Of a stretch of DNA of 64,000 nucleotides, positions 1 to 64,000 are shown piece after piece. Under the pieces are notes generated by a model, which was given only the letters and a program-made list of their open reading frames with translations, did not search any database and was not told the origin of the DNA. A program made the translations under genes and the position numbers. Within the stretch, counting starts at the first letter, position 1. Each line of letters begins with the position of its first letter. The DNA is from Pestalotiopsis fici W106-1 (taxonomy: Eukaryota; Ascomycota; Sordariomycetes; Amphisphaeriales; Sporocadaceae): NCBI RefSeq assembly GCF_000516985.1, contig NW_006917092.1, positions 4,903,924 through 4,967,923 of the forward strand, written 5' to 3'.

Positions 1-1
1 T

Positions 2-874
2 CTTCAGCTTGGACGTCCAAAAAATGCCAAAAACGGCGTTTTGGCCCATTTTAAAGTAATTTCACAATGTTCAAAAGAGGGAACCCCTTGGCTGACTTTG
101 TGTAGACCTGCAGATTTTGATTTCGAGAGACTGAGTAAGGATCCCGAGCCACGGGTAACTATGAGGCTGAGCTTGGCGGCCCTGAACCGTATGAGAATGC
201 ATGGACTCCAGATAAAGCTCTCGAGAAAGATAATGCGTATGCATTATTTTCACGAAATGCCAAGTGAATGGGAAGAATTACTTAAAGATTACAGTGAGTA
301 AGCTCCTCACATGGCACAGTGTTTCGGGTTATCCGAGATGAACTAAATACTTGTAGTAAATGCGGCGCGTGATAACGACTACATTCGCACGTGTGTCGAT
401 GACGGGCTTCACGATGCATTCGTCATCAAAAGCGAGCGCAACGTAGACGCACAAGTCTTGCGCGCATACTTGCTCGAAATACCATCAGAGAAACGAGAAC
501 GGGTACTCAGGGAACGTACTATCGACGACAAGAAGATATTCAATTTCATGCCTCCATTAGAACAAGAGCCCACCGCCATTGGAGGAACACGAACGGAGAG
601 GACGCGCAAGAAACGGACGGAAGACTTCCTGAAACGTGTCGTATCATCCGTCATTGGGGGGGCCTTCCTCGTTGTCCCGATGTGGCTCATGATCTTGTTG
701 AATTCTCAGCGGGCGTCGCTTATTACGACCTCTGTCTTTGTTTTTGCGAGCGGCATCGTGGCGTCATATCAGTTGGAGAATCCTCTCTCTGTGCTTTCAA
801 CGACTGCTGCATATGCGGCCGTCCTCGTTGTCTTCGTGGGTACAAGTGGCGGTACGAGTGGTGCTACTGCGTGA
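2..874 (+). CDS. DUF6594 membrane protein, 5'-partial at window edge
   Basis: Two exons are visible: 2..293 (frame open to the left edge, no ATG in frame) and 357..874, joined by a 63-nt GTGAGT...TTGTAG intron that preserves frame. The product has an alpha-helical region rich in charged residues (...RLSLAALNRMRMHGLQIKL), then GGTRTERTRKK, then two or three hydrophobic C-terminal segments ending in AAYAAVLVVFVGTSGG. This order (helical N-terminal part, PPLEQEPTAIGGTRTE, C-terminal membrane hairpins) is the hallmark of the fungal DUF6594 family, whose function is unknown. The usual N-terminal part is absent, so the gene either begins outside the window or is truncated there. The C-terminal family hallmark is intact. 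Confidence 0.7.
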
Positions 875-2539
875 TATTGATCACTGATCAGTCGGTGCTT
901 CCCTTATATGGAAATGAATATGACACTATCTTCCACAATGCTTTCAAGCAGTATCCCACATTAACTCACAGGGTGCTGTTCTTCTTGACACTGGCACGAG
1001 AAATATTACCGCCAATTTGGATGGCCCCACCTTGATAGAAGTTGGGCCACTGAGACTGGCTTGGAAATCCCTCTCCTTCGTTGGTGATACTTGATGACAA
1101 ATATTTACATATATACTTTTACAATCGTGAATCTTGGAAGACAAGCATATTTACAAAGGAGACGGAGAGTCAGCTTTTTTTTTTTTGCAGGCCTGACTTG
1201 CAACTGGACGAAACTTTTTGTACCTTGAATGTTGGCGGCAATTGAAGACGTTCAGGTTCATATCGAACAGTGACTAGGTAGATGCCAATATTTTCCAAGG
1301 AACTGCCAATGCTAATCCCGACGATCGGTTACTTGTAGAACACACCAAGTTCTATGACGGTCGATAAATATGCATAAAAATGTGACTGAACGAGGAAAAA
1401 TTGCGAGCAGAATGGCAAAAACATACAACACCGGGGATTCCCCAGCCGTCACCGATCTGAGTACTAATCCGGCAGCAATACGGTCAGTTTTGGGAGGCTG
1501 CAGACATGCGCACGTCTTTTCTTGAGGCTTAACACAACATATTTCACAGCGTTCGCCTGGGGCATGTCGACAAGTTCATTAGCATATCGAAGCGGCAAGA
1601 TCTTTCACAACTGTGGCGTTTTCCCGCACCTATGACTATCGTGATGACTTCGGCGACCTTCGATACAAGTGTACAAGCGTGTAAAATGTTAAACATGGGT
1701 TATGGCGTGTCTATCTTTGCGTCTGGGCACATTGGCGAACCTGATCAGGGATCTCGGGACTCAGCCTGGCTGGATATATTGGTCAGAAACCAAAGGCTCT
1801 CATATGAAAATCATCATGGGACAAACTCGACAGTGCCATCGTACCTCCCGAGGATAAAACAGACAGTCTTGATCCCAAAAATTGAGCTAGAGTACGAAAC
1901 AAAAGGATCACAGTTATTTGTGAGACAGTACTATTTAGGTTATATTTCAGTTTTTCTTGGGACAACCTTGGGTCATCAGCATGGGCTTAATCGAAATACC
2001 ATCTCGACTTCCGTGGCAGTTGGCAGCCAGGTGGCGGCACCGATACATCTTTGTCTAGCGGCTCGGCGCGAGGTCGCTGCTCTAGCCATCCTCACCTATC
2101 CTCACCCATCCTCACCCACATGACCTTAACCTTCTCACGCATAAGCAATTGGTGCTTCGGCCGTTTCCGTGGCAGTCTTTGACAGCTGTTTAGTACCCTC
2201 TTCTTTTTCCCCTGCAAAATAACAAGAGGAGGGAAGATAAAATGGCCTGACATCTGTCCATATTGCGCCAAACGAGTCGAATAGGTAGGCAGAAGGGACT
2301 GGGGTCGGCATATTCAACGACATACGCAAGAAGTGAAACAAAAGTCTACGTTCGGGGCAGACCACATTTTCCTTGCGATGATGTACCTTTCATCAAGGTT
2401 TTATACATGGCTCGATGGCAGAGCGCAGACTCGACGTTGTTTTCGTAAGCAACTATAGAGCAGTGAAAGATTCTCGTTGCCGATGAGCTCAAGAGTCTTG
2501 TTCTTCGCGAGCTAAAGAGCAACACTCATTCACACGATG
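875..2539. other. Intergenic, no recognisable gene
   Basis: AT-moderate sequence with only short, unconvincing reading frames. A 163-codon frame at 1632..2123 has no recognisable domain; its end runs through a short direct repeat (tcctcacc-type, about 2088-2120). Nothing else could be assigned. Confidence 0.4.
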
Positions 2540-3030
2540 TTTTGGATACGCAGACGATATCTGTATCTACAAAGCGTCGAGGCCTCTGAACGACATCGTC
2601 ACCGCGGCGTATGATTCGATAGATAGCTCAAGTTTCAGGGCCACGTCGAGAAGAGGGCCGCGGCGGCTATGAAGGTAGCACAGCATCTGCGGAGCCAGGG
2701 GGATATCGCACAACAAAAGGCGGACGGAAAGATCACTGACGTATGAGCCGGAATAGGGACGCATGTCCACGAGATAGAAAGAGTCCTCAAGCTGGCAGCA
2801 AGGGCCGTCCTCCTAGTGTGGTCAACTACATCGTTAGCCACTCTGTTCCGGATAGCGGGCTGCTTATGGCGCAAATAGCACTTGACCAGCTGCGATACCA
2901 ATCCACCTACAGACTACACACGATTGATAAGACACATCCGCTGGTGCCAAGGACTCAGTCGGGGCCAATCCGCAGAGGCAAGGGCAGCGGAGGGCACCAG
3001 AGACTGCGGACGAAGGCCCAGTAGTCGGAT
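2540..3030 (+). mobile_element. Decayed LINE (Tad-like) retrotransposon fragment, reverse transcriptase part
   Basis: Around 2550 one frame reads FGYADDICIYKASRP, carrying the YADD active-site motif of reverse transcriptases. About 80 bases later another frame reads GHVEKRAAAAMKVAQHLRS, and about 140 bases further HVHEIERVLKLAARAVLLVW. Near 2940 a segment resembles the RLxxxDxxHPLV block found after the RT domain in fungal non-LTR elements. Pieces lie in different frames with stops and an internal deletion, so the element is dead. It has no visible 5' end or poly-A tail. The assignment rests on recalled family blocks, not on an alignment. Confidence 0.65.
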
Positions 3031-3237
3031 TGGTGACGATTTGATGACTTTGGAAGTCTCCAACGTCCCTGACTCCTTTCGAGTGTACTTTTGCGTGTCC
3101 GAATTGGTGGTCTGGCTGTTTTGTATGCGGCCACTATATTTTTTGCCGGGGAACGGGCCTTGACCAACGAAACGACGAGTTGCGACAACCAAATCGAGCT
3201 GTGCTTGCCTAAAGACGCAGCACGGTCGTTGTGACTA

Positions 3238-3321
3238 ACGTGTCGCACACTGCACTAGCTGAACAAAATGTGAAGCTCCACACTAGGAACTCGCCTAATA
3301 GTGGTTATGGATACGTCAACA
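3238..3321 (+). mobile_element. MITE-like short repeat, copy 1
   Basis: About 85 bp containing CTAGCTGAACAAAATGTGAA and AGCTCCACACTAGGAACT, also present at 7924..8009 and 14590..14665. The 3' end (AGTGGTTATGGATACGTCAA) is an imperfect inverted repeat of the better preserved left end of copy 3 (GTTGACGCACCAAACCACT). It is non-coding. Confidence 0.7.
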
Positions 3322-4773
3322 TAACGAACACGTTCGAGACCTTCGCTATCTACAGGAAGAGTTCACAACGAAGAACCCACAATGTGGCGGCTCAGAAGTG
3401 GAGAATCCCTTCGTCCTCCAAAAGATTAGCCACTCGAATCAAGAAGCATCGATTACTCACCAAGGCAAGGCTCCATGGAGAGATGGGCTGCAGCCGTATT
3501 TGATTCGCCGAATAGCTCGGCGTACTTTCATCCCACTGCAAGGCTCTTCCACTCCGGCCAGCCATTCCAAACCTCAGCATCATCCCGACAATTCGCGGAA
3601 CCCTGCAAGCTGCCATGCACAATGCAGACCCCTGCCAAGCTCATAGAACGAAACGGGGTAATGTATCACGAGACTTTCTAGTCAAGAGTACTACCCGTGC
3701 CACACCCCCACTTACTAAGAAGGATTCGTTCCTTACCGACTTACGTACTGCGAGAGCGCATAGCAAGGTACGTTAAGTCATTCTGCATGTTGGCTGTTGG
3801 CCCTTCTTTCTCACGACCAATATATTAATGCAAACGAAAGCCAGACACGTCCCCCACCCCCCTAGCACAAAACCAAAAATACACAATCTTAAGCTCCGAA
3901 TGGTTATATTATGTGCCACAACATTACAGTCAAGCATAACGGAGTTAAAAAGGGAAAATGATCCCTGGAGTACACGGTACGAGCACGGTCCCAAAGTAGC
4001 GGGATTGATTCATCAGATCATATTGTTCACATTCTCTGCAAGCGAGTATGCATGGCAGATGTAACAGACTGGGGTGGGAGAGATGGATGTCCCTAGCACG
4101 CATTCTGGACTAACGAGAAGGAACAGGATAAAGCAGGTTGGTCGGGTTTGTAGGCTATCACAGGTCGGAAGTGGCCCTGTATAGACACTGGAGCGTCGTG
4201 CGTCTTGACACGTCTTGGTAAAAGCTTGGGAAGCTTGTCTGTCTGCAGACCAGTTCAAATTTTTCATATTGGCGATCAAGAAGGAAAAATACTCTTGAGC
4301 CATCTGCGATGGCCGAGGGCTCATGGGTATGAAGATAATAAGTATAAATTGAGGAGGAAAGCAGAAGGCTAGAGAAGACGAATGCTATTGGTTCTAATTT
4401 GAATTTGAATCTCACCGCGAGAACGATATTGTTTGCACTCTAGCAGTGTTAGATTGTGAGGACCCTCTTCATCGCTTCCCAAACGGCGTGGCCAACTGAG
4501 TTCTGGATTCCTGTACCTGATTAACGTGCAATCGAAAACTCATAGCACCATTGGACATGAAGCCGACAGCCATAGGCCGTGTCATTGTGCCTTGTTCACT
4601 TGGCTTGATCAGTCAGTCATTCGACTTAACGGCGCCTCGAAAGCTCATCTGGTTTAGATACAATATAGTCTGACCAAGCAGAAAAGCTAAGAATGTGAAT
4701 TCTTGTGGTATATTCTGTACTGATATTTGATGTCGACTAAGCTTACACTTTTTTTTTCTTCTTTTCGGGCAAC
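3322..4773. other. Intergenic, no assigned gene
   Basis: No recognisable product. On the minus strand an ATG at 4322 opens about 103 codons (to 4013), preceded by a pyrimidine-rich leader and a TATA-like AT stretch. The protein shows no known motif, so it is left as a possible small gene only. Confidence 0.35.
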
Positions 4774-5341
4774 TCAAGGGCAGGAGGACTCGTTATGGGT
4801 TTGCGTTGCGTTTCCGTGGGATAAAATACATTTTCCCGCCAAGAGTAAGATCTCAGCCTTCGTGATGCAACGGTCGCTTTGTAGTTGCTTGTGCTCGAAG
4901 CCTTCATGAGTAAGGATATGCTCTGGGATCAACTCTAGCAACCACTTAATAAGATCGTTTATCCTATTACGATAATTTTTCTCGGCTTGATTATGCAAGT
5001 GACGATCTCTGCGCTCCTTTCTTGTTGATGATAGACCACGATATGCGTTCTTTGAAACGCGAGATGCGCTGCGAAGGTTTCTCGGCACATCAGCTTTAGA
5101 CCTTCTCCTCGTTCCTGGGAGGCCGGACAAATGTGAAATCTCTGTTGGTTCAGCTATAAGCAAAGGAGTCAGTTATGCTGGTGTCATCTCCAGTTTTGGA
5201 TGACATACTGTTGTGTTCCAAATGGCCTTCCAGCTTGTCATTCGGCTGATGCGTCGTAGTGCACTCAGATTGGACGACATGTGTATGCTGAGAGGCCGGA
5301 GCTTCTGACAGAGGAGCGATTGCCAGTGGTGAAATCGGCAT
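4774..5341 (-). CDS. Small bHLH transcription factor, SREBP-like basic region
   Basis: Minus strand, exons 5341..5209 and 5153..4774, joined by a 55-nt GTATGT...TTATAG intron; 170 aa. ATG at 5341. Residues about 89-108 form a basic region with the pattern HxxxExxYRxR (H98, E102, Y105, R106, R108). The tyrosine is typical of SREBP-type and many fungal bHLH factors. Helix 1 follows (INDLIKWLLELIPEHI), then a loop of roughly 18 residues and helix 2 (ITKAEILLLAGKCILSH). No other domain is seen. The protein is short for the class and lacks a clear leucine zipper. It lies 3 kb left of the RiPP locus, so a local regulatory role is possible but purely positional. The bHLH call is firm; its target is unknown. 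Confidence 0.75.
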
Positions 5342-7062
5342 TGTAGTGCTGCTTCGGTTTATTACAGCATCGGATATAGATAGGTCGACCTCACTTGACT
5401 GATATTAGCGGCGATCATGATAGCCTTTGCTTGGTAGGAGTCCTCTTAATTCTGCATCAAACCTTGTACGAAACTCGCCAAAATGATTCGGGTCTACATG
5501 GGCAGCGGATGTGAGAAGTTATACCTCAAAATAGTTCCTGAGTACGTTGAATAATACTGGCCATCACAGCCCTGTAAAGGCAATGAACAAGAATTATATA
5601 AACGTTGGTCTTCCCAGTCATTAATGAACATGGCCATACTTGCTTGGTATGGACTACGCCTAAGTCTGGTCGGAATAGCGTTGCGTAAGTAGAGCTAACG
5701 TATGGTAGCGGATCAGGATCATGGACGTACCAATGTAACTTGTTTATCTGATTGACTTTCTGTGTTTATCCTGACTACGGACTCTTTCGGGCGAGAAACG
5801 TAAAGTTCAAGAGACGATGGCTCCAAGCGGATGTTACAAAGTTACCATCAAAGTATCATATCAAATAGTTGAGAACGGGGCATATTGCCGTGTTACTATA
5901 GTAGTACTGATCGAAACTTTGGTCCCAGTCGGGCCGGTAATAGATGCTAAGTATGCGAAACACCAAATATATACAGAGACACATGCATTGCCTGTCGTTA
6001 ACGATATCATTTGTGACCCCTCAATGAACAACTGATCGACAACTACCTAGCGGAGACATGCAGGGGTACAAGACACTGATTGGCCAGTATGCAAATTATG
6101 GTGTCATGCACTGCAGCATAATCCCGTTTATTGGGTATTTCTGCGCTTCCATAGGTACTCTTGCAAATCATGAGTCCACTCCTTTATCACTGGCATTTCA
6201 TCTCACTTGCTTAAGTAACCCCAGCCACCGCATGCCCCCTTCCCCCTCGCCACTCTTTTTGACCGCGCTTCGTGCAGGCCGAGGACACAATTACACGTAT
6301 TGAACTGCCGTTTAATATGGTAACGCACAACCACCTTGTACACCGCCACCTATTTAAAAGGTTGAGCTATATCGAGCATTAGTCTTATTGGAGGACTTCG
6401 TATTCTCTCATTCTTCATTGCGATGGTGTCATACCGCATCACAAGCAGGATTGTATTTAAATGAAGATGTATTTATAAAGGAGCGGTTAAGGCATTCTTA
6501 TGGTAATGGTTTCACAGCTGACCTGATCTGTCCGTTTTTATGAAATTGATGCCTTTTGGCTGAGCCAATCTCATGTTTTTAACACTCAGATTTGAAGTAG
6601 GTGTTCTACAAATGGTCTGGACATACGGTCAAAAGAATATGTTAAATATCAAAAAGCGTACATTTGACCAGATTTCTAGCACATCGATATATTCTTGCCA
6701 TGCTAAGCTTAGGGCATGTAGCAAGTTCTCAGAGTCCTTCCCGTGTATGGAGCCTGTCTCATGCAATAATGTCTTAAAGTTAACTTCACTTCATAGCCTC
6801 TGAGTCGGTCTAGCACATAATCCAGCCTTTAGAAATTGTCCGCTCGTAGGATGACTAGCGAGTATACAACTGCTGCTCCAGACTGGACCAGAAATTTTTA
6901 CTTTGATTTCCCATCCATATCGCCTGGACGCTTTTTCTGAAAGTTGATTAATAGGCCTGTTCCAAGTTCATGGTACACATACCAGCCAAGATCGCTGTTA
7001 TAAAGACGGTTCAAGAGTAGATGTGGAGTACAGCATACTTCGCACGTAGGCAATTCTTCGCT
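5342..7062. other. Intergenic, no assigned gene
   Basis: AT-rich non-coding sequence without recognisable coding, RNA or repeat features; only short random reading frames. Confidence 0.4.
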
Positions 7063-7308
7063 TCATGTCCTCTTTCTTGGACTTTTGGTGGTCATGAAAT
7101 GTGAAAAGCCTTGCTTTTTAAGTAAGCCTTTTGTACTCAAGAAGCTTGAGCTGCTCTTCACGGATGCTTCGTCATCCGAATTCGTCTTGAGAGGCTTCGC
7201 CAATTTGGTAAGTTCTTGGCATTCATCTTCCCGCGTAAGAGCTGTGTGCATCTGCAGTATCTGTGATGAATGGATTTTATCGTGTATATGGAAAGGGTAG
7301 TTCGACAT
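7063..7308 (-). CDS. Small hypothetical protein (81 aa)
   Basis: An uninterrupted frame from an ATG at 7308 to a TGA at 7063 encodes 81 residues, rich in Ser, Lys and Glu in the second half, with a basic C-terminus (SPRKRT). No signal peptide, membrane segment or known domain is visible. It lies between the bHLH gene and the first UstYa gene. It could be a real small protein or chance; nothing in the sequence indicates a function. Confidence 0.3.
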   Translation of the reverse strand: MSNYPFHIHDKIHSSQILQMHTALTREDECQELTKLAKPLKTNSDDEASVKSSSSFLSTKGLLKKQGFSHFMTTKSPRKRT

Positions 7309-7835
7309 GATGAGAGTTGATATGGACCAAAGCTCAAGAGGTGAACGGACAGAAAATGTTGAGATCTGTAGTGGTTGTAATCTTGATGGAACAGTTTGAT
7401 CACTGATGAATATATACCACAATGCTATATGAATGTTGCTCGTCTATTCTAGGCAATATTCAGTTGATCTCGGAGCTCATACTATGTTACGGGACACTCT
7501 GTGAAGAATACTGTGAATAAAAAAACATAGAGTACTGTAGCAGTTTTATGATATGATGGTAGGTTGTAGTTGCACGGACCTAGCATGTTAGGTGCTAGGC
7601 ACCACCCTAGGTACTAGTACCTAATTTCCCCCGCAGCTGCCACAGCTTTCCGCCCTCTGTAGTTCATCACTTTTTGCTACACTTGCCACCCATAGATTGA
7701 TGATCATCAGAGCCTGATAATGCATAGTCTCGTGGCCGTAGCTAGATGACAATCATCTTCCACCATAAACCTTCTTCTTCGTCGTTTTCCGTGAAGTACC
7801 GGTACTAAACAGCAAGGCTCTGGCCTTACATAGCA

Positions 7836-8225
7836 AAAATTGTACTGGAACTTTCGGTTCAAGCATTTATGATCTGACGGTCGGTTGCAGGACGCATGGA
7901 TCTAGCAAGCATTATACCGGAATAACGCACCAAACCACTGCACTAGCTGAACAAAATGTGAAGCTCCACACTAGGAACTAGCCTGATAGTGGTTATGGAT
8001 ACATCAACACGGAATTATCGGTTCGAGCAGTTATGATCTGACGGTGGATTGCAGCTGCATAGGCTACCACTGCACCGGAACTGTTGGTTCCAGTAGTTTC
8101 ATAACATAACGGTAGATTGCAGCTGCATAGACTTAGTAGCCACTACAAGGGAACTGTGAGTCCGGCGTTTATGATATGATTGTAGATCGCAGGATGCTGC
8201 ATAACGGCACGGTAGGAAACTAATG
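7836..8225 (+). repeat. Tandem array A of a ~70-bp repeat
   Basis: About four diverged units with hallmarks (a/t)GCA(t)TTATGATCTGACGG, GGATTGCAGCTGCATA and CACTGCACCGGAACTGTTGG. An isolated older copy lies near 7536-7600. A MITE-like element (7924..8009) is inserted inside the first unit. The last unit ends in TAACGGCACGG, as does the last unit of array C. The array ends about 235 bp before the ATG of the first UstYa gene, on the same strand. Confidence 0.8.
7924..8009 (+). mobile_element. MITE-like short repeat, copy 2, nested in array A
   Basis: An 86-bp copy of the element at 3238 inserted into a repeat unit. The unit sequence CGGAAT is present on both sides (7918..7923 and 8010..8015), consistent with a 6-bp target duplication. 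Its ends carry AACGCACCAAACCACT and AGTGGTTATGGATACATCAA. Confidence 0.75.
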
Positions 8226-8457
8226 GTTGAATGAACAACCTGTTATTCAAACCTCTTAATCTAATAATAGCTCCTTTACACACTTTATCTGTTAGAACTA
8301 GTCCTTCAAAGATTAGATCCAACTCAGATTCTCGAAGGATTTCTCGTAGACGCTGTTACTACTACGTCTGCTAATTACAGGACTCGCAGCGGCATCGCGT
8401 TCTTTCCTCGAGTCCTCTTTTTACTCTCCTAAAGTCTCCTGAGTACAGAAAACAGCC

Positions 8458-9455
8458 ATGTTTGATACGGATCATCATTTGCCTTTGTTAGAGCATGATG
8501 AACACTCAAATGGCGATTTCCATACATCTAACCATGACAAGATACCATACAAGATATCAAAAACACGAACCACCACCAAGCCAACACTCCATCTAGCACT
8601 GATTTTGCCCTGGATTCTGTTCTTTCTTACTCTCATCATTCTCTTATTCCAATGGTTCCAATACCAACCAGCCTCTCCTCTTCTGTATAGTAAGTTAACT
8701 TTACGTTCCCAAAGGATGTCTCATGAGTTGACCATCAAGGCCCTGCATATGATTCTTTGGAATATGAAATACGAAGATTTCGCCTGGGACTTCATAATGA
8801 TACAACTGAATATCAGGGAGACCCATCTCCAGAGCTCGATGAGACGTGGGAATCTTTATATAGGAGTATGCCATTTGCCCCCAGTCGAATTTCTGGCGTC
8901 TAATCTTGACATTTAGTGGGAATCAGTGCCATTCCACTCGAAATGGCCAAGAAACTGCCCAATCGCACGGCCATGATACCGCATGATGAAGAAAAACGTT
9001 ACATTATGCAACTCGACGTTTTTCATCAACTCCATTGTTTGGTAAGTTTGGCAAGCCGACCTATATTTATTTCATTCGAAATGATCATTTAATTGATGTT
9101 GTGGTATTAGAATGCGATTCGAAAAGCGCTTCATCCAGATTACTATACCGTTTCCTCCCAGCCAGATCCAAATGACGATGGTGGCGTCCTCGAGCCTCAT
9201 CACATTGATCACTGTGTTGACACCATCCGGCAATCTCTTATGTGCAATGCTGATATCAGCCCTTTGACCTGGATGTGGGATGATGAGAGGGCGAAAATCC
9301 TTGCGAAAGGCACCATAGTCCACACTTGCCGACGGTTCGACAAGATCCAGGAATGGGCTTCTCGATATAATTATGGCAAAATGATGGACTCCACTCAGAA
9401 GGCAGTGAATGACCCTTTAGACCCCGAGACTTGGACAGAAGGCTTTTCCGGTTAG
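8458..9455 (+). CDS. UstYa-family (DUF3328) membrane oxidase, RiPP locus
   Basis: Four exons: 8458..8689, 8740..8865, 8917..9041, 9111..9455; 275 aa. Introns are 50, 51 and 69 nt with canonical ends. A cytosolic N-terminus is followed by one membrane helix (about residues 44-67). After it comes the UstYa body: EYQGDPSPELDETW, then twin motifs HQLHC (156-160) and HIDHC (192-196), the putative metal-binding residues of this family. In known dikaritin pathways (ustiloxin, phomopsin, asperipin, victorin) UstYa-type proteins catalyse oxidative cyclisation of the ribosomal core peptide at the secretory membrane. Both motifs are intact and no internal stop is seen, so it appears functional. The array A repeats lie just upstream. 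The substrate proposed here is the repeat precursor at 18611. Confidence 0.88.
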
Positions 9456-10044
9456 GGTGGACTAGAAAGGAAATATTCCGTATCAGCAAACGATGGTAGC
9501 AGGTAGTGTTTTCAACATAGACCAGCAATCACAAGCGCGCGGGTTTGATTCAATTAGAACTTGACGAATACTCGCACGTTGCCTTAAAATTTGATAATCA
9601 TCGAAGCTACTAATACTGTAAATTGTTTAATCGAAATGGATATGTTGAAGAGCCTGGCTAGGTTAACGTTTGAATATTTATATTTACTCAATATCTTAGA
9701 AAATGCTATCATACGCCAAATTCTTTGGGAGGATTCAACTAAACTATCCCGTGTATGATATCATTGTTTAGTTCTGTAGCTTCCAGTATTATATATGATT
9801 AAAGCGGTGTTCTTGTTACGAACGCAAAGTTGACGAGTTTATACAAACGTTGATTTCCAAACAAAATCATTTCCCAATCCATGACAACGTTGAGCACGAA
9901 TTGAGGAAATGTTTCGTTGTCGTCATTTAGCTATAGTAAATCTGACTAGGACAGAATACCACGTCGACCGCAGGTATAATTGCAACACCTTTAAACAATA
10001 CCATTGTGGCCATTATATGCTCACTGCTGCAACCCATGTCGACA
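9456..10044. other. Intergenic between convergent UstYa-type genes
   Basis: AT-rich spacer between the 3' ends of the genes at 8458 and 10716; no gene or repeat seen. Confidence 0.5.
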
Positions 10045-10716
10045 TCAACAAGACTGTGTATATATCTCGCCTCGAACCGCGACTTCCCAGAGTGCTTTAG
10101 GTCCCTTGCCCTGCATTCCCAATATCATCTGAGCGCAGTGGCTTTGATGATGTAGGCCCATGGCATTGTAGGCGACCGGAATACCGTCCTTGTCATCGTT
10201 GTTCCGTAGCCAAAGAAGCAGGCAGTGCGTAACGTGATGGAGGCGGGTCGTATAGTAAGGAGTCCCAAAGGGGAGTTCGGTTAGGTTGGGGCCCAGTCCA
10301 TCGTCCAAATCAGCCCCTGCGGTTGCATAGAAACCCGTCCCTGGCATCGAAATGAACTCGGCCTCATAACTCCGGGAGCATGCCTTTGGGAGCCAGAGCC
10401 CGCTGAGGTAGTCAAACTCGCAGCCCATAGCCAGAGCTTCTTCGCGAGATTTGCCGCAGTGATGTTCGACCTTGTTCACCTCGGCCGAGTCATGCGGAAG
10501 TGCAGAGCAGACTCCTGAAGCTGGTGCACTATAGTACATGACGATTACTCCGAGCATGAATGAGAAGGCGAGTATGAGTCCGATGAAAATGTACTTGAAA
10601 GGCCTGACCCAAGGAGTGGATGCGCGGATTGGAACGGGAGGGCCGTACTCAGATTGTTCCGAATCTGTTGTAGATAAAGGTTCATATTTCTTGGTAACAG
10701 ATGTTCGAGGATACAT
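10045..10716 (-). CDS. UstYa-like twin-HxxHC membrane protein (CG.S..EA...GC.FD subfamily)
   Basis: Single exon on the minus strand, ATG at 10716 (CAT 10714..10716), 223 aa. A polar N-terminus is followed by one membrane helix (about residues 41-62). A conserved-looking block then reads CGKSREEALAMGCEFD...WLPKAC. Two HxxHC motifs follow: HVTHC (161-165) and HQSHC (190-194). The twin motif and topology match UstYa/DUF3328, but the YxGxPSPELD...W block of classical members is missing. A related fungal subfamily with CGxSxxEAxxxGCxFD is known to me only as uncharacterised small membrane proteins. Array B lies about 325 bp upstream in the same relative orientation as arrays A and C. A second, mechanistically different oxidase of the pathway is the likely role; this is inference. 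Confidence 0.75.
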   Translation of the reverse strand: MYPRTSVTKKYEPLSTTDSEQSEYGPPVPIRASTPWVRPFKYIFIGLILAFSFMLGVIVMYYSAPASGVCSALPHDSAEVNKVEHHCGKSREEALAMGCEFDYLSGLWLPKACSRSYEAEFISMPGTGFYATAGADLDDGLGPNLTELPFGTPYYTTRLHHVTHCLLLWLRNNDDKDGIPVAYNAMGLHHQSHCAQMILGMQGKGPKALWEVAVRGEIYTQSC

Positions 10717-11040
10717 TCTCAGCGATTTATCATGGAACTTGTCTAGTGACAAAAAAACAAAGGAAGAGCCTCCGAGAGATTGAGGGGAATTCGAAAAAAA
10801 AGAAAGAGGCAGAAGCTAGGATGACATGCTTTGTTCAGTTCATATCAGGATACGGTCGTTACTGCCTCTAAGTAGTGCTGCCTGTGGATTGGCCGAGTGC
10901 TGAAATGGCGTTAAGCTTCAACCGATGCTTCACTATGAATGGGTTAGCGTATAGCTACGATACTTCTGTGCAGTCCAAAATAATTTCATAGGACTACTAA
11001 CCATAATCCATGTATAGGTGGCAATTTCAGTGAACTAATA

Positions 11041-11613
11041 CAGCTATGATCCACTGTCAAATCATAATTGCCTGGACTTACAGTTCCCTTGTCGTGGTTG
11101 CTAAATCTAGCAGCTGCAATCCACCGTCAGATCATAAATGCTCGAACCGATAATTCCGGTGCAGTTTTGCTAGATCCATGCGTCCTGTAATCGACCGTCA
11201 GATCATAATTGCTCGAACCAACAATTCCGGTGCAGTTTTGCTAAATCCATGCATCCTGTAATCGACCGCTGCAATCGACCGTCAGATCATAAATGCTCGG
11301 ACCATCAATTCCGGTGCAGTGGTTGCTGGGTCTATGCAGCTGCAATCCACCGTTATGTTGTTAAACTGCTCAAACCAACAGTTCTAGTGCAGTTCTTGCT
11401 AGGTCCGTGCGATTTGTAATCCATCGTCATATCATCAACTTGCTCGAACCAAGAGTCCCTTGTAGTGGCTGCTAGGCCTATGCAACTGCAATACACTTGT
11501 CATATCATTAAGATTACTCGAACCAATCATTCCCTTGTAGTGGTTGCTAGGTCTATGCAGCTGCAATCCACCGTCATATCATGAGACTGCCTAAACCCAT
11601 AATGCTCGTGCCA
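11041..11613 (-). repeat. Tandem array B of the ~70-bp repeat (reverse orientation)
   Basis: About eight diverged units written in reverse complement of arrays A and C (CCGTCAGATCATAA, TGCTCGAACCAACAATTCC, GTGCAGTTTTGCTA and so on). Spacing is roughly 68-87 bp; one unit contains a short internal duplication near 11270. It occupies the divergent promoter region between the minus-strand gene starting at 10716 and the plus-strand gene starting at 11881. Its orientation fits the 10716 gene. Confidence 0.8.
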
Positions 11614-11880
11614 GAGCAATGCATATTGGCCCATTTCTAAATACAAGGTTCAAGTAATACAAGCATTAGCATATAAGCGAAATTCGTACGTCAAAAATCC
11701 CTTAGAGACCCAATTTAAGATCCTCCATCCTCATACTATACGTAACCTAAAGTCACGGTGACTGGGTAGTGTTTAGAACCCCAAAATCCGAATAAGCCTG
11801 CTTGAGATCAGTATCTTAAACTACAAGGCTTCCCCTCTCTACCACTTCTAGTTCGTCGATTGGCGTAATATTATTGCATC

Positions 11881-12865
11881 ATGCGTTCTTGGAACTTTTT
11901 TGAGAAAATTAGAAATCCCACGTTTGGTGCGGCGAAGACGTCAAAAAATGAGGACGAAAGTGAGTCACTTATCGAAAGCTCTCATAATGGGAGGGCTCCT
12001 TCCGGAACTAAAATAACGTTGATTGTTTCAATTTGTGTCATTAACGTTTTGATACTGTTTACTTCACTCTACCATTTTCATCTTGCAAGCAATCTTTGCC
12101 AAAGTGGAACGAGGCCGCTCCCCGGGTATCAAAATAATGACCTCAACACACTTTGGAAACAGTCCTCCAGCTACTGTAAGTCCACACCGGAGCCTACGCA
12201 TGCAACTCAGCTGACAACAGAATGCTTGGACAGCGCCCATACTGGACAAATTGGACCTGGGCATGGACCGCGTAATGTTTGAAGGGGCACTCCAAGACAA
12301 CACATCTATATGGCGCCAGACACCTTCACCTGAAGTGGATGCCGCTTGGGACTACATTACAACGGAGGGCATGGAAGCCGTTACAGCGCCAGCTGAAGAC
12401 GTGTTGCGCTCTGGAAAAAATGTCTCAATGAGTGTCAAAGTACCTACATCCTGGGGCCTCGGGGATGATGCATACCTGGCACAGATAGAGGTGTTTCATC
12501 AAATACACTGTCTGAACCAGCTGCGGAAGGAGGTTTATGCGGAGTACTATTTTACTTCTCCGGCCAACGACCTTCGAATCGGGCACCGGAATCACTGCAT
12601 TCATATGATACTCCAGGTTCTGATGTGTAACGCAGACACCGGTCTCATATTCCATAACTGGGTTCACAATAGTGACCTCCCAGCCCCCCAAACCAGAGCG
12701 TTCGCAGATTTCAACACAATCAAGAAGTGCAAGAACTTTGACAATATTCTCGACTGGGCTCGAGAGAAGGGGGTCAAAAATGTAAAAGATAAAATGATCC
12801 ATGATCTCACATATCCGCCAGGGGCTCCATTTTTAGCTGGAGATGGTTATATCATATCGCAATGA
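11881..12865 (+). CDS. UstYa-family (DUF3328) membrane oxidase, RiPP locus
   Basis: Two exons, 11881..12175 and 12234..12865; 308 aa. The 58-nt intron uses the downstream acceptor GACAG at 12233. The nearer CAG at 12220 would create an immediate stop, and the chosen site restores the family block SSSYSPILDKL. One membrane helix spans about residues 44-66. The UstYa body contains PSPEVDAAW, HQIHC (187-191) and HRNHC (216-220), all intact. The role is expected to be oxidative ring formation on a precursor peptide, as in ustiloxin-type pathways. It is the second classical UstYa paralogue here, and diverges from the first outside the motifs, which suggests they act at different positions rather than being recent duplicates. 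Confidence 0.87.
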
Positions 12866-13040
12866 TTTGATTAGGCGTGAGCAAAACAGAAAATTCTGGA
12901 GTGGTTATGAAGCTTTAGTATACGGCAGATCCATCACTTTATCAAGATTTACATCACTGCGCAAGACATATGATCTTCAGCGCCTAGTTGGATATATCTG
13001 GGAGGACGATCTCACACGACGTGAATTACGGAATCGTACA

Positions 13041-13124
13041 ATGGCTGCAGCCAACATCAACCATGCAGGCTTCCAGCGTTGACTTGATGTTATAGTGTCC
13101 ATCCTACGTGATTATGGACTTGAG
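13041..13124 (+). pseudogene. Possible broken first exon of the downstream kinase-fold gene
   Basis: An ATG at 13041 opens a frame that leads in phase through a GTGAGC...CTCGCAG intron (13125..13178) into the kinase-fold gene. It is interrupted by an in-frame TGA at 13080..13082. After the stop the frame continues LDVIVSILRDYGLE up to the donor. It may be a decayed exon or an untranslated leader. Confidence 0.4.
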
Positions 13125-13166
13125 GTGAGCCACCGCAAATCCCACTCAGCAGCTTGATCTAACGCC

Positions 13167-14463
13167 ATGCTCTCGCAGTCCGTATCTATAACACCCGTGG
13201 AATATTCGGAGCACTGTCCGTTTCCTTACAATAATTTCATATACATGATTCAGCTTTCCTCACCTATGGTATCATCGACATTCAGTGCCAGGAGTACACG
13301 TCCTGGAACTGCGGCGCCTCTAAACTCTAAGACAACAGTCTTCCGCCTCAGTAACCCATATGCGAATGATTTAAACAATGCAAATCGGGTAGAGAATGAA
13401 GTGGCTGCGCAATACCTCTACCGCCAACAACTCAGTGCAAGTCACCCAGAATTGGCGTCCTTGGTACCTACCATATATGCTCGGGAGCCAAGTCGATACC
13501 CAGAGATATCCGACGAGACGGGTTTCGGATGGACGATATGTGAACATATGCCAGGTACCAATCTTGATGCTCAGTTTGTCAAGATGGATCTTCCGAAGAA
13601 GTTGGAGGTGGTCAAGCAGATTGCAGGAATATTCGCAGCCTTCCAGAAAATTATTGTCCCGGAAGAGTTAAGAGGTCACTTCGGCGGTTTGACTTTCGAT
13701 GACTCGGGCCAAGTAGTCCGTGGGCAGATGTCCATTTGTCCCCCTGGGCCGTGGGAGGACTACACAGATCTGTGGGTTGCACGCCTACGCTGGCAACTGC
13801 ACAATGCCGACCAGAGCCCTGCGCTGAAGGGTTGGCAGGAGTGCGGTCTTCGTGATCGTATTGATAAGCTGTTGAATGGGAATGGGATCGCTAAGTGGAT
13901 GGAAAGGATAGACGTCACGCAGACCACACTGGCTCATGGTGACTTCAGTAAGTTGACAGATATGATCCATACTTCGAGTATCTTGGCTGATGATTATCAA
14001 AGCAATGAACAACATTCTATTTGACGACAGAAATCAACGCGTGACGGCCTTGCTGTACTTTGACTTTTCTTGTGTTACTCACCCTTCCCAGGACTTTTTC
14101 ACTGGTCTTTGGGATATTGGTGATGGGATGCGCCAAGATGACAGCAGGCTGCGTACTGCTATTCTGACAGGCGAATTTGACGATGCAGCCGAGGATTTTT
14201 CTCCCGATGCTAAGATCGATTGGGAAGTTTCCAAAGCTTGGGATAGTACGTTAGCTGTGCAAGGTGTCATTCGACCGTCTCTGATACTTGGAATTGATAA
14301 GTTGGAGACTCTTTGGGCATTGGAAGACGCAATCTGTCCTTCTAATCTCAGCCATGAATTCAAGATAGAGAGAACCAAGCGCAAGTTTCCAGGAAAGCTG
14401 GGGGAGATTATCAAGGCGGCTACAGATAAGCTGATTGCCACACTGAACGAGCTAGAGGCATAA
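13167..14463 (+). CDS. Aminoglycoside-phosphotransferase-like (APH/kinase-fold) protein
   Basis: Exons 13167..13947 and 14003..14463 (55-nt GTAAGT...CAAAG intron, in phase), 413 aa from the ATG at 13167. N-terminal lobe residues include VFRLSNPYANDLNNANRVENE. The hinge reads CEHMPGTNLDAQF, the catalytic loop AHGDF, and the metal-binding segment YFDFS, the layout of fungal APH-type proteins. Its substrate is unknown; related fungal proteins are common near secondary-metabolite genes and few are characterised. The start is uncertain: a homologous-looking upstream exon (13041..13124) contains a stop, so the protein begins at 13167 and lacks about 28 residues, or the gene is inactive. It sits between UstYa and peptidase genes of the RiPP locus. 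Kinase fold is confident, activity less so. Confidence 0.65.
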
Positions 14464-14996
14464 TCAGTAAAGACTGACAATCTACGACTAACGCCTTTTC
14501 CGGATCTTCTAATTATGTAACCTAGGGTGCGTTGCTAGTCTTGTGACAGGGACTGGTTCCTATCATGTCGCTTATTTGAAGCATCGGAAGTTGACGCACC
14601 AAACCACTGCGCTAGCTGAACAAAATTTGAAGCTCCACACTAGGAACTAGCCTAATAGTGGTTATATGGTACGGCGCAATAGAAGTACTATACATCATAG
14701 CCTACATTGAGTGACGGGGATGGCCATAACGCGTGTACTCTACATCCCGGCTCATATTGAGTGGATCGTTCCAACTGAGTCCATGGCAAGCCCTATGGAG
14801 ACTTAGTCCACCCTTGCCCGCGGTTGGAAAGTTATCATCACTGTAATGTTACCAGATGTCTCCCCCATCATATTGTTCATAAAAACATGTTAGCGAGCAG
14901 TGGTCAGGATGAAGGAAAGAAGACGAGAAAATTTCCCAGCGGCCCCCTCTGCCTTGACCTTATTGACTTGCACATCTCACGGTCTACCAATAAGCA
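14464..14996. other. Intergenic; contains MITE copy 3
   Basis: Promoter region of the S53 peptidase. The only recognisable feature is the short mobile element at 14590..14665. No ~70-bp array is present here, unlike before other cluster genes. Confidence 0.5.
14590..14665 (+). mobile_element. MITE-like short repeat, copy 3 (3' truncated)
   Basis: Third copy of the short element. It preserves the left end best (GTTGACGCACCAAACCACT) but loses the right end after AGTGGTTATATGG. Confidence 0.7.
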
Positions 14997-17141
14997 ATGA
15001 TGGCGAGCAATATGTTGGGAAAACTAGTTTGCATTCTCACGCTAGTCACGCTGGCGATGTCTATCACTTTCAGAAGTTTGGATTCTGGAATCGATGTTAC
15101 GTTGTTAACAGCACCTCCCGCCGACCACATGATCACGCTCTCCATTGGACTGACGATGAACAACATGGATGAACTGGACGAAAGACTCAAGGCGGTCTCG
15201 ACTCCAGGAAGTCCGCTCTATGGCAAATACCTTGACAAGCACGACATCGAATCTCTTTTCTTTCCATCAACTGATGCATACAAAAATGTCACTAGCTGGC
15301 GTAAGTAATATGCTTGTTTTTGATTTTCTTTCTTTAGTTGTTGCATTTCTTTTTTCTTACAGTTCGAAACATGCGACTCGGGGAGTCAAGAGTACATCGT
15401 TAGGTGTCTGATTTCCATTAAAGCAAAAGTTCAGCCTCCGATAATTAGTCAATAACATCCTGAAAGTAAAATGCTAATACTGAGATGTATAGTGCGAAGT
15501 AATGGTGTTGAGAAAATCTCACAGCAGGGATCGAGCATTAACTTTGCGACTACAGTCGCAAACGCGAACAAGTTACTCAACACCGAATTCGCCTACTATG
15601 ATATCGAAGGTGTGAAAAAACTTCGAACGAGGCAATATGATGTGCCTGATGAGGTGGCAGATCATATCAACCTAATTCACCCCACGACTTATTTTGGCAA
15701 ATCGAGATCCATGATGAATACAAGGGAACTGGTGCAGGTGTCTCAACGAGAGACGACACCGTCTTACTCTAATACGACAACCAATTGCTCCACCCTACTG
15801 CAACCATATTGTTTCCGCGACGCTTATGGCGTGGAGGACTATACTCCAGACGAAAACAGTGGCAGTCGTGTTGCATTTGGTAGTTTCCTAAACAATTCCG
15901 CACGTTTAGAGGATTTCCATTTATACCAAAATGCATACGGCATCCCAGAGTCAAATTTCTCTACGGAGATAATCAACGGAGGGTTGGATCACCAAGACAT
16001 CAACGGTAAAATCGGGGAAGCCAACCTCGACTCTCAACTACAGAGCGCAATGACGTATCCTCTCCCACAGATACAATATATCACCGGAGGAAAGCCACCA
16101 TTTGTTCCAAGTGTTATTACTCCTGACGAGGAAAGTAATACAAACGAGCCTTGGCTGGATTTTTACGAATTCTTAATAAACAAGACCAACGACCAGCTAC
16201 CACAGGTTATCTCGAACTCCTATGGCGAGGATGAACAGACAGTGCCACCCGAGTACGCTCGGCGGGTGTGTAACTTAATAGGTGTATTGGGGTTGCGTGG
16301 GATTTCTGTTCTCCAGTCCTCTGGGGATGGCGGAGTTGGAGTTCCGTGTATCTCGAATGATGGAAAGAACCACACTGAATTTTCACCGCAATTCCCCGCA
16401 TCCTGCCCCTGTAGGTAGAAGCTGAATCTCAAAGTCGCGGTGGCTTTTGTGTTCTTTGCTCTTGGTAATCCTTACTAACAGATTCTGATAGATGTCACAT
16501 CTGTCGGCGGTACTCAGTCCTGGGCTCCGGAGATTGGATGGTCCGGAAGCAGCGGCGGTTTCAGTAATTATTTTGCCCAACCTTGGTACCAAACGGGTGC
16601 TGTCAATACTTATTTGGACTCTGGCATCAACCTTGAGGCGAAGGAATATTACGAAGCCGGCGCATACGCAAATTTCTCGGGAAGGGCTTTCCCTGACATC
16701 TCGGCGCACAGCTATCACCCCAAGTACGTCCAATGATACCTTGCTTAGTCGAGTAAAGAAGAAACCTTGAAGCTGACATCACACAGCTATGCATTCTATA
16801 TAGCCGATGCCGCAGAAGAAGGAGCTGGAACATCGGCTGCCGCTCCCGTTGCAGCAGGAGTGATCGCTTTGCTGAACGACGCTAGACTCCGCGCTGGAAA
16901 ACCAACCATGGGGTTTCTTAACCCATTTCTTTACAGTCTTGAGATGGGCCCTCTCATTGACGTTACCTCAGGAACGTCAACAGGCTGTACTGGGACTACA
17001 GCGAGAACAGGGAAAGAAATTCCAGGTGCTGGTGTCATACCCAACGCGACGTGGAATAGTACGATTGGTTGGGATCCTGTGACTGGACTGGGCTTGCCAT
17101 ACTTCAAGGAGATGGTCAAGGTCGCTATGATGATTGTTTAA
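14997..17141 (+). CDS. Secreted S53 (sedolisin / tripeptidyl-peptidase) protease
   Basis: Exons 14997..15300, 15493..16410, 16492..16723, 16787..17141; 602 aa. Introns of 192, 81 and 63 nt preserve frame. The long first intron is fixed by family text SWL|RSNGVEKISQQGS across the junction. There is a hydrophobic signal peptide (about residues 6-22), a pro-domain, then the sedolisin catalytic residues: E277 and D281 in GEANLDSQ, oxyanion D380 in SSGDGG, and S501 in GAGTSAAAP. A C-terminal calcium-site region ends in GWDPVTGLG. Family enzymes remove tripeptides from N-termini or act as endopeptidases in acidic compartments. In this context it may trim Kex2-released repeats. Known dikaritin loci usually carry S41-type peptidases, so S53 here is unusual. 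Confidence 0.88.
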
Positions 17142-17720
17142 GTCGATGCATATCCCTAATATACAATAGACATACAGACAGGAGAATAATATCACTTTAT
17201 GAGGATCAAGGCATTTCAAGGAAAATAAGAAAGCTTGAGCCATGATGCAGTGATGTCTATTGCCATGAGAATATCAAGTGCCTAATTAGACCACGTGGTG
17301 AAAATAAAGATTTGTGTAGAATGGCTTCACCATCCAGATGGATTTCACTTCGTACACCAGGTGACGGCAAATAGATCTATATTCAACGTACCGTATAAAG
17401 GGAATCCTTCCCTTCGTATGATGGCCTGTAGATAACGCCTTCCGGCGTTCGCACACTATGGCTGTGGTGGCTAGCCAAACAGTCTATGCTATCTATCTAG
17501 ATACCGTCCTCGTACGAGACCGCAAATCCCATTATTCCAACAATTTGAAAGATTTATTACCAAATCCTTCACCCCGTTATACTGAAAGAATACGTCGAGG
17601 ACGTTGACTACGCGGTCTTGTTCGGGTCATGTGCGCATCAGCGTAATGGTCCCAGTATTTTGTGATAGTTTTACAAATATAGACCAGGTTGTATCAATCT
17701 CAAGGTCGGGATAATCACCT
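17142..17720. other. Intergenic, no assigned gene
   Basis: Spacer between the S53 gene and array C. No convincing reading frame or repeat. Confidence 0.45.
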
Positions 17721-18266
17721 CGTTATGTTAGTGGATTGCAAGACGCATGGATCTAGCAATCCTTACACCGGAACTATCGGTTCGAGCATTTATGATCTGA
17801 CGATGGATTGCAGCTGCATACGCTTAGCAACCACTGCACCAGAACTGTTGTTTCAAGCATTTATGATCTGACGATGGATTGCAGCTGCATACGCCTAGCA
17901 ACCACTGCACCGGTTGCTGGTTCAAGCATTTATGATCTGACAATGGATTGCAGCTGCATAGGGTTAGCAGCCACTGCACCGGAACTGTTGGTTCGATCAT
18001 TTATGATCTGACGATGGATTGCAGCTGCATAGGCCTAGCAACCACTGCACTGGTTGTTGGTTCGAGCATTTATGATCTGACGATGGATTGCAGCTGCATA
18101 GGGTTAGTGACCCCTGCACCGGAACTGTTGGTTCAAGTAGTTTCATAACATAACGGTGGATTGCAGGACGTATGAATCTAGCAAGCACTGTACTGGAATT
18201 ATCGGTTCGAGTAGTTTTATGATATGATTGCGGATTGCAGGACGTACTGTAACGGCACGGGACGGA
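17721..18266 (+). repeat. Tandem array C of the ~70-bp repeat
   Basis: About eight units of alternating 69 and 71 bp, the best preserved of the three arrays. Core blocks are GCATTTATGATCTGACGA, TGGATTGCAGCTGCATA, TAGCAACCACTGCACCGG and ACTGTTGGTTC. It ends with TAACGGCACGG like array A. It stops about 345 bp before the ATG of the repeat-peptide precursor. Reading frames of 60-67 codons run through it by chance. Confidence 0.85.
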
Positions 18267-18488
18267 ATTCATTGGTTGAATGGAACATCAGGGATTTAGT
18301 TTTTGAAATTTGTTAAACGTCTTGTTCCAATCAACGCTAGCTATACTGACGTTGAGTTTCATGCAGAACCTCGGTTACAATTATGCTGCTGTACTGGAAC
18401 ATTGTTGTTCGGACTTTGTGTATAGAGGTAGTGATTTAGATATCCAGGGCTAGAATCGTACCGCCCACTACGGTCGTGGCGTTAACTG

Positions 18489-18498
18489 TTATAAATAG
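18489..18498 (+). promoter_or_regulatory. TATA-like element of the precursor gene
   Basis: TTATAAATAG lies about 115 bp upstream of the precursor ATG at 18611, the only good TATA-type match in this promoter. A pyrimidine- and A-rich leader follows. Confidence 0.5.
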
Positions 18499-18610
18499 GA
18501 CTGTGCTGAATTTTGAAACCCTCCTACTATCCAAATATCTTCGCCTAATTCAAATTTCTCACAACTACCTTCTCTACGTCAAGAAACCTTTGGCCCATCA
18601 CCTTCTCATC

Positions 18611-18943
18611 ATGAAGCTCAATCTTTTAAACCTGGCCTTCGCTGTCCTGGCTGCGCCAGCCGCTACAATGCCTGTAGAGCATAGTACGAAGCCAGGCGAA
18701 GTACTTGCCGATAAATTTTTGCTTGGCAGCAGCTATAAACGTGAAGAGCCTTCAAGTAAGGTGGACGTAAAGAGGAACAACGAGGTCGATGCCGATGAGT
18801 ACGATCTCCGTTCTGCATGGGCCAAGAGGAACAACGAGGTCGACGCCGACGAGTACGATCTCCGTTCTGCATGGGCCAAGAGAAACAACGAGGTCGACGC
18901 CGACGAGTACGATCTGCGTTCCGCATGGGCCAAGAAGGATTAG
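18611..18943 (+). CDS. Candidate RiPP precursor, Kex2-processed, three 18-residue repeats
   Basis: Single exon, 110 aa, ATG at 18611. Residues 1-19 form a signal peptide (hydrophobic LLNLAFAVLAAPAA). A short leader follows with a first KR at 43-44 (SSYKREEP), then VDVKR just before the repeats. Next come three units of NNEVDADEYDLRSAWAKR; the last ends AKK followed by D and stop. KR pairs are Kex2 sites, so cleavage would release 16-residue pieces after basic residues are trimmed. This is the plan of ustiloxin-, asperipin- and epichloecyclin-type precursors (signal peptide plus Kex2-separated repeats holding the core). Each unit has one Tyr and one Trp, candidate sites for UstYa-type oxidation; core borders are inferred, not known. 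Two UstYa genes, an UstYa-like gene and an S53 peptidase lie within 10 kb. No product of this sequence is known to me. Confidence 0.82.
   Translation: MKLNLLNLAFAVLAAPAATMPVEHSTKPGEVLADKFLLGSSYKREEPSSKVDVKRNNEVDADEYDLRSAWAKRNNEVDADEYDLRSAWAKRNNEVDADEYDLRSAWAKKD
18776..18937 (+). repeat. Three in-frame 54-bp repeats encoding the peptide units
   Basis: Units 18776..18829, 18830..18883 and 18884..18937. Within the first 17 residues every base difference between units is synonymous (GAT/GAC, CTC/CTG, TCT/TCC). The only amino-acid change is the final R to K in unit 3. Confidence 0.9.
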
Positions 18944-19790
18944 TTCAACGTGGATTGAATATGCGCAAACTGAGACTGACACACTCGAGAATTAACGGCA
19001 CACGTTCAACTACATCTTTTTTTCTCATGTATGGCACGCAAACACGGTGGAGGTCGTACGAAGTATTTGTGTGATGAAAGTTTAAATGTAGAAACAGACG
19101 ATTCGTCTTGCATTTTCTTCATAGCTGTTGATTATAGTATCAATATCTACACATTCATTACTCTATTAGCAAACCGAGCTTGTTTCCTTTGATTTAATTG
19201 GTTGCTTCATTAAAGGGTCAGATCCTGAAAATACTCCCGCTGCAACATTGCACCAATAATAGGACGACGTAGTATCAGGTCTACCATCTTTTGTATATAG
19301 AGCTAGAAAGAGGCAGAAACTCAAAGTCACACAGTTATTGTCACTCGTGGCGACGGTCACGAAGGACGGGAGATCACAGACAGAAGGGGGGTTGGGTATG
19401 TAGCTGTACGTTGATTTTTCTGTTGTCTAATTCTTAATGATATTATGCTTAAGATGATGGGCCATGGCACTTCCAGAAGTTTAGTCAGGCTAGCTTCTCT
19501 TCGTGTAGTTAACTTACTATTTCTGATTTTACGATCGAAAGCAATGCTATATATACAATAGTCTTAGCTGTGGCGGAGAAGCAACGGAGGCAGGGTGGAA
19601 GATCTTTCTGCGCGCGGAATCAGAACGAAGAGCTCAGCAGAATGGCATATGAAAAAGGAAAGCCTCAGAATTTACTCAGAATTTACCTTGCTGAAGCGGG
19701 CGATAAGGCAGACCTGATATACTACCCGAGGCGTCTGTCTGCTGATTGACTTGTGCGAGCAGTCGCGCCATCGCATTTTGCTTGCTTTCC
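18944..19790. other. Downstream of precursor, no assigned gene
   Basis: Contains the precursor 3' region and a non-coding stretch; no convincing frame or repeat. Confidence 0.4.
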
Positions 19791-20039
19791 CTATATATTA
19801 ACGGTATGTGCACGTCGAATAGTCACTCCGAGTAGACAATAGGCCTCATCTTTTTCGTTCGTCATGTGGCGGCTATGAGCCCAAGCCAGGCGCTCATGGG
19901 GGGTAAATCGACTAAGAGCGGTTCCGCGCAGTGCATTTCTGTGAATCTTAGAGATGCTATAGATCCCACTTTTCAGCGATAATTTGTCACCCAAAAATCC
20001 GCCATCAACTAAGAAAAACTTAACTAAAGCTAGTGCCAA
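19791..20039 (-). pseudogene. HET-domain (heterokaryon incompatibility) gene relic
   Basis: A minus-strand frame resembles the part after the core HET domain of HET-E/NLR-like proteins: GFLGDKLSLKSGIYSISKIH, ALRGTALSRFTPHERLAWA and KDEAYCLLGV match the pattern where fungal proteins read ER(L/M)SWA...DxAYxLLGI. The homology breaks off after LLGV. Upstream on that strand (20040-20580) the sequence becomes AT-rich and TA-rich with many stops, as expected if it was silenced by repeat-induced point mutation. No intact gene remains. Confidence 0.65.
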
Positions 20040-22343
20040 AAGCGTTTGGAGCGTCCAGCCGCGGGTAAACCATCGGCTTTTCCTGAAAAATAGCTTTTAC
20101 GACGCTCTTAACGTTTGTCCGTCTTCGCAGTTATTTTTTAAGATATCGGGTAAATAAGCATAGCATTAAGCAGCATTTTGGTATTAGCGGAATATTGAAT
20201 TAATCGCTTTGGAAAGCTCCGTATTATTTAATTTGTCGATATAGCACGTATCGACCCAGAAATATCGTAAACCATCCGAAGCAGTCTGCTAATAATAAAA
20301 TTAAAGCTTTTTATATCCTTTCTTATCTTAGCCGGCGTAATATTGGATATTATGGAAAGTAACCTCCTAATTATCGTCTCCCTATATATGCGAAAAGATA
20401 GTGTATTACGGAATATTCTCAATTAAATCCTTTGTTAAACCGAAGCTCCCATCCGTTTTAACTCTTAGGAGACGCATAGCCGGCTGTTTTTATAGAAAAA
20501 TAAAGTAGATGATTTGCATACTAATAGCAAAATAATTCTATAAATATAGTCCCGAGATACCTTTTGCGAGTAGGGCGGGTTCAAGCACGATCAAACCTGA
20601 GCTCCAACCGAAAAAAGACCTAAGCTCTCCCCTTTCCTACAGTCTTCATTGATCAACTCCGCCTTGTTAAGCTAGGGCCAGATGTTGCTATTATCCAAGT
20701 TGAAGTTGCGCAAACCTGTGGATTGGCCGGTGCCGAGTGGAGGTGCTCGTCATGCGAATTCAGTCTTCTGCGATTTGCAATAAGGCCTTACCAGGCTTTG
20801 CGAGAGCTCTGGGAACTGTAATGAATGTATAACTCGATTCAAATAGTAGATTGAAAATGAACAAAGATGTAGATAGCCTGCGTATATACAGTTGTCATGG
20901 CCAGCTTCTGCGGCCATGTACGGAGCGCCTGCGGTCAATTGAGGCGTTCAAATACTTTTCAGAGAATTTGCAGACTTTTCCCCAGAAGACGAGTAGATAT
21001 ACATGTTTAAAAGACTCACAGGCTCAGTACTGGAGTAGATAGCTATGTACTACTAGGTATTCATCTCATCCACGACTCAACGTGGGGACGAAACAGTGAA
21101 ACAATCAGGATCTCCCGGTCCACTTATTCAAGCTTCAATTATACATGGCCAATCCAGGGCTCAGCCACACCAAGGATTCGGTGCGACGGTGATCTCGCTG
21201 CGCCACGCCCAAACCTCATGAGCTCCAACAAAAGCCGAATACTTCTTGGTTCCCATTTTCTGCGTCTTGAAAAGTTCTGAGGGGCATTACAAGATGGAAC
21301 GGGCTTGACGCCACACCCGAGTTGATCATCCAAAAACTCCCATATTCAGTCCGGTGAATCATACACCATGGACGCCTAGTTGGGAGGCTCTTCATCGGAT
21401 GTATGCAATGAAAGACCAAGGCGAAAGTGCCATGCATCAAAATGCAGGCAGCGACGAATTCCTCCAAGCTATTGGGCTAATATTCGTGAACACTCGAGTT
21501 GTTGAATGCCAACACCTTTTGTGCGACAGTGTCTTTCTAGCGGATTTTCGGCCAAATGTTTCTTTTCTTCTTCCTTTATTTTCTTAATTTAAAAAAAAAA
21601 AAAAGAACCATAGACCCTTTGTTAGCCTTTGAAACGAATAGCTATCTGGCGATTAAGAATAACTCAAATCGGGACCGATGGGATCGCACAGAGGGAGGGA
21701 CTACGAGCGGTGCGGGAAGCTTGGCATGGATATCACCGCCTGCTTGCTTGTCATACTTTAGGTATTCTTAGCACACCAGCCCCCCCGCCACGTGCCTATT
21801 CGCTAGCGGTTTGAAGGGCTCCAACGGCCCGCCTCCGCCCTTTACATAGGGCTAAATCATACATGTTAAGAGTCCGCGCCGCAACGCTGCACATTTCCAT
21901 CGTCACAATTGACTCGACACAGCCAGTCACGATACTGGCAGGATCTCAATGGGACCAGGGGAGCTTCTATTCTGTACGCACAAGATGCCATGGCCAGGCA
22001 GCAGGATTCGGGGCTCTGCCTCTCTGCCTGCCTGCCTGCACTTCAATATCTGCGCCGCAATGACATTTTTGTCGGTCATACGTCAATTGGTCTACTGCTT
22101 CAGGCTGAGAAACATTACAAGATGTCTTGCCTATAAGTTTATCTCACTGCCGCCTCAAGATCCTTTGAGCGACTCGAGTCTTTCGAATCTCAATCGCTCG
22201 CCCAAACCATTCCATCCAGTGCAAGTAAACTATACAACTTGCACAGCTTATTGCCCAAGTGTAACTTGCTACTTCAAAAAGAAACAATAAATCCTTCATT
22301 ATATAGACATCTTCAAGGTCTACGACAACTTGGATTGATCAAG
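20040..22343. other. Degenerate, partly AT-rich intergenic region
   Basis: 20040-20580 is strongly AT/TA-rich (likely RIP-affected); 20600-22340 is mixed sequence with no identifiable gene. A short CTGCCTGCCTGC microsatellite lies near 22025. Confidence 0.45.
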
Positions 22344-23123
22344 ATGTTGTCAATCGTAACAATTGGCGTACGAGTCTTTGCAGTAAGTGTCCCAGGACTA
22401 GCCAAAACCCCAAACCCTGTCCTTGCTCATGAGAGCAGAGAAGTAGAAGAAAACTAGAATTAACGCCTCTCTTTCCCTTCGTATAGCTCCTCTTTGGCGC
22501 CGTCGTCCTCGGCTTGTCCGTCACCCTCGCCAAGCAACAGCACGAGGGCAAGCCCCCGTCCGAGACATCCTTTGGCAGCTTCACCGGCGCCTTTGGCATC
22601 ATTGCGTCGGGCATTGGCCTCTTTGCCCTCTGGTTCGACAAGATTTCTCCCCTGGTCACCATGATTATTGATGCGCTGGCCTCTATTTTTTACCTGGCTG
22701 GCGGTATTGTAAGTCGGGACCCTTTCCCCTTGTAGTCCCCCATTCTCAGTGTCCGCCTTGCGGAGAGTTTTTGTCTCCTTTCTTCTGGCCCTTCCCCGCT
22801 GACCTATTAAAACTTTCAAGTCCCTCGTCCTCGCCCTAAAGTCCGTCAAGAGCTGCACCGGCAAAGACGCCGTTTCGGAAGTCACCCGCTTCACCAACAA
22901 GATCCTCAACGGCGGCTGCACCACGAAAAACGGCCAGCTCTGGTGCTACGTCGGCAGCGACGCCGACAACGACGGCATCCACCCGGACCTCATTGGCCGC
23001 TGCCAGCGCGCCCAGGCCGATTACGTCTTTGAGTTCTTGGGCTTTATTGTCGGGTTGGCCCTCATTACCCTGGGGTTCCTGGCGTGGCGACGCGGTGGCT
23101 CGAGGACGCGTGCTTATGCGTAA
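22344..23123 (+). CDS. MARVEL-type four-helix membrane protein
   Basis: Exons 22344..22382, 22487..22708, 22821..23123; 187 aa with introns of 104 and 112 nt, all phase 0. Four hydrophobic segments are visible: residues about 5-22, 45-62, 68-88, and 155-175. Between the third and fourth lies a cysteine-containing loop (SCTGKDAV, GGCTTKNGQLWCYVG, GRCQRAQADYVFEF). Topology and loop match fungal MARVEL-domain proteins related to Nce102-like membrane organisers. These proteins act in plasma-membrane microdomains or vesicle trafficking, but the precise role of this subgroup is unknown. The short first exon is typical. No partner gene is evident. Confidence 0.75.
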
Positions 23124-23487
23124 ATGGCCCCCAAAGAGGCTGCTTCTCTGAGCCGTCCCACCCAGGAGCAGTGCGTCGATCCAGGTCGTGTGGACCAATC
23201 TGGGCTGTGGTTAGTCTTGGTGGGTGGTGGTTGCATGATTGTAATGTTAGTTCGTGATACCCCTGTGGAGAAAGGTGTAGGTGTAAGCAGTTGCTATCGC
23301 CTTGGAATCGCAGTACTGCAGTACCGGATATAAAGTCAATGATCGCTCTCCTTCCGGTGTGTGCGTATGCCTTTATAGATAGAAATAAACAAACGCGAGC
23401 AGACCCGTCACTGGCCGCTGCCAGTCAATTCCAAAACCTTTGGTCACTTCAAAGTCATTTATTAATTTTCATTTTGCATCAGCTGAT

Positions 23488-24786
23488 CTAGCTCTGTCTG
23501 GCAGGGTCCAGCTCAACCTTGTTGCCGGTAATCTCATCAATCTCTGCCAGAATTTCAGGAGTGAGCTTATCCAAAATAGTCAGAGCCTTGACGTTCTCGA
23601 CAATCTGCTGCGGCCGGCTGGCACCGGTAATGACGGACGATACATTGGGGTTCTTGAGACACCAAGCCAAGGCAAGCTGGCTCTGAGTGACACCGAGCTT
23701 GTCGGCAACGGTCTTGAGCTTCTTGACCTTGGCAATGTTGTCGCGCCAGGGCTCGTTGCCGTATTGCGAGCGCATAAAGTCGGCAAAACCGTCCTTGCTG
23801 ACGCCAAAGCGCGAGTCCGACGGCGGGGCGTCGACTGCATCGTTGTACTTGCCGCTGAGCAGGCCCATCTTGATTGGGCTGAAGACGGTCAAGCCCAGAC
23901 CCATGCGTGAGTAGAGCCTCTGGAACTCGCCCTCGACCTTCTTGCGGTCCAGAATGTTGTACAGGGGCTGCTCAACAATGGGGCCAATCATCTTGAGGTC
24001 CTTGGCGATGCCAACGGCCTCGGCAATCTCGTCGGCGCTCCACTCAGAAGTGCCCCAGTAGCTGCAAATTATGTTAGCGAATCGCTGCAATAGCAGAAAC
24101 ATTTCAACGTACAAGGCCATTCCCTTCTCAATAACATAGTTGAAAGCGCGGACTGTCTCCTCCATGGGAGTCAGGCGGTCCGGTCGGTGCGCGTACACGA
24201 TATCGACATACTTGAGGTCGAGACGCTCCAAGGAGGCTGTAAGACCCTCGATAATGTGCTTCCGCGAGAGACCGTGGTTGTTTACCAGGATCTCACCGTT
24301 CACTGCTCCCCAGTTGATCTGTTGTTTATTGTGAGCCTCGCAGCCCTTTGCTCTACTGGGTTGAATGCATTTCTTCTCACCTTGGTGCTAATGACAAGGT
24401 CACTTCTCTTCCATCCATACTTTTGGATGGCCTTTCCCATGGCAATCTCCGACTTGCCGGCCGTGTAGCTAAAATTGATGAGTCAGTTGTGGTCTTTGCC
24501 GCAGAATCATGAGAGAAGGGCCGGGACAGAGCGTACTTTTCAGCGGTATCGAAGAAATTGACGCCCAGGTCATAGGCCTGCTTCATGCATTCAAAGGTCT
24601 TTTCTGTTCACCAGAAGCATTACGTTAGCTGATGCCCCCAAATGACCGACAGGAGCATATCATACCATCCTCGACATGGCCACCGTAGGTGAGCCAGCCA
24701 CCCAATGCAATGGCCGATACATGAAGGCCAGAATTGCCCAGTCGACGGTAGACCATGCCGGTCTTTCTCGGTTCTTCCCAGGCCAT
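23488..24786 (-). CDS. Aldo-keto reductase, voltage-gated K+ channel beta-subunit type
   Basis: Minus strand, five exons: 24786..24666, 24603..24537, 24468..24381, 24318..24113, 24061..23488; 351 aa. Introns of 62, 68, 62 and 51 nt restore unbroken family text at each junction (GHVEDEKTF, DTAENYTAGKSE, KGMAFYWGTSEW). The TIM-barrel AKR signature is complete: D and Y in FFDTAENY, K in LVISTK, H in DIVYAHRPD, and the NADPH-binding end VITGASRPQQI. Closest in style to the AKR6/Kv-beta group, which reduces aldehydes and ketones; fungal members are soluble oxidoreductases. ATG at 24786 begins MAWEEPRKTG, immediately before the conserved YRRLGNSGL. High confidence in family, substrate unknown. Confidence 0.9.
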
Positions 24787-25614
24787 GGCTGCGTTTTGAA
24801 GTCTAATTAATGACACCCTAAAAAGAAGCAATGTTGAAGCAAGGGAGTGGTCGATCACGCAAGATGTCAAAATTAAGACGCAAGACTCCTTTTGAGCAGA
24901 CAGACCCTTACACTCACTCAACGAAACAATGAAGAGTGTGTGAAGAAAAAACGACAGCGGTTGGAGAAGTCTCATGGAGAAATTCTCGGAGTTGTATTCC
25001 CCAAAGCAGCGGAGCGGGGTGAGCAATTGGGTTCAGGTGGGGCAGTCGTATTGCGTGCTCATGCTCCGAGAGGCCACCGCCGACCGGATAGGTGATAGCG
25101 GCCGGATACCTCATTTAGCTTCCCTCCAGCTCAGCGGCAAAGGGATCTTTGGCGGTCGCTAGCATGTGGCGTCGGGAAACTGCCTCAAATCACTGCCATC
25201 GACTGCATGACCACTACGGCGAGCACTGCCTGTGGTAAAGAGGAAGGACATGCTCATATACTCCAGCGTTGACATGAGGAATTCTCGCCCTTCTGTAAAA
25301 TCAGGGGTCTTGTTTTCATCAATTTGGCTCTCCTTGGAAACACGCCAAGCAAGTCGTTCGAAATAGTCGGTTGATGACACCAAATTTGAGGGGGGTGCCG
25401 TTGCGAGCTCCCCAATCAGCCCAATTCAACGTGTTACAGTTCATATTTAATTGGTGGTGCTTATCTGTCGACAGCATACCTGGAGAAGTTGCTGGCACAT
25501 GTATTGATGAATCTTTTGCGAGTTGTAATTTTCACTTCCGATCACGTTTCAAGCTATCAATCGCATCAAGGGCCGTTTGTTGCTTGAAACATTGCGTCCA
25601 ATTGTTCTCCCACT
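24787..25614. other. Intergenic between AKR gene and Zn2Cys6 regulator
   Basis: AKR promoter and regulator 3' region. No gene seen. Confidence 0.5.
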
Positions 25615-27360
25615 TCATGATGTAGATTCCTGCCATTGCGCGGCTGTGCTTGTTCCCATTTCTTCATTACTGTTTCGAATCTGTTCAAACACCATGCGCG
25701 TCAACGGTGATGGAGTCCTGACCAGCGGTGTACTAAAGTCCAATGGTGGCCAAGACATCTGCTGGTTTTGCTGGTCCAGCGAGTGGTAATTGGGCGTAGT
25801 TGAGCCAGAAGGTCTCAAGATATTAGTATCTGCCAAGATCTCCTCTAGCTCTGCCCACGCTGAAGGATGTAGCAGAGTCCCGGAAAAGGGACTTCGGTTG
25901 GGGTCAATCTCAGTCTCTTCCGGCTGTTCTTCAATGCGCCCGCTGCTCCCCAGATCCACCACTGGATTTGGCGCAATGGACGCCATCCTGAGGTATAGCG
26001 ATGCAACTAGGGATTTGTTACCACCCCGAGAGGATGAAAGTATCTTTTGAAGACCCAGCAATACCTCTTCGGCCTGGTCGGCTGGATTGACCGAGTTGTT
26101 GCTCTTCACAGCATCAATGACTGCAGTGGCAATGTCATAGGTTTTGAATTCCATAGTTGGGCCATGAGCCTCAATGGCAGTCTTTGGCAGATGCGACATG
26201 AAGTTCAAGAATTCCTTGGCTATGCGGATGGGACTGCTTGCCATGGTGGCGACCCCAAACCTCACAGCTGCCCGCCACAGTACTGCACGCATCCATTGAC
26301 GTGTAACGAATATGTCTGCCTTTTGGACATCATTACTGGAATCGTAATCGATGGCATTATCCTGGAGATGGTCTTGTAACAACCCCAAGCAGCCTCTTGC
26401 GGTTGTTGTCAGGTTGGACAAGTCAGAGTCGGAATTTTGTAGGATATCAAAGATGCCAGACTGATCAAACATCCAAAACAAATTGACTAGCTTCAAGAAA
26501 GCGGGCAGAACATGGGCCTGGTCATCTCCGACCGGAGTAGGTAGTATGATGGCGGGTTTGAGGATGACCGGGAGTTTGTGAAGCATTGCGACGCCTCTCT
26601 CCGTAACAAAGAGCAGCCACAAGACACGGCGCCGCATCTGCTGCTCCGTCTCGGGCAATCCGTCGTAGGAAGACTCTCGCTCCAATCGCATCATTTGGGA
26701 AATGGTTATTGCTTGCCTCAAGTATAAAAGACTTTTCCCGCCACCCGGCGTCTGGTTTTCATGATATATGTGCAAGAAAAAAGCGACGCGCAGGACATCG
26801 AGGCTCATTTGGTTATCATGATCTTCCAAGCTTGTGCGTGGCACCTCGTCTGGTGAAAGCGTTTCCAGGCGAAGTTGTGCTATAGTAGCTAGGCGAATAG
26901 TGGTGGCCAAGAGATTGGACAAAGGTGTATTGGACGCAAGAGCATGCATCAGCTCATCAACATTGACTATCGGCCATATTGGATACAACCTCTGTCGATA
27001 AATCTCGAGAGCATGGACGAGACTTGTGGTCTGCTGCCGAGGTGGGTCAATCGGCCTAGCAGCGTCAAAGTGAAAGATTCCTGGCACTGGGGCATCGACG
27101 GGCAGCGAGTGATGGTTGTCGTCATTGAAGCCATCCAAGGGCGCCGTCTGAGCTGCAGATATCTTTTGTATCGTCTTGGCGCGCAGGGTCCTCGGCCCTC
27201 TTGTCGCCTGGAGGCGCTTAAAGGTACATGCTATTCCACTCGCAACGCAACCGCGACATGGCGACGTCTCGGAGCACTTGACCTTTCTGATTTTGCAGGC
27301 GTCGCATGCACGCTTCACGAGGTTCGTCCTTGGTGCGGATTTTGCCTTGTTGTTTGGCAT
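25615..27360 (-). CDS. Zn2Cys6 transcription factor
   Basis: Single exon, ATG at 27360, 581 aa. The binuclear zinc cluster spans C19, C22, C29, C35, C38 and C45 (CX2CX6CX5CX2CX6C), followed by a basic RGPRTLRAKT linker of the kind found in sugar- and carbon-source regulators. The middle region (about 120-400) is helical with the fungal-specific regulator pattern (LVHALEIYRQRLYPIWPIVN, RRRVLWLLFVTERGVAML). The C-terminus is Ser/Thr/Pro-rich with a short acidic stretch. It lies beside and on the same strand as the aldo-keto reductase gene, but the 0.8-kb gap gives no evidence of co-regulation. Target genes are unknown. Confidence 0.88.
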   Translation of the reverse strand: MPNNKAKSAPRTNLVKRACDACKIRKVKCSETSPCRGCVASGIACTFKRLQATRGPRTLRAKTIQKISAAQTAPLDGFNDDNHHSLPVDAPVPGIFHFDAARPIDPPRQQTTSLVHALEIYRQRLYPIWPIVNVDELMHALASNTPLSNLLATTIRLATIAQLRLETLSPDEVPRTSLEDHDNQMSLDVLRVAFFLHIYHENQTPGGGKSLLYLRQAITISQMMRLERESSYDGLPETEQQMRRRVLWLLFVTERGVAMLHKLPVILKPAIILPTPVGDDQAHVLPAFLKLVNLFWMFDQSGIFDILQNSDSDLSNLTTTARGCLGLLQDHLQDNAIDYDSSNDVQKADIFVTRQWMRAVLWRAAVRFGVATMASSPIRIAKEFLNFMSHLPKTAIEAHGPTMEFKTYDIATAVIDAVKSNNSVNPADQAEEVLLGLQKILSSSRGGNKSLVASLYLRMASIAPNPVVDLGSSGRIEEQPEETEIDPNRSPFSGTLLHPSAWAELEEILADTNILRPSGSTTPNYHSLDQQNQQMSWPPLDFSTPLVRTPSPLTRMVFEQIRNSNEEMGTSTAAQWQESTS

Positions 27361-29801
27361 GGCGTCGTTGTAGTCGCAAGGTACAAGACTGTGGATGTGG
27401 ATGTGGAGTAGGAGATCCAAGTCCTGGACTGTCGCTGAAACCTTACGATGGAATCTCTGGCTTTGAGATTTAGGTCCGACAGATTGGGTCGTGGCGAAGC
27501 GACAGGATACGCATCATGGCGACACCCCGGTGCAGTTTCCCTGTACTGTACAGGGCGGGCGCCTACGAGGTAACTGAAGATAATTGTAAAATAATGTAGT
27601 TGATTCAAAGTCGGTTACATGGTCGACGCACTTGAATCGCGCTGCAGAGCTACTCGCAGACCCGATCACTTGGCTCTTCAGAACTCTCGGGATGAGGAGT
27701 CTTGAAGATAAAAGAAGGATAATTGCACAGTAGCACTGGAAGCTCAAGATGTTTGGCAAGTGATGGGAGCAACGGTCTTGGGGTTGATTCGTGACCACTT
27801 ACAGGACACCCAGGCCCCCCGCTAAAATTGCACAATACAGCCCATGACAGTGGCCTCGAACACCATGGACCCACATGGGCGATCGCGTCATCCTCGGCTC
27901 CCCGCAATATTCTTTTGCTGTCTCTCTCTACGGGAGTTTTGAATGTGTTTTATTTCAGCGACTCCAATGAATCCATGGTACTGAATGCAGGGTGTCCAAC
28001 GGTCAAGTCACGTCACGTTTTGAAATGCACATCGCGGACTTAGTATGCCTCTTCCACCAGAGGACTACTAGGTACAGTGGCACAGGCCATTTCCCCAACA
28101 CTTGCATACATACATAATCTGCAATCCTTCATCTCGGCACGGGTCAATCCTTCGAGAAATTCGCAGGGATCCGAAGCTCAATTATTTTGCTCAAATGTCT
28201 TGATAAGATCGTTAAACAAGAACTCGTAAAACATTATAGAGAGTCGCAACAGACTCGCCATCATTATGTTCAATTTGCACATATCGCGGTCGTCCCGTGC
28301 CTATTGCCCCGCTATTTCAGATCAAGAGTTATAACGAGCACATTGTGGGTACGGCTCCGGTTCTCAAATGAGGAGAAAGAATACTGTGTATACAAGTCAG
28401 GAATGTTTCAATGTCTCATTTTCTCCTACCCGTCCATCGAATTCCAATATGAAATCACACCGCAACCAAAATAATGATAAGCTAAGGGAGAGATACAGAA
28501 AGGAACACAAATCATTCATCATCCTCGCAACCATTGTTCATTGTTAGACTCGGCATGTGGTGAATCAAGTTGACGTTGCTTGCAACTATTGTCTACTTAC
28601 CTAGCATCACTTTCCAATTTATACCTCCTCTGCTTCTATTGGGTTTTACGCCTGCAAGTCAAGAAAGTCTTTACAATTTTTCGTCATGTTCCAAAGGGAT
28701 ACCGATGACACGCTAGTGACTGTTTCGCTGTGGAATGTGCTGTCGCTAACAAGTTTTGTCTCGAAAACCCACGAGTACCAGGTAATACATATTGGTGCAA
28801 ATCGGTGATAGTTTCCCGGCAAGGGGATCATTGATGTCCAAGAGTGAATTGGTTCACAGTCAAGAGACAGCAGATCTCTTCTCGGCCGTTGCAGTGTTTA
28901 TATGGGTACCTAATAGCGCAACGATTGAGCGGCTGCTCGTAACACATTTCTACGGATTTGTCGGAGTGGGCGGGCAAAAAGTGGCACTAAATTCTACATA
29001 GTAGAAGTTGGGGAACGTTGGATATACACCTAACCTAGCCAACAAGGACAGCGTCCAGCCAAGAGTTGGTTGATTTATAGTTACCTAGACCTTGCCTGCA
29101 TGGTTCTATGGGATCTGTCAAACACGTGAAATGATAGACGAGGCAAAAGGTGGATTGTTCACTTTTAAGCTTACATTAGATATGATTGATCTCGGATGTT
29201 TAATTGCAGACTCCAGGACTCTGTTCGTTTCATAGTGTGGCGCAATTACCAGAGCTGGCCGTCTAAGCGTGCCACAGTGGGCTATAGTTCATGGCTGCAA
29301 ACGTGCTCTTCCAAAGCTGTTTGCAGACCCAAATTGGCTCGAAAACTAGCCAATCATGCCCGGGGACAAGACCCCAATCCAGTAAGGCTATACCTCTAAG
29401 TACCCGTGGGCCCCCTCTGAGGCGCTCATGGCAGCGGCTGAAAACAGACAGATTCACATTGGTCTTTCAGCTGCATCTGCGCTACTGATTCCAGGGCCAC
29501 TACTTTCATTCACTACCTGCTAGTTTGGACGCCATGCTCGTTGCTCAATGATTTCAACTTCGTATCAGGTATCTCTACACGGGACGACTCCTTTTTTTCT
29601 ATCTTGCCTTGTTCGTCAATCGGCATTCCTGGGCTGAGACCTGCCCAGGTAGGTGCCCACGGTCATGTTGGGGTAGAGTAGATCGTATAATTAGACTGCA
29701 TTCCCAAGAACTGAGTATGGTGCCTCGAGATTCATACCTCCGAATCTCCTCTTGCGGTTATTCTCTCTTTGTATGCATTTTGTGATTTCACGTTTATTGC
29801 A
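27361..29801. other. Intergenic, 2.4 kb without assigned gene
   Basis: Long non-coding spacer, the divergent promoter space of the regulator and the glycosyltransferase-like gene. Only short frames without domains were seen. A small unrecognised gene cannot be excluded. Confidence 0.4.
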
Positions 29802-31115
29802 ATGATTCAGCCCTGCACTGTGCCCGGCCTGAGTTCGCTCTCGCCCAAGTCACTCAAGAATGTCGTTCTCGGTTTCGGGCTCGTGTTGCTTGTTTTCCTA
29901 GTTGGCAGCACATTTCCGTCCCAGAGATTAGACAAGCTCAACATACTCGACTCTCCTCTGTCTCCGTCTATGTCCAACGTGACGACCGAGGCGCGGTTCA
30001 AAAGACCAGATGGAGTCAATATCACGGGCGTCGTCTTTTACGGCCGCGCTCGTTTGGTCGACATTCTTGATTGCTACCTGCAAAAGAACTTGGCTGTAAA
30101 TGGAGGTCTCCTGGACAAGGTCCTTTTCATGATGAACACCGACGACAAGGAGGACTTGGCATGGTTGGGTGACCTTGCTGATCGTGTTCCGCAGTATGAG
30201 ATTGTCCCGGTAAAACGTCCCAACAATTCCCATGGCTGGGGTGGCTTCAATCTCATCTGGGCGTCTCTCACGGATCCCGACACCATATACTTGAAGATTG
30301 ACGATGATATTGTCTGGATTGACGATGACGCCGTTCCCCGTATGATTGAAACTCTCATCAAGCATCCCGAGGCCCACGATATTGCCGGCAACATTATCAA
30401 TAGCCCAATTACGAGCTTCATGCATTACCATCAAGGCGCCGTGCGTCCATTCCTTCCAGACTTGAAGGCTCCAGAGCAGCTGAGCCCACCGACAGACTGG
30501 CGCACTTCACATCTACCTTTTTACGATGGCCCGTTATCCGAAAAGTACGACTGGGATCCGCAAAACGCAAAGCCCAACGCCCACTTCTCTGTTGGTGACA
30601 AAGGCGGCCCGCCCTACGAGAATCACCGTTGGCTTCCACTGCCGGATACGAGCGAGAATATTCTGAGGACACCCATTTCAGGCGCATCGTACGACGCCTT
30701 TGGCATGGGCTGGAAAAGTTGGGCCATGGGCGCTCAGCAGCACTATAGCCTCCTACGCAACATTGAAGAGAAGCGCCTGGAACGCTACTGGTTCGGCGAC
30801 CACCAGGAGGGCATCTGGGATATGCAATATACCCGTTACAACCTCAACTTTTTGGCCATCTGGGGTTCAAGCGTCGCCAAGGCACTGCCCGGAAGCGACG
30901 ATGAGCAGGATATGACGGTCACGATCCCGCTTCGCCTCAAGAAGCCCTGTCTCATCAATACCCGCGCCCTTGTTGCCCACTTTAGTTTTGGCATCCAGAC
31001 TGAAATTTCCCACACCGACTTACTGGACCGCTATCGCCTGTACGCCAACGAACATGTCTGCGCTGCCGACAACCAAAAAGCACGCCTTCCATTCCACGGC
31101 GGCGGTCAGGGTTGA
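29802..31115 (+). CDS. Type II membrane glycosyltransferase-like protein
   Basis: Single exon, ATG at 29802, 437 aa. A short cytosolic tail is followed by one signal-anchor helix (about residues 20-36) and a lumenal catalytic part. Near residue 165 the motif YLKIDDDIVWIDDDAVPRM carries a DxD-type metal site as in GT-A enzymes. Trp-rich segments HGWGGFNLIW and YWFGDHQEGIWDMQYTRYN follow. I know the family as conserved hypothetical fungal proteins annotated as putative glycosyltransferases. A Golgi role in glycan synthesis is inferred from topology. No cluster partner is seen. Confidence 0.7.
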   Translation: MIQPCTVPGLSSLSPKSLKNVVLGFGLVLLVFLVGSTFPSQRLDKLNILDSPLSPSMSNVTTEARFKRPDGVNITGVVFYGRARLVDILDCYLQKNLAVNGGLLDKVLFMMNTDDKEDLAWLGDLADRVPQYEIVPVKRPNNSHGWGGFNLIWASLTDPDTIYLKIDDDIVWIDDDAVPRMIETLIKHPEAHDIAGNIINSPITSFMHYHQGAVRPFLPDLKAPEQLSPPTDWRTSHLPFYDGPLSEKYDWDPQNAKPNAHFSVGDKGGPPYENHRWLPLPDTSENILRTPISGASYDAFGMGWKSWAMGAQQHYSLLRNIEEKRLERYWFGDHQEGIWDMQYTRYNLNFLAIWGSSVAKALPGSDDEQDMTVTIPLRLKKPCLINTRALVAHFSFGIQTEISHTDLLDRYRLYANEHVCAADNQKARLPFHGGGQG

Positions 31116-32507
31116 GGCGTGAGATAATGCAAATGTCCCACATCAGAATTGTGCCCCGAAATAGCACCAGCTTTACAGCCCCAAGAATTGGCTCATAGAT
31201 TTACTTTCACCGCTCGTTTCGAGGGCAGGTCTTGCGTCTGTCAAGGCAGAATGACTGCCATACAACAACACAGAAATTGACACGACAGACACGGATGCCG
31301 TCGCTTTGGGCAGGAAATTCGCCAACGATGTAAATGTCCTTTGACAAGAGCTATGTTAGCAGTCAGCATTATGGAAGAAGAGACATGGCTCGACCAAAAG
31401 ACCAGTCGGATGAGGTTAAAATATCTTTCCGACAAAGCCAAAAAAGGTGACACTTTCACCCACGATCATTGAGCTTGGCAGTGGGGATGAACTTGATCAA
31501 ACGAGCTGAAGGATAAAGATTGACGCCAAAAATTGATGTAGAGCTCGCCCGTATCCAATAGCCGAGATGTACAGTCGTTGAAGTATTTACGGCGAAAGGT
31601 CACGTAGACGGTGGACACAGATCCAGATGACATAGACTCGGATTCGGTGTATGGAATATGCTGGTAGAGCAATGTCTATAGAGAAGGTCATCTTCATTGG
31701 CCGAATCCTCGGTTGGAGCTAGCAGCTCACAATGACATGTTCTTCCACATGTTTTAAGATTTCAATAGAATCGCATAGTCTGAAATACCAGTACAGAGCC
31801 AACTCATGGTTAGAGGCGAATCCACTTATTTCATGCACATTAGTTGGCCATGCCTGGCAACAGCTTGGAGACGACAAAACCCCAAAGTGCAGTGCGCTGT
31901 GGTCTGAATTCAATATGAAGGTACCACCACCATTCAATCGTTGCTACCCATGGTCATACCGCGAACATGACCTTTGGCTCTAGCGCCTTGATGCCACTTT
32001 CTACACTGTTCGTCTCCCAGGTCTCATCATTATGGTCGCCCAATCAATGGCAGGCGGGACCGTATCGCCCGCGGCTCGGATGGGGTCAGCGTGGGTGGCT
32101 ACTGACATGAAATTGAATATTAGGCTGCCAGGGAGATGGCACATTTCTGCGTGGATGCTTCCGGGTCCAACATGGACGATGAAGGCAGTGGCATCACCAA
32201 ACATAATTGATGCCATCCCCCTTGCCGAAGGCGGGTATGTCGGTATGCAAATGCCATTGTAATTGATCAGCTGTGGAGGAAGTCACAAATTCACGGCTTG
32301 TTGGGGGCTGATCACCAATTCATGTCAGTAAGTACGATGCAAGAGTGAGGTCATCCTTTGCTGATTGTTTACATAGGTATATATATCCATCTTCCCCCAG
32401 ATCCATCAGCTCCTCGTAGTCTCTACTCTACACTTTACATACCACCCCATCTACAATCCACACACTTTACATACCATCCATACACCATACTCTCTCTTTT
32501 CCTCGCC
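31116..32507. other. Intergenic, no assigned gene
   Basis: No recognisable domain. Short frames at 31732..31983 and 32032..32262 lack start context and known motifs. Confidence 0.4.
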
Positions 32508-32642
32508 ATGTTCACCCGCCTAGATCACTACGCCAACGAAAACGCCGCGCATATCAGCCAAAACACTATCCACACACTCTCTCTTCTTTCTCATTACCTC
32601 ACTGTCGAACACCATGACAACGGAAACAACATCGAGCTCTAA
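32508..32642 (+). CDS. Small ORF (44 aa), possible short peptide
   Basis: ATG in a good context (cgccATG) after a long pyrimidine-rich leader with repeated ACTTTACATACCA motifs and a TATATATA-like stretch near 32380. It encodes a hydrophilic 44-residue product rich in His and Asn; no signal peptide. No relatives come to mind. It could also be the leader of an RNA or simply chance. Confidence 0.25.
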   Translation: MFTRLDHYANENAAHISQNTIHTLSLLSHYLTVEHHDNGNNIEL

Positions 32643-34143
32643 AATTGGCGGTTACCCATTTCATCTTCTAATCTGATGGCCAAGCTGTTCGACTTCATTC
32701 TTCGGATACCTCCGCTCAATACAACCTATGACGATGACTCTCGACGTATAATTCACAAACCAGAATAATCCGGAAAGATCAAAGCATTCGTCTCTTTACA
32801 ACTCAGATTTACCTAGTCCTCCACCTCCTATTGCCTTTCCACTTGCTCCGGCGAAAGAGAGAATTTCTTCAGGTGAGTTTTTTCTTTTTCCTTCCCCTAT
32901 CTTTCATACAAATATGGTTGCTTTTGCAACCTATACAATTCTGAAAATACCAGTTGACTCATTTTATCAAGACGGAATGCGTTGGCCCCGTCATCAATCA
33001 CAGTACAGATTGCTTTGTGCGCTGCCAGTCGACCCCATGCACGAGATATCCGACCAGCACCTCTCCCTTTGACTATATGCCTTCGACGAGTACACCACCC
33101 ATCCATCCCTACCCAGAACCATCGGCGGCTGCCCACCCTATCTGTTACATGCAAGACAACGTACCAGTTGTTACCCAAAGCGCTACCACAACTAGGACGA
33201 TCCTCATAGGAATTGGCTGTTTTCCTTATACTTTGCGAAAAGGATTTCGCTGCTTCGTTATACTTTTGCCATCACTGCATTCAACTTCATAAGTACACTT
33301 CGAAATGGAAATTGAAAAACTTGACCGGAACAACCTATGTCTAGCCGCGGCAAGAAAAGGGCAAGGTCGAAGAAACAGGGAAGACTTTTTGATCATTGTG
33401 GCTAGAGACCATTTGAATAGATTAGGCATGACTCTCGACGAAAATTGGTGTCTCACTATACTTGGGGGGAAATTTCTCGCTGGGCTTCGGATACACATTT
33501 GGAATTATGCTCTAAAGAACCACAGTGACTTTTTATCACTACGTATCACATTGGCGTAGATAGTACCCACCGCCAACCTTCTGCTTTGGTTTAGTATATT
33601 AGATAGCTCATAAAGATCAACCTGGACTTCTTTCACAGGCTCCTTCATTGGTTTCATCCCTTTAAATTTGGCGCAGGCGAGACTACATGAGGATTGTGCC
33701 CATTTCCCGTTTGCTTTTCATCCTTTCCCGTATTTACTTCAAGACTCGCGTAGAACCATAATTCATTCTATTTATGGTTGGAAATTATTATTCTCAACAA
33801 CCATTCATGAAAATCCAACTTGTCGCCCGGGTTTCTTTGGGAAAAGAAATTTACCAAGCGGTCATCTCACTCTATTGTGCTCGTGGGGAATGATCATGGA
33901 CAATTCAGAGTATATCATGGTCTGTTCCGGCAGCCTGGTTATATAATTATGCAAGGTCTTGAGAAAACACAGGTTCACAGGGTGCCAAATTCTTTATACT
34001 TCAGAGACCTTTGACCGAAAAAACGGCATTGATGTGGATTAGTAAGTGCTTGAATAATTCCATCTTCTAAAATTACCCCTCTGCTCCAAACCGCTTGCTT
34101 CAAGGTATCCCACTAAACACTTGGTATCTTTATAAAGCACAAT
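32643..34143. other. Mostly non-coding; one possible small ORF
   Basis: An ATG at 33305 opens 84 codons (to 33559) of basic, unassigned sequence. Otherwise no gene, RNA or repeat was recognised before the 3' end of the reductase gene. Confidence 0.35.
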
Positions 34144-35348
34144 TTAAGCACTAGCCTTTTCGTTCTTGAGGAACTCGGCAACCACCTGGGGGAAGCTCTC
34201 AACAACGGAGCCCTTGTCGGCCTTCCAGCCGAGCTGCTCGGCCCGCGAGGGCTTGAGGCGCATGTTGATGCCGTACATGATGGCAATGTGCATGGCCCAC
34301 GAGTCGAGGGCGGGCGGGGGCGCGTCGGGGTCGTAGTCACTGCCGGCGATGCTGGCGCGTGCGGCCTCGGTGACGCTGACGGACTTTATCTCGGCGCTCC
34401 CAATGACGCCCTGGTCCTTTAGGACGGGCGCCAGGCCTTGCATGAAGTCGGCAAAGGATATGTTCTCGCCGACGCCAAAGTAGTAGGCCTCGGGTCCCCA
34501 GAGGGGGAAAGGCGCGGATACTGCCGTGCCGGCCAGCTCGGCGGTGGCCTTGTCGACGAGTATGATGAAGATCTTGGCCAGGTCCGAGACGTCGATCCAC
34601 GCGTGAATGTTCTCGCCCTGGTCAATCTGCCAGCCCGACTTGAAGGCGCGGGCCGTGAGGAAGATGGCGGGCGTGGTAATGGGGGTGGGGTGCTCAATGG
34701 AAGGGCTCATACCGCCGACGAAGCCGGGCGAGACAATGGCCACATTGACGTCCGAGGCGCCGTCGCGCACAATCTTGTCCGTCACGGCGTGGGTGTAGGC
34801 CTCGCCCTTGAAGCCGATGATGTCCTGGACGTCGGTAATGTCGTCCCACCAGTGTGCATCCTTGGATCCCGTGGGCTCGTCCCAGATCAGCGAGGCGCCC
34901 GATGTGTGAATGTAGTACGGCTTGTTGGGACCGCCACGCGCCTTGAGGCCAGAAAGGATGGCCTTGATGCCGGCATCGTGGGTGATGTCGGGAGACGTGT
35001 TGACTACAATGTCGGCCTCTTTGCTCGCCTTCTCGAGGAGCTCGAGATCTGTGGTTGTGCCGACAATGACCTCAACCGAAGGGTACTTGGCAACCAGACG
35101 GGAGCCCTTTGCCTCATCTCTCACCAATGCCTTCACCTTGGCATCCGCATACTTTTGGAGCAGCTGGTCGAGAACAGCACCACCAATGTGGCCAGTGCCA
35201 CCAACGCTATAATCGTCAGTTTTGGAACTAAAGTATTTAGGGGCGTAGGGCATACACCGCAAGAAGAAAAGAGAGTTTGCGCGGCGGCGGCGGCGGCGGG
35301 CAGACAACTGCCGGTGTCAGCTATTACTTACAAAAAGATGTTCACCAT
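34144..35348 (-). CDS. NAD(P)-binding Rossmann protein, NmrA/epimerase type
   Basis: Minus strand, exons 35348..35332 (17 nt) and 35206..34144; 359 aa. The 125-nt intron contains a (GCC)n run. The splice joins MVNIFF to VGGTGHIGG, restoring the GxxGxxG dinucleotide-binding loop at the very N-terminus. Later segments (ALVRDEAKGSRL, VNTSPDITHDAG, YYIHTSGASLIWDEP) match atypical SDR proteins of the NmrA/nucleoside-sugar epimerase kind. Such proteins are either NAD(P)H-dependent reductases or redox sensors; the sequence does not decide. A complete beta-alpha-beta N-terminus and normal length argue for an intact gene. Confidence 0.82.
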
Positions 35349-35850
35349 TGTGCACGTGGTCAAGGGTATTGTGGTTTCAGAACGGAAATGGTCAGAGTTG
35401 CAAACATCAAACGGTCAACTGCCTAGAAACTCATCTTATATTGGCGGCCCCTCCCCGCTGAGAAATATTCTTTACTTATTGCCTCCCCCAACCCCACTCC
35501 GTTGATGGGTCGTTGATTCAGGGGTTCGCGGAATGGGGCCAAGGGAGCCTCGCGGAATGGAGCCCCAGAAATGGCGGTTGTGGAGCTTTATGCATTTCGG
35601 CAGCGATTCAATTGGATTCACTGCCCGAGCCATCAGTAAGCATCGTGGGCGTGCCAAGTTGATGGGAATTGAACGCGGGGCTTTTATGCGGGAACTCGGT
35701 CTGGACGATCAGACCGGCCAGGCCAATAGACTCTTTTGCTTCCTGGAAACGGCGTATTTTTTGATCCGGGTTGTCGAGTGCCGGAATGATGATGGGTACC
35801 CGGTCATATATCCACGGACCATTTTGCTTGTATACTAACTAAACTAAAAT
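35349..35850. other. Intergenic between reductase and TRM2
   Basis: Promoter of the reductase gene and 3' region of TRM2; nothing else seen. Confidence 0.5.
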
Positions 35851-37683
35851 CTACGCTGCGACCGGGGCCTCGGTAGATTCCGCAACGGCGGCAGTATCAA
35901 TTTCAACTCTGTTCAACAAGGCCAGACCCTCTACGTGGCCTGTTTGCGGAAAGAAGTCAAAGCCCCTGAGGCTCTCAATCTCATAGCGGACCTGCTTTTG
36001 TCCTGGGGTTGCAGCAACTGCCTCACCCTCGCCAGCCTCGCCTCTGACTAGCATGCCTACATCACGAGCTTGGGTATGTACGTTGCAGCTGACATAGACT
36101 ACCCTCTTGGGACCAAACTGCAACAATTGACGAAGGAAGTTGGCGTCGCAGCCCTTTCTCGGCGGATCCAAGATGACGACAGTCTCATCTGCAGGATAAC
36201 TGACGTTCTTAAACAGCTCTCCGGCATCAGCGGCGATAAAGTTGGCTTGAGTAGGAGGCAGGTTATTGGCTTCTGCGTTCTTGCGAGCAGCCTGGATAGC
36301 CTTGGCATCGATATCGATACCAGTGCTGCTTTGGAAAACAGAGGATAGCGTGATGGTAAAGAGACCAGATCCCGAGTAGGCATCAATGAGATACTTGATG
36401 GGCTTGGATGCGTCCGGCGTCGGCGGCATTACGTTTTGTCGGATGTGCTCAGTGAAGACGGGGAGTATCGAGTTGTTATTTTGGAAGAACGAGCCTGCAG
36501 AGTTCTTGAACACAAAGTCGTCAATGTACTCAGTTGATGTTCCGTTATTGTCGGTGATGCAGGTCTTGTAGTCGATGTGGTTTTCACCCTCGACCTTGAT
36601 AGAGTTTTCGGGCGATGGGGATCGGGCTCTGGAAGGAGACGCAGTCTTGGGAACTCGCTTTGTGTCCTCGCGCAACAAGATCGTACCTCCCTTGAGATAC
36701 TTTTTGTATTCAACCTCCATTCTGGCTCGCTCTAGCTTCATGCCAAGTCGTACAGCATCCGTGCCAATGGGGCAGTCCTCAATGTCCATGGTCTTGTTGC
36801 CACCCTTGGGAGTAAATCCTATGTTGGGCCGACTCTCGAACGGTTGCACATTCTTCTTCTTGAACCAGCCCTTTGGACCATCGAAATGAGGGGTGAGCTT
36901 GGTTCGGTAATTATACTGCAGGGGACTGCCAATGGTGTCTTGAATGGCCGGAACTAGTTCTGGAGGCAGCTGCGAAAAGTTGCGGAATGCCTTTTCGACG
37001 ATGCGCTTCTTGAGGCGCAATTGCTCAGAGTAGTCGAGCATCTGGAATTGACAGCCAGAGCAAGAGGCAAAATACTTGCATTGTATCCTGCTGTCGTCGC
37101 GAGTTGGTGCAGGCTTGACGACAGAAATGAGATCAGCCACCGTGTAACCTTCCCTCATGTGGCGGTACACCTTGACCTTGATGGTGTCGCCAGGAATGAC
37201 AAACGGGACGACATAGACCTGCTTGAAGCCTTTCTGCTGTGCCAGACCTTCTCCCGTCGATGAAATCTCCACGACCTCGAGCTCAATCTCGCTACCTTCT
37301 TGCGGGAGCGCCTCCTCTACAGCAGTGCCCTCTTCGGCATTGCCTTCTGTGGGGGGTGGCGATCTCTGGGATGCAAGAAGTGCTTCAATGTCCAGTGCGA
37401 GCACTTCCTCGTGCGAACCACTCTTCATATCCCTTTCCCGCTTGCGTGCCTTCTTCTTGGACTGGCCACCCTGCTGGAACGAGCGCTTTGCACCTGCGCG
37501 TTGTTGACCTTGCTTTTGGTCATGTTGACCTGGTTTGCTGGGAGCCTCAGCAAGCAACGCCGAGAAGGTGGTAGAATCCATGACCGAAAATGGCCTTGCT
37601 GCCCGCACAGAAATAGGTGAGTAAGAGAAGAGAGACCGGCTCCCAGAATACAGATGCGATGCCAAAATCCGACCTATTCTCAT
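35851..37683 (-). CDS. TRM2: tRNA (uracil-5-)-methyltransferase Trm2
   Basis: Single exon, ATG at 37683, 610 aa. The first ~35 residues are Arg/Ser-rich and could be a mitochondrial presequence; a second ATG lies just after it (MDSTTFSALL). A basic low-complexity segment (about 55-100) precedes a TRAM-like domain. Next comes a cysteine cluster (CKYFASCSGCQFQ) as in Fe-S-containing RumA/TrmA relatives, then the SAM-binding motif DAYSGSGLFTITL and ILDPPRKG. The catalytic cysteine is C533 in SCNVHTQARD. The enzyme makes m5U54 in the T-loop of tRNAs. Length and order agree with yeast Trm2. The gene is divergent from the GGT gene with a sequence gap between them. Confidence 0.92.
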   Translation of the reverse strand: MRIGRILASHLYSGSRSLFSYSPISVRAARPFSVMDSTTFSALLAEAPSKPGQHDQKQGQQRAGAKRSFQQGGQSKKKARKRERDMKSGSHEEVLALDIEALLASQRSPPPTEGNAEEGTAVEEALPQEGSEIELEVVEISSTGEGLAQQKGFKQVYVVPFVIPGDTIKVKVYRHMREGYTVADLISVVKPAPTRDDSRIQCKYFASCSGCQFQMLDYSEQLRLKKRIVEKAFRNFSQLPPELVPAIQDTIGSPLQYNYRTKLTPHFDGPKGWFKKKNVQPFESRPNIGFTPKGGNKTMDIEDCPIGTDAVRLGMKLERARMEVEYKKYLKGGTILLREDTKRVPKTASPSRARSPSPENSIKVEGENHIDYKTCITDNNGTSTEYIDDFVFKNSAGSFFQNNNSILPVFTEHIRQNVMPPTPDASKPIKYLIDAYSGSGLFTITLSSVFQSSTGIDIDAKAIQAARKNAEANNLPPTQANFIAADAGELFKNVSYPADETVVILDPPRKGCDANFLRQLLQFGPKRVVYVSCNVHTQARDVGMLVRGEAGEGEAVAATPGQKQVRYEIESLRGFDFFPQTGHVEGLALLNRVEIDTAAVAESTEAPVAA

Positions 37684-38471
37684 TGAAATCTGAATCTGTG
37701 TTTGTTGATTTTTTTGTTTCGACTTTCAACAAAATGGATGGACCATTGAAATTATTTCATCCAAATGGCACACGAATCGAAGCTGGACAAGAGAAGAAAG
37801 CTTTCATTAACTAGAATATGATTGGTTGGGCTCGCAAGTGGACCAGGAAAAAAGTGTGGAACTCGTTATCGCTTCCTTATCGCGCATCTCCCCTGGTTTG
37901 GCTCTAGTCTCAATTTGATCTAGCGTCAATCGGTCTTGATCGGCTGTCTTAGTCGGACATTCCGGCCCTGTCCCAGTGATCACGATATCAACCAGCACCG
38001 CACGCCATATCTGTTTCTTCATCCCTTCTCTATTCTCTGCTCTGTTTTCCACGGCTGTTTGGTGTGGACTTTGCTTCTGGTGACTTGGAGTTGGCGTGCA
38101 CTTTTTACGAAAACTCACGTCTTGGTCCTTTGTGTCACCTAGTATAGTCTTGACTGGGTTCAGCTTGGGTAAGTAGTACAGAGTATCGGTTATCCTGGAG
38201 CGTGTCGGCNNNNNNNNNNNNNNNNNNNNNNNNNNNNNNNNNNNNNNNNNNNNNNNNNNNNNNNNNNNNNNNNNNNNNNNNNNNNNNNNNNNNNNNNNNN
38301 NNNNNNNNNCTTGTCACCAAAGTCCGATCGGCATCAGCGGTGTCATCGTTGTTGTTCCGAGTCTCCCCTTTACTCAATCTTTGTAAAGCCGAAATTATCC
38401 TGTCGTCTTTTGGAGATTGCTCGAACCTTATTTTGAAAATTGTTGGCGGTGAAAGATTATAGTTGGCCAAA
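37684..38471. other. Divergent promoter region with assembly gap
   Basis: Space between TRM2 and GGT starts. Exactly 100 N occupy 38210..38309, a scaffold gap of unknown true size. No gene seen on either side. Confidence 0.8.
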
Positions 38472-40252
38472 ATGAGTAGGTTATCCTGGGCCATTACAAA
38501 TCCACCTGCATCAAACCTTACCTTCTACCAGAAACACTCAACGCCCTGCCACAGAGCTTGATTCTGCTCATTTCGGCAGCATCACAATCGCTCGCAAGTC
38601 CAACATGGCAACAACCTCAACAAGATGTTATGCAGCAGTCGCTGTCGGGGTCCAAGGGTGGTGTCGCCAGCGAAAGTGAGACGTGTAGTCAGATTGGCAT
38701 CGACCTCCTCGCCCGTGGAGGAAATGCCGTCGATGCTTGGATAGGCACGCAACTGTGCGTCGGCGTGATTGGAATGCAACATTCGGGCCTAGGTGGTGGT
38801 GGCTTTAGTCTTATCCGGGACCAAGATGGCAACTACACTGTCATTGACTATCGTGAGGCGGCTCCTGCAGCGGCATTTCAAGACATGTACCTGGGCAACG
38901 AGAGGGGCAGTGTATTCAGCGGGCTTGCGGCTGGTGTCCCGGGAGAGTTGCGCGGACTGGAACTCGCACATAAGAGGTCCGGCCATCTGCCGTGGAAAGC
39001 AGTTGTGCATCCGGCAGCTCACGTCGCACGATACGGCTTCAAGGTCACCGAAGATCTCGTACGATACATGGACGCCGCGGTCGGCTACGCCAAATGGAAT
39101 TTTCTTGTCGAAGATCCCAGCTGGGCCATCGACTTTGCTCCCCAAGGCACCTTGGTCAAGTTTGGAGATATCTTGACACGCAAACGCTATGCCGACGTCC
39201 TGGACGCCGTGGCAGAGGGCGGCGCCGAGGTCTTTTATACAGGCGCCATCGCCAACTATACCATTGCGGCAATCCAGGCAGACAATGGCACGATGACGTT
39301 GGAGGATCTGGCCGACTATGAGGCTATCATTCGCCCTTCCATTAACATAACGTACAGGGGTTATAAACTGTTCTCGTCTGGCGCTCCGTCCAGCGGAGCT
39401 GTCTGCCTAAGCACTCTAAAGACAATGGAGACATACAACACCGAGGACACAACGCACGGGAACCTGACGCTTCACCGCTTCATTGAGTCCATGAGATTTG
39501 CCTACGGCGCCCACCAGCAGCTCGGCGACCCCGCCTACGTCAACGACATTGGCGTCCTGGAAGAGGTGATGCTCTCGGCCGCCGGCGCGAACGCGACCAA
39601 GGCCCACATCTCGGACAAGACGTCGCGGCCGGTCGAGCACTACCTCGCAAACCCGTACTACTCCCAAGGGTCCCACGGAACCTCGCACATTGTCGCCGTC
39701 GATGCGAGCGGCATGGCCGTCTCGTCCACGACGACGGTCAATACGCTCTTTGGCAACCTCATCATGGTCCCCGAGACGGGCATCATTCTCAACAATGAGA
39801 TGAACGACTTTTCGATCCCGGGCAAGACAAACGAGTTTGGGTACGCGCCTGCTCCGTCCAATTTTATCCGGCCGGGCAAGCGGCCCCTCAGCTCCATCAC
39901 GCCCGTCATTGTCGAGCACCCCAACGGGACCGTGTATGTGTCCGTCGGCGCCGCCGGGGGTAGCCGCATCATCAGCTCTACCACGCAGGTCGTCTGGAGG
40001 ATTCTGGAACAGGGGCTCAACATGACCGGCGCCATGGCCGAGCCGCGCTTCCATGATCAGCTCATGCCCAACACGGTGACCTTTGAGCTCGCCTTCAACA
40101 ACCAGTCCACTGCCAATATGGCTGAAAGAAATCACAACGTTACTTGGGTCCGCCCGGGCGGGAGTGCTGTTCAAGGCGTCAGGATTACAGCGGATGGATT
40201 TGAAGCTGTCGGTGAACCACGACAGAAGAACAGTGGAGGACTAAGTCTCTAG
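38472..40252 (+). CDS. Gamma-glutamyltransferase (secreted, T03 family)
   Basis: Proposed exons 38472..38475 and 38532..40252; 574 aa. The long frame has no usable ATG before the mature region. A four-base first exon (ATGA) spliced by a 56-nt GTAGGT...ACCAG intron gives MKTLNALPQSLILLISAASQ, a convincing signal peptide. The enzyme body is complete: GNAVDAWIGTQLCVGV, SGLGGGGF, REAAP, and the autoprocessing site SHGTSH with nucleophile T385. The C-terminal small subunit has GGSRIISS. The enzyme cleaves gamma-glutamyl bonds of glutathione and transfers the glutamyl group, at the surface or in the vacuole. The family call is certain; the first exon is inferred. Confidence 0.88.
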
Positions 40253-40505
40253 ATATTCATATAGATGATGAGTTTAGTGGATGGATGACTGGACATGGTA
40301 TTTTATGAACGAGCAACTATCCATTTCGACTCATGTATATACGCGGATACATATGGTAACTTTTTGGTGTCGTCTAGATCACGATTCCACTGAGCTACTT
40401 ATGGATCTGGTCGAAGCTATCCCTATTCATGAGGACAAGTTGAATTTTCTGTTTATTCGCAGCTGTGGAAATTGCAGTCTTGTTGGCGAGACCCAATCAT
40501 CAGAT
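40253..40505. other. 3' spacer between GGT and Cro1
   Basis: Convergent 3' region, no other feature. Confidence 0.5.
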
Positions 40506-42755
40506 TCAGTCCACTTCCCATACCTGAGGCTGATCATTCTCTTCCAGCAAGACCTTCAATGCCTGGACCGTAACCTCTACCACCTCGGCCCTTCGACTTT
40601 TCTTTGCGCAGCCTTTCAGAATCTCTAGGCCGTTTTCGGCTCTGACCATTTTTCGTGCCATCTTTCCCGTCTCTCCTTCGCATGAGATCAAATTGTAAAC
40701 AATGAAAACACCACGGTGTCTCAGATCCTCGGACTCCTCAGCGCACAAGCCCAAGATCACCTGAACGCCACGATCCCGATGCACAATGGCTTTGACAATC
40801 GGCTCATAAGAGGTGAGCGACGCCAAAGCCCCGCCTGCAGCACTTCTTGTTCCTTCATCTTCGGCATCGGCAAGTGCAAGCATAATGTGTAATCGGTTCT
40901 TGGCCTGCGCCGAGTCTTCTGCGTATAGCATGATGCCTTCCGGACACTGAACAAGGTTGCAAACAAGTTCAACTGCAGCCTTGGAAACCATATTGTTGGA
41001 ACTCAGAAGTTGTTCTTCAATCTCAGGCCATGCGGTGCGTATGATCGTCGTCCGACTATCATCATCAGTGGAGGCTAGGTTTGTGAGAGCCATTAATGCT
41101 TCAAAGGTAGGCAACAAGTCTCGTGTCTCCGCGGATGGGTCCGGTGGAACAATGGATAGAAGCGGTCGAATCGCAGAGTTTTGAGGACGTGCCCTTGTGC
41201 CACCGAACACAAGTGCAGGGTTTGTGCTAATCAATATTCTCGCAAGTGCTTGTGCTGCCGTCCTTTTGGCTGTTCCTTCTGTTTCTGGAAGCGCAGTCCA
41301 GGCAGCGATCAAGAGATTGACAGCTCCTTGTTGAGCCAGCTGACCTCTGATAGATGTAGCGACAGACAGTGAAGCAATGATTGATATGATAATCGATAGA
41401 GATGCGACGGAACCGTTCCGACTGTGCGTAACCAATACAGGCACAAGGTTGGCCTCGAAGACTGCCTTGCACCTCGCTGCTGTATGAGCATCGTCATTGA
41501 GAGGGTTCGGAGCCGCCAGTTTTCCTCCAGCATTAGCATATGCTTTCAACTGGCTCATCTTCTTCTCTTCATCCGATTGAGGAGGTTTGTATCGTGTAAG
41601 ATTGAGAAATATGCTGAGTACGCCGTAAGTCACCGGCGATTTAGGGGTTGCTGCGGCCAAAATCTTGACCAGGTTCTTTAGTAGCTGTGGGTTGTGTGCC
41701 ACTTCTTCCTTGACAGAAGGCTGGATCGTCGCGTATGCCAGTCCCTCCACTGAATGGTCCTTTTCCTGCTCTTCGTCTGCAAGTAGTATGGTTGTGAATT
41801 TCTTGGACAGATCCTCGATGCTTGTCGTGGCGAGCGCGACTCTGTCTTTGCCTAGTTCTCCGGGTTGCTGTTGATCTGTTGTTGTCGGTACCGCCTGGTT
41901 TCCTAATGGTCAGTCATTACCTGTTCCTTCTTTCTAAATCCAACGCAAGTGTTCGAAGACAGGTGAGGCGGCGGGGAGCTTTAATGTGCCTACTTTCAAT
42001 TTGGCCAAGATGACGGCGGCCAGATTTTTGACGGCGTCCGAGTGTCTCTTCATGGCAATTGATCCTTGCGCGCCTTCAACCCCAGTGTCGACTGCATGCA
42101 CCGCCGTCTCAAGTTCAGTCGGGTCTTCATCAACAATTTCTTCAAGCCATTCGGTGCAGTATTTTGCAATCGCCTCCCGGCAAACTGAGTTCATGGATGC
42201 GGCGTTGAGCATGTCCAAGCATGCAGTTTCGACCTTTCTGCTCTTCCACTTTCGTCGCATAAGCGGTCCCAGACTGGGCAAAAATCCCTCGGTGAGGAAC
42301 ATTTCGGTCACCATATCCGGGGATATGGGGAAAATGGATGAAGCAACGCAAAAAGCCACAATGTAGTCATCGTAGGTACCACGCTTGATCCTGTTGAAGA
42401 AGAAATGCGTAAGAGCCTTTGGCCCAGCATCTCCCGAAGCCTTGAAATAGGAAGAGACCGTCAAGATGGCGTGGCCACGAACGGCCGTGCTCTGTCTCAT
42501 GTCCAAATAACTGAACAAGGTATCAACGCATACTTCGTCGATGATGCTGCAGATGGACTTGTGGGATTTGTCCTTCGCAGCAGCTTCCGCATCCTTGTTC
42601 AAAAGGGTAGTGAGCTTGTCGAGCGCTTGACAGGTATCGTCATCTTCTTGCCCGCCTTCCATCAACTGCGCAAGCATGAGTTGGGCTTGGCTAAGATTGT
42701 CCAGCTTCGCTATCTCCTCCTTTGAGGCGATGTCGCTCACGGGAGTTTCTTCCAT
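40506..42755 (-). CDS. UCS myosin chaperone (UNC-45/Cro1/She4)
   Basis: Minus strand, exons 42755..41994 and 41894..40506, separated by a 99-nt GTAGGC...ACCAG intron in phase 0; 716 aa. The whole protein is built of armadillo-like helical repeats without a TPR region, as in fungal She4/Cro1. The central UNC-45/Cro1/She4 domain falls around residues 50-240 (ICSIIDEVCVDTLFSYLDMR). C-terminal UCS repeats read LVCNLVQCPEGIMLYAED, GALASLTSYEPIVKAI and HRGVFIVYNLIS. The family folds and stabilises myosin motor heads and is needed for endocytosis, actin organisation and cytokinesis. The length is close to that of yeast She4. The start ATG at 42755 follows a stop-rich leader. Confidence 0.9.
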
Positions 42756-44273
42756 TTTGGGAGGTGCGGAAAGTACAATGCTGCTTGTTCTCTTTATACA
42801 AAGAAACGATGAAACAGGCTGGTAGGACCTTGCTGTGTTGGTCAAGTCTGAGCAAAGGTATTCTCAGTAGTGGACAACACTGAACGAGCTGCCAAGGTAT
42901 AACTGAGTGAGCCAAAGAGTGCCAAGCTCCATGCAAAGAGCACCGAAGCAGAACTTGCGTACAAAATCGTCTTGTAAGGCTCGCCTGTAGTAAAAGACAC
43001 GGTCAGTAGATCTGACCGGTAGGCTCACTTGTTCCTGCAAAATGATGTGAGCACGCAGAAAGAAGGAAGAGATGGTCTGCTGGATTTGTGAGCTCCCACG
43101 TTTTATATGTGCATGCCCTTGGTCATGTACGCCACGACACGATGGGACGGCTTTGAATGACCCGTGAGGACGTCTGATTGGACGATGAGCAGATTCTGGG
43201 GGAGAGCTTCAGGGTATGATACTTTCTTGGAATCTGGTCACGGCAAACCCAGACTGGGCACGTCTTACACGAAGGACGAGACAAAGGTCCGGCTTGTCAT
43301 TCGCTTGGGGTCGCTGCGTCACCCTGGTACAAGGCGTGGGCGGAGGTAGGTGATTCGACGTTGGCGGGCGCGGGATAACCAGAAGCTGGCTTATTATGAG
43401 GGGTACTGCTGCTGCACGACAGAGCTGAAGTGCTACCCACGGGAATGGATGGATGCCTGGCTGTATTGGTCAGAGTATTTGGTCAGGGACCTTGAGGAAA
43501 GACGTAATGCTACCTACGTACTTTGCTTTCTCCGTCTTTCGGATTTGTGTTGTCGTTTTGTTCAAAGGTCCGACGCAACAAAGGTCCAAAAGGTTCTACC
43601 TTGCCTGCCCCTCATTTATTTCATGTATGTTGTACCCTAAACTTCAGCTTTGGAGGGGTTCCACGCAAATACCCATACGCAAGTCTGTGTTCTGGAATAT
43701 CCATGTGGGTTGCTTGCTACGACTACTTCAAAGTACATTGGGGATTGTGTTGTCTAATACATATATGGGCATTCCTAGAGATTTAACTGCTAGCAATAGA
43801 CATATGTTCATAACTTTGAGTCCGATTAATCTCAACCACGCCAACATCGAATTGTCTTACCGTTTTCATTTCGCACCTTAGATACATGCCAACTGCTCTG
43901 AACAAGCAGTGACGTCTTGTCCTAGTACATTTACGAATCACAGCACTGAAGTTAGCGCTTGCAGCCGCAGACATCAACCGTAGCTTCAGTGGGTCCCTAG
44001 CGCCGGCAGATCGGCCAAAGCTTGACATATCACAGGCAGGGCCTGATACAGCCAAACTTCGTCCGTACACGAAGTCAATACACCAAGGAAATATTTTTTG
44101 GCGTTGGGGACGGGCTTGCTCAGTATGCAAATCCGAGACTGCATTTCTTAGTGGTACAAGACTTGAGAGAGATTGTGCCTCGTCGGTGGGGATTCCTCCT
44201 TTGACCAGCGCGGCCTCGACCCTCCAGAGCCCTTGTCCTCAGTGTCCTCGTGCTATTTCATCGGTTCGAAACA
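42756..44273. other. Intergenic between Cro1 and TFB4
   Basis: About 1.5 kb of divergent promoter space; short overlapping frames only, no recognisable gene. Confidence 0.45.
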
Positions 44274-45401
44274 ATGAATAGCATCGATGGATCGGCGCAT
44301 TACGAGGTCGAGGCCACGGGCCAGACGCCGTCGCTCCTCACCCTAATCATCGACACGAACCCTCGCGCCTGGGCAGCCCTCGAGGACACGATCCCCTTCT
44401 CAAAGGCCATTGCCAATATACTCGTCTTTGTCAATGCGCACCTGGCCTTTGGCAACGACAACCAAGTCGCCATCCTCGCCGCACACTCGCACCGGGCAGT
44501 CTGGCTGTACCCGAAGCCACCCAAGAATGTACGAGGAGGTGGTGGCGGAGACCAAGATGGCGATGTCGAAATGTCGGGCACGATGAATGGACAGCAGAAC
44601 GGCGGGGGCGGCGCCGCCGTGACTTCGGCCAACAAGTATCCCCAGTTCGCCTCCATCGAAGCCTCGATCCTCTCGTCGCTAAGGACGCTCATGGCCGAGA
44701 GCTCATCGACCGATCTCCCGTCCACTACCCTCGTCGCGGGTGCCCTGACCACGTCCTTGGCCTACATCCACAAGACGTCGCTCGCCTATGCGCCGCCCAA
44801 GCAGTCCACCGACCCAGCCAACCCGCTGACAACGGCATCAGCCGTCTCGTCGAATCCGACATTACACGCCCGGATCCTGGTCATATCCGTATCGGACTCT
44901 GACCCGGCGCAGTACATTGCGACCATGAACGCCGTATTCGCCGCCTCGCACGCTCGGATCCCCATCGATACGCTTTCCGTCTCCCCACACGCCTCGCCGA
45001 CTTTTCTCCAGCAGGCCGCCTTCATCACCAACGGCTCCTACCTGTCTTGCGCCTCCAATCCGACCGGCTTGCTCACCTACCTCATGTTTGGCTTCCTCCC
45101 CGACGCCGAAGCACGTACACATTTGGTAATGCCGTCGCAAGATTCGGTCGACTTTCGAGCTGCCTGTTTTTGTCATGGCAAAGTTATTGACAAGGGTTTC
45201 GTGTGTAGTATATGTTTGAGCATTTTTTGTGAAGTACCTGATGGAGCCGAGTGCTTGACATGCGGGTCGAAACTGGCGCTCGGCAAGTTTGGTGCGAAAC
45301 CAGTCGTCGTGCCCCGGAAGAAGAAGAAAAAGAAGAAGATCAACGGTGTCACAGGACGGGAGGAAACGGGAAGTGCAACTGGTACACCAGCTCCAGCATA
45401 G
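44274..45401 (+). CDS. TFB4: TFIIH core subunit Tfb4 (p34)
   Basis: Single exon, ATG at 44274, 375 aa. Residues about 20-270 form the von Willebrand A-like fold of Tfb4/p34 (LLTLIIDTNPRAW, VFVNAHLAF, ILVISVSDSD, IPIDTLSVSP, ASNPTGLLTYL). It is interrupted by a Gly/Asp-rich insert with NGGGG runs. A C-terminal C4 zinc finger follows (CFCHGK, CSICLSIFC, CLTCGSKL), then a lysine run. Tfb4 is a structural subunit of TFIIH in transcription initiation and nucleotide-excision repair, paired with Ssl1/p44. Longer than human p34 because of the insert and tail. Confidence 0.92.
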   Translation: MNSIDGSAHYEVEATGQTPSLLTLIIDTNPRAWAALEDTIPFSKAIANILVFVNAHLAFGNDNQVAILAAHSHRAVWLYPKPPKNVRGGGGGDQDGDVEMSGTMNGQQNGGGGAAVTSANKYPQFASIEASILSSLRTLMAESSSTDLPSTTLVAGALTTSLAYIHKTSLAYAPPKQSTDPANPLTTASAVSSNPTLHARILVISVSDSDPAQYIATMNAVFAASHARIPIDTLSVSPHASPTFLQQAAFITNGSYLSCASNPTGLLTYLMFGFLPDAEARTHLVMPSQDSVDFRAACFCHGKVIDKGFVCSICLSIFCEVPDGAECLTCGSKLALGKFGAKPVVVPRKKKKKKKINGVTGREETGSATGTPAPA

Positions 45402-45882
45402 GGTCTGTTGCTACTGGCCAATTTCTCATGTAAAGGATAAAGCATGATAGATAACATGGCGTTTGGCGTTGGGTTTATCAAATGAACGGCATCTTTTCAC
45501 GATTCAGAGCAATTTCCATATCAAGGCACGATTGAAGCATGTCTTTTGACAACGATCATAGGCAAATGTATCTTGTATTGTGCCTATCTGGTTTTCCCTT
45601 CGTGTCTTCACCTCTGAAACGATACAACGGCAGAAAAGTACTCTTTCTATCCTGGCCTTCCTTGTGTTTGGCCCTGCAAAGTACGCCCAGAGAAGCAGAA
45701 TCTAGGTGGTGAGTCAAAGTCCATGGCGTTGACCAAGGTGGAATCAGAATAAGCACGCCTGAAGGTTGGGTATCATCTAAATAGGCGCGGCCGCGGGCAT
45801 ATGAAAAGGATGAGGAACTCCACGAAGAAGTGGCCATGAACCGACGGTAGTTGGATCAATATGAGAGAGCAACAAAGTTTGC
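45402..45882. other. Convergent 3' spacer between TFB4 and taspase gene
   Basis: No gene or repeat seen. Confidence 0.5.
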
Positions 45883-47903
45883 TCAGCTTGATGCAATCTT
45901 TCTTGATCCTTGCGCAACTCCCATGCTGCCTTCACCCAGTCGGCTCATGACACAATGAGGCTGGCGATCATTACTAGACATGCTAGCCAACGCAAAGCTG
46001 TCTGTGTTATGCGCAAAGAACAAATAATAACCTCTGGAAGTCTGCTTCACGGCCATAGCACCAATGGCACTGGCAGACGGCGTTCGTAGCACACCAGGGT
46101 GCTTCTGGAAATCCTGAACAACAAAGTTCTCCATGAGAATCGTCTCATCCTCTTCGTGAACATCGTTTCCATCGGCTCCCCGTTTTGTCTCATAGTACAG
46201 TCGCTCCGCACACTTCTGAGATGCCTGTGAGATAGCCATGTGTTCACCTGTACCGCTGGTTACAACAGCCACAGTTTTCCAATCTGCCGGCTCGGCCGCC
46301 TTGTTTTTGTCCTTTCTTGTAGTGTCGCGCTCGTTGGCGGGACGGTCTGTCATGTCAGAACGCGGAATCAAGGCTGTTCCAATTCCAACCAATGCAGCGG
46401 GGCCAATGCGACCAATATGTTTCATGCCAATACCGCCCGATGAAGAACCAGCAGCCATATTTCCCCACTGGTCGATTGCAATGGCACCAACTGTATCTGT
46501 AATTTTGTCCTCACCTTTCTCATATATCAACTCTTGATTAGCAGTATCGGAAATCTCCTGATCGGATTTGGGTGAGTGGACCGAGCTAGGTCTATCGCCA
46601 GTCTCCATCTCACTCTTTCCATCTTTGCTCATTCCACGCTTGACTCGGGCCTTTTTTGGAATAGGTGAGCCTGGGTTTGTGCCTCCAGAGTTTGATCTCG
46701 GACTCGTAAGGGATCCGAAGAAACTTAGAGGACTACGATCTGTAGATACCTTGGTCGAGCTTCTGGGGCTAGACGAATTGTGCAAAACGGGTGGCAAGGC
46801 TTTCAGAGCGCTTGGAGTCATCGGCATGATTCTGCTGTCTGATGGTGTGGCCGGTGCAGGGGAATCAGGTTGTCCTTCGTTCCAAGTGCCCGTCGCAATG
46901 GCATTTGTATGGTCTCGCTTTTCATGACCCTTGTGCAAAGTATCATCTGTCGAAGAAGAAACATCAAGTGCAGGAGTTGAGTGGCCAAGAGCGTCTTCAG
47001 CGGATTTCAGTTCCTTGGCCCATCTCTCATAGCGGTCGAATGCATTTCTGGACACGAGCCATTCGTTGGGCACCAGGGGCATCCCATGTTTGACAGCAAA
47101 GTCCTTTGCACCCTCCCCTATAAGGAGATTTGGCGGCACTCTTCGAAGGCTGAGAGCTTTGTGGCTCTCCAGTAGTATCATCTTTGCCAGGCTAATGGGA
47201 TTCTTGATGTCTAATTCTGCATGTCAGTTCAAATACCAGGTCGGAAAACAAGAAGGCCTGCTTACTGGGTGTCGCACCACAAGCGCCACTCCTGCCATAA
47301 TGGTCGACGATGGTCGCGTCGCATTCGACAGTCCCATCAATGGCCAAGTTGCTCCCAAACCCAGCGTTCGTAATTTCTCTATCCTCCAATACCTTGATTG
47401 CTGCCTCAACGCCTTCGACGGCCGAGGCCCCCAACTTGAGTAACTTCATGGCAGCACGGGCCGCACTATCGTGATGTCAGTATTCATTGGCGCTTCACAT
47501 AATCCCCTAAAACGTACTCGCTGCAAGCATCTAGATGTAGTCTCTCATTGGTAGTGCTGTGGTATCCCGCACCCGCATGGATGAATATGGCTGCAACTGC
47601 AGGCTTTGCGTGGATACTGCGTTCATCCGGTCCATCAGACCACCACACGTGACTGCCTGGCTCTCTGTACCAGTCAGGGGTTTCGGCATCATGTGAGAAA
47701 ATGGGATCATCAAGATCTTCGTGAATTATGCGCGTCGGTGAATCGTCAGACATTTCGGAGTTCTCGCCATTAGCAGGTTGTTCGGCTTTTGTGGTATCAT
47801 GCTGGCTTGGTCGTGGCGAGATGGGGTGGTCTTTGCCAAGTTTTCTCTTTCCGAGTGAAGATGTCAGGAAGGGAGAAGACCCATCCTCGCTCAGATGAGA
47901 CAT
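45883..47903 (-). CDS. Taspase-1-like threonine peptidase (asparaginase-2 family)
   Basis: Minus strand, exons 47903..47518, 47465..47266, 47210..45883 (introns 52 and 55 nt); 637 aa. Conserved parts, in order: FIHAGAGYHST, CSDAARAAMKLL, EDREITNAGFGSNL, VECDATIVD, NIKNPISLAKMIL, PPNLLIGEGA. A long low-complexity insert of about 170 residues follows. Then comes the autocleavage site with nucleophile T435 (TDTVGAIAID), and GGIGMKHIGRIGPAALVG. This is the asparaginase_2/taspase layout: the proenzyme cuts itself before the Thr into alpha and beta chains. Human taspase-1 cleaves MLL; the fungal substrate is unknown. The start is chosen as the first ATG in the first exon frame; an upstream exon is possible. 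Confidence 0.85.
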
Positions 47904-49177
47904 CGGATTGTGTCGTGTGTTGGATAAAATGCTCTGTTTGAGATGGGTGACGCGGAAAGAGCTTGCTGGTAACGAGGTAACTATTGCTGCCCGATTTTGA
48001 GAGCTGTTGAGTCTGGGCAATCAAAACGGGCAATCACAAAGATGACAGAGTGAACCTCACCGCAGAGGTTGACGGAATCTTTGGGGGAAAGGCTACGCTT
48101 TGAGGTCTTCTCCGTGGAAATAGAAGTGTAGGGCCGGTGTGTGCTAGTTATCAACTGGAGAAGTAACGCGAACGGCATACGATTTTAGTGTTGGGTGAAG
48201 TCCATGAAAGAACTCAATAGTAATACTTAATAATGTCTGGGAAGGGATTGTCTCTTCCAACGAGGTGGGTATGATCTCTCCTTGGGAGGGATACAGGATA
48301 AGAGGCTGCAGAAAAGGAAAGGATGGAGAAGGAGGCAAGTAGATCATCGCACTCCTGCTTCAAAAAGGAAGAATTATTTGACCAGCTAGTTCCAGACCGA
48401 GTGAGCCCCGGTTACCTTGGACCGCCTTATATCAAGGTAGTTTCCACGTCTTTGAAGGAATGAAATGTGCAGTTGCCAGTTTTTCAGTCCAATGTGTCGG
48501 CTTTGTGGCATCAATCTCTAGGTCCTGTAAAATCGCTACTTCCAACTTATGATATCTGAAGCGCCACTGATATTGCAGACCAAAAACAGTATGACGGGGA
48601 ACGTGAAATAAACGAAACTGTCCAGGTCAACAGCTTGCCACGTCTTGTCGTAGTGCTTCTTGCGAATCGGTCGGGTGTCTAAGAGAATCAAAACGAAAGA
48701 CCTTCACATGGATCACCCACCCATGGATTTAGACAAGCAGGTGCATACCCTTTGACTATATTCAGGTTGCCCATGAAAATGGAGAGTCAAAAACCAAATT
48801 GTGGCTCCCAAGAGGAAAGGAAGCTCCAATTAGCACTAATTTGGTGGGGCTATCCAATTCACCCCACATTCGATCCCGGCAAACCTGGCTCAGAGACCCA
48901 GCGCTGAGGGGCCCCCCGGGTAGCCAGCACCAGCCGCTCCAGCTTACCACACTTGCACCGCCACAGAAGGTCGTCACAGGCACTACCGTACCTACAGCTC
49001 ACCCCCCTATGAGCAGGCAACGTAATTCCACCCATTGAAGGAGACGCCGACAATAGCTGCCCCGCGGATCCAACATTCCCCCAGGTCGACACCGACATCT
49101 ACCTTTCCCCAACACGCCGGAGACGGGCTTATCATACACTCGAATTTCCCTGTCCTCGCGACTGTCATTCTCTCAAG
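47904..49177. other. Divergent promoter space of taspase and ARP3
   Basis: No gene recognised. A minus-strand ATG at 48178 opens a short frame that does not splice in phase to the taspase gene. Confidence 0.45.
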
Positions 49178-50920
49178 ATGGCGAACCAAACGCCGGCCGT
49201 TGTCATGGACAAGTAAGTGCTCACCCCCAAACCCCGCAGTCGCAAGTAGTCCCCCTAGACTAGACGACGGCGGAGCGATGGACTCACGATACTGACCTGA
49301 TTCTGCAGCGGTACGGGCTTCTCGAAGCTTGGTAGGACAATTCCAAATCCCCGGCAATCCGATTGCCACTCCGCGCCGATCGAGAAGCTTACTGGGAATG
49401 TCACATGTTCATAGGTTTCGCCGGTAACGATTCGCCCTCCTTCGTCTTTCCGACCGCGATAGCGACCAAGGGACCCGCCGCTGGTGCTGCTGGTACTGGA
49501 TCTGGTAGACCAGCAGTCGCCAACAAGCCCTCCTTCTTGACTGGAGGCGCTGGAGCTGGTGGCCATCTTTCAGCCAAGCGAGGCACCGAGGACCTGGACT
49601 TCTTCATTGGTGATGAGGCGATCGCAGCTTCAAATGGGCCCGGTGAGCTCCTATACCTGCCGATGCAATGCAGAGCGCAGTTCTGATGGAATTATAGGAT
49701 ATGGCTTGCACTACCCAATTCGACACGGTCAAATAGAAAACTGGGTATGATCAACTAGGAGAAACAACCTCCGAATGCATGTCGGCTGACAAAGAGTCCA
49801 GGACCACATGGAACGCTTCTGGTCAAACTCCATTTTCAAGTATCTCCGAGTCGAGCCTGAAGACCACTACTTTCTTCTCACCGAGCCTGTACGTCTACCA
49901 GTGTATAAGACACGAATGAACCTTCTGGCCCTTGATCCTAGCATCATGAGACTGACCATCAACCACATTAGCCCCTGAACCCTCCTGAGAACCGAGAAAA
50001 CACCGCCGAGATCTTCTTCGAGTCGTTCAATTGCGCCGGTCTCTACATTGCCGTACAAGCTGTTCTCGCACTTGCTGCGTCATGGACGTCCTCCAAGGTG
50101 TCTGATCGTTCTCTCACGGGTACGGTTATCGACTCTGGTGATGGTGTCACCCACGTCATCCCTGTCGCCGAGGGTTACGTCATTGGCTCATCGATCAAGT
50201 CCATCCCAATTGCGGGTCGAGACATTACCTACTTTGTTCAATCGCTGCTCCGAGACAGAGGCGAAGCCGACAGCTCGCTCAAGACTGCCCAAGAAATCAA
50301 GGAGGAGTACTGCTACGTATGCCCGGACATTGTCAAGGAGTTCTCCAAGTTCGATCGCGACCGAAGTCGCTTTGCCAAACACGTTGTCACCCAGCCTGGT
50401 GGCCGTCAAGTCAGCGTGGACGTTGGTTATGAACGTTTCCTGGCTCCTGAAATTTTCTTCAACCCCGAAATTTACTCGTCCGACTTCCTCACACCCCTGC
50501 CCGTTGTGGTTGATGGTGTTATTCAGCAGAGTCCCATTGATGTGCGACGAGGCCTGTACAAGAACATCGTGCTGTCGGGAGGTAGCACCTTGTACAAGGA
50601 CTTTGGCCGTAGGTTACAGAGGGACATCAAGCACCTTGTGGATGCGAGAATCCGCGCCAGTGAAGTGCGCAGCGGTGGCGCCAGGAGTGGTGGCCTTGAA
50701 GTCCAGGTCATCACCCACAAGCGACAACGGCACGGTCCCTGGTTTGGTGGTAGCTTGCTAGGACAGACTCCAGAGTTCCGCTCGTATTGTCACACAAAGG
50801 CCGAGGTATGTCTGTTCAGGTCGATCTTATTGGATCATACTAACTTTCCAATAGTACCAAGAGTATGGCCCTGGAATCGTGAGAAGATTTGCTCTGCTTG
50901 GCGGACCTGGTGGCTCATAG
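49178..50920 (+). CDS. ARP3: Actin-related protein 3 (Arp2/3 complex)
   Basis: Six introns, exons 49178..49212, 49309..49331, 49415..49642, 49698..49744, 49802..49888, 49972..50805, 50855..50920; 439 aa. Every junction restores Arp3 text: [18 protein letters not shown], then [34 protein letters not shown] and [14 protein letters not shown]. Nucleotide-binding loops are present ([30 protein letters not shown]). A Gly/Ala-rich insert follows the first strands ([12 protein letters not shown]), as in fungal Arp3. With Arp2 it forms the pseudo-dimer that nucleates branched actin at endocytic sites. The intron-rich 5' end is typical. Essential housekeeping gene; identity is near certain. Confidence 0.95.
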
Positions 50921-51909
50921 AGCAAACAACCAGGAAATGGTTTAGATTAGACAAGGAGCAAACCACAGACATTGACCAGAATATGGTGGAAGTTGGGCGT
51001 AAGAAAATGAAACCAGATTTTGACCATCCGACGTGGAAAAAACAAGCATTTGATATGTTCATTTTTGTGACTTGCAAAGCATGCGTCGGACGATTTTATA
51101 AGATCTTGGCATCTCAACGTTCATACATGCATGTCGAGTCACTGTACGCTGACCGCTCCGTGAGCAACAACATTGCAAGATTATCCACCACAAACAGGAC
51201 ATCCATGGTGATTTTCTCTGATACCCAAATCCGGGGTAACATGAAAGGAAGGGGTGTTATCTTGGTCGTACATCACTAGTCCTACCCCGCCAAGTCCCTT
51301 GGCCACAACCTCCTGTTTCGTCGTAGAATGTCTGAGCGACGATCCAGGTTAGCACCCAGCAACAATTATTTCAACTTCAATGTATCATTCGCCTGTCGCT
51401 GAAAATGGCGGCAGTCCAAACAGTAAGGATTCGGCCATCTGCTTGGGATTCGTCTAGGTTAAATTTACCGGGCTGCGGCCATATACTCGGCGATATGAAC
51501 TCGGTGATGCATACAAGCTTATGAAATAATATTGGCGCCTGCATGAGCAAGAGTTCAACTGTGGGGGCTGAATCTTCGTATCGATCATCTGGCACGAAAT
51601 AAGAATGTTGGTATAGGCTTGATTTGACCCATCAGACAGGTCCAGCAAACTTTATTTGTTGCCTGACCAAACGACTGTGCTTGCTTTTCATATGATATCT
51701 TGAATCTCCAACTTGCAACCAAAGTTGCCCCACGGACCCTGGTGACTGGTCATACGAGTCTCGTTTCAGCCTTGCAACGGGGTACGAGGTAACAGTCAAA
51801 TTTATATATGTCCCCATCTTGGGACCTGATACCTTTTGTTCTGGTCTGAGTGACAGCCTGATTGAAGTATCCCAAGGGAAATGCAAAAAAGAGGCGACGA
51901 CAGTCGACC
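50921..51909. other. Intergenic between ARP3 and F-box gene
   Basis: The ARP3 3' region and F-box promoter; no other gene seen. Confidence 0.5.
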
Positions 51910-53573
51910 ATGGACTTTAGGGAACCACTCAAGAGCCCTCTGCTCAAGAGCAGGCCGGGCTCCTCTAGAAAACGCGAATCGTTCAAGGAAAAGAATAACA
52001 TTGTCATAAGAAAATCCTGGGACAATGACACGGGGCTCAACACCATTACGCCCACCAGCGGCCTCGACCTGCTGATCCGTCATGCGCTCGCGCGGAGCAA
52101 CACGCCGGCCTACTTTGACGAGCACGGCAACCCGGTGCTGCCGCCGGCCTCGCCGCTGCGGCGGTCCATGCAGCCGCTCGAGAATATCGCGGACCGGATG
52201 CGGCAGAAGCGCAAGTCGTGGTACGATGGACAAGACGAAGACGACGAGGACGGCGGCGAGCAAGGCAAGGGAGTCGTCCCGTCTCGGCTGCTGGCCTTGC
52301 CCACGGAGCTCCAGTTTCTCGTCATCTCGCACCTCGAGCTGAGCGATCTCGAGAGGCTCCGGCGGACCTGTCAATACTACCGCTTCCTGCTGAGCCCCGA
52401 ATATGTCCGGGCACTTTTTGGAGGCAGGCGCAAGCTCGCGTGGCATATGACGGGGCATTGCCAGGAGTGTCTCGAGTCACCGGGCCGCGACAAGCTGATT
52501 CTCCAGATTGCACCACCGCCAAGAGCGAGCAACAATAACAGAGACACCACCAACACCATCATCAACGACAACAACATCACCATCAACGATAACAACAGCA
52601 TCATGGACGACAACAACATCATCGACGATAATGACGGCAATCTTCGTCCTCCTATTTCACGTCGGGAAATCTACCTCCCCAGCAGTAAATGCTTCACCTG
52701 CAGCGTACGCGACCGCGATCTAAAGATTGGCGTCCAGTACCAGCTGGCCGACGGCGAAGGGCTCGGCGCCTGGGCCTGCCGCTGGTGCGGGTGGCCGGTC
52801 GCGTTCCCCTCGAGCAGATACCAGTTTCACATTGCCTGCTACGACCGGTATTATAAGGTCCTGTGGAGGTTCATGTACCTGGGCTTTGCGCAGCTGACCG
52901 TGGGCATTGTGGCGGCGGCCTTGAGTCTGGTCTACTTTCGACGGGAGCTTGTCGTATTTGTTCCGACTGTGGTGAGTCGTTTTTCTTTTCCCTATTCCTC
53001 TTCCTTTACTATCGAGGTATCCCCAATTCGTCTCTCCTCCCCTTGAAATCAGTCTTCTTGGACTTTTTCCGTTTCGCCTTCTTACAACCTTGGTATCAAA
53101 CGCAGATCAACTTCGTCTTGCTCTGGATTTGCTTGACATTTCTCGTGTTCAGAGGCAATCGCATTAGGACATACCACTGGGTCGGCATCCTTGAATTGAT
53201 TATAATGTCCTTGTGGATTCCGCCCATATACACCGTATCTCAAGACTTGAAGAGGAATACTAGCGGGAAAACCTTTGCGAGTTCCATTGCCGTTTTGACC
53301 TTTGCTGCTATTAACATGTAAGTATTCGAGCGACGATACTCTTGCACTACTGGATGCCTGACTGAGACTGGTCCTAACTCTTGGCATTGTAGGCTATTTA
53401 GGTTGTTGAATGTCATCGGCAACGTCTTCTTGATGCTCCACTACGACATGACCAGGCATTATGTACCAGAAATGACCATCAAAGATCGACTGCTGAATTT
53501 CATCATGACGGGTTTGATCTTTTGGACGTATCCGCAGTCTGTGGAGCAGAGATACCCGCCGCATTTTCACTAA
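51910..53573 (+). CDS. F-box multi-pass membrane protein
   Basis: ATG at 51910. Proposed exons 51910..52975, 53053..53317 and 53393..53573; 503 aa. The F-box lies at about residues 120-160 (LLALPTELQFLVISHLELSD). A Cys-rich region follows (GHCQECLES, KCFTCSVRD, WACRWCGWP), with an Asn/Asp repeat insert between. The C-terminal half has several hydrophobic helices (QLTVGIVAAALSLVYF, INFVLLWICLTFLVF, WVGILELIIMSLWIP). F-box proteins recruit substrates to SCF ubiquitin ligases; the membrane part suggests an endomembrane substrate. The first junction is uncertain: the best donor (GTGAGT at 52972) leaves the wrong phase, and only the weak GTCGTT at 52976 restores frame. Confidence 0.68.
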
Positions 53574-53801
53574 TGTCTGTCCGACCATGTTAGGTAAAGC
53601 ATTATCAGGTCTATGAAAACCAACTATATTCCTTTGCTTGCTTGTTTGCTACGGGTATCGAACTTTCTTTCTACAAGTGACACCGTCCCTCCAAATGATT
53701 ATTAGTTTGCGCCGAGAGATGCAGTTTCCACCCAATTATATATAGCCGTCGTCAAGATCATAACAATAATACATTTTCTTTGGATACAACATCAACTACT
53801 A
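53574..53801. other. Convergent 3' spacer
   Basis: Short AT-rich convergent spacer, no feature. Confidence 0.5.
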
Positions 53802-56315
53802 TTAATGTTGCATCCCCCCTTGGCCGTGGCCATACTCGTTGCTCAGTAGCATAGCTGCAATGTCATTCCATTGACCTTCCCTCCAGCCCCAGGATGGATC
53901 CGGGTACCCATAGTTACCCGAGTAATCAGGCGTGAACTGGATACCAGCTGGGCCTTGTGACATGTACATGCCCGGCAGGCCATGTTGCTGTTCTGGCATG
54001 ATTTGGCTCATGTCTGGCATGTTTTGCGGATGCTGAGGTGGTATCGGCTGGCCATAGGCTGGATGATTCGACGGCTCCGGTTGAGGTTGCTGGGCATGTT
54101 GTGCGGGAGGCACGTTTCCAGGTTGAATGTTCCCACCAGAGAAATTGCGGCTCATGACATTAAGATCCTGTATCACAACAGCGTACCGCCGTGTCGTGCC
54201 CGGTACAAGAGGATTCTCCAGGATCTTGGCAGAGAAGTCGGAGCAATTGGCCAGCAGTGCCCTGGAGGTTATGGACCAACGGGGAATATACGACGAGGAG
54301 AGAGCATGTTGCCTTGCTTCACAAATGATGTTGAGAACCAACACCAGCGCGGCCTGGTATAGAAAGTAGAAATCCCACCACGTTACCGTGTCGAAACAGC
54401 CGATACTGTCCAGTCTCAATAAAATTCGTATCGATTCTTGTGCGGCTTCGGTACACACATCCGACAGGGTTGTCGTGCCAGCCTGCGATAGAGGCGGGCT
54501 GGCTGTTGGTTCGGGAGAAAAGATGCGGCTGGCGGCACCGAGCATGGCATTCCTCGACAGTACGCAAAGGACGTGGTGGTACTGAACGTGAAGTAGCAGT
54601 ATGGATCTTTGGGATGAAGGCTGCTGCCCGTTTACTGCTTCCAAGCATAAGTGCCTTGGTAAACTCTCTTTCCATCGCCGGAGATCTCGGATTAGTGCGG
54701 CAGCCGGAGACAACGGGCCGCTGTAAGACTCGTCGGCCACCTCACTCGTGTTGTTTATGCTTCTTACGACGCGGCAGGCTTGAGATAGCAGTACCAGGAG
54801 GCGGTTTGAATAAGCCATGCTATCTGATGATCCCATATCAAGAATGGCTTGCCGGGGGTTTCCTGCCGAGCACGCGGCATCGTCGATAGCGCTGGGCCGA
54901 TCGAGAGACGCGGCCTGCATGAGTTCAAACTGATACAGTGTCCACCAAACACGTTTCCGCAACTCTCTTGCTAGAGGTGTGTGTAGAGGTGCCTTGGCCT
55001 CTCGGTGAAGACCGACGGCGATGGCTATTCTGACGGCCGTTCCAGTCAATGTCCAGCTCGAATCCTTGTGGTTGGTGTTGTTGAGGTGCAGAGCAGCTAA
55101 CAGCAAGGCCTGCACTGCCGACACACTCGAGGTGAATACGACACTCGGCAGCAAAGCTTGCACCTTTCTCCACCATCGATCCTCAGCAGCCTGGCCCTGT
55201 TTCAGAGAGAATGAGTCGATGGGCGCAATCCGCCGAGCGAGAATCAAAACACATAGCAAGCTACAGATCCATGTCGGGTCGGCATCGGTCGTCAAAGAAG
55301 CGGGGTCCGAGCAAAACCGTTCGTATTCCTCGCGGAAGGATGCCTCGTGAAGCACTGGAAAATCAGCGTGTATTTGGTCGAAAAAGGCCGCGATCAATGT
55401 ATCTGGGACGGGTCCGTCAAATACATCGTGCATGGTCGATGCAGGGGATGCCGTCGTCGCGGTTCCCGCCGTAAGATTGTTCTTCTCCACCACTGGCGAA
55501 GACACGGAGGCAATAGTCATTGGACTCTTTCCCGAGCTCATCTCCCTGCTCAGGTCGCTCACTTCGCCGACCCAGGCCTTTTCTGTTGGATTTCTTCCAA
55601 ACAAGAAAAACTGCCCCTGTTGATCTTGAGGCTGACCGCCGGCGATGGCGAACAGGGATCGGATCCTAATCTGGAAGACATAACTGCTCGCTGGGCCAAT
55701 GTACTGTGTTTGACCTTGTTGATCGCGTAATACGGGGACGTCCTCTTGCTGGCTCTGGGATGTTTGGTCGATGCTCTCTTCCGAGTCCAGTGGTAACGGC
55801 GATTCTTCCGGCGGTGGCAAAGGGATCCCAAGAGATGCTCCAAGGGCACGCATCCCCTCGATGCTCGACGTGTCTGCTTCCGGCACCAAGCCCTTGATCA
55901 GACTCTCAAGCAGACTGATGCGCGTGCCCAATCCCTCAGCCGAGGCGTAGATGCGCTTCTTGCGCAGCTGCGTCGTTACGCACTCAAAGCCATGGGTCTG
56001 ACAGTACCGACATGGTGCATGCTCGACGCCTTCAGGTGCCTCTGGCGGTCGGTGGCATTTCTGCTTTCGCGACTTGCATCTAGCACGTCATGTAAGTATA
56101 GGTTCGTCTCACAGGATTGCCGCGCGAGCCAAACTTTGCAGAATGGATAAGTAATAAAAACGACAAGTATGAACGAATGTGAAAAACAACCGGGCAGCAA
56201 GAATGAAAAAAAGCAATATTCTTTGTCTTTGTGATTCCCACCATGTTCGGGCTTACTTGTCACAACTGATCTCAGTGCGCTTACGCCTCTCGGGCGGTAC
56301 ACGACGGCTGGGCAT
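53802..56315 (-). CDS. Zn2Cys6 transcription factor with fungal-specific domain
   Basis: Minus strand, exons 56315..56257 and 56079..53802 separated by a 177-nt intron; 778 aa. The splice falls inside the zinc cluster and completes C18, C21, C28, C43, C46 and C53. The third spacing is 14 residues, longer than usual. A coiled segment (LGTRISLLESLIKGLV) follows. The fungal-specific regulator domain begins near residue 220 (LIAAFFDQIHADFPVLHEASF) with the usual ARELRKRVWWTLYQFEL block. The C-terminus is Gln/Pro-rich. The family resembles XlnR/Rds2-like catabolic regulators in general shape only. It is the regulator nearest to the catabolic genes at 58.5-63 kb, 2.2 kb away. Confidence 0.88.
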
Positions 56316-58477
56316 CGTGAGATGTCATTGGCAGAAAACACCCCCCGGAAAGCGTGGATTGACGTTGGGGACTTTCGGGACGGAACTGGACTGTACTGGG
56401 CACACGGGTACACACAAAACAACACACACGCACACACGCTACTGACTTGGTAGTACTGTGCCGGTAGAGTGCCCAAAGTTCCAGTCAGTCGTTTCTTTCC
56501 TCTCGGATACTGGCCAAGCGATAAGTGGAGAGCAGGGCAAGAAGTAGGACGGCTCTCACACGGGAACGCTGCGGATGCTGGGTTAAAAAGAGTGTGATCC
56601 GAACTGCTTCTCTGGCCAGCCTCTTTCTTGTTGGGTGGAGGGATTGGATCGAGGTCGGCAATGGCTAGGAATACTCGGTGCGGATGCCGGCTCCCGAGGG
56701 TTTCGAACTACCCTACGCACCCAGCTAGCTAGCTAACCCCAGGACCTAACGAAATAGTGTACGTCGTAGTGGGCAAGCAGGCAAGGAGCGATCGATTTTC
56801 AAGGTAAAAAAGGGTCGTTCGGTCGGTCGGAGTTGTGGGTGACGAGCTGTTCACTAAAAAACAACCCCGCCCATGTCAATCTCGAAGCATCAATGGAACA
56901 TGTTAGTCCCGTCTGTTACGCACATACGTCGTTGCCTCTGGGTCCTTACCTTGATAGGACTACATATATACTACTAGGTAGATATGCACAGGATTCATCA
57001 TCCGGCTTGCGCGGGACCAGTAACGAAATACTCATGGTACCACCGGTCAAGATTAAAACTCCTATAGTACCCAGATATCTGGAGCCCAGCCCTGCATATA
57101 AAAAAGCGAATAATACCCTCTGATTGGAGCCAGAGATGACGAGTGAGGATCCCACTGTGGAAATTGACACGATATTTTTCTTCACATGTGCCAAAACTCC
57201 ATCAACAAAAACAAAATAGACCTGGTCATTGGGTTTACCTAGCATGACACGACCAACAGGACCCATGATATAAATGCATGCAGTGTCCCCGAGTGCTCGG
57301 ATCTGCAGGAAGTACACTGCCAGCATTATTTGACAGGCGCCCCCCGGGGGGATAGTGTACCTAACTTACCTAGTTCCAATGCCAAGACCCCAGGGAAGAC
57401 GCATTCAGAATATTCCACGAGATTGCTGGTTGCTGAAGCCTGTCACCTGCAGCCAACACACAAAATCAGGGTACGGATGAATGGTTTTCCAATCACACCA
57501 TTCCTGGCGGTCTGTCTTTTCTGTATCATTCTACCTGCAACTCAGATGATACCGCTTCGTCTTCCTTTTTCTACTTGGCTCCTAGAATCTTTCATTTCTC
57601 TTCGTCGAACTAATCATCCCGGAACTTCCGGGAAAACCTTAATTTTATGACTGACTTGATTACGGTGGTACTTAAACTGCCTTACCCCGGATCTATCTAG
57701 AAGGATTCGCTAGGAGGAAGCCACTCACAAGACAGCATCCAAAGTTGTTTGATCAAAAGTTGCTGGGCATCAGGCCATTGGGACCCTTGTATCATCGCTT
57801 ATACTATGACCACCCCGTGTCATCCATACACAGTAATTTGACCCTGAATTGCCTGCCTAAAGCTGGTTCTTTAGGTAATATTCGACACCGTCGTAGGATT
57901 GATTTTCATCAAACTACCTCGTCCATGGCTGCCAGCGAGCAGATCGCCCACCGGTTCTTCAGCGCTACTTATTTAGTACCAATCTACCCTTCTGTTCCTA
58001 CCTACCCGTCTCGGAAAATAAAATCGCGCCCAGCCGCGCGTGGCGTGTAAAGTTAGTCGGCGCTTCAGGCTATCATGGGCCCAGACGAGTTCATCTCGGT
58101 CCAGAAGTGTTCTAGAGATTTATTGCCAAGGCTGTCTGACTTGAAATAGATGGTCCGGCACTTCAACAACGGCAGATCAGAACTACATACCTAGGCAAGT
58201 CAGGTCATCTACTGGATACAGGTACCTTGGAATGATCCCTAGTAATCGACCAACCTGCTAAAAGGTTCTGTATATGTAATGTAGGTACGTACCTAGTAGA
58301 CACAGGCAACGGGGCAGGTAGGTAATGTATACACACACCTGCGGGAAGGTGCAAAAATGCCCACTGTTCAACAAATGTGAAACAAGACGTCATGCATCGG
58401 GTTCTTCTTCACCGATATTTTGAGTGCAAAGCTGGTAAATTATTTTTTTTTATTCTACTTCTGCTTCTCATTGTCTC
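56316..58477. other. Intergenic, 2.1 kb, no assigned gene
   Basis: Promoter of the regulator, then AT-rich sequence with short frames only. No repeat, tRNA or gene could be supported. Confidence 0.4.
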
Positions 58478-59939
58478 CTACACTACCATGGCATGAGCAG
58501 GTGCAGGCCTATGATGGTTATTCTTTGGCAACCTACCTGTAACAGCTGATGATGATGCGAGCCCGCCAGCCAACACGTTGAATTCGGCCTCAGCCTTTTT
58601 GACATCCTCGTCCAGGTCGTGGAGCCAAATCCAGAGATACCTCTGCGCCTGGTTCTCCACGATCTTGTCCATGTCGGAACCAATCCCCGGGGCCTTGAAG
58701 GCGCACAGGTCGCCCGCCTCCTGGCTCGTCTGCACGATGCGCTGGGCTCGCGGCCGCCGGATGGCGTCAAAGACGGAGAAGGCCGTCTCAATCTGCGTCG
58801 CGTCCCTCACCAGCCCCAGCAGCCGTGACATGACCAGGGCATCTTCAATGCATTGCCCGGCGCCCGCGGCTTGATGCGGCAGAGTTGCATGGGCAGAGTC
58901 GCCCAGCAGACAGATGCGCTTGTTAAAGTACGTGGGCGTGACGAGATGGTGGAAGAGACCCCATCGTAGCGGTTTCGCCCACTGTTTCGCGAATGTGGTT
59001 AGCAAGTACTTCCACATTTGGGCTGAAGTCAGTGACCAGCATCTCACTCACATCTAGCAGCTTTACCAGCCGTTTATCCACCCCGAGATCTGCTATGTCG
59101 CGTGTCATCTCCTCACGAGACACAGGCTTCGTCCACTCGGGATGCGTCCACGGCTTGTCGTCAAGGCGGAAACAAACCATGTTGCTCTTGGTTCCGCTCG
59201 AGATGGGAAAGGTCGTGATGATGCACTCGTCGCCCATGAACATTTTGGCGTCGCCGGCAATCTCGTTGCCGTCCACATCCCGCCCGAGCACGCGCATAGC
59301 GTCCTCCATCGGGATCATGGCCCTGTAGACGTACTTGCCAGTATACCGCGCCCGAACGTACTCGGGCCACCGATCACCCAGCACCACACCACGCGAGACG
59401 CCCTTGACGCCATCGGCGCCGATGGCGCAGGATGCCGTGGCTATCTCACCGTCCTCAAATTCGATTACGGCGCCCCTTGCATCATCCTGCGAGAGGGACT
59501 TGACTCGCTTGCTAAAACGGACGCACTCCTCGGGGATATCCGCCGTCATGATATCGAGGAGGTCCTTCCTATGTGCACTCGTCCGCATGTAGCACGGTGC
59601 ACCATAGGACATGGGCCTAAGCCCCCGACCCTCACCGAGGCCCTCCTCGACCAACATCGCGTCCATCATGACATGATCTTTCCCCGGAGTCACGTTGCCA
59701 CTTGAAATGCCTTGGTAAAGCTCCGTGAAGCCCGGCTGGATAGCTTCCATGGCCCGGATAGCATTGGGCCCGAGCCCGACGCCAGCCCCAACAGCGCTGA
59801 AGCACTCGGCCGCCTCATAGAGCGTGAACGGGACGCCAGTTCGGAGTAGTCCGCCCGCAAGAGCTAATCCGCCGATGCCTGCGCCAATGATGGCGACACT
59901 GAATGGCCGCTCCGCCTCGGTGAGTTTCAGGGCAGGCAT
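58478..59939 (-). CDS. FAD-dependent monooxygenase, salicylate-hydroxylase type
   Basis: Minus strand, exons 59939..59052 and 58981..58478 (70-nt intron, phase 0); 463 aa. The FAD-binding GxGxxG lies at the N-terminus (AIIGAGIGGLALAGGLLR), the DG motif reads GADGVKG, and the second FAD motif is LLGDSAHATLPHQ with D324. This three-motif layout defines class A flavin monooxygenases (PHBH fold), which use NAD(P)H and O2 to hydroxylate aromatic substrates. Length and motif spacing match salicylate-hydroxylase-like fungal enzymes. The gene is 1 kb from a divergent ACMSD-type amidohydrolase, suggesting breakdown of an aromatic acid. The exact substrate is not visible. Confidence 0.87.
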
Positions 59940-60974
59940 TTTATATATTTCGGCAGGCGGCACGACGATGATTTATTTTTGGGATAGCGACCTGCAGGAG
60001 TTATGTTGGAATCCTGAAAGATTCGGCAGGCCCTTTCTCTCTTGCTGGGTTGTGGCTCACTTTCTCCTTTTGAACTTGGTCCTTGTCGTATTCGTACTAT
60101 GCCTATCCAGACTTTTTTTTGAAATTTTCTGTCAAAGAGGTAGGAGTATATTCCTCTTGCTAATCTGCCGACTGCGGCGACGGGCGAGCTGAGCCTGGTT
60201 ACCGTGTGTCGAATCGAGGGACCCGAAAATCACGCCGCATGCAGATCATATCACACCTGAAGCTTGTTTTTTCCCGACCCAGCAAAAAGTCAGGAATGGA
60301 GCCAGAGGTTGTCGTCGGACAGGCACAGCCGGTTGCGTCGCGTGCCCATGTAATAGGAATAACACCGAATAATCATGAATCAAGAACCTGGCACCAGTCC
60401 GCATAAGGAGGTTTCGACCGCTGGGGGCCCCGGGATTCCGAATGCGCGCCCCTCCTCCTCCGCCCTCCATGGGCCAGCGTATATATGCTTTTAGGTGCGT
60501 GTAAGTATGTGTTTTATTCCGCTCACTTTCTTGCCAAATGCATCGTCGACGGCCTCGGTTCGCGAGTCAATCGGTCGCCTATCGGGCTACTACTACCTGT
60601 GTGGTACATGAAGATATGGAGCCCGCCCAATAGCACCCCTCAATTGAACCCGTTTTAATGTGCGGCTGCCGGCAAGCGACCGAGGGCCCTCCCCTTTTAT
60701 CTTGCCACTGCATAGTATGCACATCTGATAATCCCATCGGAAGGATGATCCCGAATGCACCTCTGCTGTCATTGCTGTCGGACCGCATATTGGTATAAGT
60801 GATGCAATTATTACTCATGCTTATAGGAGCAAGCTTATACGACAAGCATCGTGAGAATTGAATGCAAATGCCCGGATATTAGTCGGTATTATCTGCGATA
60901 TCCATATTCAATACAACTGTTACTACCAAGAAAGAGCCTGTCCTTGAGATAAATCAGTAAATCAAGAGCAAATC
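59940..60974. other. Divergent promoter between FAD monooxygenase and amidohydrolase
   Basis: About 1 kb shared upstream region; no gene seen. Confidence 0.5.
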
Positions 60975-62096
60975 ATGCCAAAGAAGACCGACCGAAGTGA
61001 TGGGCCGCTGGTCGTTGACGTGCACTCGCATTTGTATCCGACATTTTATCTCGATCTCCTTAAGACGAGAACCGAGGCACCATATGTCAAGGACAATAAA
61101 CTGGTCAACCGGGCCTCAGCAGCGGGCGCCGGAAAGCCCATCCTACCCATACTGCATGATGTAGGCACCAAGATTGCCTTCATGGACGCCCACGGCATCG
61201 ACGTGTCTGTCCTATCCATTGGAAACCCGTGGCTGGACTGGCTGCACGGGGAGACGGCCGGCCCCGTAGCCCGCGACGTCAATGACCAGTTCAACCGGCT
61301 CTGCGCCGAGAGCGACGGCCGGCTCTTCTTCTTTGCCACCCTGCCGCTGGGCGGGTCCATGGACGCGATCCTGGCCGAGGTGGCGCGGCTCCGCGAGCTG
61401 GCGTCTTGTCGAGGTATCGTGATTGGTTGCGCGGGCACGGGCGACGGCCTCGACGACGCGAGTCTGCTGCCCATGTACCGCGCCCTGGCGGCGGCCGGGC
61501 TCCCCGTGTTTCTGCACCCCAACTACGGCCTGCCCGAGTCCGTCTGGGGACCGCGCGCCAAGGAGTACGGGCAGATCCTGCCCGTCAGCATGGGCTTCCC
61601 GCTCGAAACCACCATTGCCATGACGCGGCTGATTCTCTCGGGCGTGTTCAAGGACGTGCCCGATCTGCAGTTCATCGTGAGCCACGCCTGCGGCACGCTC
61701 CCCTTTCTGGCGGGCCGGATCGAAAACGCCATTGATCACGACCGGCAGTGGATCTCCCAGGGCAAGGCGTCGGCGGCGGACCGGGAGACCGTGTGGCAGG
61801 TGCTGCGCAAAAATGTCTTCATGGACGGCATCGTCTACGACCAGCTGCCGCTCAAGCTGGCCGTGGCGGCGGGCGGTGCGGACCGGGTCATGTTTGGGAC
61901 GGACCACCCCTTCTTCCCGCCCCCCACGGGCCCGTCGGGCGCTGACGAAATGTGGCCGAGCATGTGGAGCAACGAAAAGGCCGTGAGCGAAGGATTTGGT
62001 CGAGACAGTGACGTGTATAAACAAGTCATGGGTGAGAATGCGATTCGTGTTCTGAGTCTGCGGGAGAGTTTAGACCATGCTGGCTGCGACTGTTGA
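60975..62096 (+). CDS. Amidohydrolase-2 family (ACMSD-like) decarboxylase or hydrolase
   Basis: Single exon, ATG at 60975, 373 aa. Metal-binding HxH at the N-terminus (VVDVHSHLYP), a middle His in FLHPNYGLP, another in FIVSHACGTLPFLAGR, and the late Asp in MFGTDHPFFPPP: the complete amidohydrolase-2 set. ACMSD, gamma-resorcylate and 2,3-dihydroxybenzoate decarboxylases share it. The group decarboxylates semialdehydes from tryptophan breakdown or aromatic acids. The neighbouring monooxygenase and thioesterase support an aromatic catabolic role. The coding region is GC-rich relative to its flanks. Confidence 0.87.
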   Translation: MPKKTDRSDGPLVVDVHSHLYPTFYLDLLKTRTEAPYVKDNKLVNRASAAGAGKPILPILHDVGTKIAFMDAHGIDVSVLSIGNPWLDWLHGETAGPVARDVNDQFNRLCAESDGRLFFFATLPLGGSMDAILAEVARLRELASCRGIVIGCAGTGDGLDDASLLPMYRALAAAGLPVFLHPNYGLPESVWGPRAKEYGQILPVSMGFPLETTIAMTRLILSGVFKDVPDLQFIVSHACGTLPFLAGRIENAIDHDRQWISQGKASAADRETVWQVLRKNVFMDGIVYDQLPLKLAVAAGGADRVMFGTDHPFFPPPTGPSGADEMWPSMWSNEKAVSEGFGRDSDVYKQVMGENAIRVLSLRESLDHAGCDC

Positions 62097-62298
62097 GCAA
62101 GATGAGGAAGAGAAGGAGAAAAGGAAGAAAGAAAATCTTCTATTGAAAAGATGTTCATGTGGCTGCCGACGTCTGTTTGGTCTAAATCGATATGCTCTAA
62201 AGATGCTCTACAGTCAAACGTGATCGTTACGTTTTCATCACCTTGGCTCTCTGCCTGGCCCTTTCGAGACTGTTGACGCTCTCGATTCACCCCCTTGC
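62097..62298. other. Convergent 3' spacer
   Basis: No feature seen. Confidence 0.5.
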
Positions 62299-63030
62299 TC
62301 ACAGCTTCTCAAACTGAGCATCCGTGCTCACCTTGCCGTGTTCACATACAGCCAGCAGCGGGCCCAGTTTGCCGTCGTCGCCCACGGCCCTCATTTCGCC
62401 CTTCATGGTGGCCAGCCTCTTGCCAATGGACAAGATCTCGCACTGTATCTCAATCGTGGTGCCCACGGGGATGGGCTTGAGGTAGGTGCAGTTGAGCGTC
62501 CTGCTCACGCCCATGTACATCCAGAAGCCGGGCTTGTTGATGAGGTGAAGAGGAAAAGTGGTGCACGAATCAAAAATGGTCGAGGTGCACCCGCCGTGGA
62601 GGTTTCCCATTTGGTTGCAGTGGACTGGCTGTACCGTGAGGCGAAAGTTTACGCGTGGATAGGGCTCCAGGGCATGCGAGTGAACTGTGAGGTATGGAAT
62701 AATCTCCGTCATCCAGTCCTGCAGGTACAGTCAGACCATAATGAACTGCACGGAAGAGTGTTTGCAGAATATATAGTTGGAGAAAACAAGCGTCAACAGG
62801 CGTCGGTCACTACCATGTACCCAGATAGACCATGCAATAATCATATTGAAATACCTTGAACAAGTACTGGAGAAAAATGAAGAAGAAGAGCTCACATGAC
62901 TGTCCGAGTCCTTGTATTTCTCCGTGGCCCATTGTAAAGATGCCTTGACTCTATCAATCCCACGCAGTTCAGACAGGTCATCCACCAGTTCCGCCCTGGT
63001 AGTGGCTAGGAGCTTATTGGTTTGCGACAT
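62299..63030 (-). CDS. Hotdog-fold thioesterase (4HBT/PaaI type)
   Basis: Minus strand, exons 63030..62896 and 62718..62299 (177-nt intron, phase 0); 184 aa. The second exon carries a single hotdog domain: NQMGNLHGGCTSTIFDSCTT (the HGG motif and following helix), then YLKPIPVGTTIEIQCEILSI and ATMKGEMRAV. Family members hydrolyse acyl-CoA or aryl-CoA thioesters. It is convergent with the ACMSD-like gene, and could release a CoA-bound intermediate of the same catabolic route; that link rests on position only. Confidence 0.85.
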
Positions 63031-63644
63031 GGCGGTGACAGATTTGCAGTGCAACAGAACACACGCGTCTCTAATTGAGGACCGAAATGTATGGTTTCGC
63101 GTACTAATTCGTCGGGCTACAATTTGGATGAGCGACAGAGTGATTGTTGCACAAGGAAATGAGTGTAGACAATGTTGATGAATGAAGTGAAGATGAAGAT
63201 GAGAGCCGCCGTGTCGTCGGTCGAGCCATGCTAAATCAGGCTAACGCACAACTTGCCGAGGTTCAAGGGCGCCCGCTTATTGACTGCAGGTACGAATACA
63301 TACCCAGTTACTTACTGTTCAACTCTTCTCCCACTACACGTATTGTGGGATCTCTATTCCCGGAAACATGAATTGAAAAATTCGAATTGATGATATTCAG
63401 TCTCTTTGCATAGCAGTAATCTCGATTTCGCAATGGCATTGGCGTCTCGTTGCTTCGATGTCGGCCAGCTTGCTGAGCCTGCATCACATAGTACATACCT
63501 ACTATCTCGGTACCTACTATTGCGCTAAGAGGCCTGTAGCATGCACTGTTCACTACTGATCACTTATATGGTGGCAGCTTGACCTCATTGATTCATTGCA
63601 ATCACACAAATTCCCATGCATCCATACTGTAAGGTGCTAATACG
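63031..63644. other. Intergenic, no assigned gene
   Basis: Thioesterase promoter region; nothing else recognised. Confidence 0.45.
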
Positions 63645-64000
63645 TTACTGATAATCTCTCTCGGTATCTAGGGTGACCTCGAATGCAGCTTTCGCATCTC
63701 CAAAAGAATAGGGAACATCTCCCAAGCGATCGTGGATGAGCCAGTCGCGCTTCAATCCCACCAGTACATCCTCCCAGAAAAGGTCTGGAACTGGTAGCAC
63801 AATGCCAAACGCCCCGATAAACGCCTGATCATGAATGTAATCAAATGAACAGCAATCAGTCTTCCATGCTGTGGGTATCAACGATAGTAAGAAACGTAGG
63901 AGAAGAGAATGAATAATGCCCCCAGCAAACTCCGGTCCAAGTTGAATGTCGTTGAGCATCCCGATAGTTAATCCACAGCAGAGAATAACTTGATCCTTAA
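63645..64000 (-). CDS. Unknown protein, 5'-partial at right edge
   Basis: A minus-strand frame ending at 63645 is open to the window edge; an internal ATG lies at 63959. The visible 118 residues have a mildly hydrophobic stretch (GGIIHSLLLRFLLSLI), then a mixed C-terminal part with no motif I recognise. Amino-acid composition looks like real coding sequence. The start lies outside the window. Confidence 0.4.
   Translation of the reverse strand, partial: KDQVILCCGLTIGMLNDIQLGPEFAGGIIHSLLLRFLLSLIPTAWKTDCCSFDYIHDQAFIGAFGIVLPVPDLFWEDVLVGLKRDWLIHDRLGDVPYSFGDAKAAFEVTLDTERDYQ

What the first reader, a model, noticed from the sequence alone, without database searches (positions are those of the whole stretch)
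18611..18943. New RiPP precursor with three Kex2-bounded repeats holding one Tyr and one Trp each
A 110-aa secreted protein ends in three copies of NNEVDADEYDLRSAWAKR. Signal peptide plus KR-bounded repeats beside UstYa-type genes is the defining layout of fungal dikaritin RiPPs. The repeat matches no core I know (ustiloxin, phomopsin, asperipin, victorin, epichloecyclins). A core around EYDLRSAW would allow a Tyr-Trp or Tyr-aliphatic cross-link.
Basis: partly seen in the sequence, partly recalled or inferred. Interest (0 to 1): 0.92.

Follow-up and report, generated by a model that had tools for sequence, protein, structure and literature searches.

The report
Fungal cyclic-peptide precursor gene cluster
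A mould gene encodes a secreted protein that would be cut into three copies of one short peptide, and it sits in a small gene cluster whose promoters share a repeat that searches found in no other part of that genome, so it probably makes a new member of a known class of ring-shaped fungal peptides.

Summary
18611-18943 encodes a 110-aa protein with a hydrophobic N-terminus and three 18-residue units; the third ends KKD, not KR. The one relative found, a two-repeat Seiridium unicorne protein, keeps ADEYDLRSAW exactly; all 4 codon differences before KR among the three copies are synonymous. So (DE)YDLRSAW is probably the selected peptide.

Context supports a dikaritin-type RiPP: two UstYa genes (intact by my models), a third membrane protein with paired His motifs, a kinase-like gene and a tripeptidyl-peptidase-like sedolisin lie within about 10 kb. 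New here: 19 copies of a ~71-bp repeat in three arrays, upstream of UstYaA, between the His-motif gene and UstYaB, and upstream of the precursor. All 12 matches to its 24-base core in the 51.7-Mb genome fall in these arrays, which ties precursor to UstYa genes better than proximity does.

Against: no row named Seiridium among listed UstYaA/UstYaB hits; no tyrosinase in the frames scanned; no product known. KEPs near UstYa genes are a known kind (1758 published). A Tyr-Trp link is untested; Tyr-Leu is at least as likely.

The parts
18611..18943 (+). RiPP precursor candidate: 110 aa, hydrophobic N-terminus, 3 x 18-residue units around (DE)YDLRSAW
18776..18937 (+). three 54-nt repeats; 4 codon differences in the 16 codons before KR, all synonymous
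17754..18240 (+). promoter repeat array 3 (7 units of about 71 bp), ending about 371 bp before the precursor ATG
11041..11611 (-). promoter repeat array 2 (8 units) between the divergent HxxHC membrane protein and UstYaB
7831..8192 (+). promoter repeat array 1 (4 units, plus a weak unit at 7539, E 0.0039), ending about 266 bp before the UstYaA ATG
8458..9455 (+). UstYaA, 4 exons by my model (8458-8689, 8740-8865, 8917-9041, 9111-9455), 275 aa, HQLHC and HIDHC motifs
   Evidence: PF11807 E 2.3e-55; model; relatives
10045..10716 (-). protein with one hydrophobic segment (by eye) and paired HxxHC motifs (HVTHC, HQSHC); no Pfam match; kinship to UstYa only suggested
11881..12865 (+). UstYaB, 2 exons by my model (11881-12175, 12234-12865), 308 aa, HQIHC and HRNHC motifs
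   Evidence: PF11807 E 1.5e-50
13167..14463 (+). APH-type phosphotransferase (13167-13947, 14003-14463); no promoter repeat; role unknown, may be a bystander
   Evidence: PF01636 E 3.5e-15; model
14997..17141 (+). sedolisin (S53), 602 aa, 4 exons by my model, tripeptidyl-peptidase-like; candidate trimming peptidase; no promoter repeat
   Evidence: PF09286 E 2.5e-39; TPP1 in PDB E 8.6e-52; model
4777..5172 (-). bHLH-domain frame left of the cluster; possible regulator; gene not modelled
   Evidence: PF00010 E 7.5e-9

Best explanation
18611-18943 is the precursor of a dikaritin-type RiPP. Inferred steps: the protein enters the secretory pathway; Kex2 cuts after each KR and Kex1-type trimming removes the basic residues, freeing NNEVDADEYDLRSAWA; the UstYa-family proteins (UstYaA, UstYaB, perhaps the third HxxHC protein) oxidise the peptide, most likely joining Tyr to the Leu two residues on, or else using Trp; the sedolisin trims the acidic N-terminal spacer. 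Two tripeptide cuts (NNE, VDA) would leave DEYDLRSAWA, and a cross-link would stop a third cut. A cluster-private promoter repeat switches precursor and oxidases on together. Shown: reading frame, repeats, core conservation in one relative, open neighbouring enzyme genes, shared repeats not found elsewhere in the genome. Inferred: every processing and cross-linking step, and the regulatory role of the repeats.
For: Repeats and frame. Core ADEYDLRSAW identical, 10 of 10, in the Seiridium relative against 18 of 44 identities over the N-terminal 44 residues. 4 of 4 codon differences before KR synonymous, when 20% (all changes) or 31% (transitions only) would be expected at random. Two UstYa genes with both HxxHC motifs; UstYaB exon 2 models well (pLDDT 87.8). 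About 0.75% of the genome lies within 6.8 kb of a UstYa locus, counting 25 loci (23 if matches are merged by eye). The 71-bp repeat lies upstream of UstYaA, the HxxHC protein, UstYaB and the precursor: 12 of 12 genome-wide matches to its core lie in these arrays, control 0. Two of 9 other UstYa loci examined also have a Kex2-repeat frame, one with the same D-x-D-E-Y lead-in.
Against: No row named Seiridium among the listed UstYaA hits (120 of 162) or UstYaB hits (38 of 38), and by eye no contig length is shared between the two lists, so neither the precursor with these enzymes nor the enzyme pair is seen linked elsewhere. No tyrosinase among 40 entries scanned with Pfam (a selection of frames, some overlapping, not all); the only methyltransferase match is of RNA type. 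Ustiloxin and phomopsin need a tyrosinase. The APH and sedolisin promoters lack the repeat. The repeat could be a local minisatellite without function. Gene conversion could explain part of the likeness of the three coding copies. No expression or product data.
Confidence: 0.7

Rival explanations
1. The precursor is a Kex2-processed repeat protein that releases a linear, unmodified secreted peptide (hormone, effector or surface peptide); the UstYa genes serve another product.
For: 6120 of 7878 surveyed KEPs have no UstYa gene among the 15 nearest genes (PMC7329392). Seiridium keeps the core although no row named Seiridium was listed for UstYaA or UstYaB. The nearest UstYa gene is three genes away.
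Against: The promoter repeat shared with both UstYa genes and not found in the rest of the genome. Linkage by chance is about 0.75%. The core holds a Tyr, as do 65.6% of repeats of UstYa-linked and 38.2% of unlinked KEPs.
Confidence: 0.22
2. It is an alpha-type mating pheromone precursor.
For: Same plan: hydrophobic N-terminus, Kex2-bounded repeats, acidic spacer after KR.
Against: Alpha pheromones of Sordariomycetes carry two conserved cysteines (PMC6339444 passage); this precursor has none. KEPs annotated as pheromones lie near UstYa genes in only 3 cases of the survey (PMC7329392 abstract).
Confidence: 0.03
3. About the promoter repeats only, not exclusive of the other readings: they are a neutral local minisatellite that spread inside the cluster and say nothing about co-regulation.
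For: Units are alike over their whole length, not at one short site, and array 2 is inverted relative to arrays 1 and 3. The promoters of the kinase-like gene and the sedolisin lack the unit.
Against: All three arrays end 266-371 bp before start codons and none lies in the 3'-3' gap 9455-10045. Self-comparison of nine other UstYa regions gives 0-7 repeat pairs each, against 45 in this cluster and 0 in the two other parts of the window.
Confidence: 0.4

Closest known systems
Ustiloxin and phomopsin clusters (dikaritins)
   Same: Kex2-bounded repeats after a signal peptide, linked UstYa genes, Tyr in the core, cluster-encoded peptidases (PMC7329392 sections, PMC9233826 passages)
   Different: Core YDLRSAW instead of YXIX; sedolisin-type peptidase; no tyrosinase seen; third HxxHC protein; promoter repeats
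Asperipin-2a cluster
   Same: A dikaritin described as having a single ustY-type gene and none of the usual extra enzymes (PMC12048977 passages)
   Different: Bicyclic core with linkages from internal tyrosines (PMC9233826 passage); here two UstYa genes plus a possible relative, and one Tyr with one Trp per unit
Victorin
   Same: Kex2-type multi-core precursor with aromatic-to-Leu closure (PMC9233826 passage)
   Different: Closure through Phe and later chlorination in victorin; here Tyr, Leu and Trp are the candidates and no closure is shown
Kex2-processed repeat proteins (KEPs) near DUF3328 genes, 1758 of 7878 in a survey of 1461 strains (PMC7329392)
   Same: This arrangement, on average 3.09 genes apart
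   Different: No paper of the library holds this core string; the survey's supplementary tables could not be read, so a listed homologue is possible
Seiridium unicorne 'putative RxLR effector protein' (P0002)
   Same: Same core ADEYDLRSAW twice, same pro-segment ending G-S-[GS]-Y-K-R
   Different: Two repeats, 80 aa, gene neighbours unknown

Membership tests
Kex2-processed repeat protein (KEP) | secretory signal peptide | tested here: inconclusive
   hydrophobic N-terminus read by eye; no predictor on hand
Kex2-processed repeat protein (KEP) | near-identical repeats bounded by Kex2 sites | tested here: met
   last copy ends KKD
Dikaritin RiPP | UstYa (DUF3328) gene linked to the precursor, the class-defining enzyme as reported in a passage of PMC12048977 | tested here: met
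   two PF11807 genes at 8458-9455 and 11881-12865, the nearer 5.7 kb from the precursor
Dikaritin RiPP | both HxxHC motifs in the UstYa proteins | tested here: met
Dikaritin RiPP | precursor and UstYa linkage conserved in a second species | tested here: inconclusive
   precursor found in Seiridium; no row so named for UstYaA (120 of 162 listed) or UstYaB; its contig could not be read
Dikaritin RiPP | core peptide oxidised or cyclised by UstYa | not testable with these tools
   needs LC-MS and gene deletion
Ustiloxin/phomopsin type | tyrosinase in the cluster | tested here: inconclusive
   none among the 40 entries scanned, but not every frame was scanned
Ustiloxin/phomopsin type | core of the form YXIX | tested here: not met
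   core reads YDLR; rule from PMC7329392 section 9
Alpha-type pheromone of Sordariomycetes | two conserved cysteines in the repeat | tested here: not met
   no cysteine in the precursor; rule from a passage of PMC6339444

The most novel reading that the evidence does not exclude
A RiPP cluster that carries its own private regulatory repeat: a ~71-bp unit, found in no other part of a 51.7-Mb genome, arrayed in the promoters of the precursor, both UstYa genes and a third, so far unnamed HxxHC oxidase-like protein, controlling a Tyr/Trp-containing macrocycle whose acidic spacer is removed in tripeptide steps by a cluster sedolisin until the cross-link stops it. A bHLH gene next door and CAGCTG boxes in the units (10 in 1420 bp, 0.54 expected from the rest of the window; weak evidence in repeated DNA) suggest the regulator.
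Probability: 0.25. Interest if true: 0.7.

Novelty: new member of a known kind. Interest (0 to 1): 0.48.

Why it matters
A passage of a 2022 review counts only five reported dikaritins although 22% of KEP genes have UstYa neighbours (PMC10512285). A core with one Tyr, one Leu and one Trp, identical in two genera, is a clean test of which bonds UstYa enzymes make. Promoter repeats confined to one cluster would offer a DNA-only way to decide which genes belong to it, a usual weak point of genome mining (my judgement).

Tried and rejected
Rejected: alpha pheromone (no cysteines). Rejected as cluster-specific: a 74-nt element at 3248, 7936 and 14605; it has 28 matches across the genome and is probably a dispersed repeat. 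Not supported: the idea that UstYa clusters of this genome generally carry such promoter repeats. Tandem repeats of period 20 or more were reported in 6 of the 20 fetched regions, at least two of them coding, and self-comparison gave 0-7 pairs per locus; I did not check each of these for position relative to genes. Inconclusive: profile comparison of the HxxHC membrane protein with UstYa (hhalign probability 19.6%, E 0.0012) aligns little beyond the two His motifs. Led nowhere: PDB sequence searches with UstYaA and with a UstYa profile; Foldseek with the UstYaB model (0 matches at E <= 0.001); NCBIfam; papers on Seiridium and RiPPs (1 paper, off topic by its listing). A strict KEP detector missed two KEP frames that a looser one found; the looser count is the one used. 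The absence of shared contig lengths between searches was judged by eye. One paper search was spoilt by a surname that begins with the search term. An earlier count said 8 other UstYa loci, where the right number is 9; entry 3 says 20 repeat copies, where 19 pass E < 1e-3.

Full report
1. The observation. The frame at 18611-18943 (+) encodes 110 aa in one exon. A hydrophobic N-terminus is followed by a pro-region, a short KR-bounded peptide, and three 18-residue units. The third unit ends KKD at the stop codon, so it is closed by the C-terminus and not by KR. A TATAAATAG box lies at 18490. The genome search found 1 match to the protein, the gene itself. The window lies in a 51.7-Mb, 20-contig genome; it is fungal by its introns and gene content. 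The only precursor relative comes from Seiridium, family Sporocadaceae, order Amphisphaeriales, so a related ascomycete is likely but not shown.

2. What is conserved. Among 263 candidates the protein search returned, at E <= 1, the query and one other, an 80-aa Seiridium unicorne protein with two repeats (E 4.1e-14; sequence). ADEYDLRSAW is identical in all copies of both species, while the preceding five residues read NNEVD here and DNSVN there. Over the first 44 residues 18 match. Within the gene, the three copies differ at 4 of the 16 codons before KR, all silently; random changes would be silent in 20% of cases, or 31% for transitions. Gene conversion among copies may contribute. The pro-segment ending L-[LI]-G-S-[GS]-Y-K-R is also shared. 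Selection therefore probably acts on a peptide around (DE)YDLRSAW.

3. The neighbourhood. My gene models with GT-AG introns give open proteins: UstYaA (275 aa) and UstYaB (308 aa), both PF11807 (E 2.3e-55 and 1.5e-50) and both with the paired HxxHC motifs. Exon 2 of UstYaB models confidently (pLDDT 87.8, pTM 0.80). No solved structure matched UstYaA or a UstYa profile by sequence or the UstYaB model by fold at E <= 0.001. A divergent protein at 10045-10716 has no Pfam match but has one hydrophobic segment (by eye) and two HxxHC motifs. Of its 4 other matches in the genome, 2 lie within about 1.5 kb of other UstYa matches. Its kinship to UstYa is only suggested. An APH-type kinase and a sedolisin related to tripeptidyl-peptidase 1 (PDB 3edy, E 8.6e-52) follow. 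To the right, scanned frames match MARVEL, aldo-keto reductase, a Zn2-Cys6 factor, an RNA-type methyltransferase, gamma-glutamyltranspeptidase, Tfb4, UNC45, asparaginase and others; a FAD-binding (FAD_binding_3) frame at 58926-59972 is 40 kb away. No tyrosinase was seen among the 40 entries scanned; not every frame was scanned.

4. The promoter repeats. A unit of about 71 bp occurs 19 times (profile E < 1e-3) in three arrays: 4 units upstream of UstYaA, 8 between the HxxHC protein and UstYaB, and 7 upstream of the precursor. The arrays end about 266 (UstYaA), 325 (HxxHC gene), 270 (UstYaB) and 371 bp (precursor) from the start codons. A 141-bp query finds 11 matches in the genome, all here (3 candidate places scored; such counts are lower bounds). 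A 24-base core pattern with up to 2 mismatches finds 12 matches in the whole genome, all here, and 0 for the reversed control. Self-comparison at E <= 1e-6 finds 45 repeat pairs in the 12-kb cluster, which include the coding repeats, against 0-7 in nine other UstYa regions and 0 within each of the two remaining parts of the window, 7 and 45 kb. Short tandem repeats do occur in 6 of the 20 other fetched regions. The kinase-like and sedolisin promoters lack the unit. CAGCTG, a possible bHLH site (recalled), occurs 10 times in 1420 bp of array (0.54 expected), but in repeated DNA such an excess proves little; a bHLH frame lies at 4777-5172. I read the arrays as the best evidence that precursor and UstYa genes form one unit; a neutral minisatellite remains possible.

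5. Other precursors in this genome. By eye, one search shows 23 UstYa loci, this one included. Of 9 others examined (20 regions of 10 kb), 2 hold a Kex2-repeat frame: one with GDEYHHYNN and NEYLNYA/D units (L021), one with YLVKYEGDEEAAKD (L027). The L021 frame has no Met before its repeats, so it needs an upstream exon; signal peptides were not established for either. The D-x-D-E-Y lead-in recurs in L021. A stricter detector had missed both.

6. Results against. Searches with UstYaA (162 hits, 120 listed) and UstYaB (38 hits, all listed) show no row named Seiridium and no contig of 792,253 bases, and by eye no contig length is shared between the two lists. So the linkage is not seen conserved, and the UstYa genes could serve another product. 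Nothing here shows expression or modification.

7. Mechanism. Kex2 cutting and UstYa oxidation are described for this kind of cluster. In ustiloxin and phomopsin the bond joins Tyr to the Ile two residues on; here that place is Leu. Victorin is described as closed between a C-terminal Phe and an internal Leu, so Trp-Leu is also possible. UstYa homologues also desaturate residues in phomopsin. Tripeptide trimming by the sedolisin fits the register NNE-VDA-DEY and the conserved Ala before DEY, but is inference.

8. Novelty. A 2020 survey lists 7878 KEPs, 1758 near UstYa genes, on average 3.09 genes apart. This is a new member of that kind with a core not found in print (string search, 0 papers; supplements not readable). 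The promoter repeat is the unusual part; one combined word search (37 papers, 20 listed, listing only) showed no obvious precedent, which is weak evidence.

9. Papers. PMC7329392: abstract, outline, sections 7 and 9, passages. PMC6339444, PMC12048977, PMC10512285, PMC9233826: passages only. The rest: listings.

Noticed in passing
L021 (own genome, C1), minus strand, frame beginning at 8870: A second Kex2-repeat frame about 1 kb from an array of UstYa matches, with GDEYHHYNN and VSNEYLNY(A/D) units; it lacks a Met before the repeats, so an upstream exon is needed.
   Followed up: partly
L027 (own genome, C10), plus strand, frame beginning at 3285: A third Kex2-repeat frame near UstYa matches, unit YLVKYEGDEEAAKD ending in KR.
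   Followed up: no
window 10045-10716 and L011-L014: A small family of proteins with paired HxxHC-like motifs and no Pfam match (only the window's was scanned); 2 of 4 other copies lie near UstYa matches. Possibly an undescribed branch of the UstYa group.
   Followed up: partly
window 3248-3321, 7936-8009, 14605-14678: A 74-nt dispersed element with 28 matches in the genome, probably a short mobile repeat.
   Followed up: partly
window 19791-20096: A short minus-strand frame that looks by eye like a piece of a HET-domain protein; no Pfam match.
   Followed up: no
window 25618-27513: A Zn2-Cys6 transcription factor 6.7 kb right of the precursor; CGG-CCG pairs are not enriched in the repeat arrays (1 against 4.5 expected).
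   Followed up: partly
window as G000:C2: The protein database lists the precursor on a contig of 6,593,212 bases, while the held contig C2 has 6,590,779, so two slightly different versions of the contig seem to exist.
   Followed up: no
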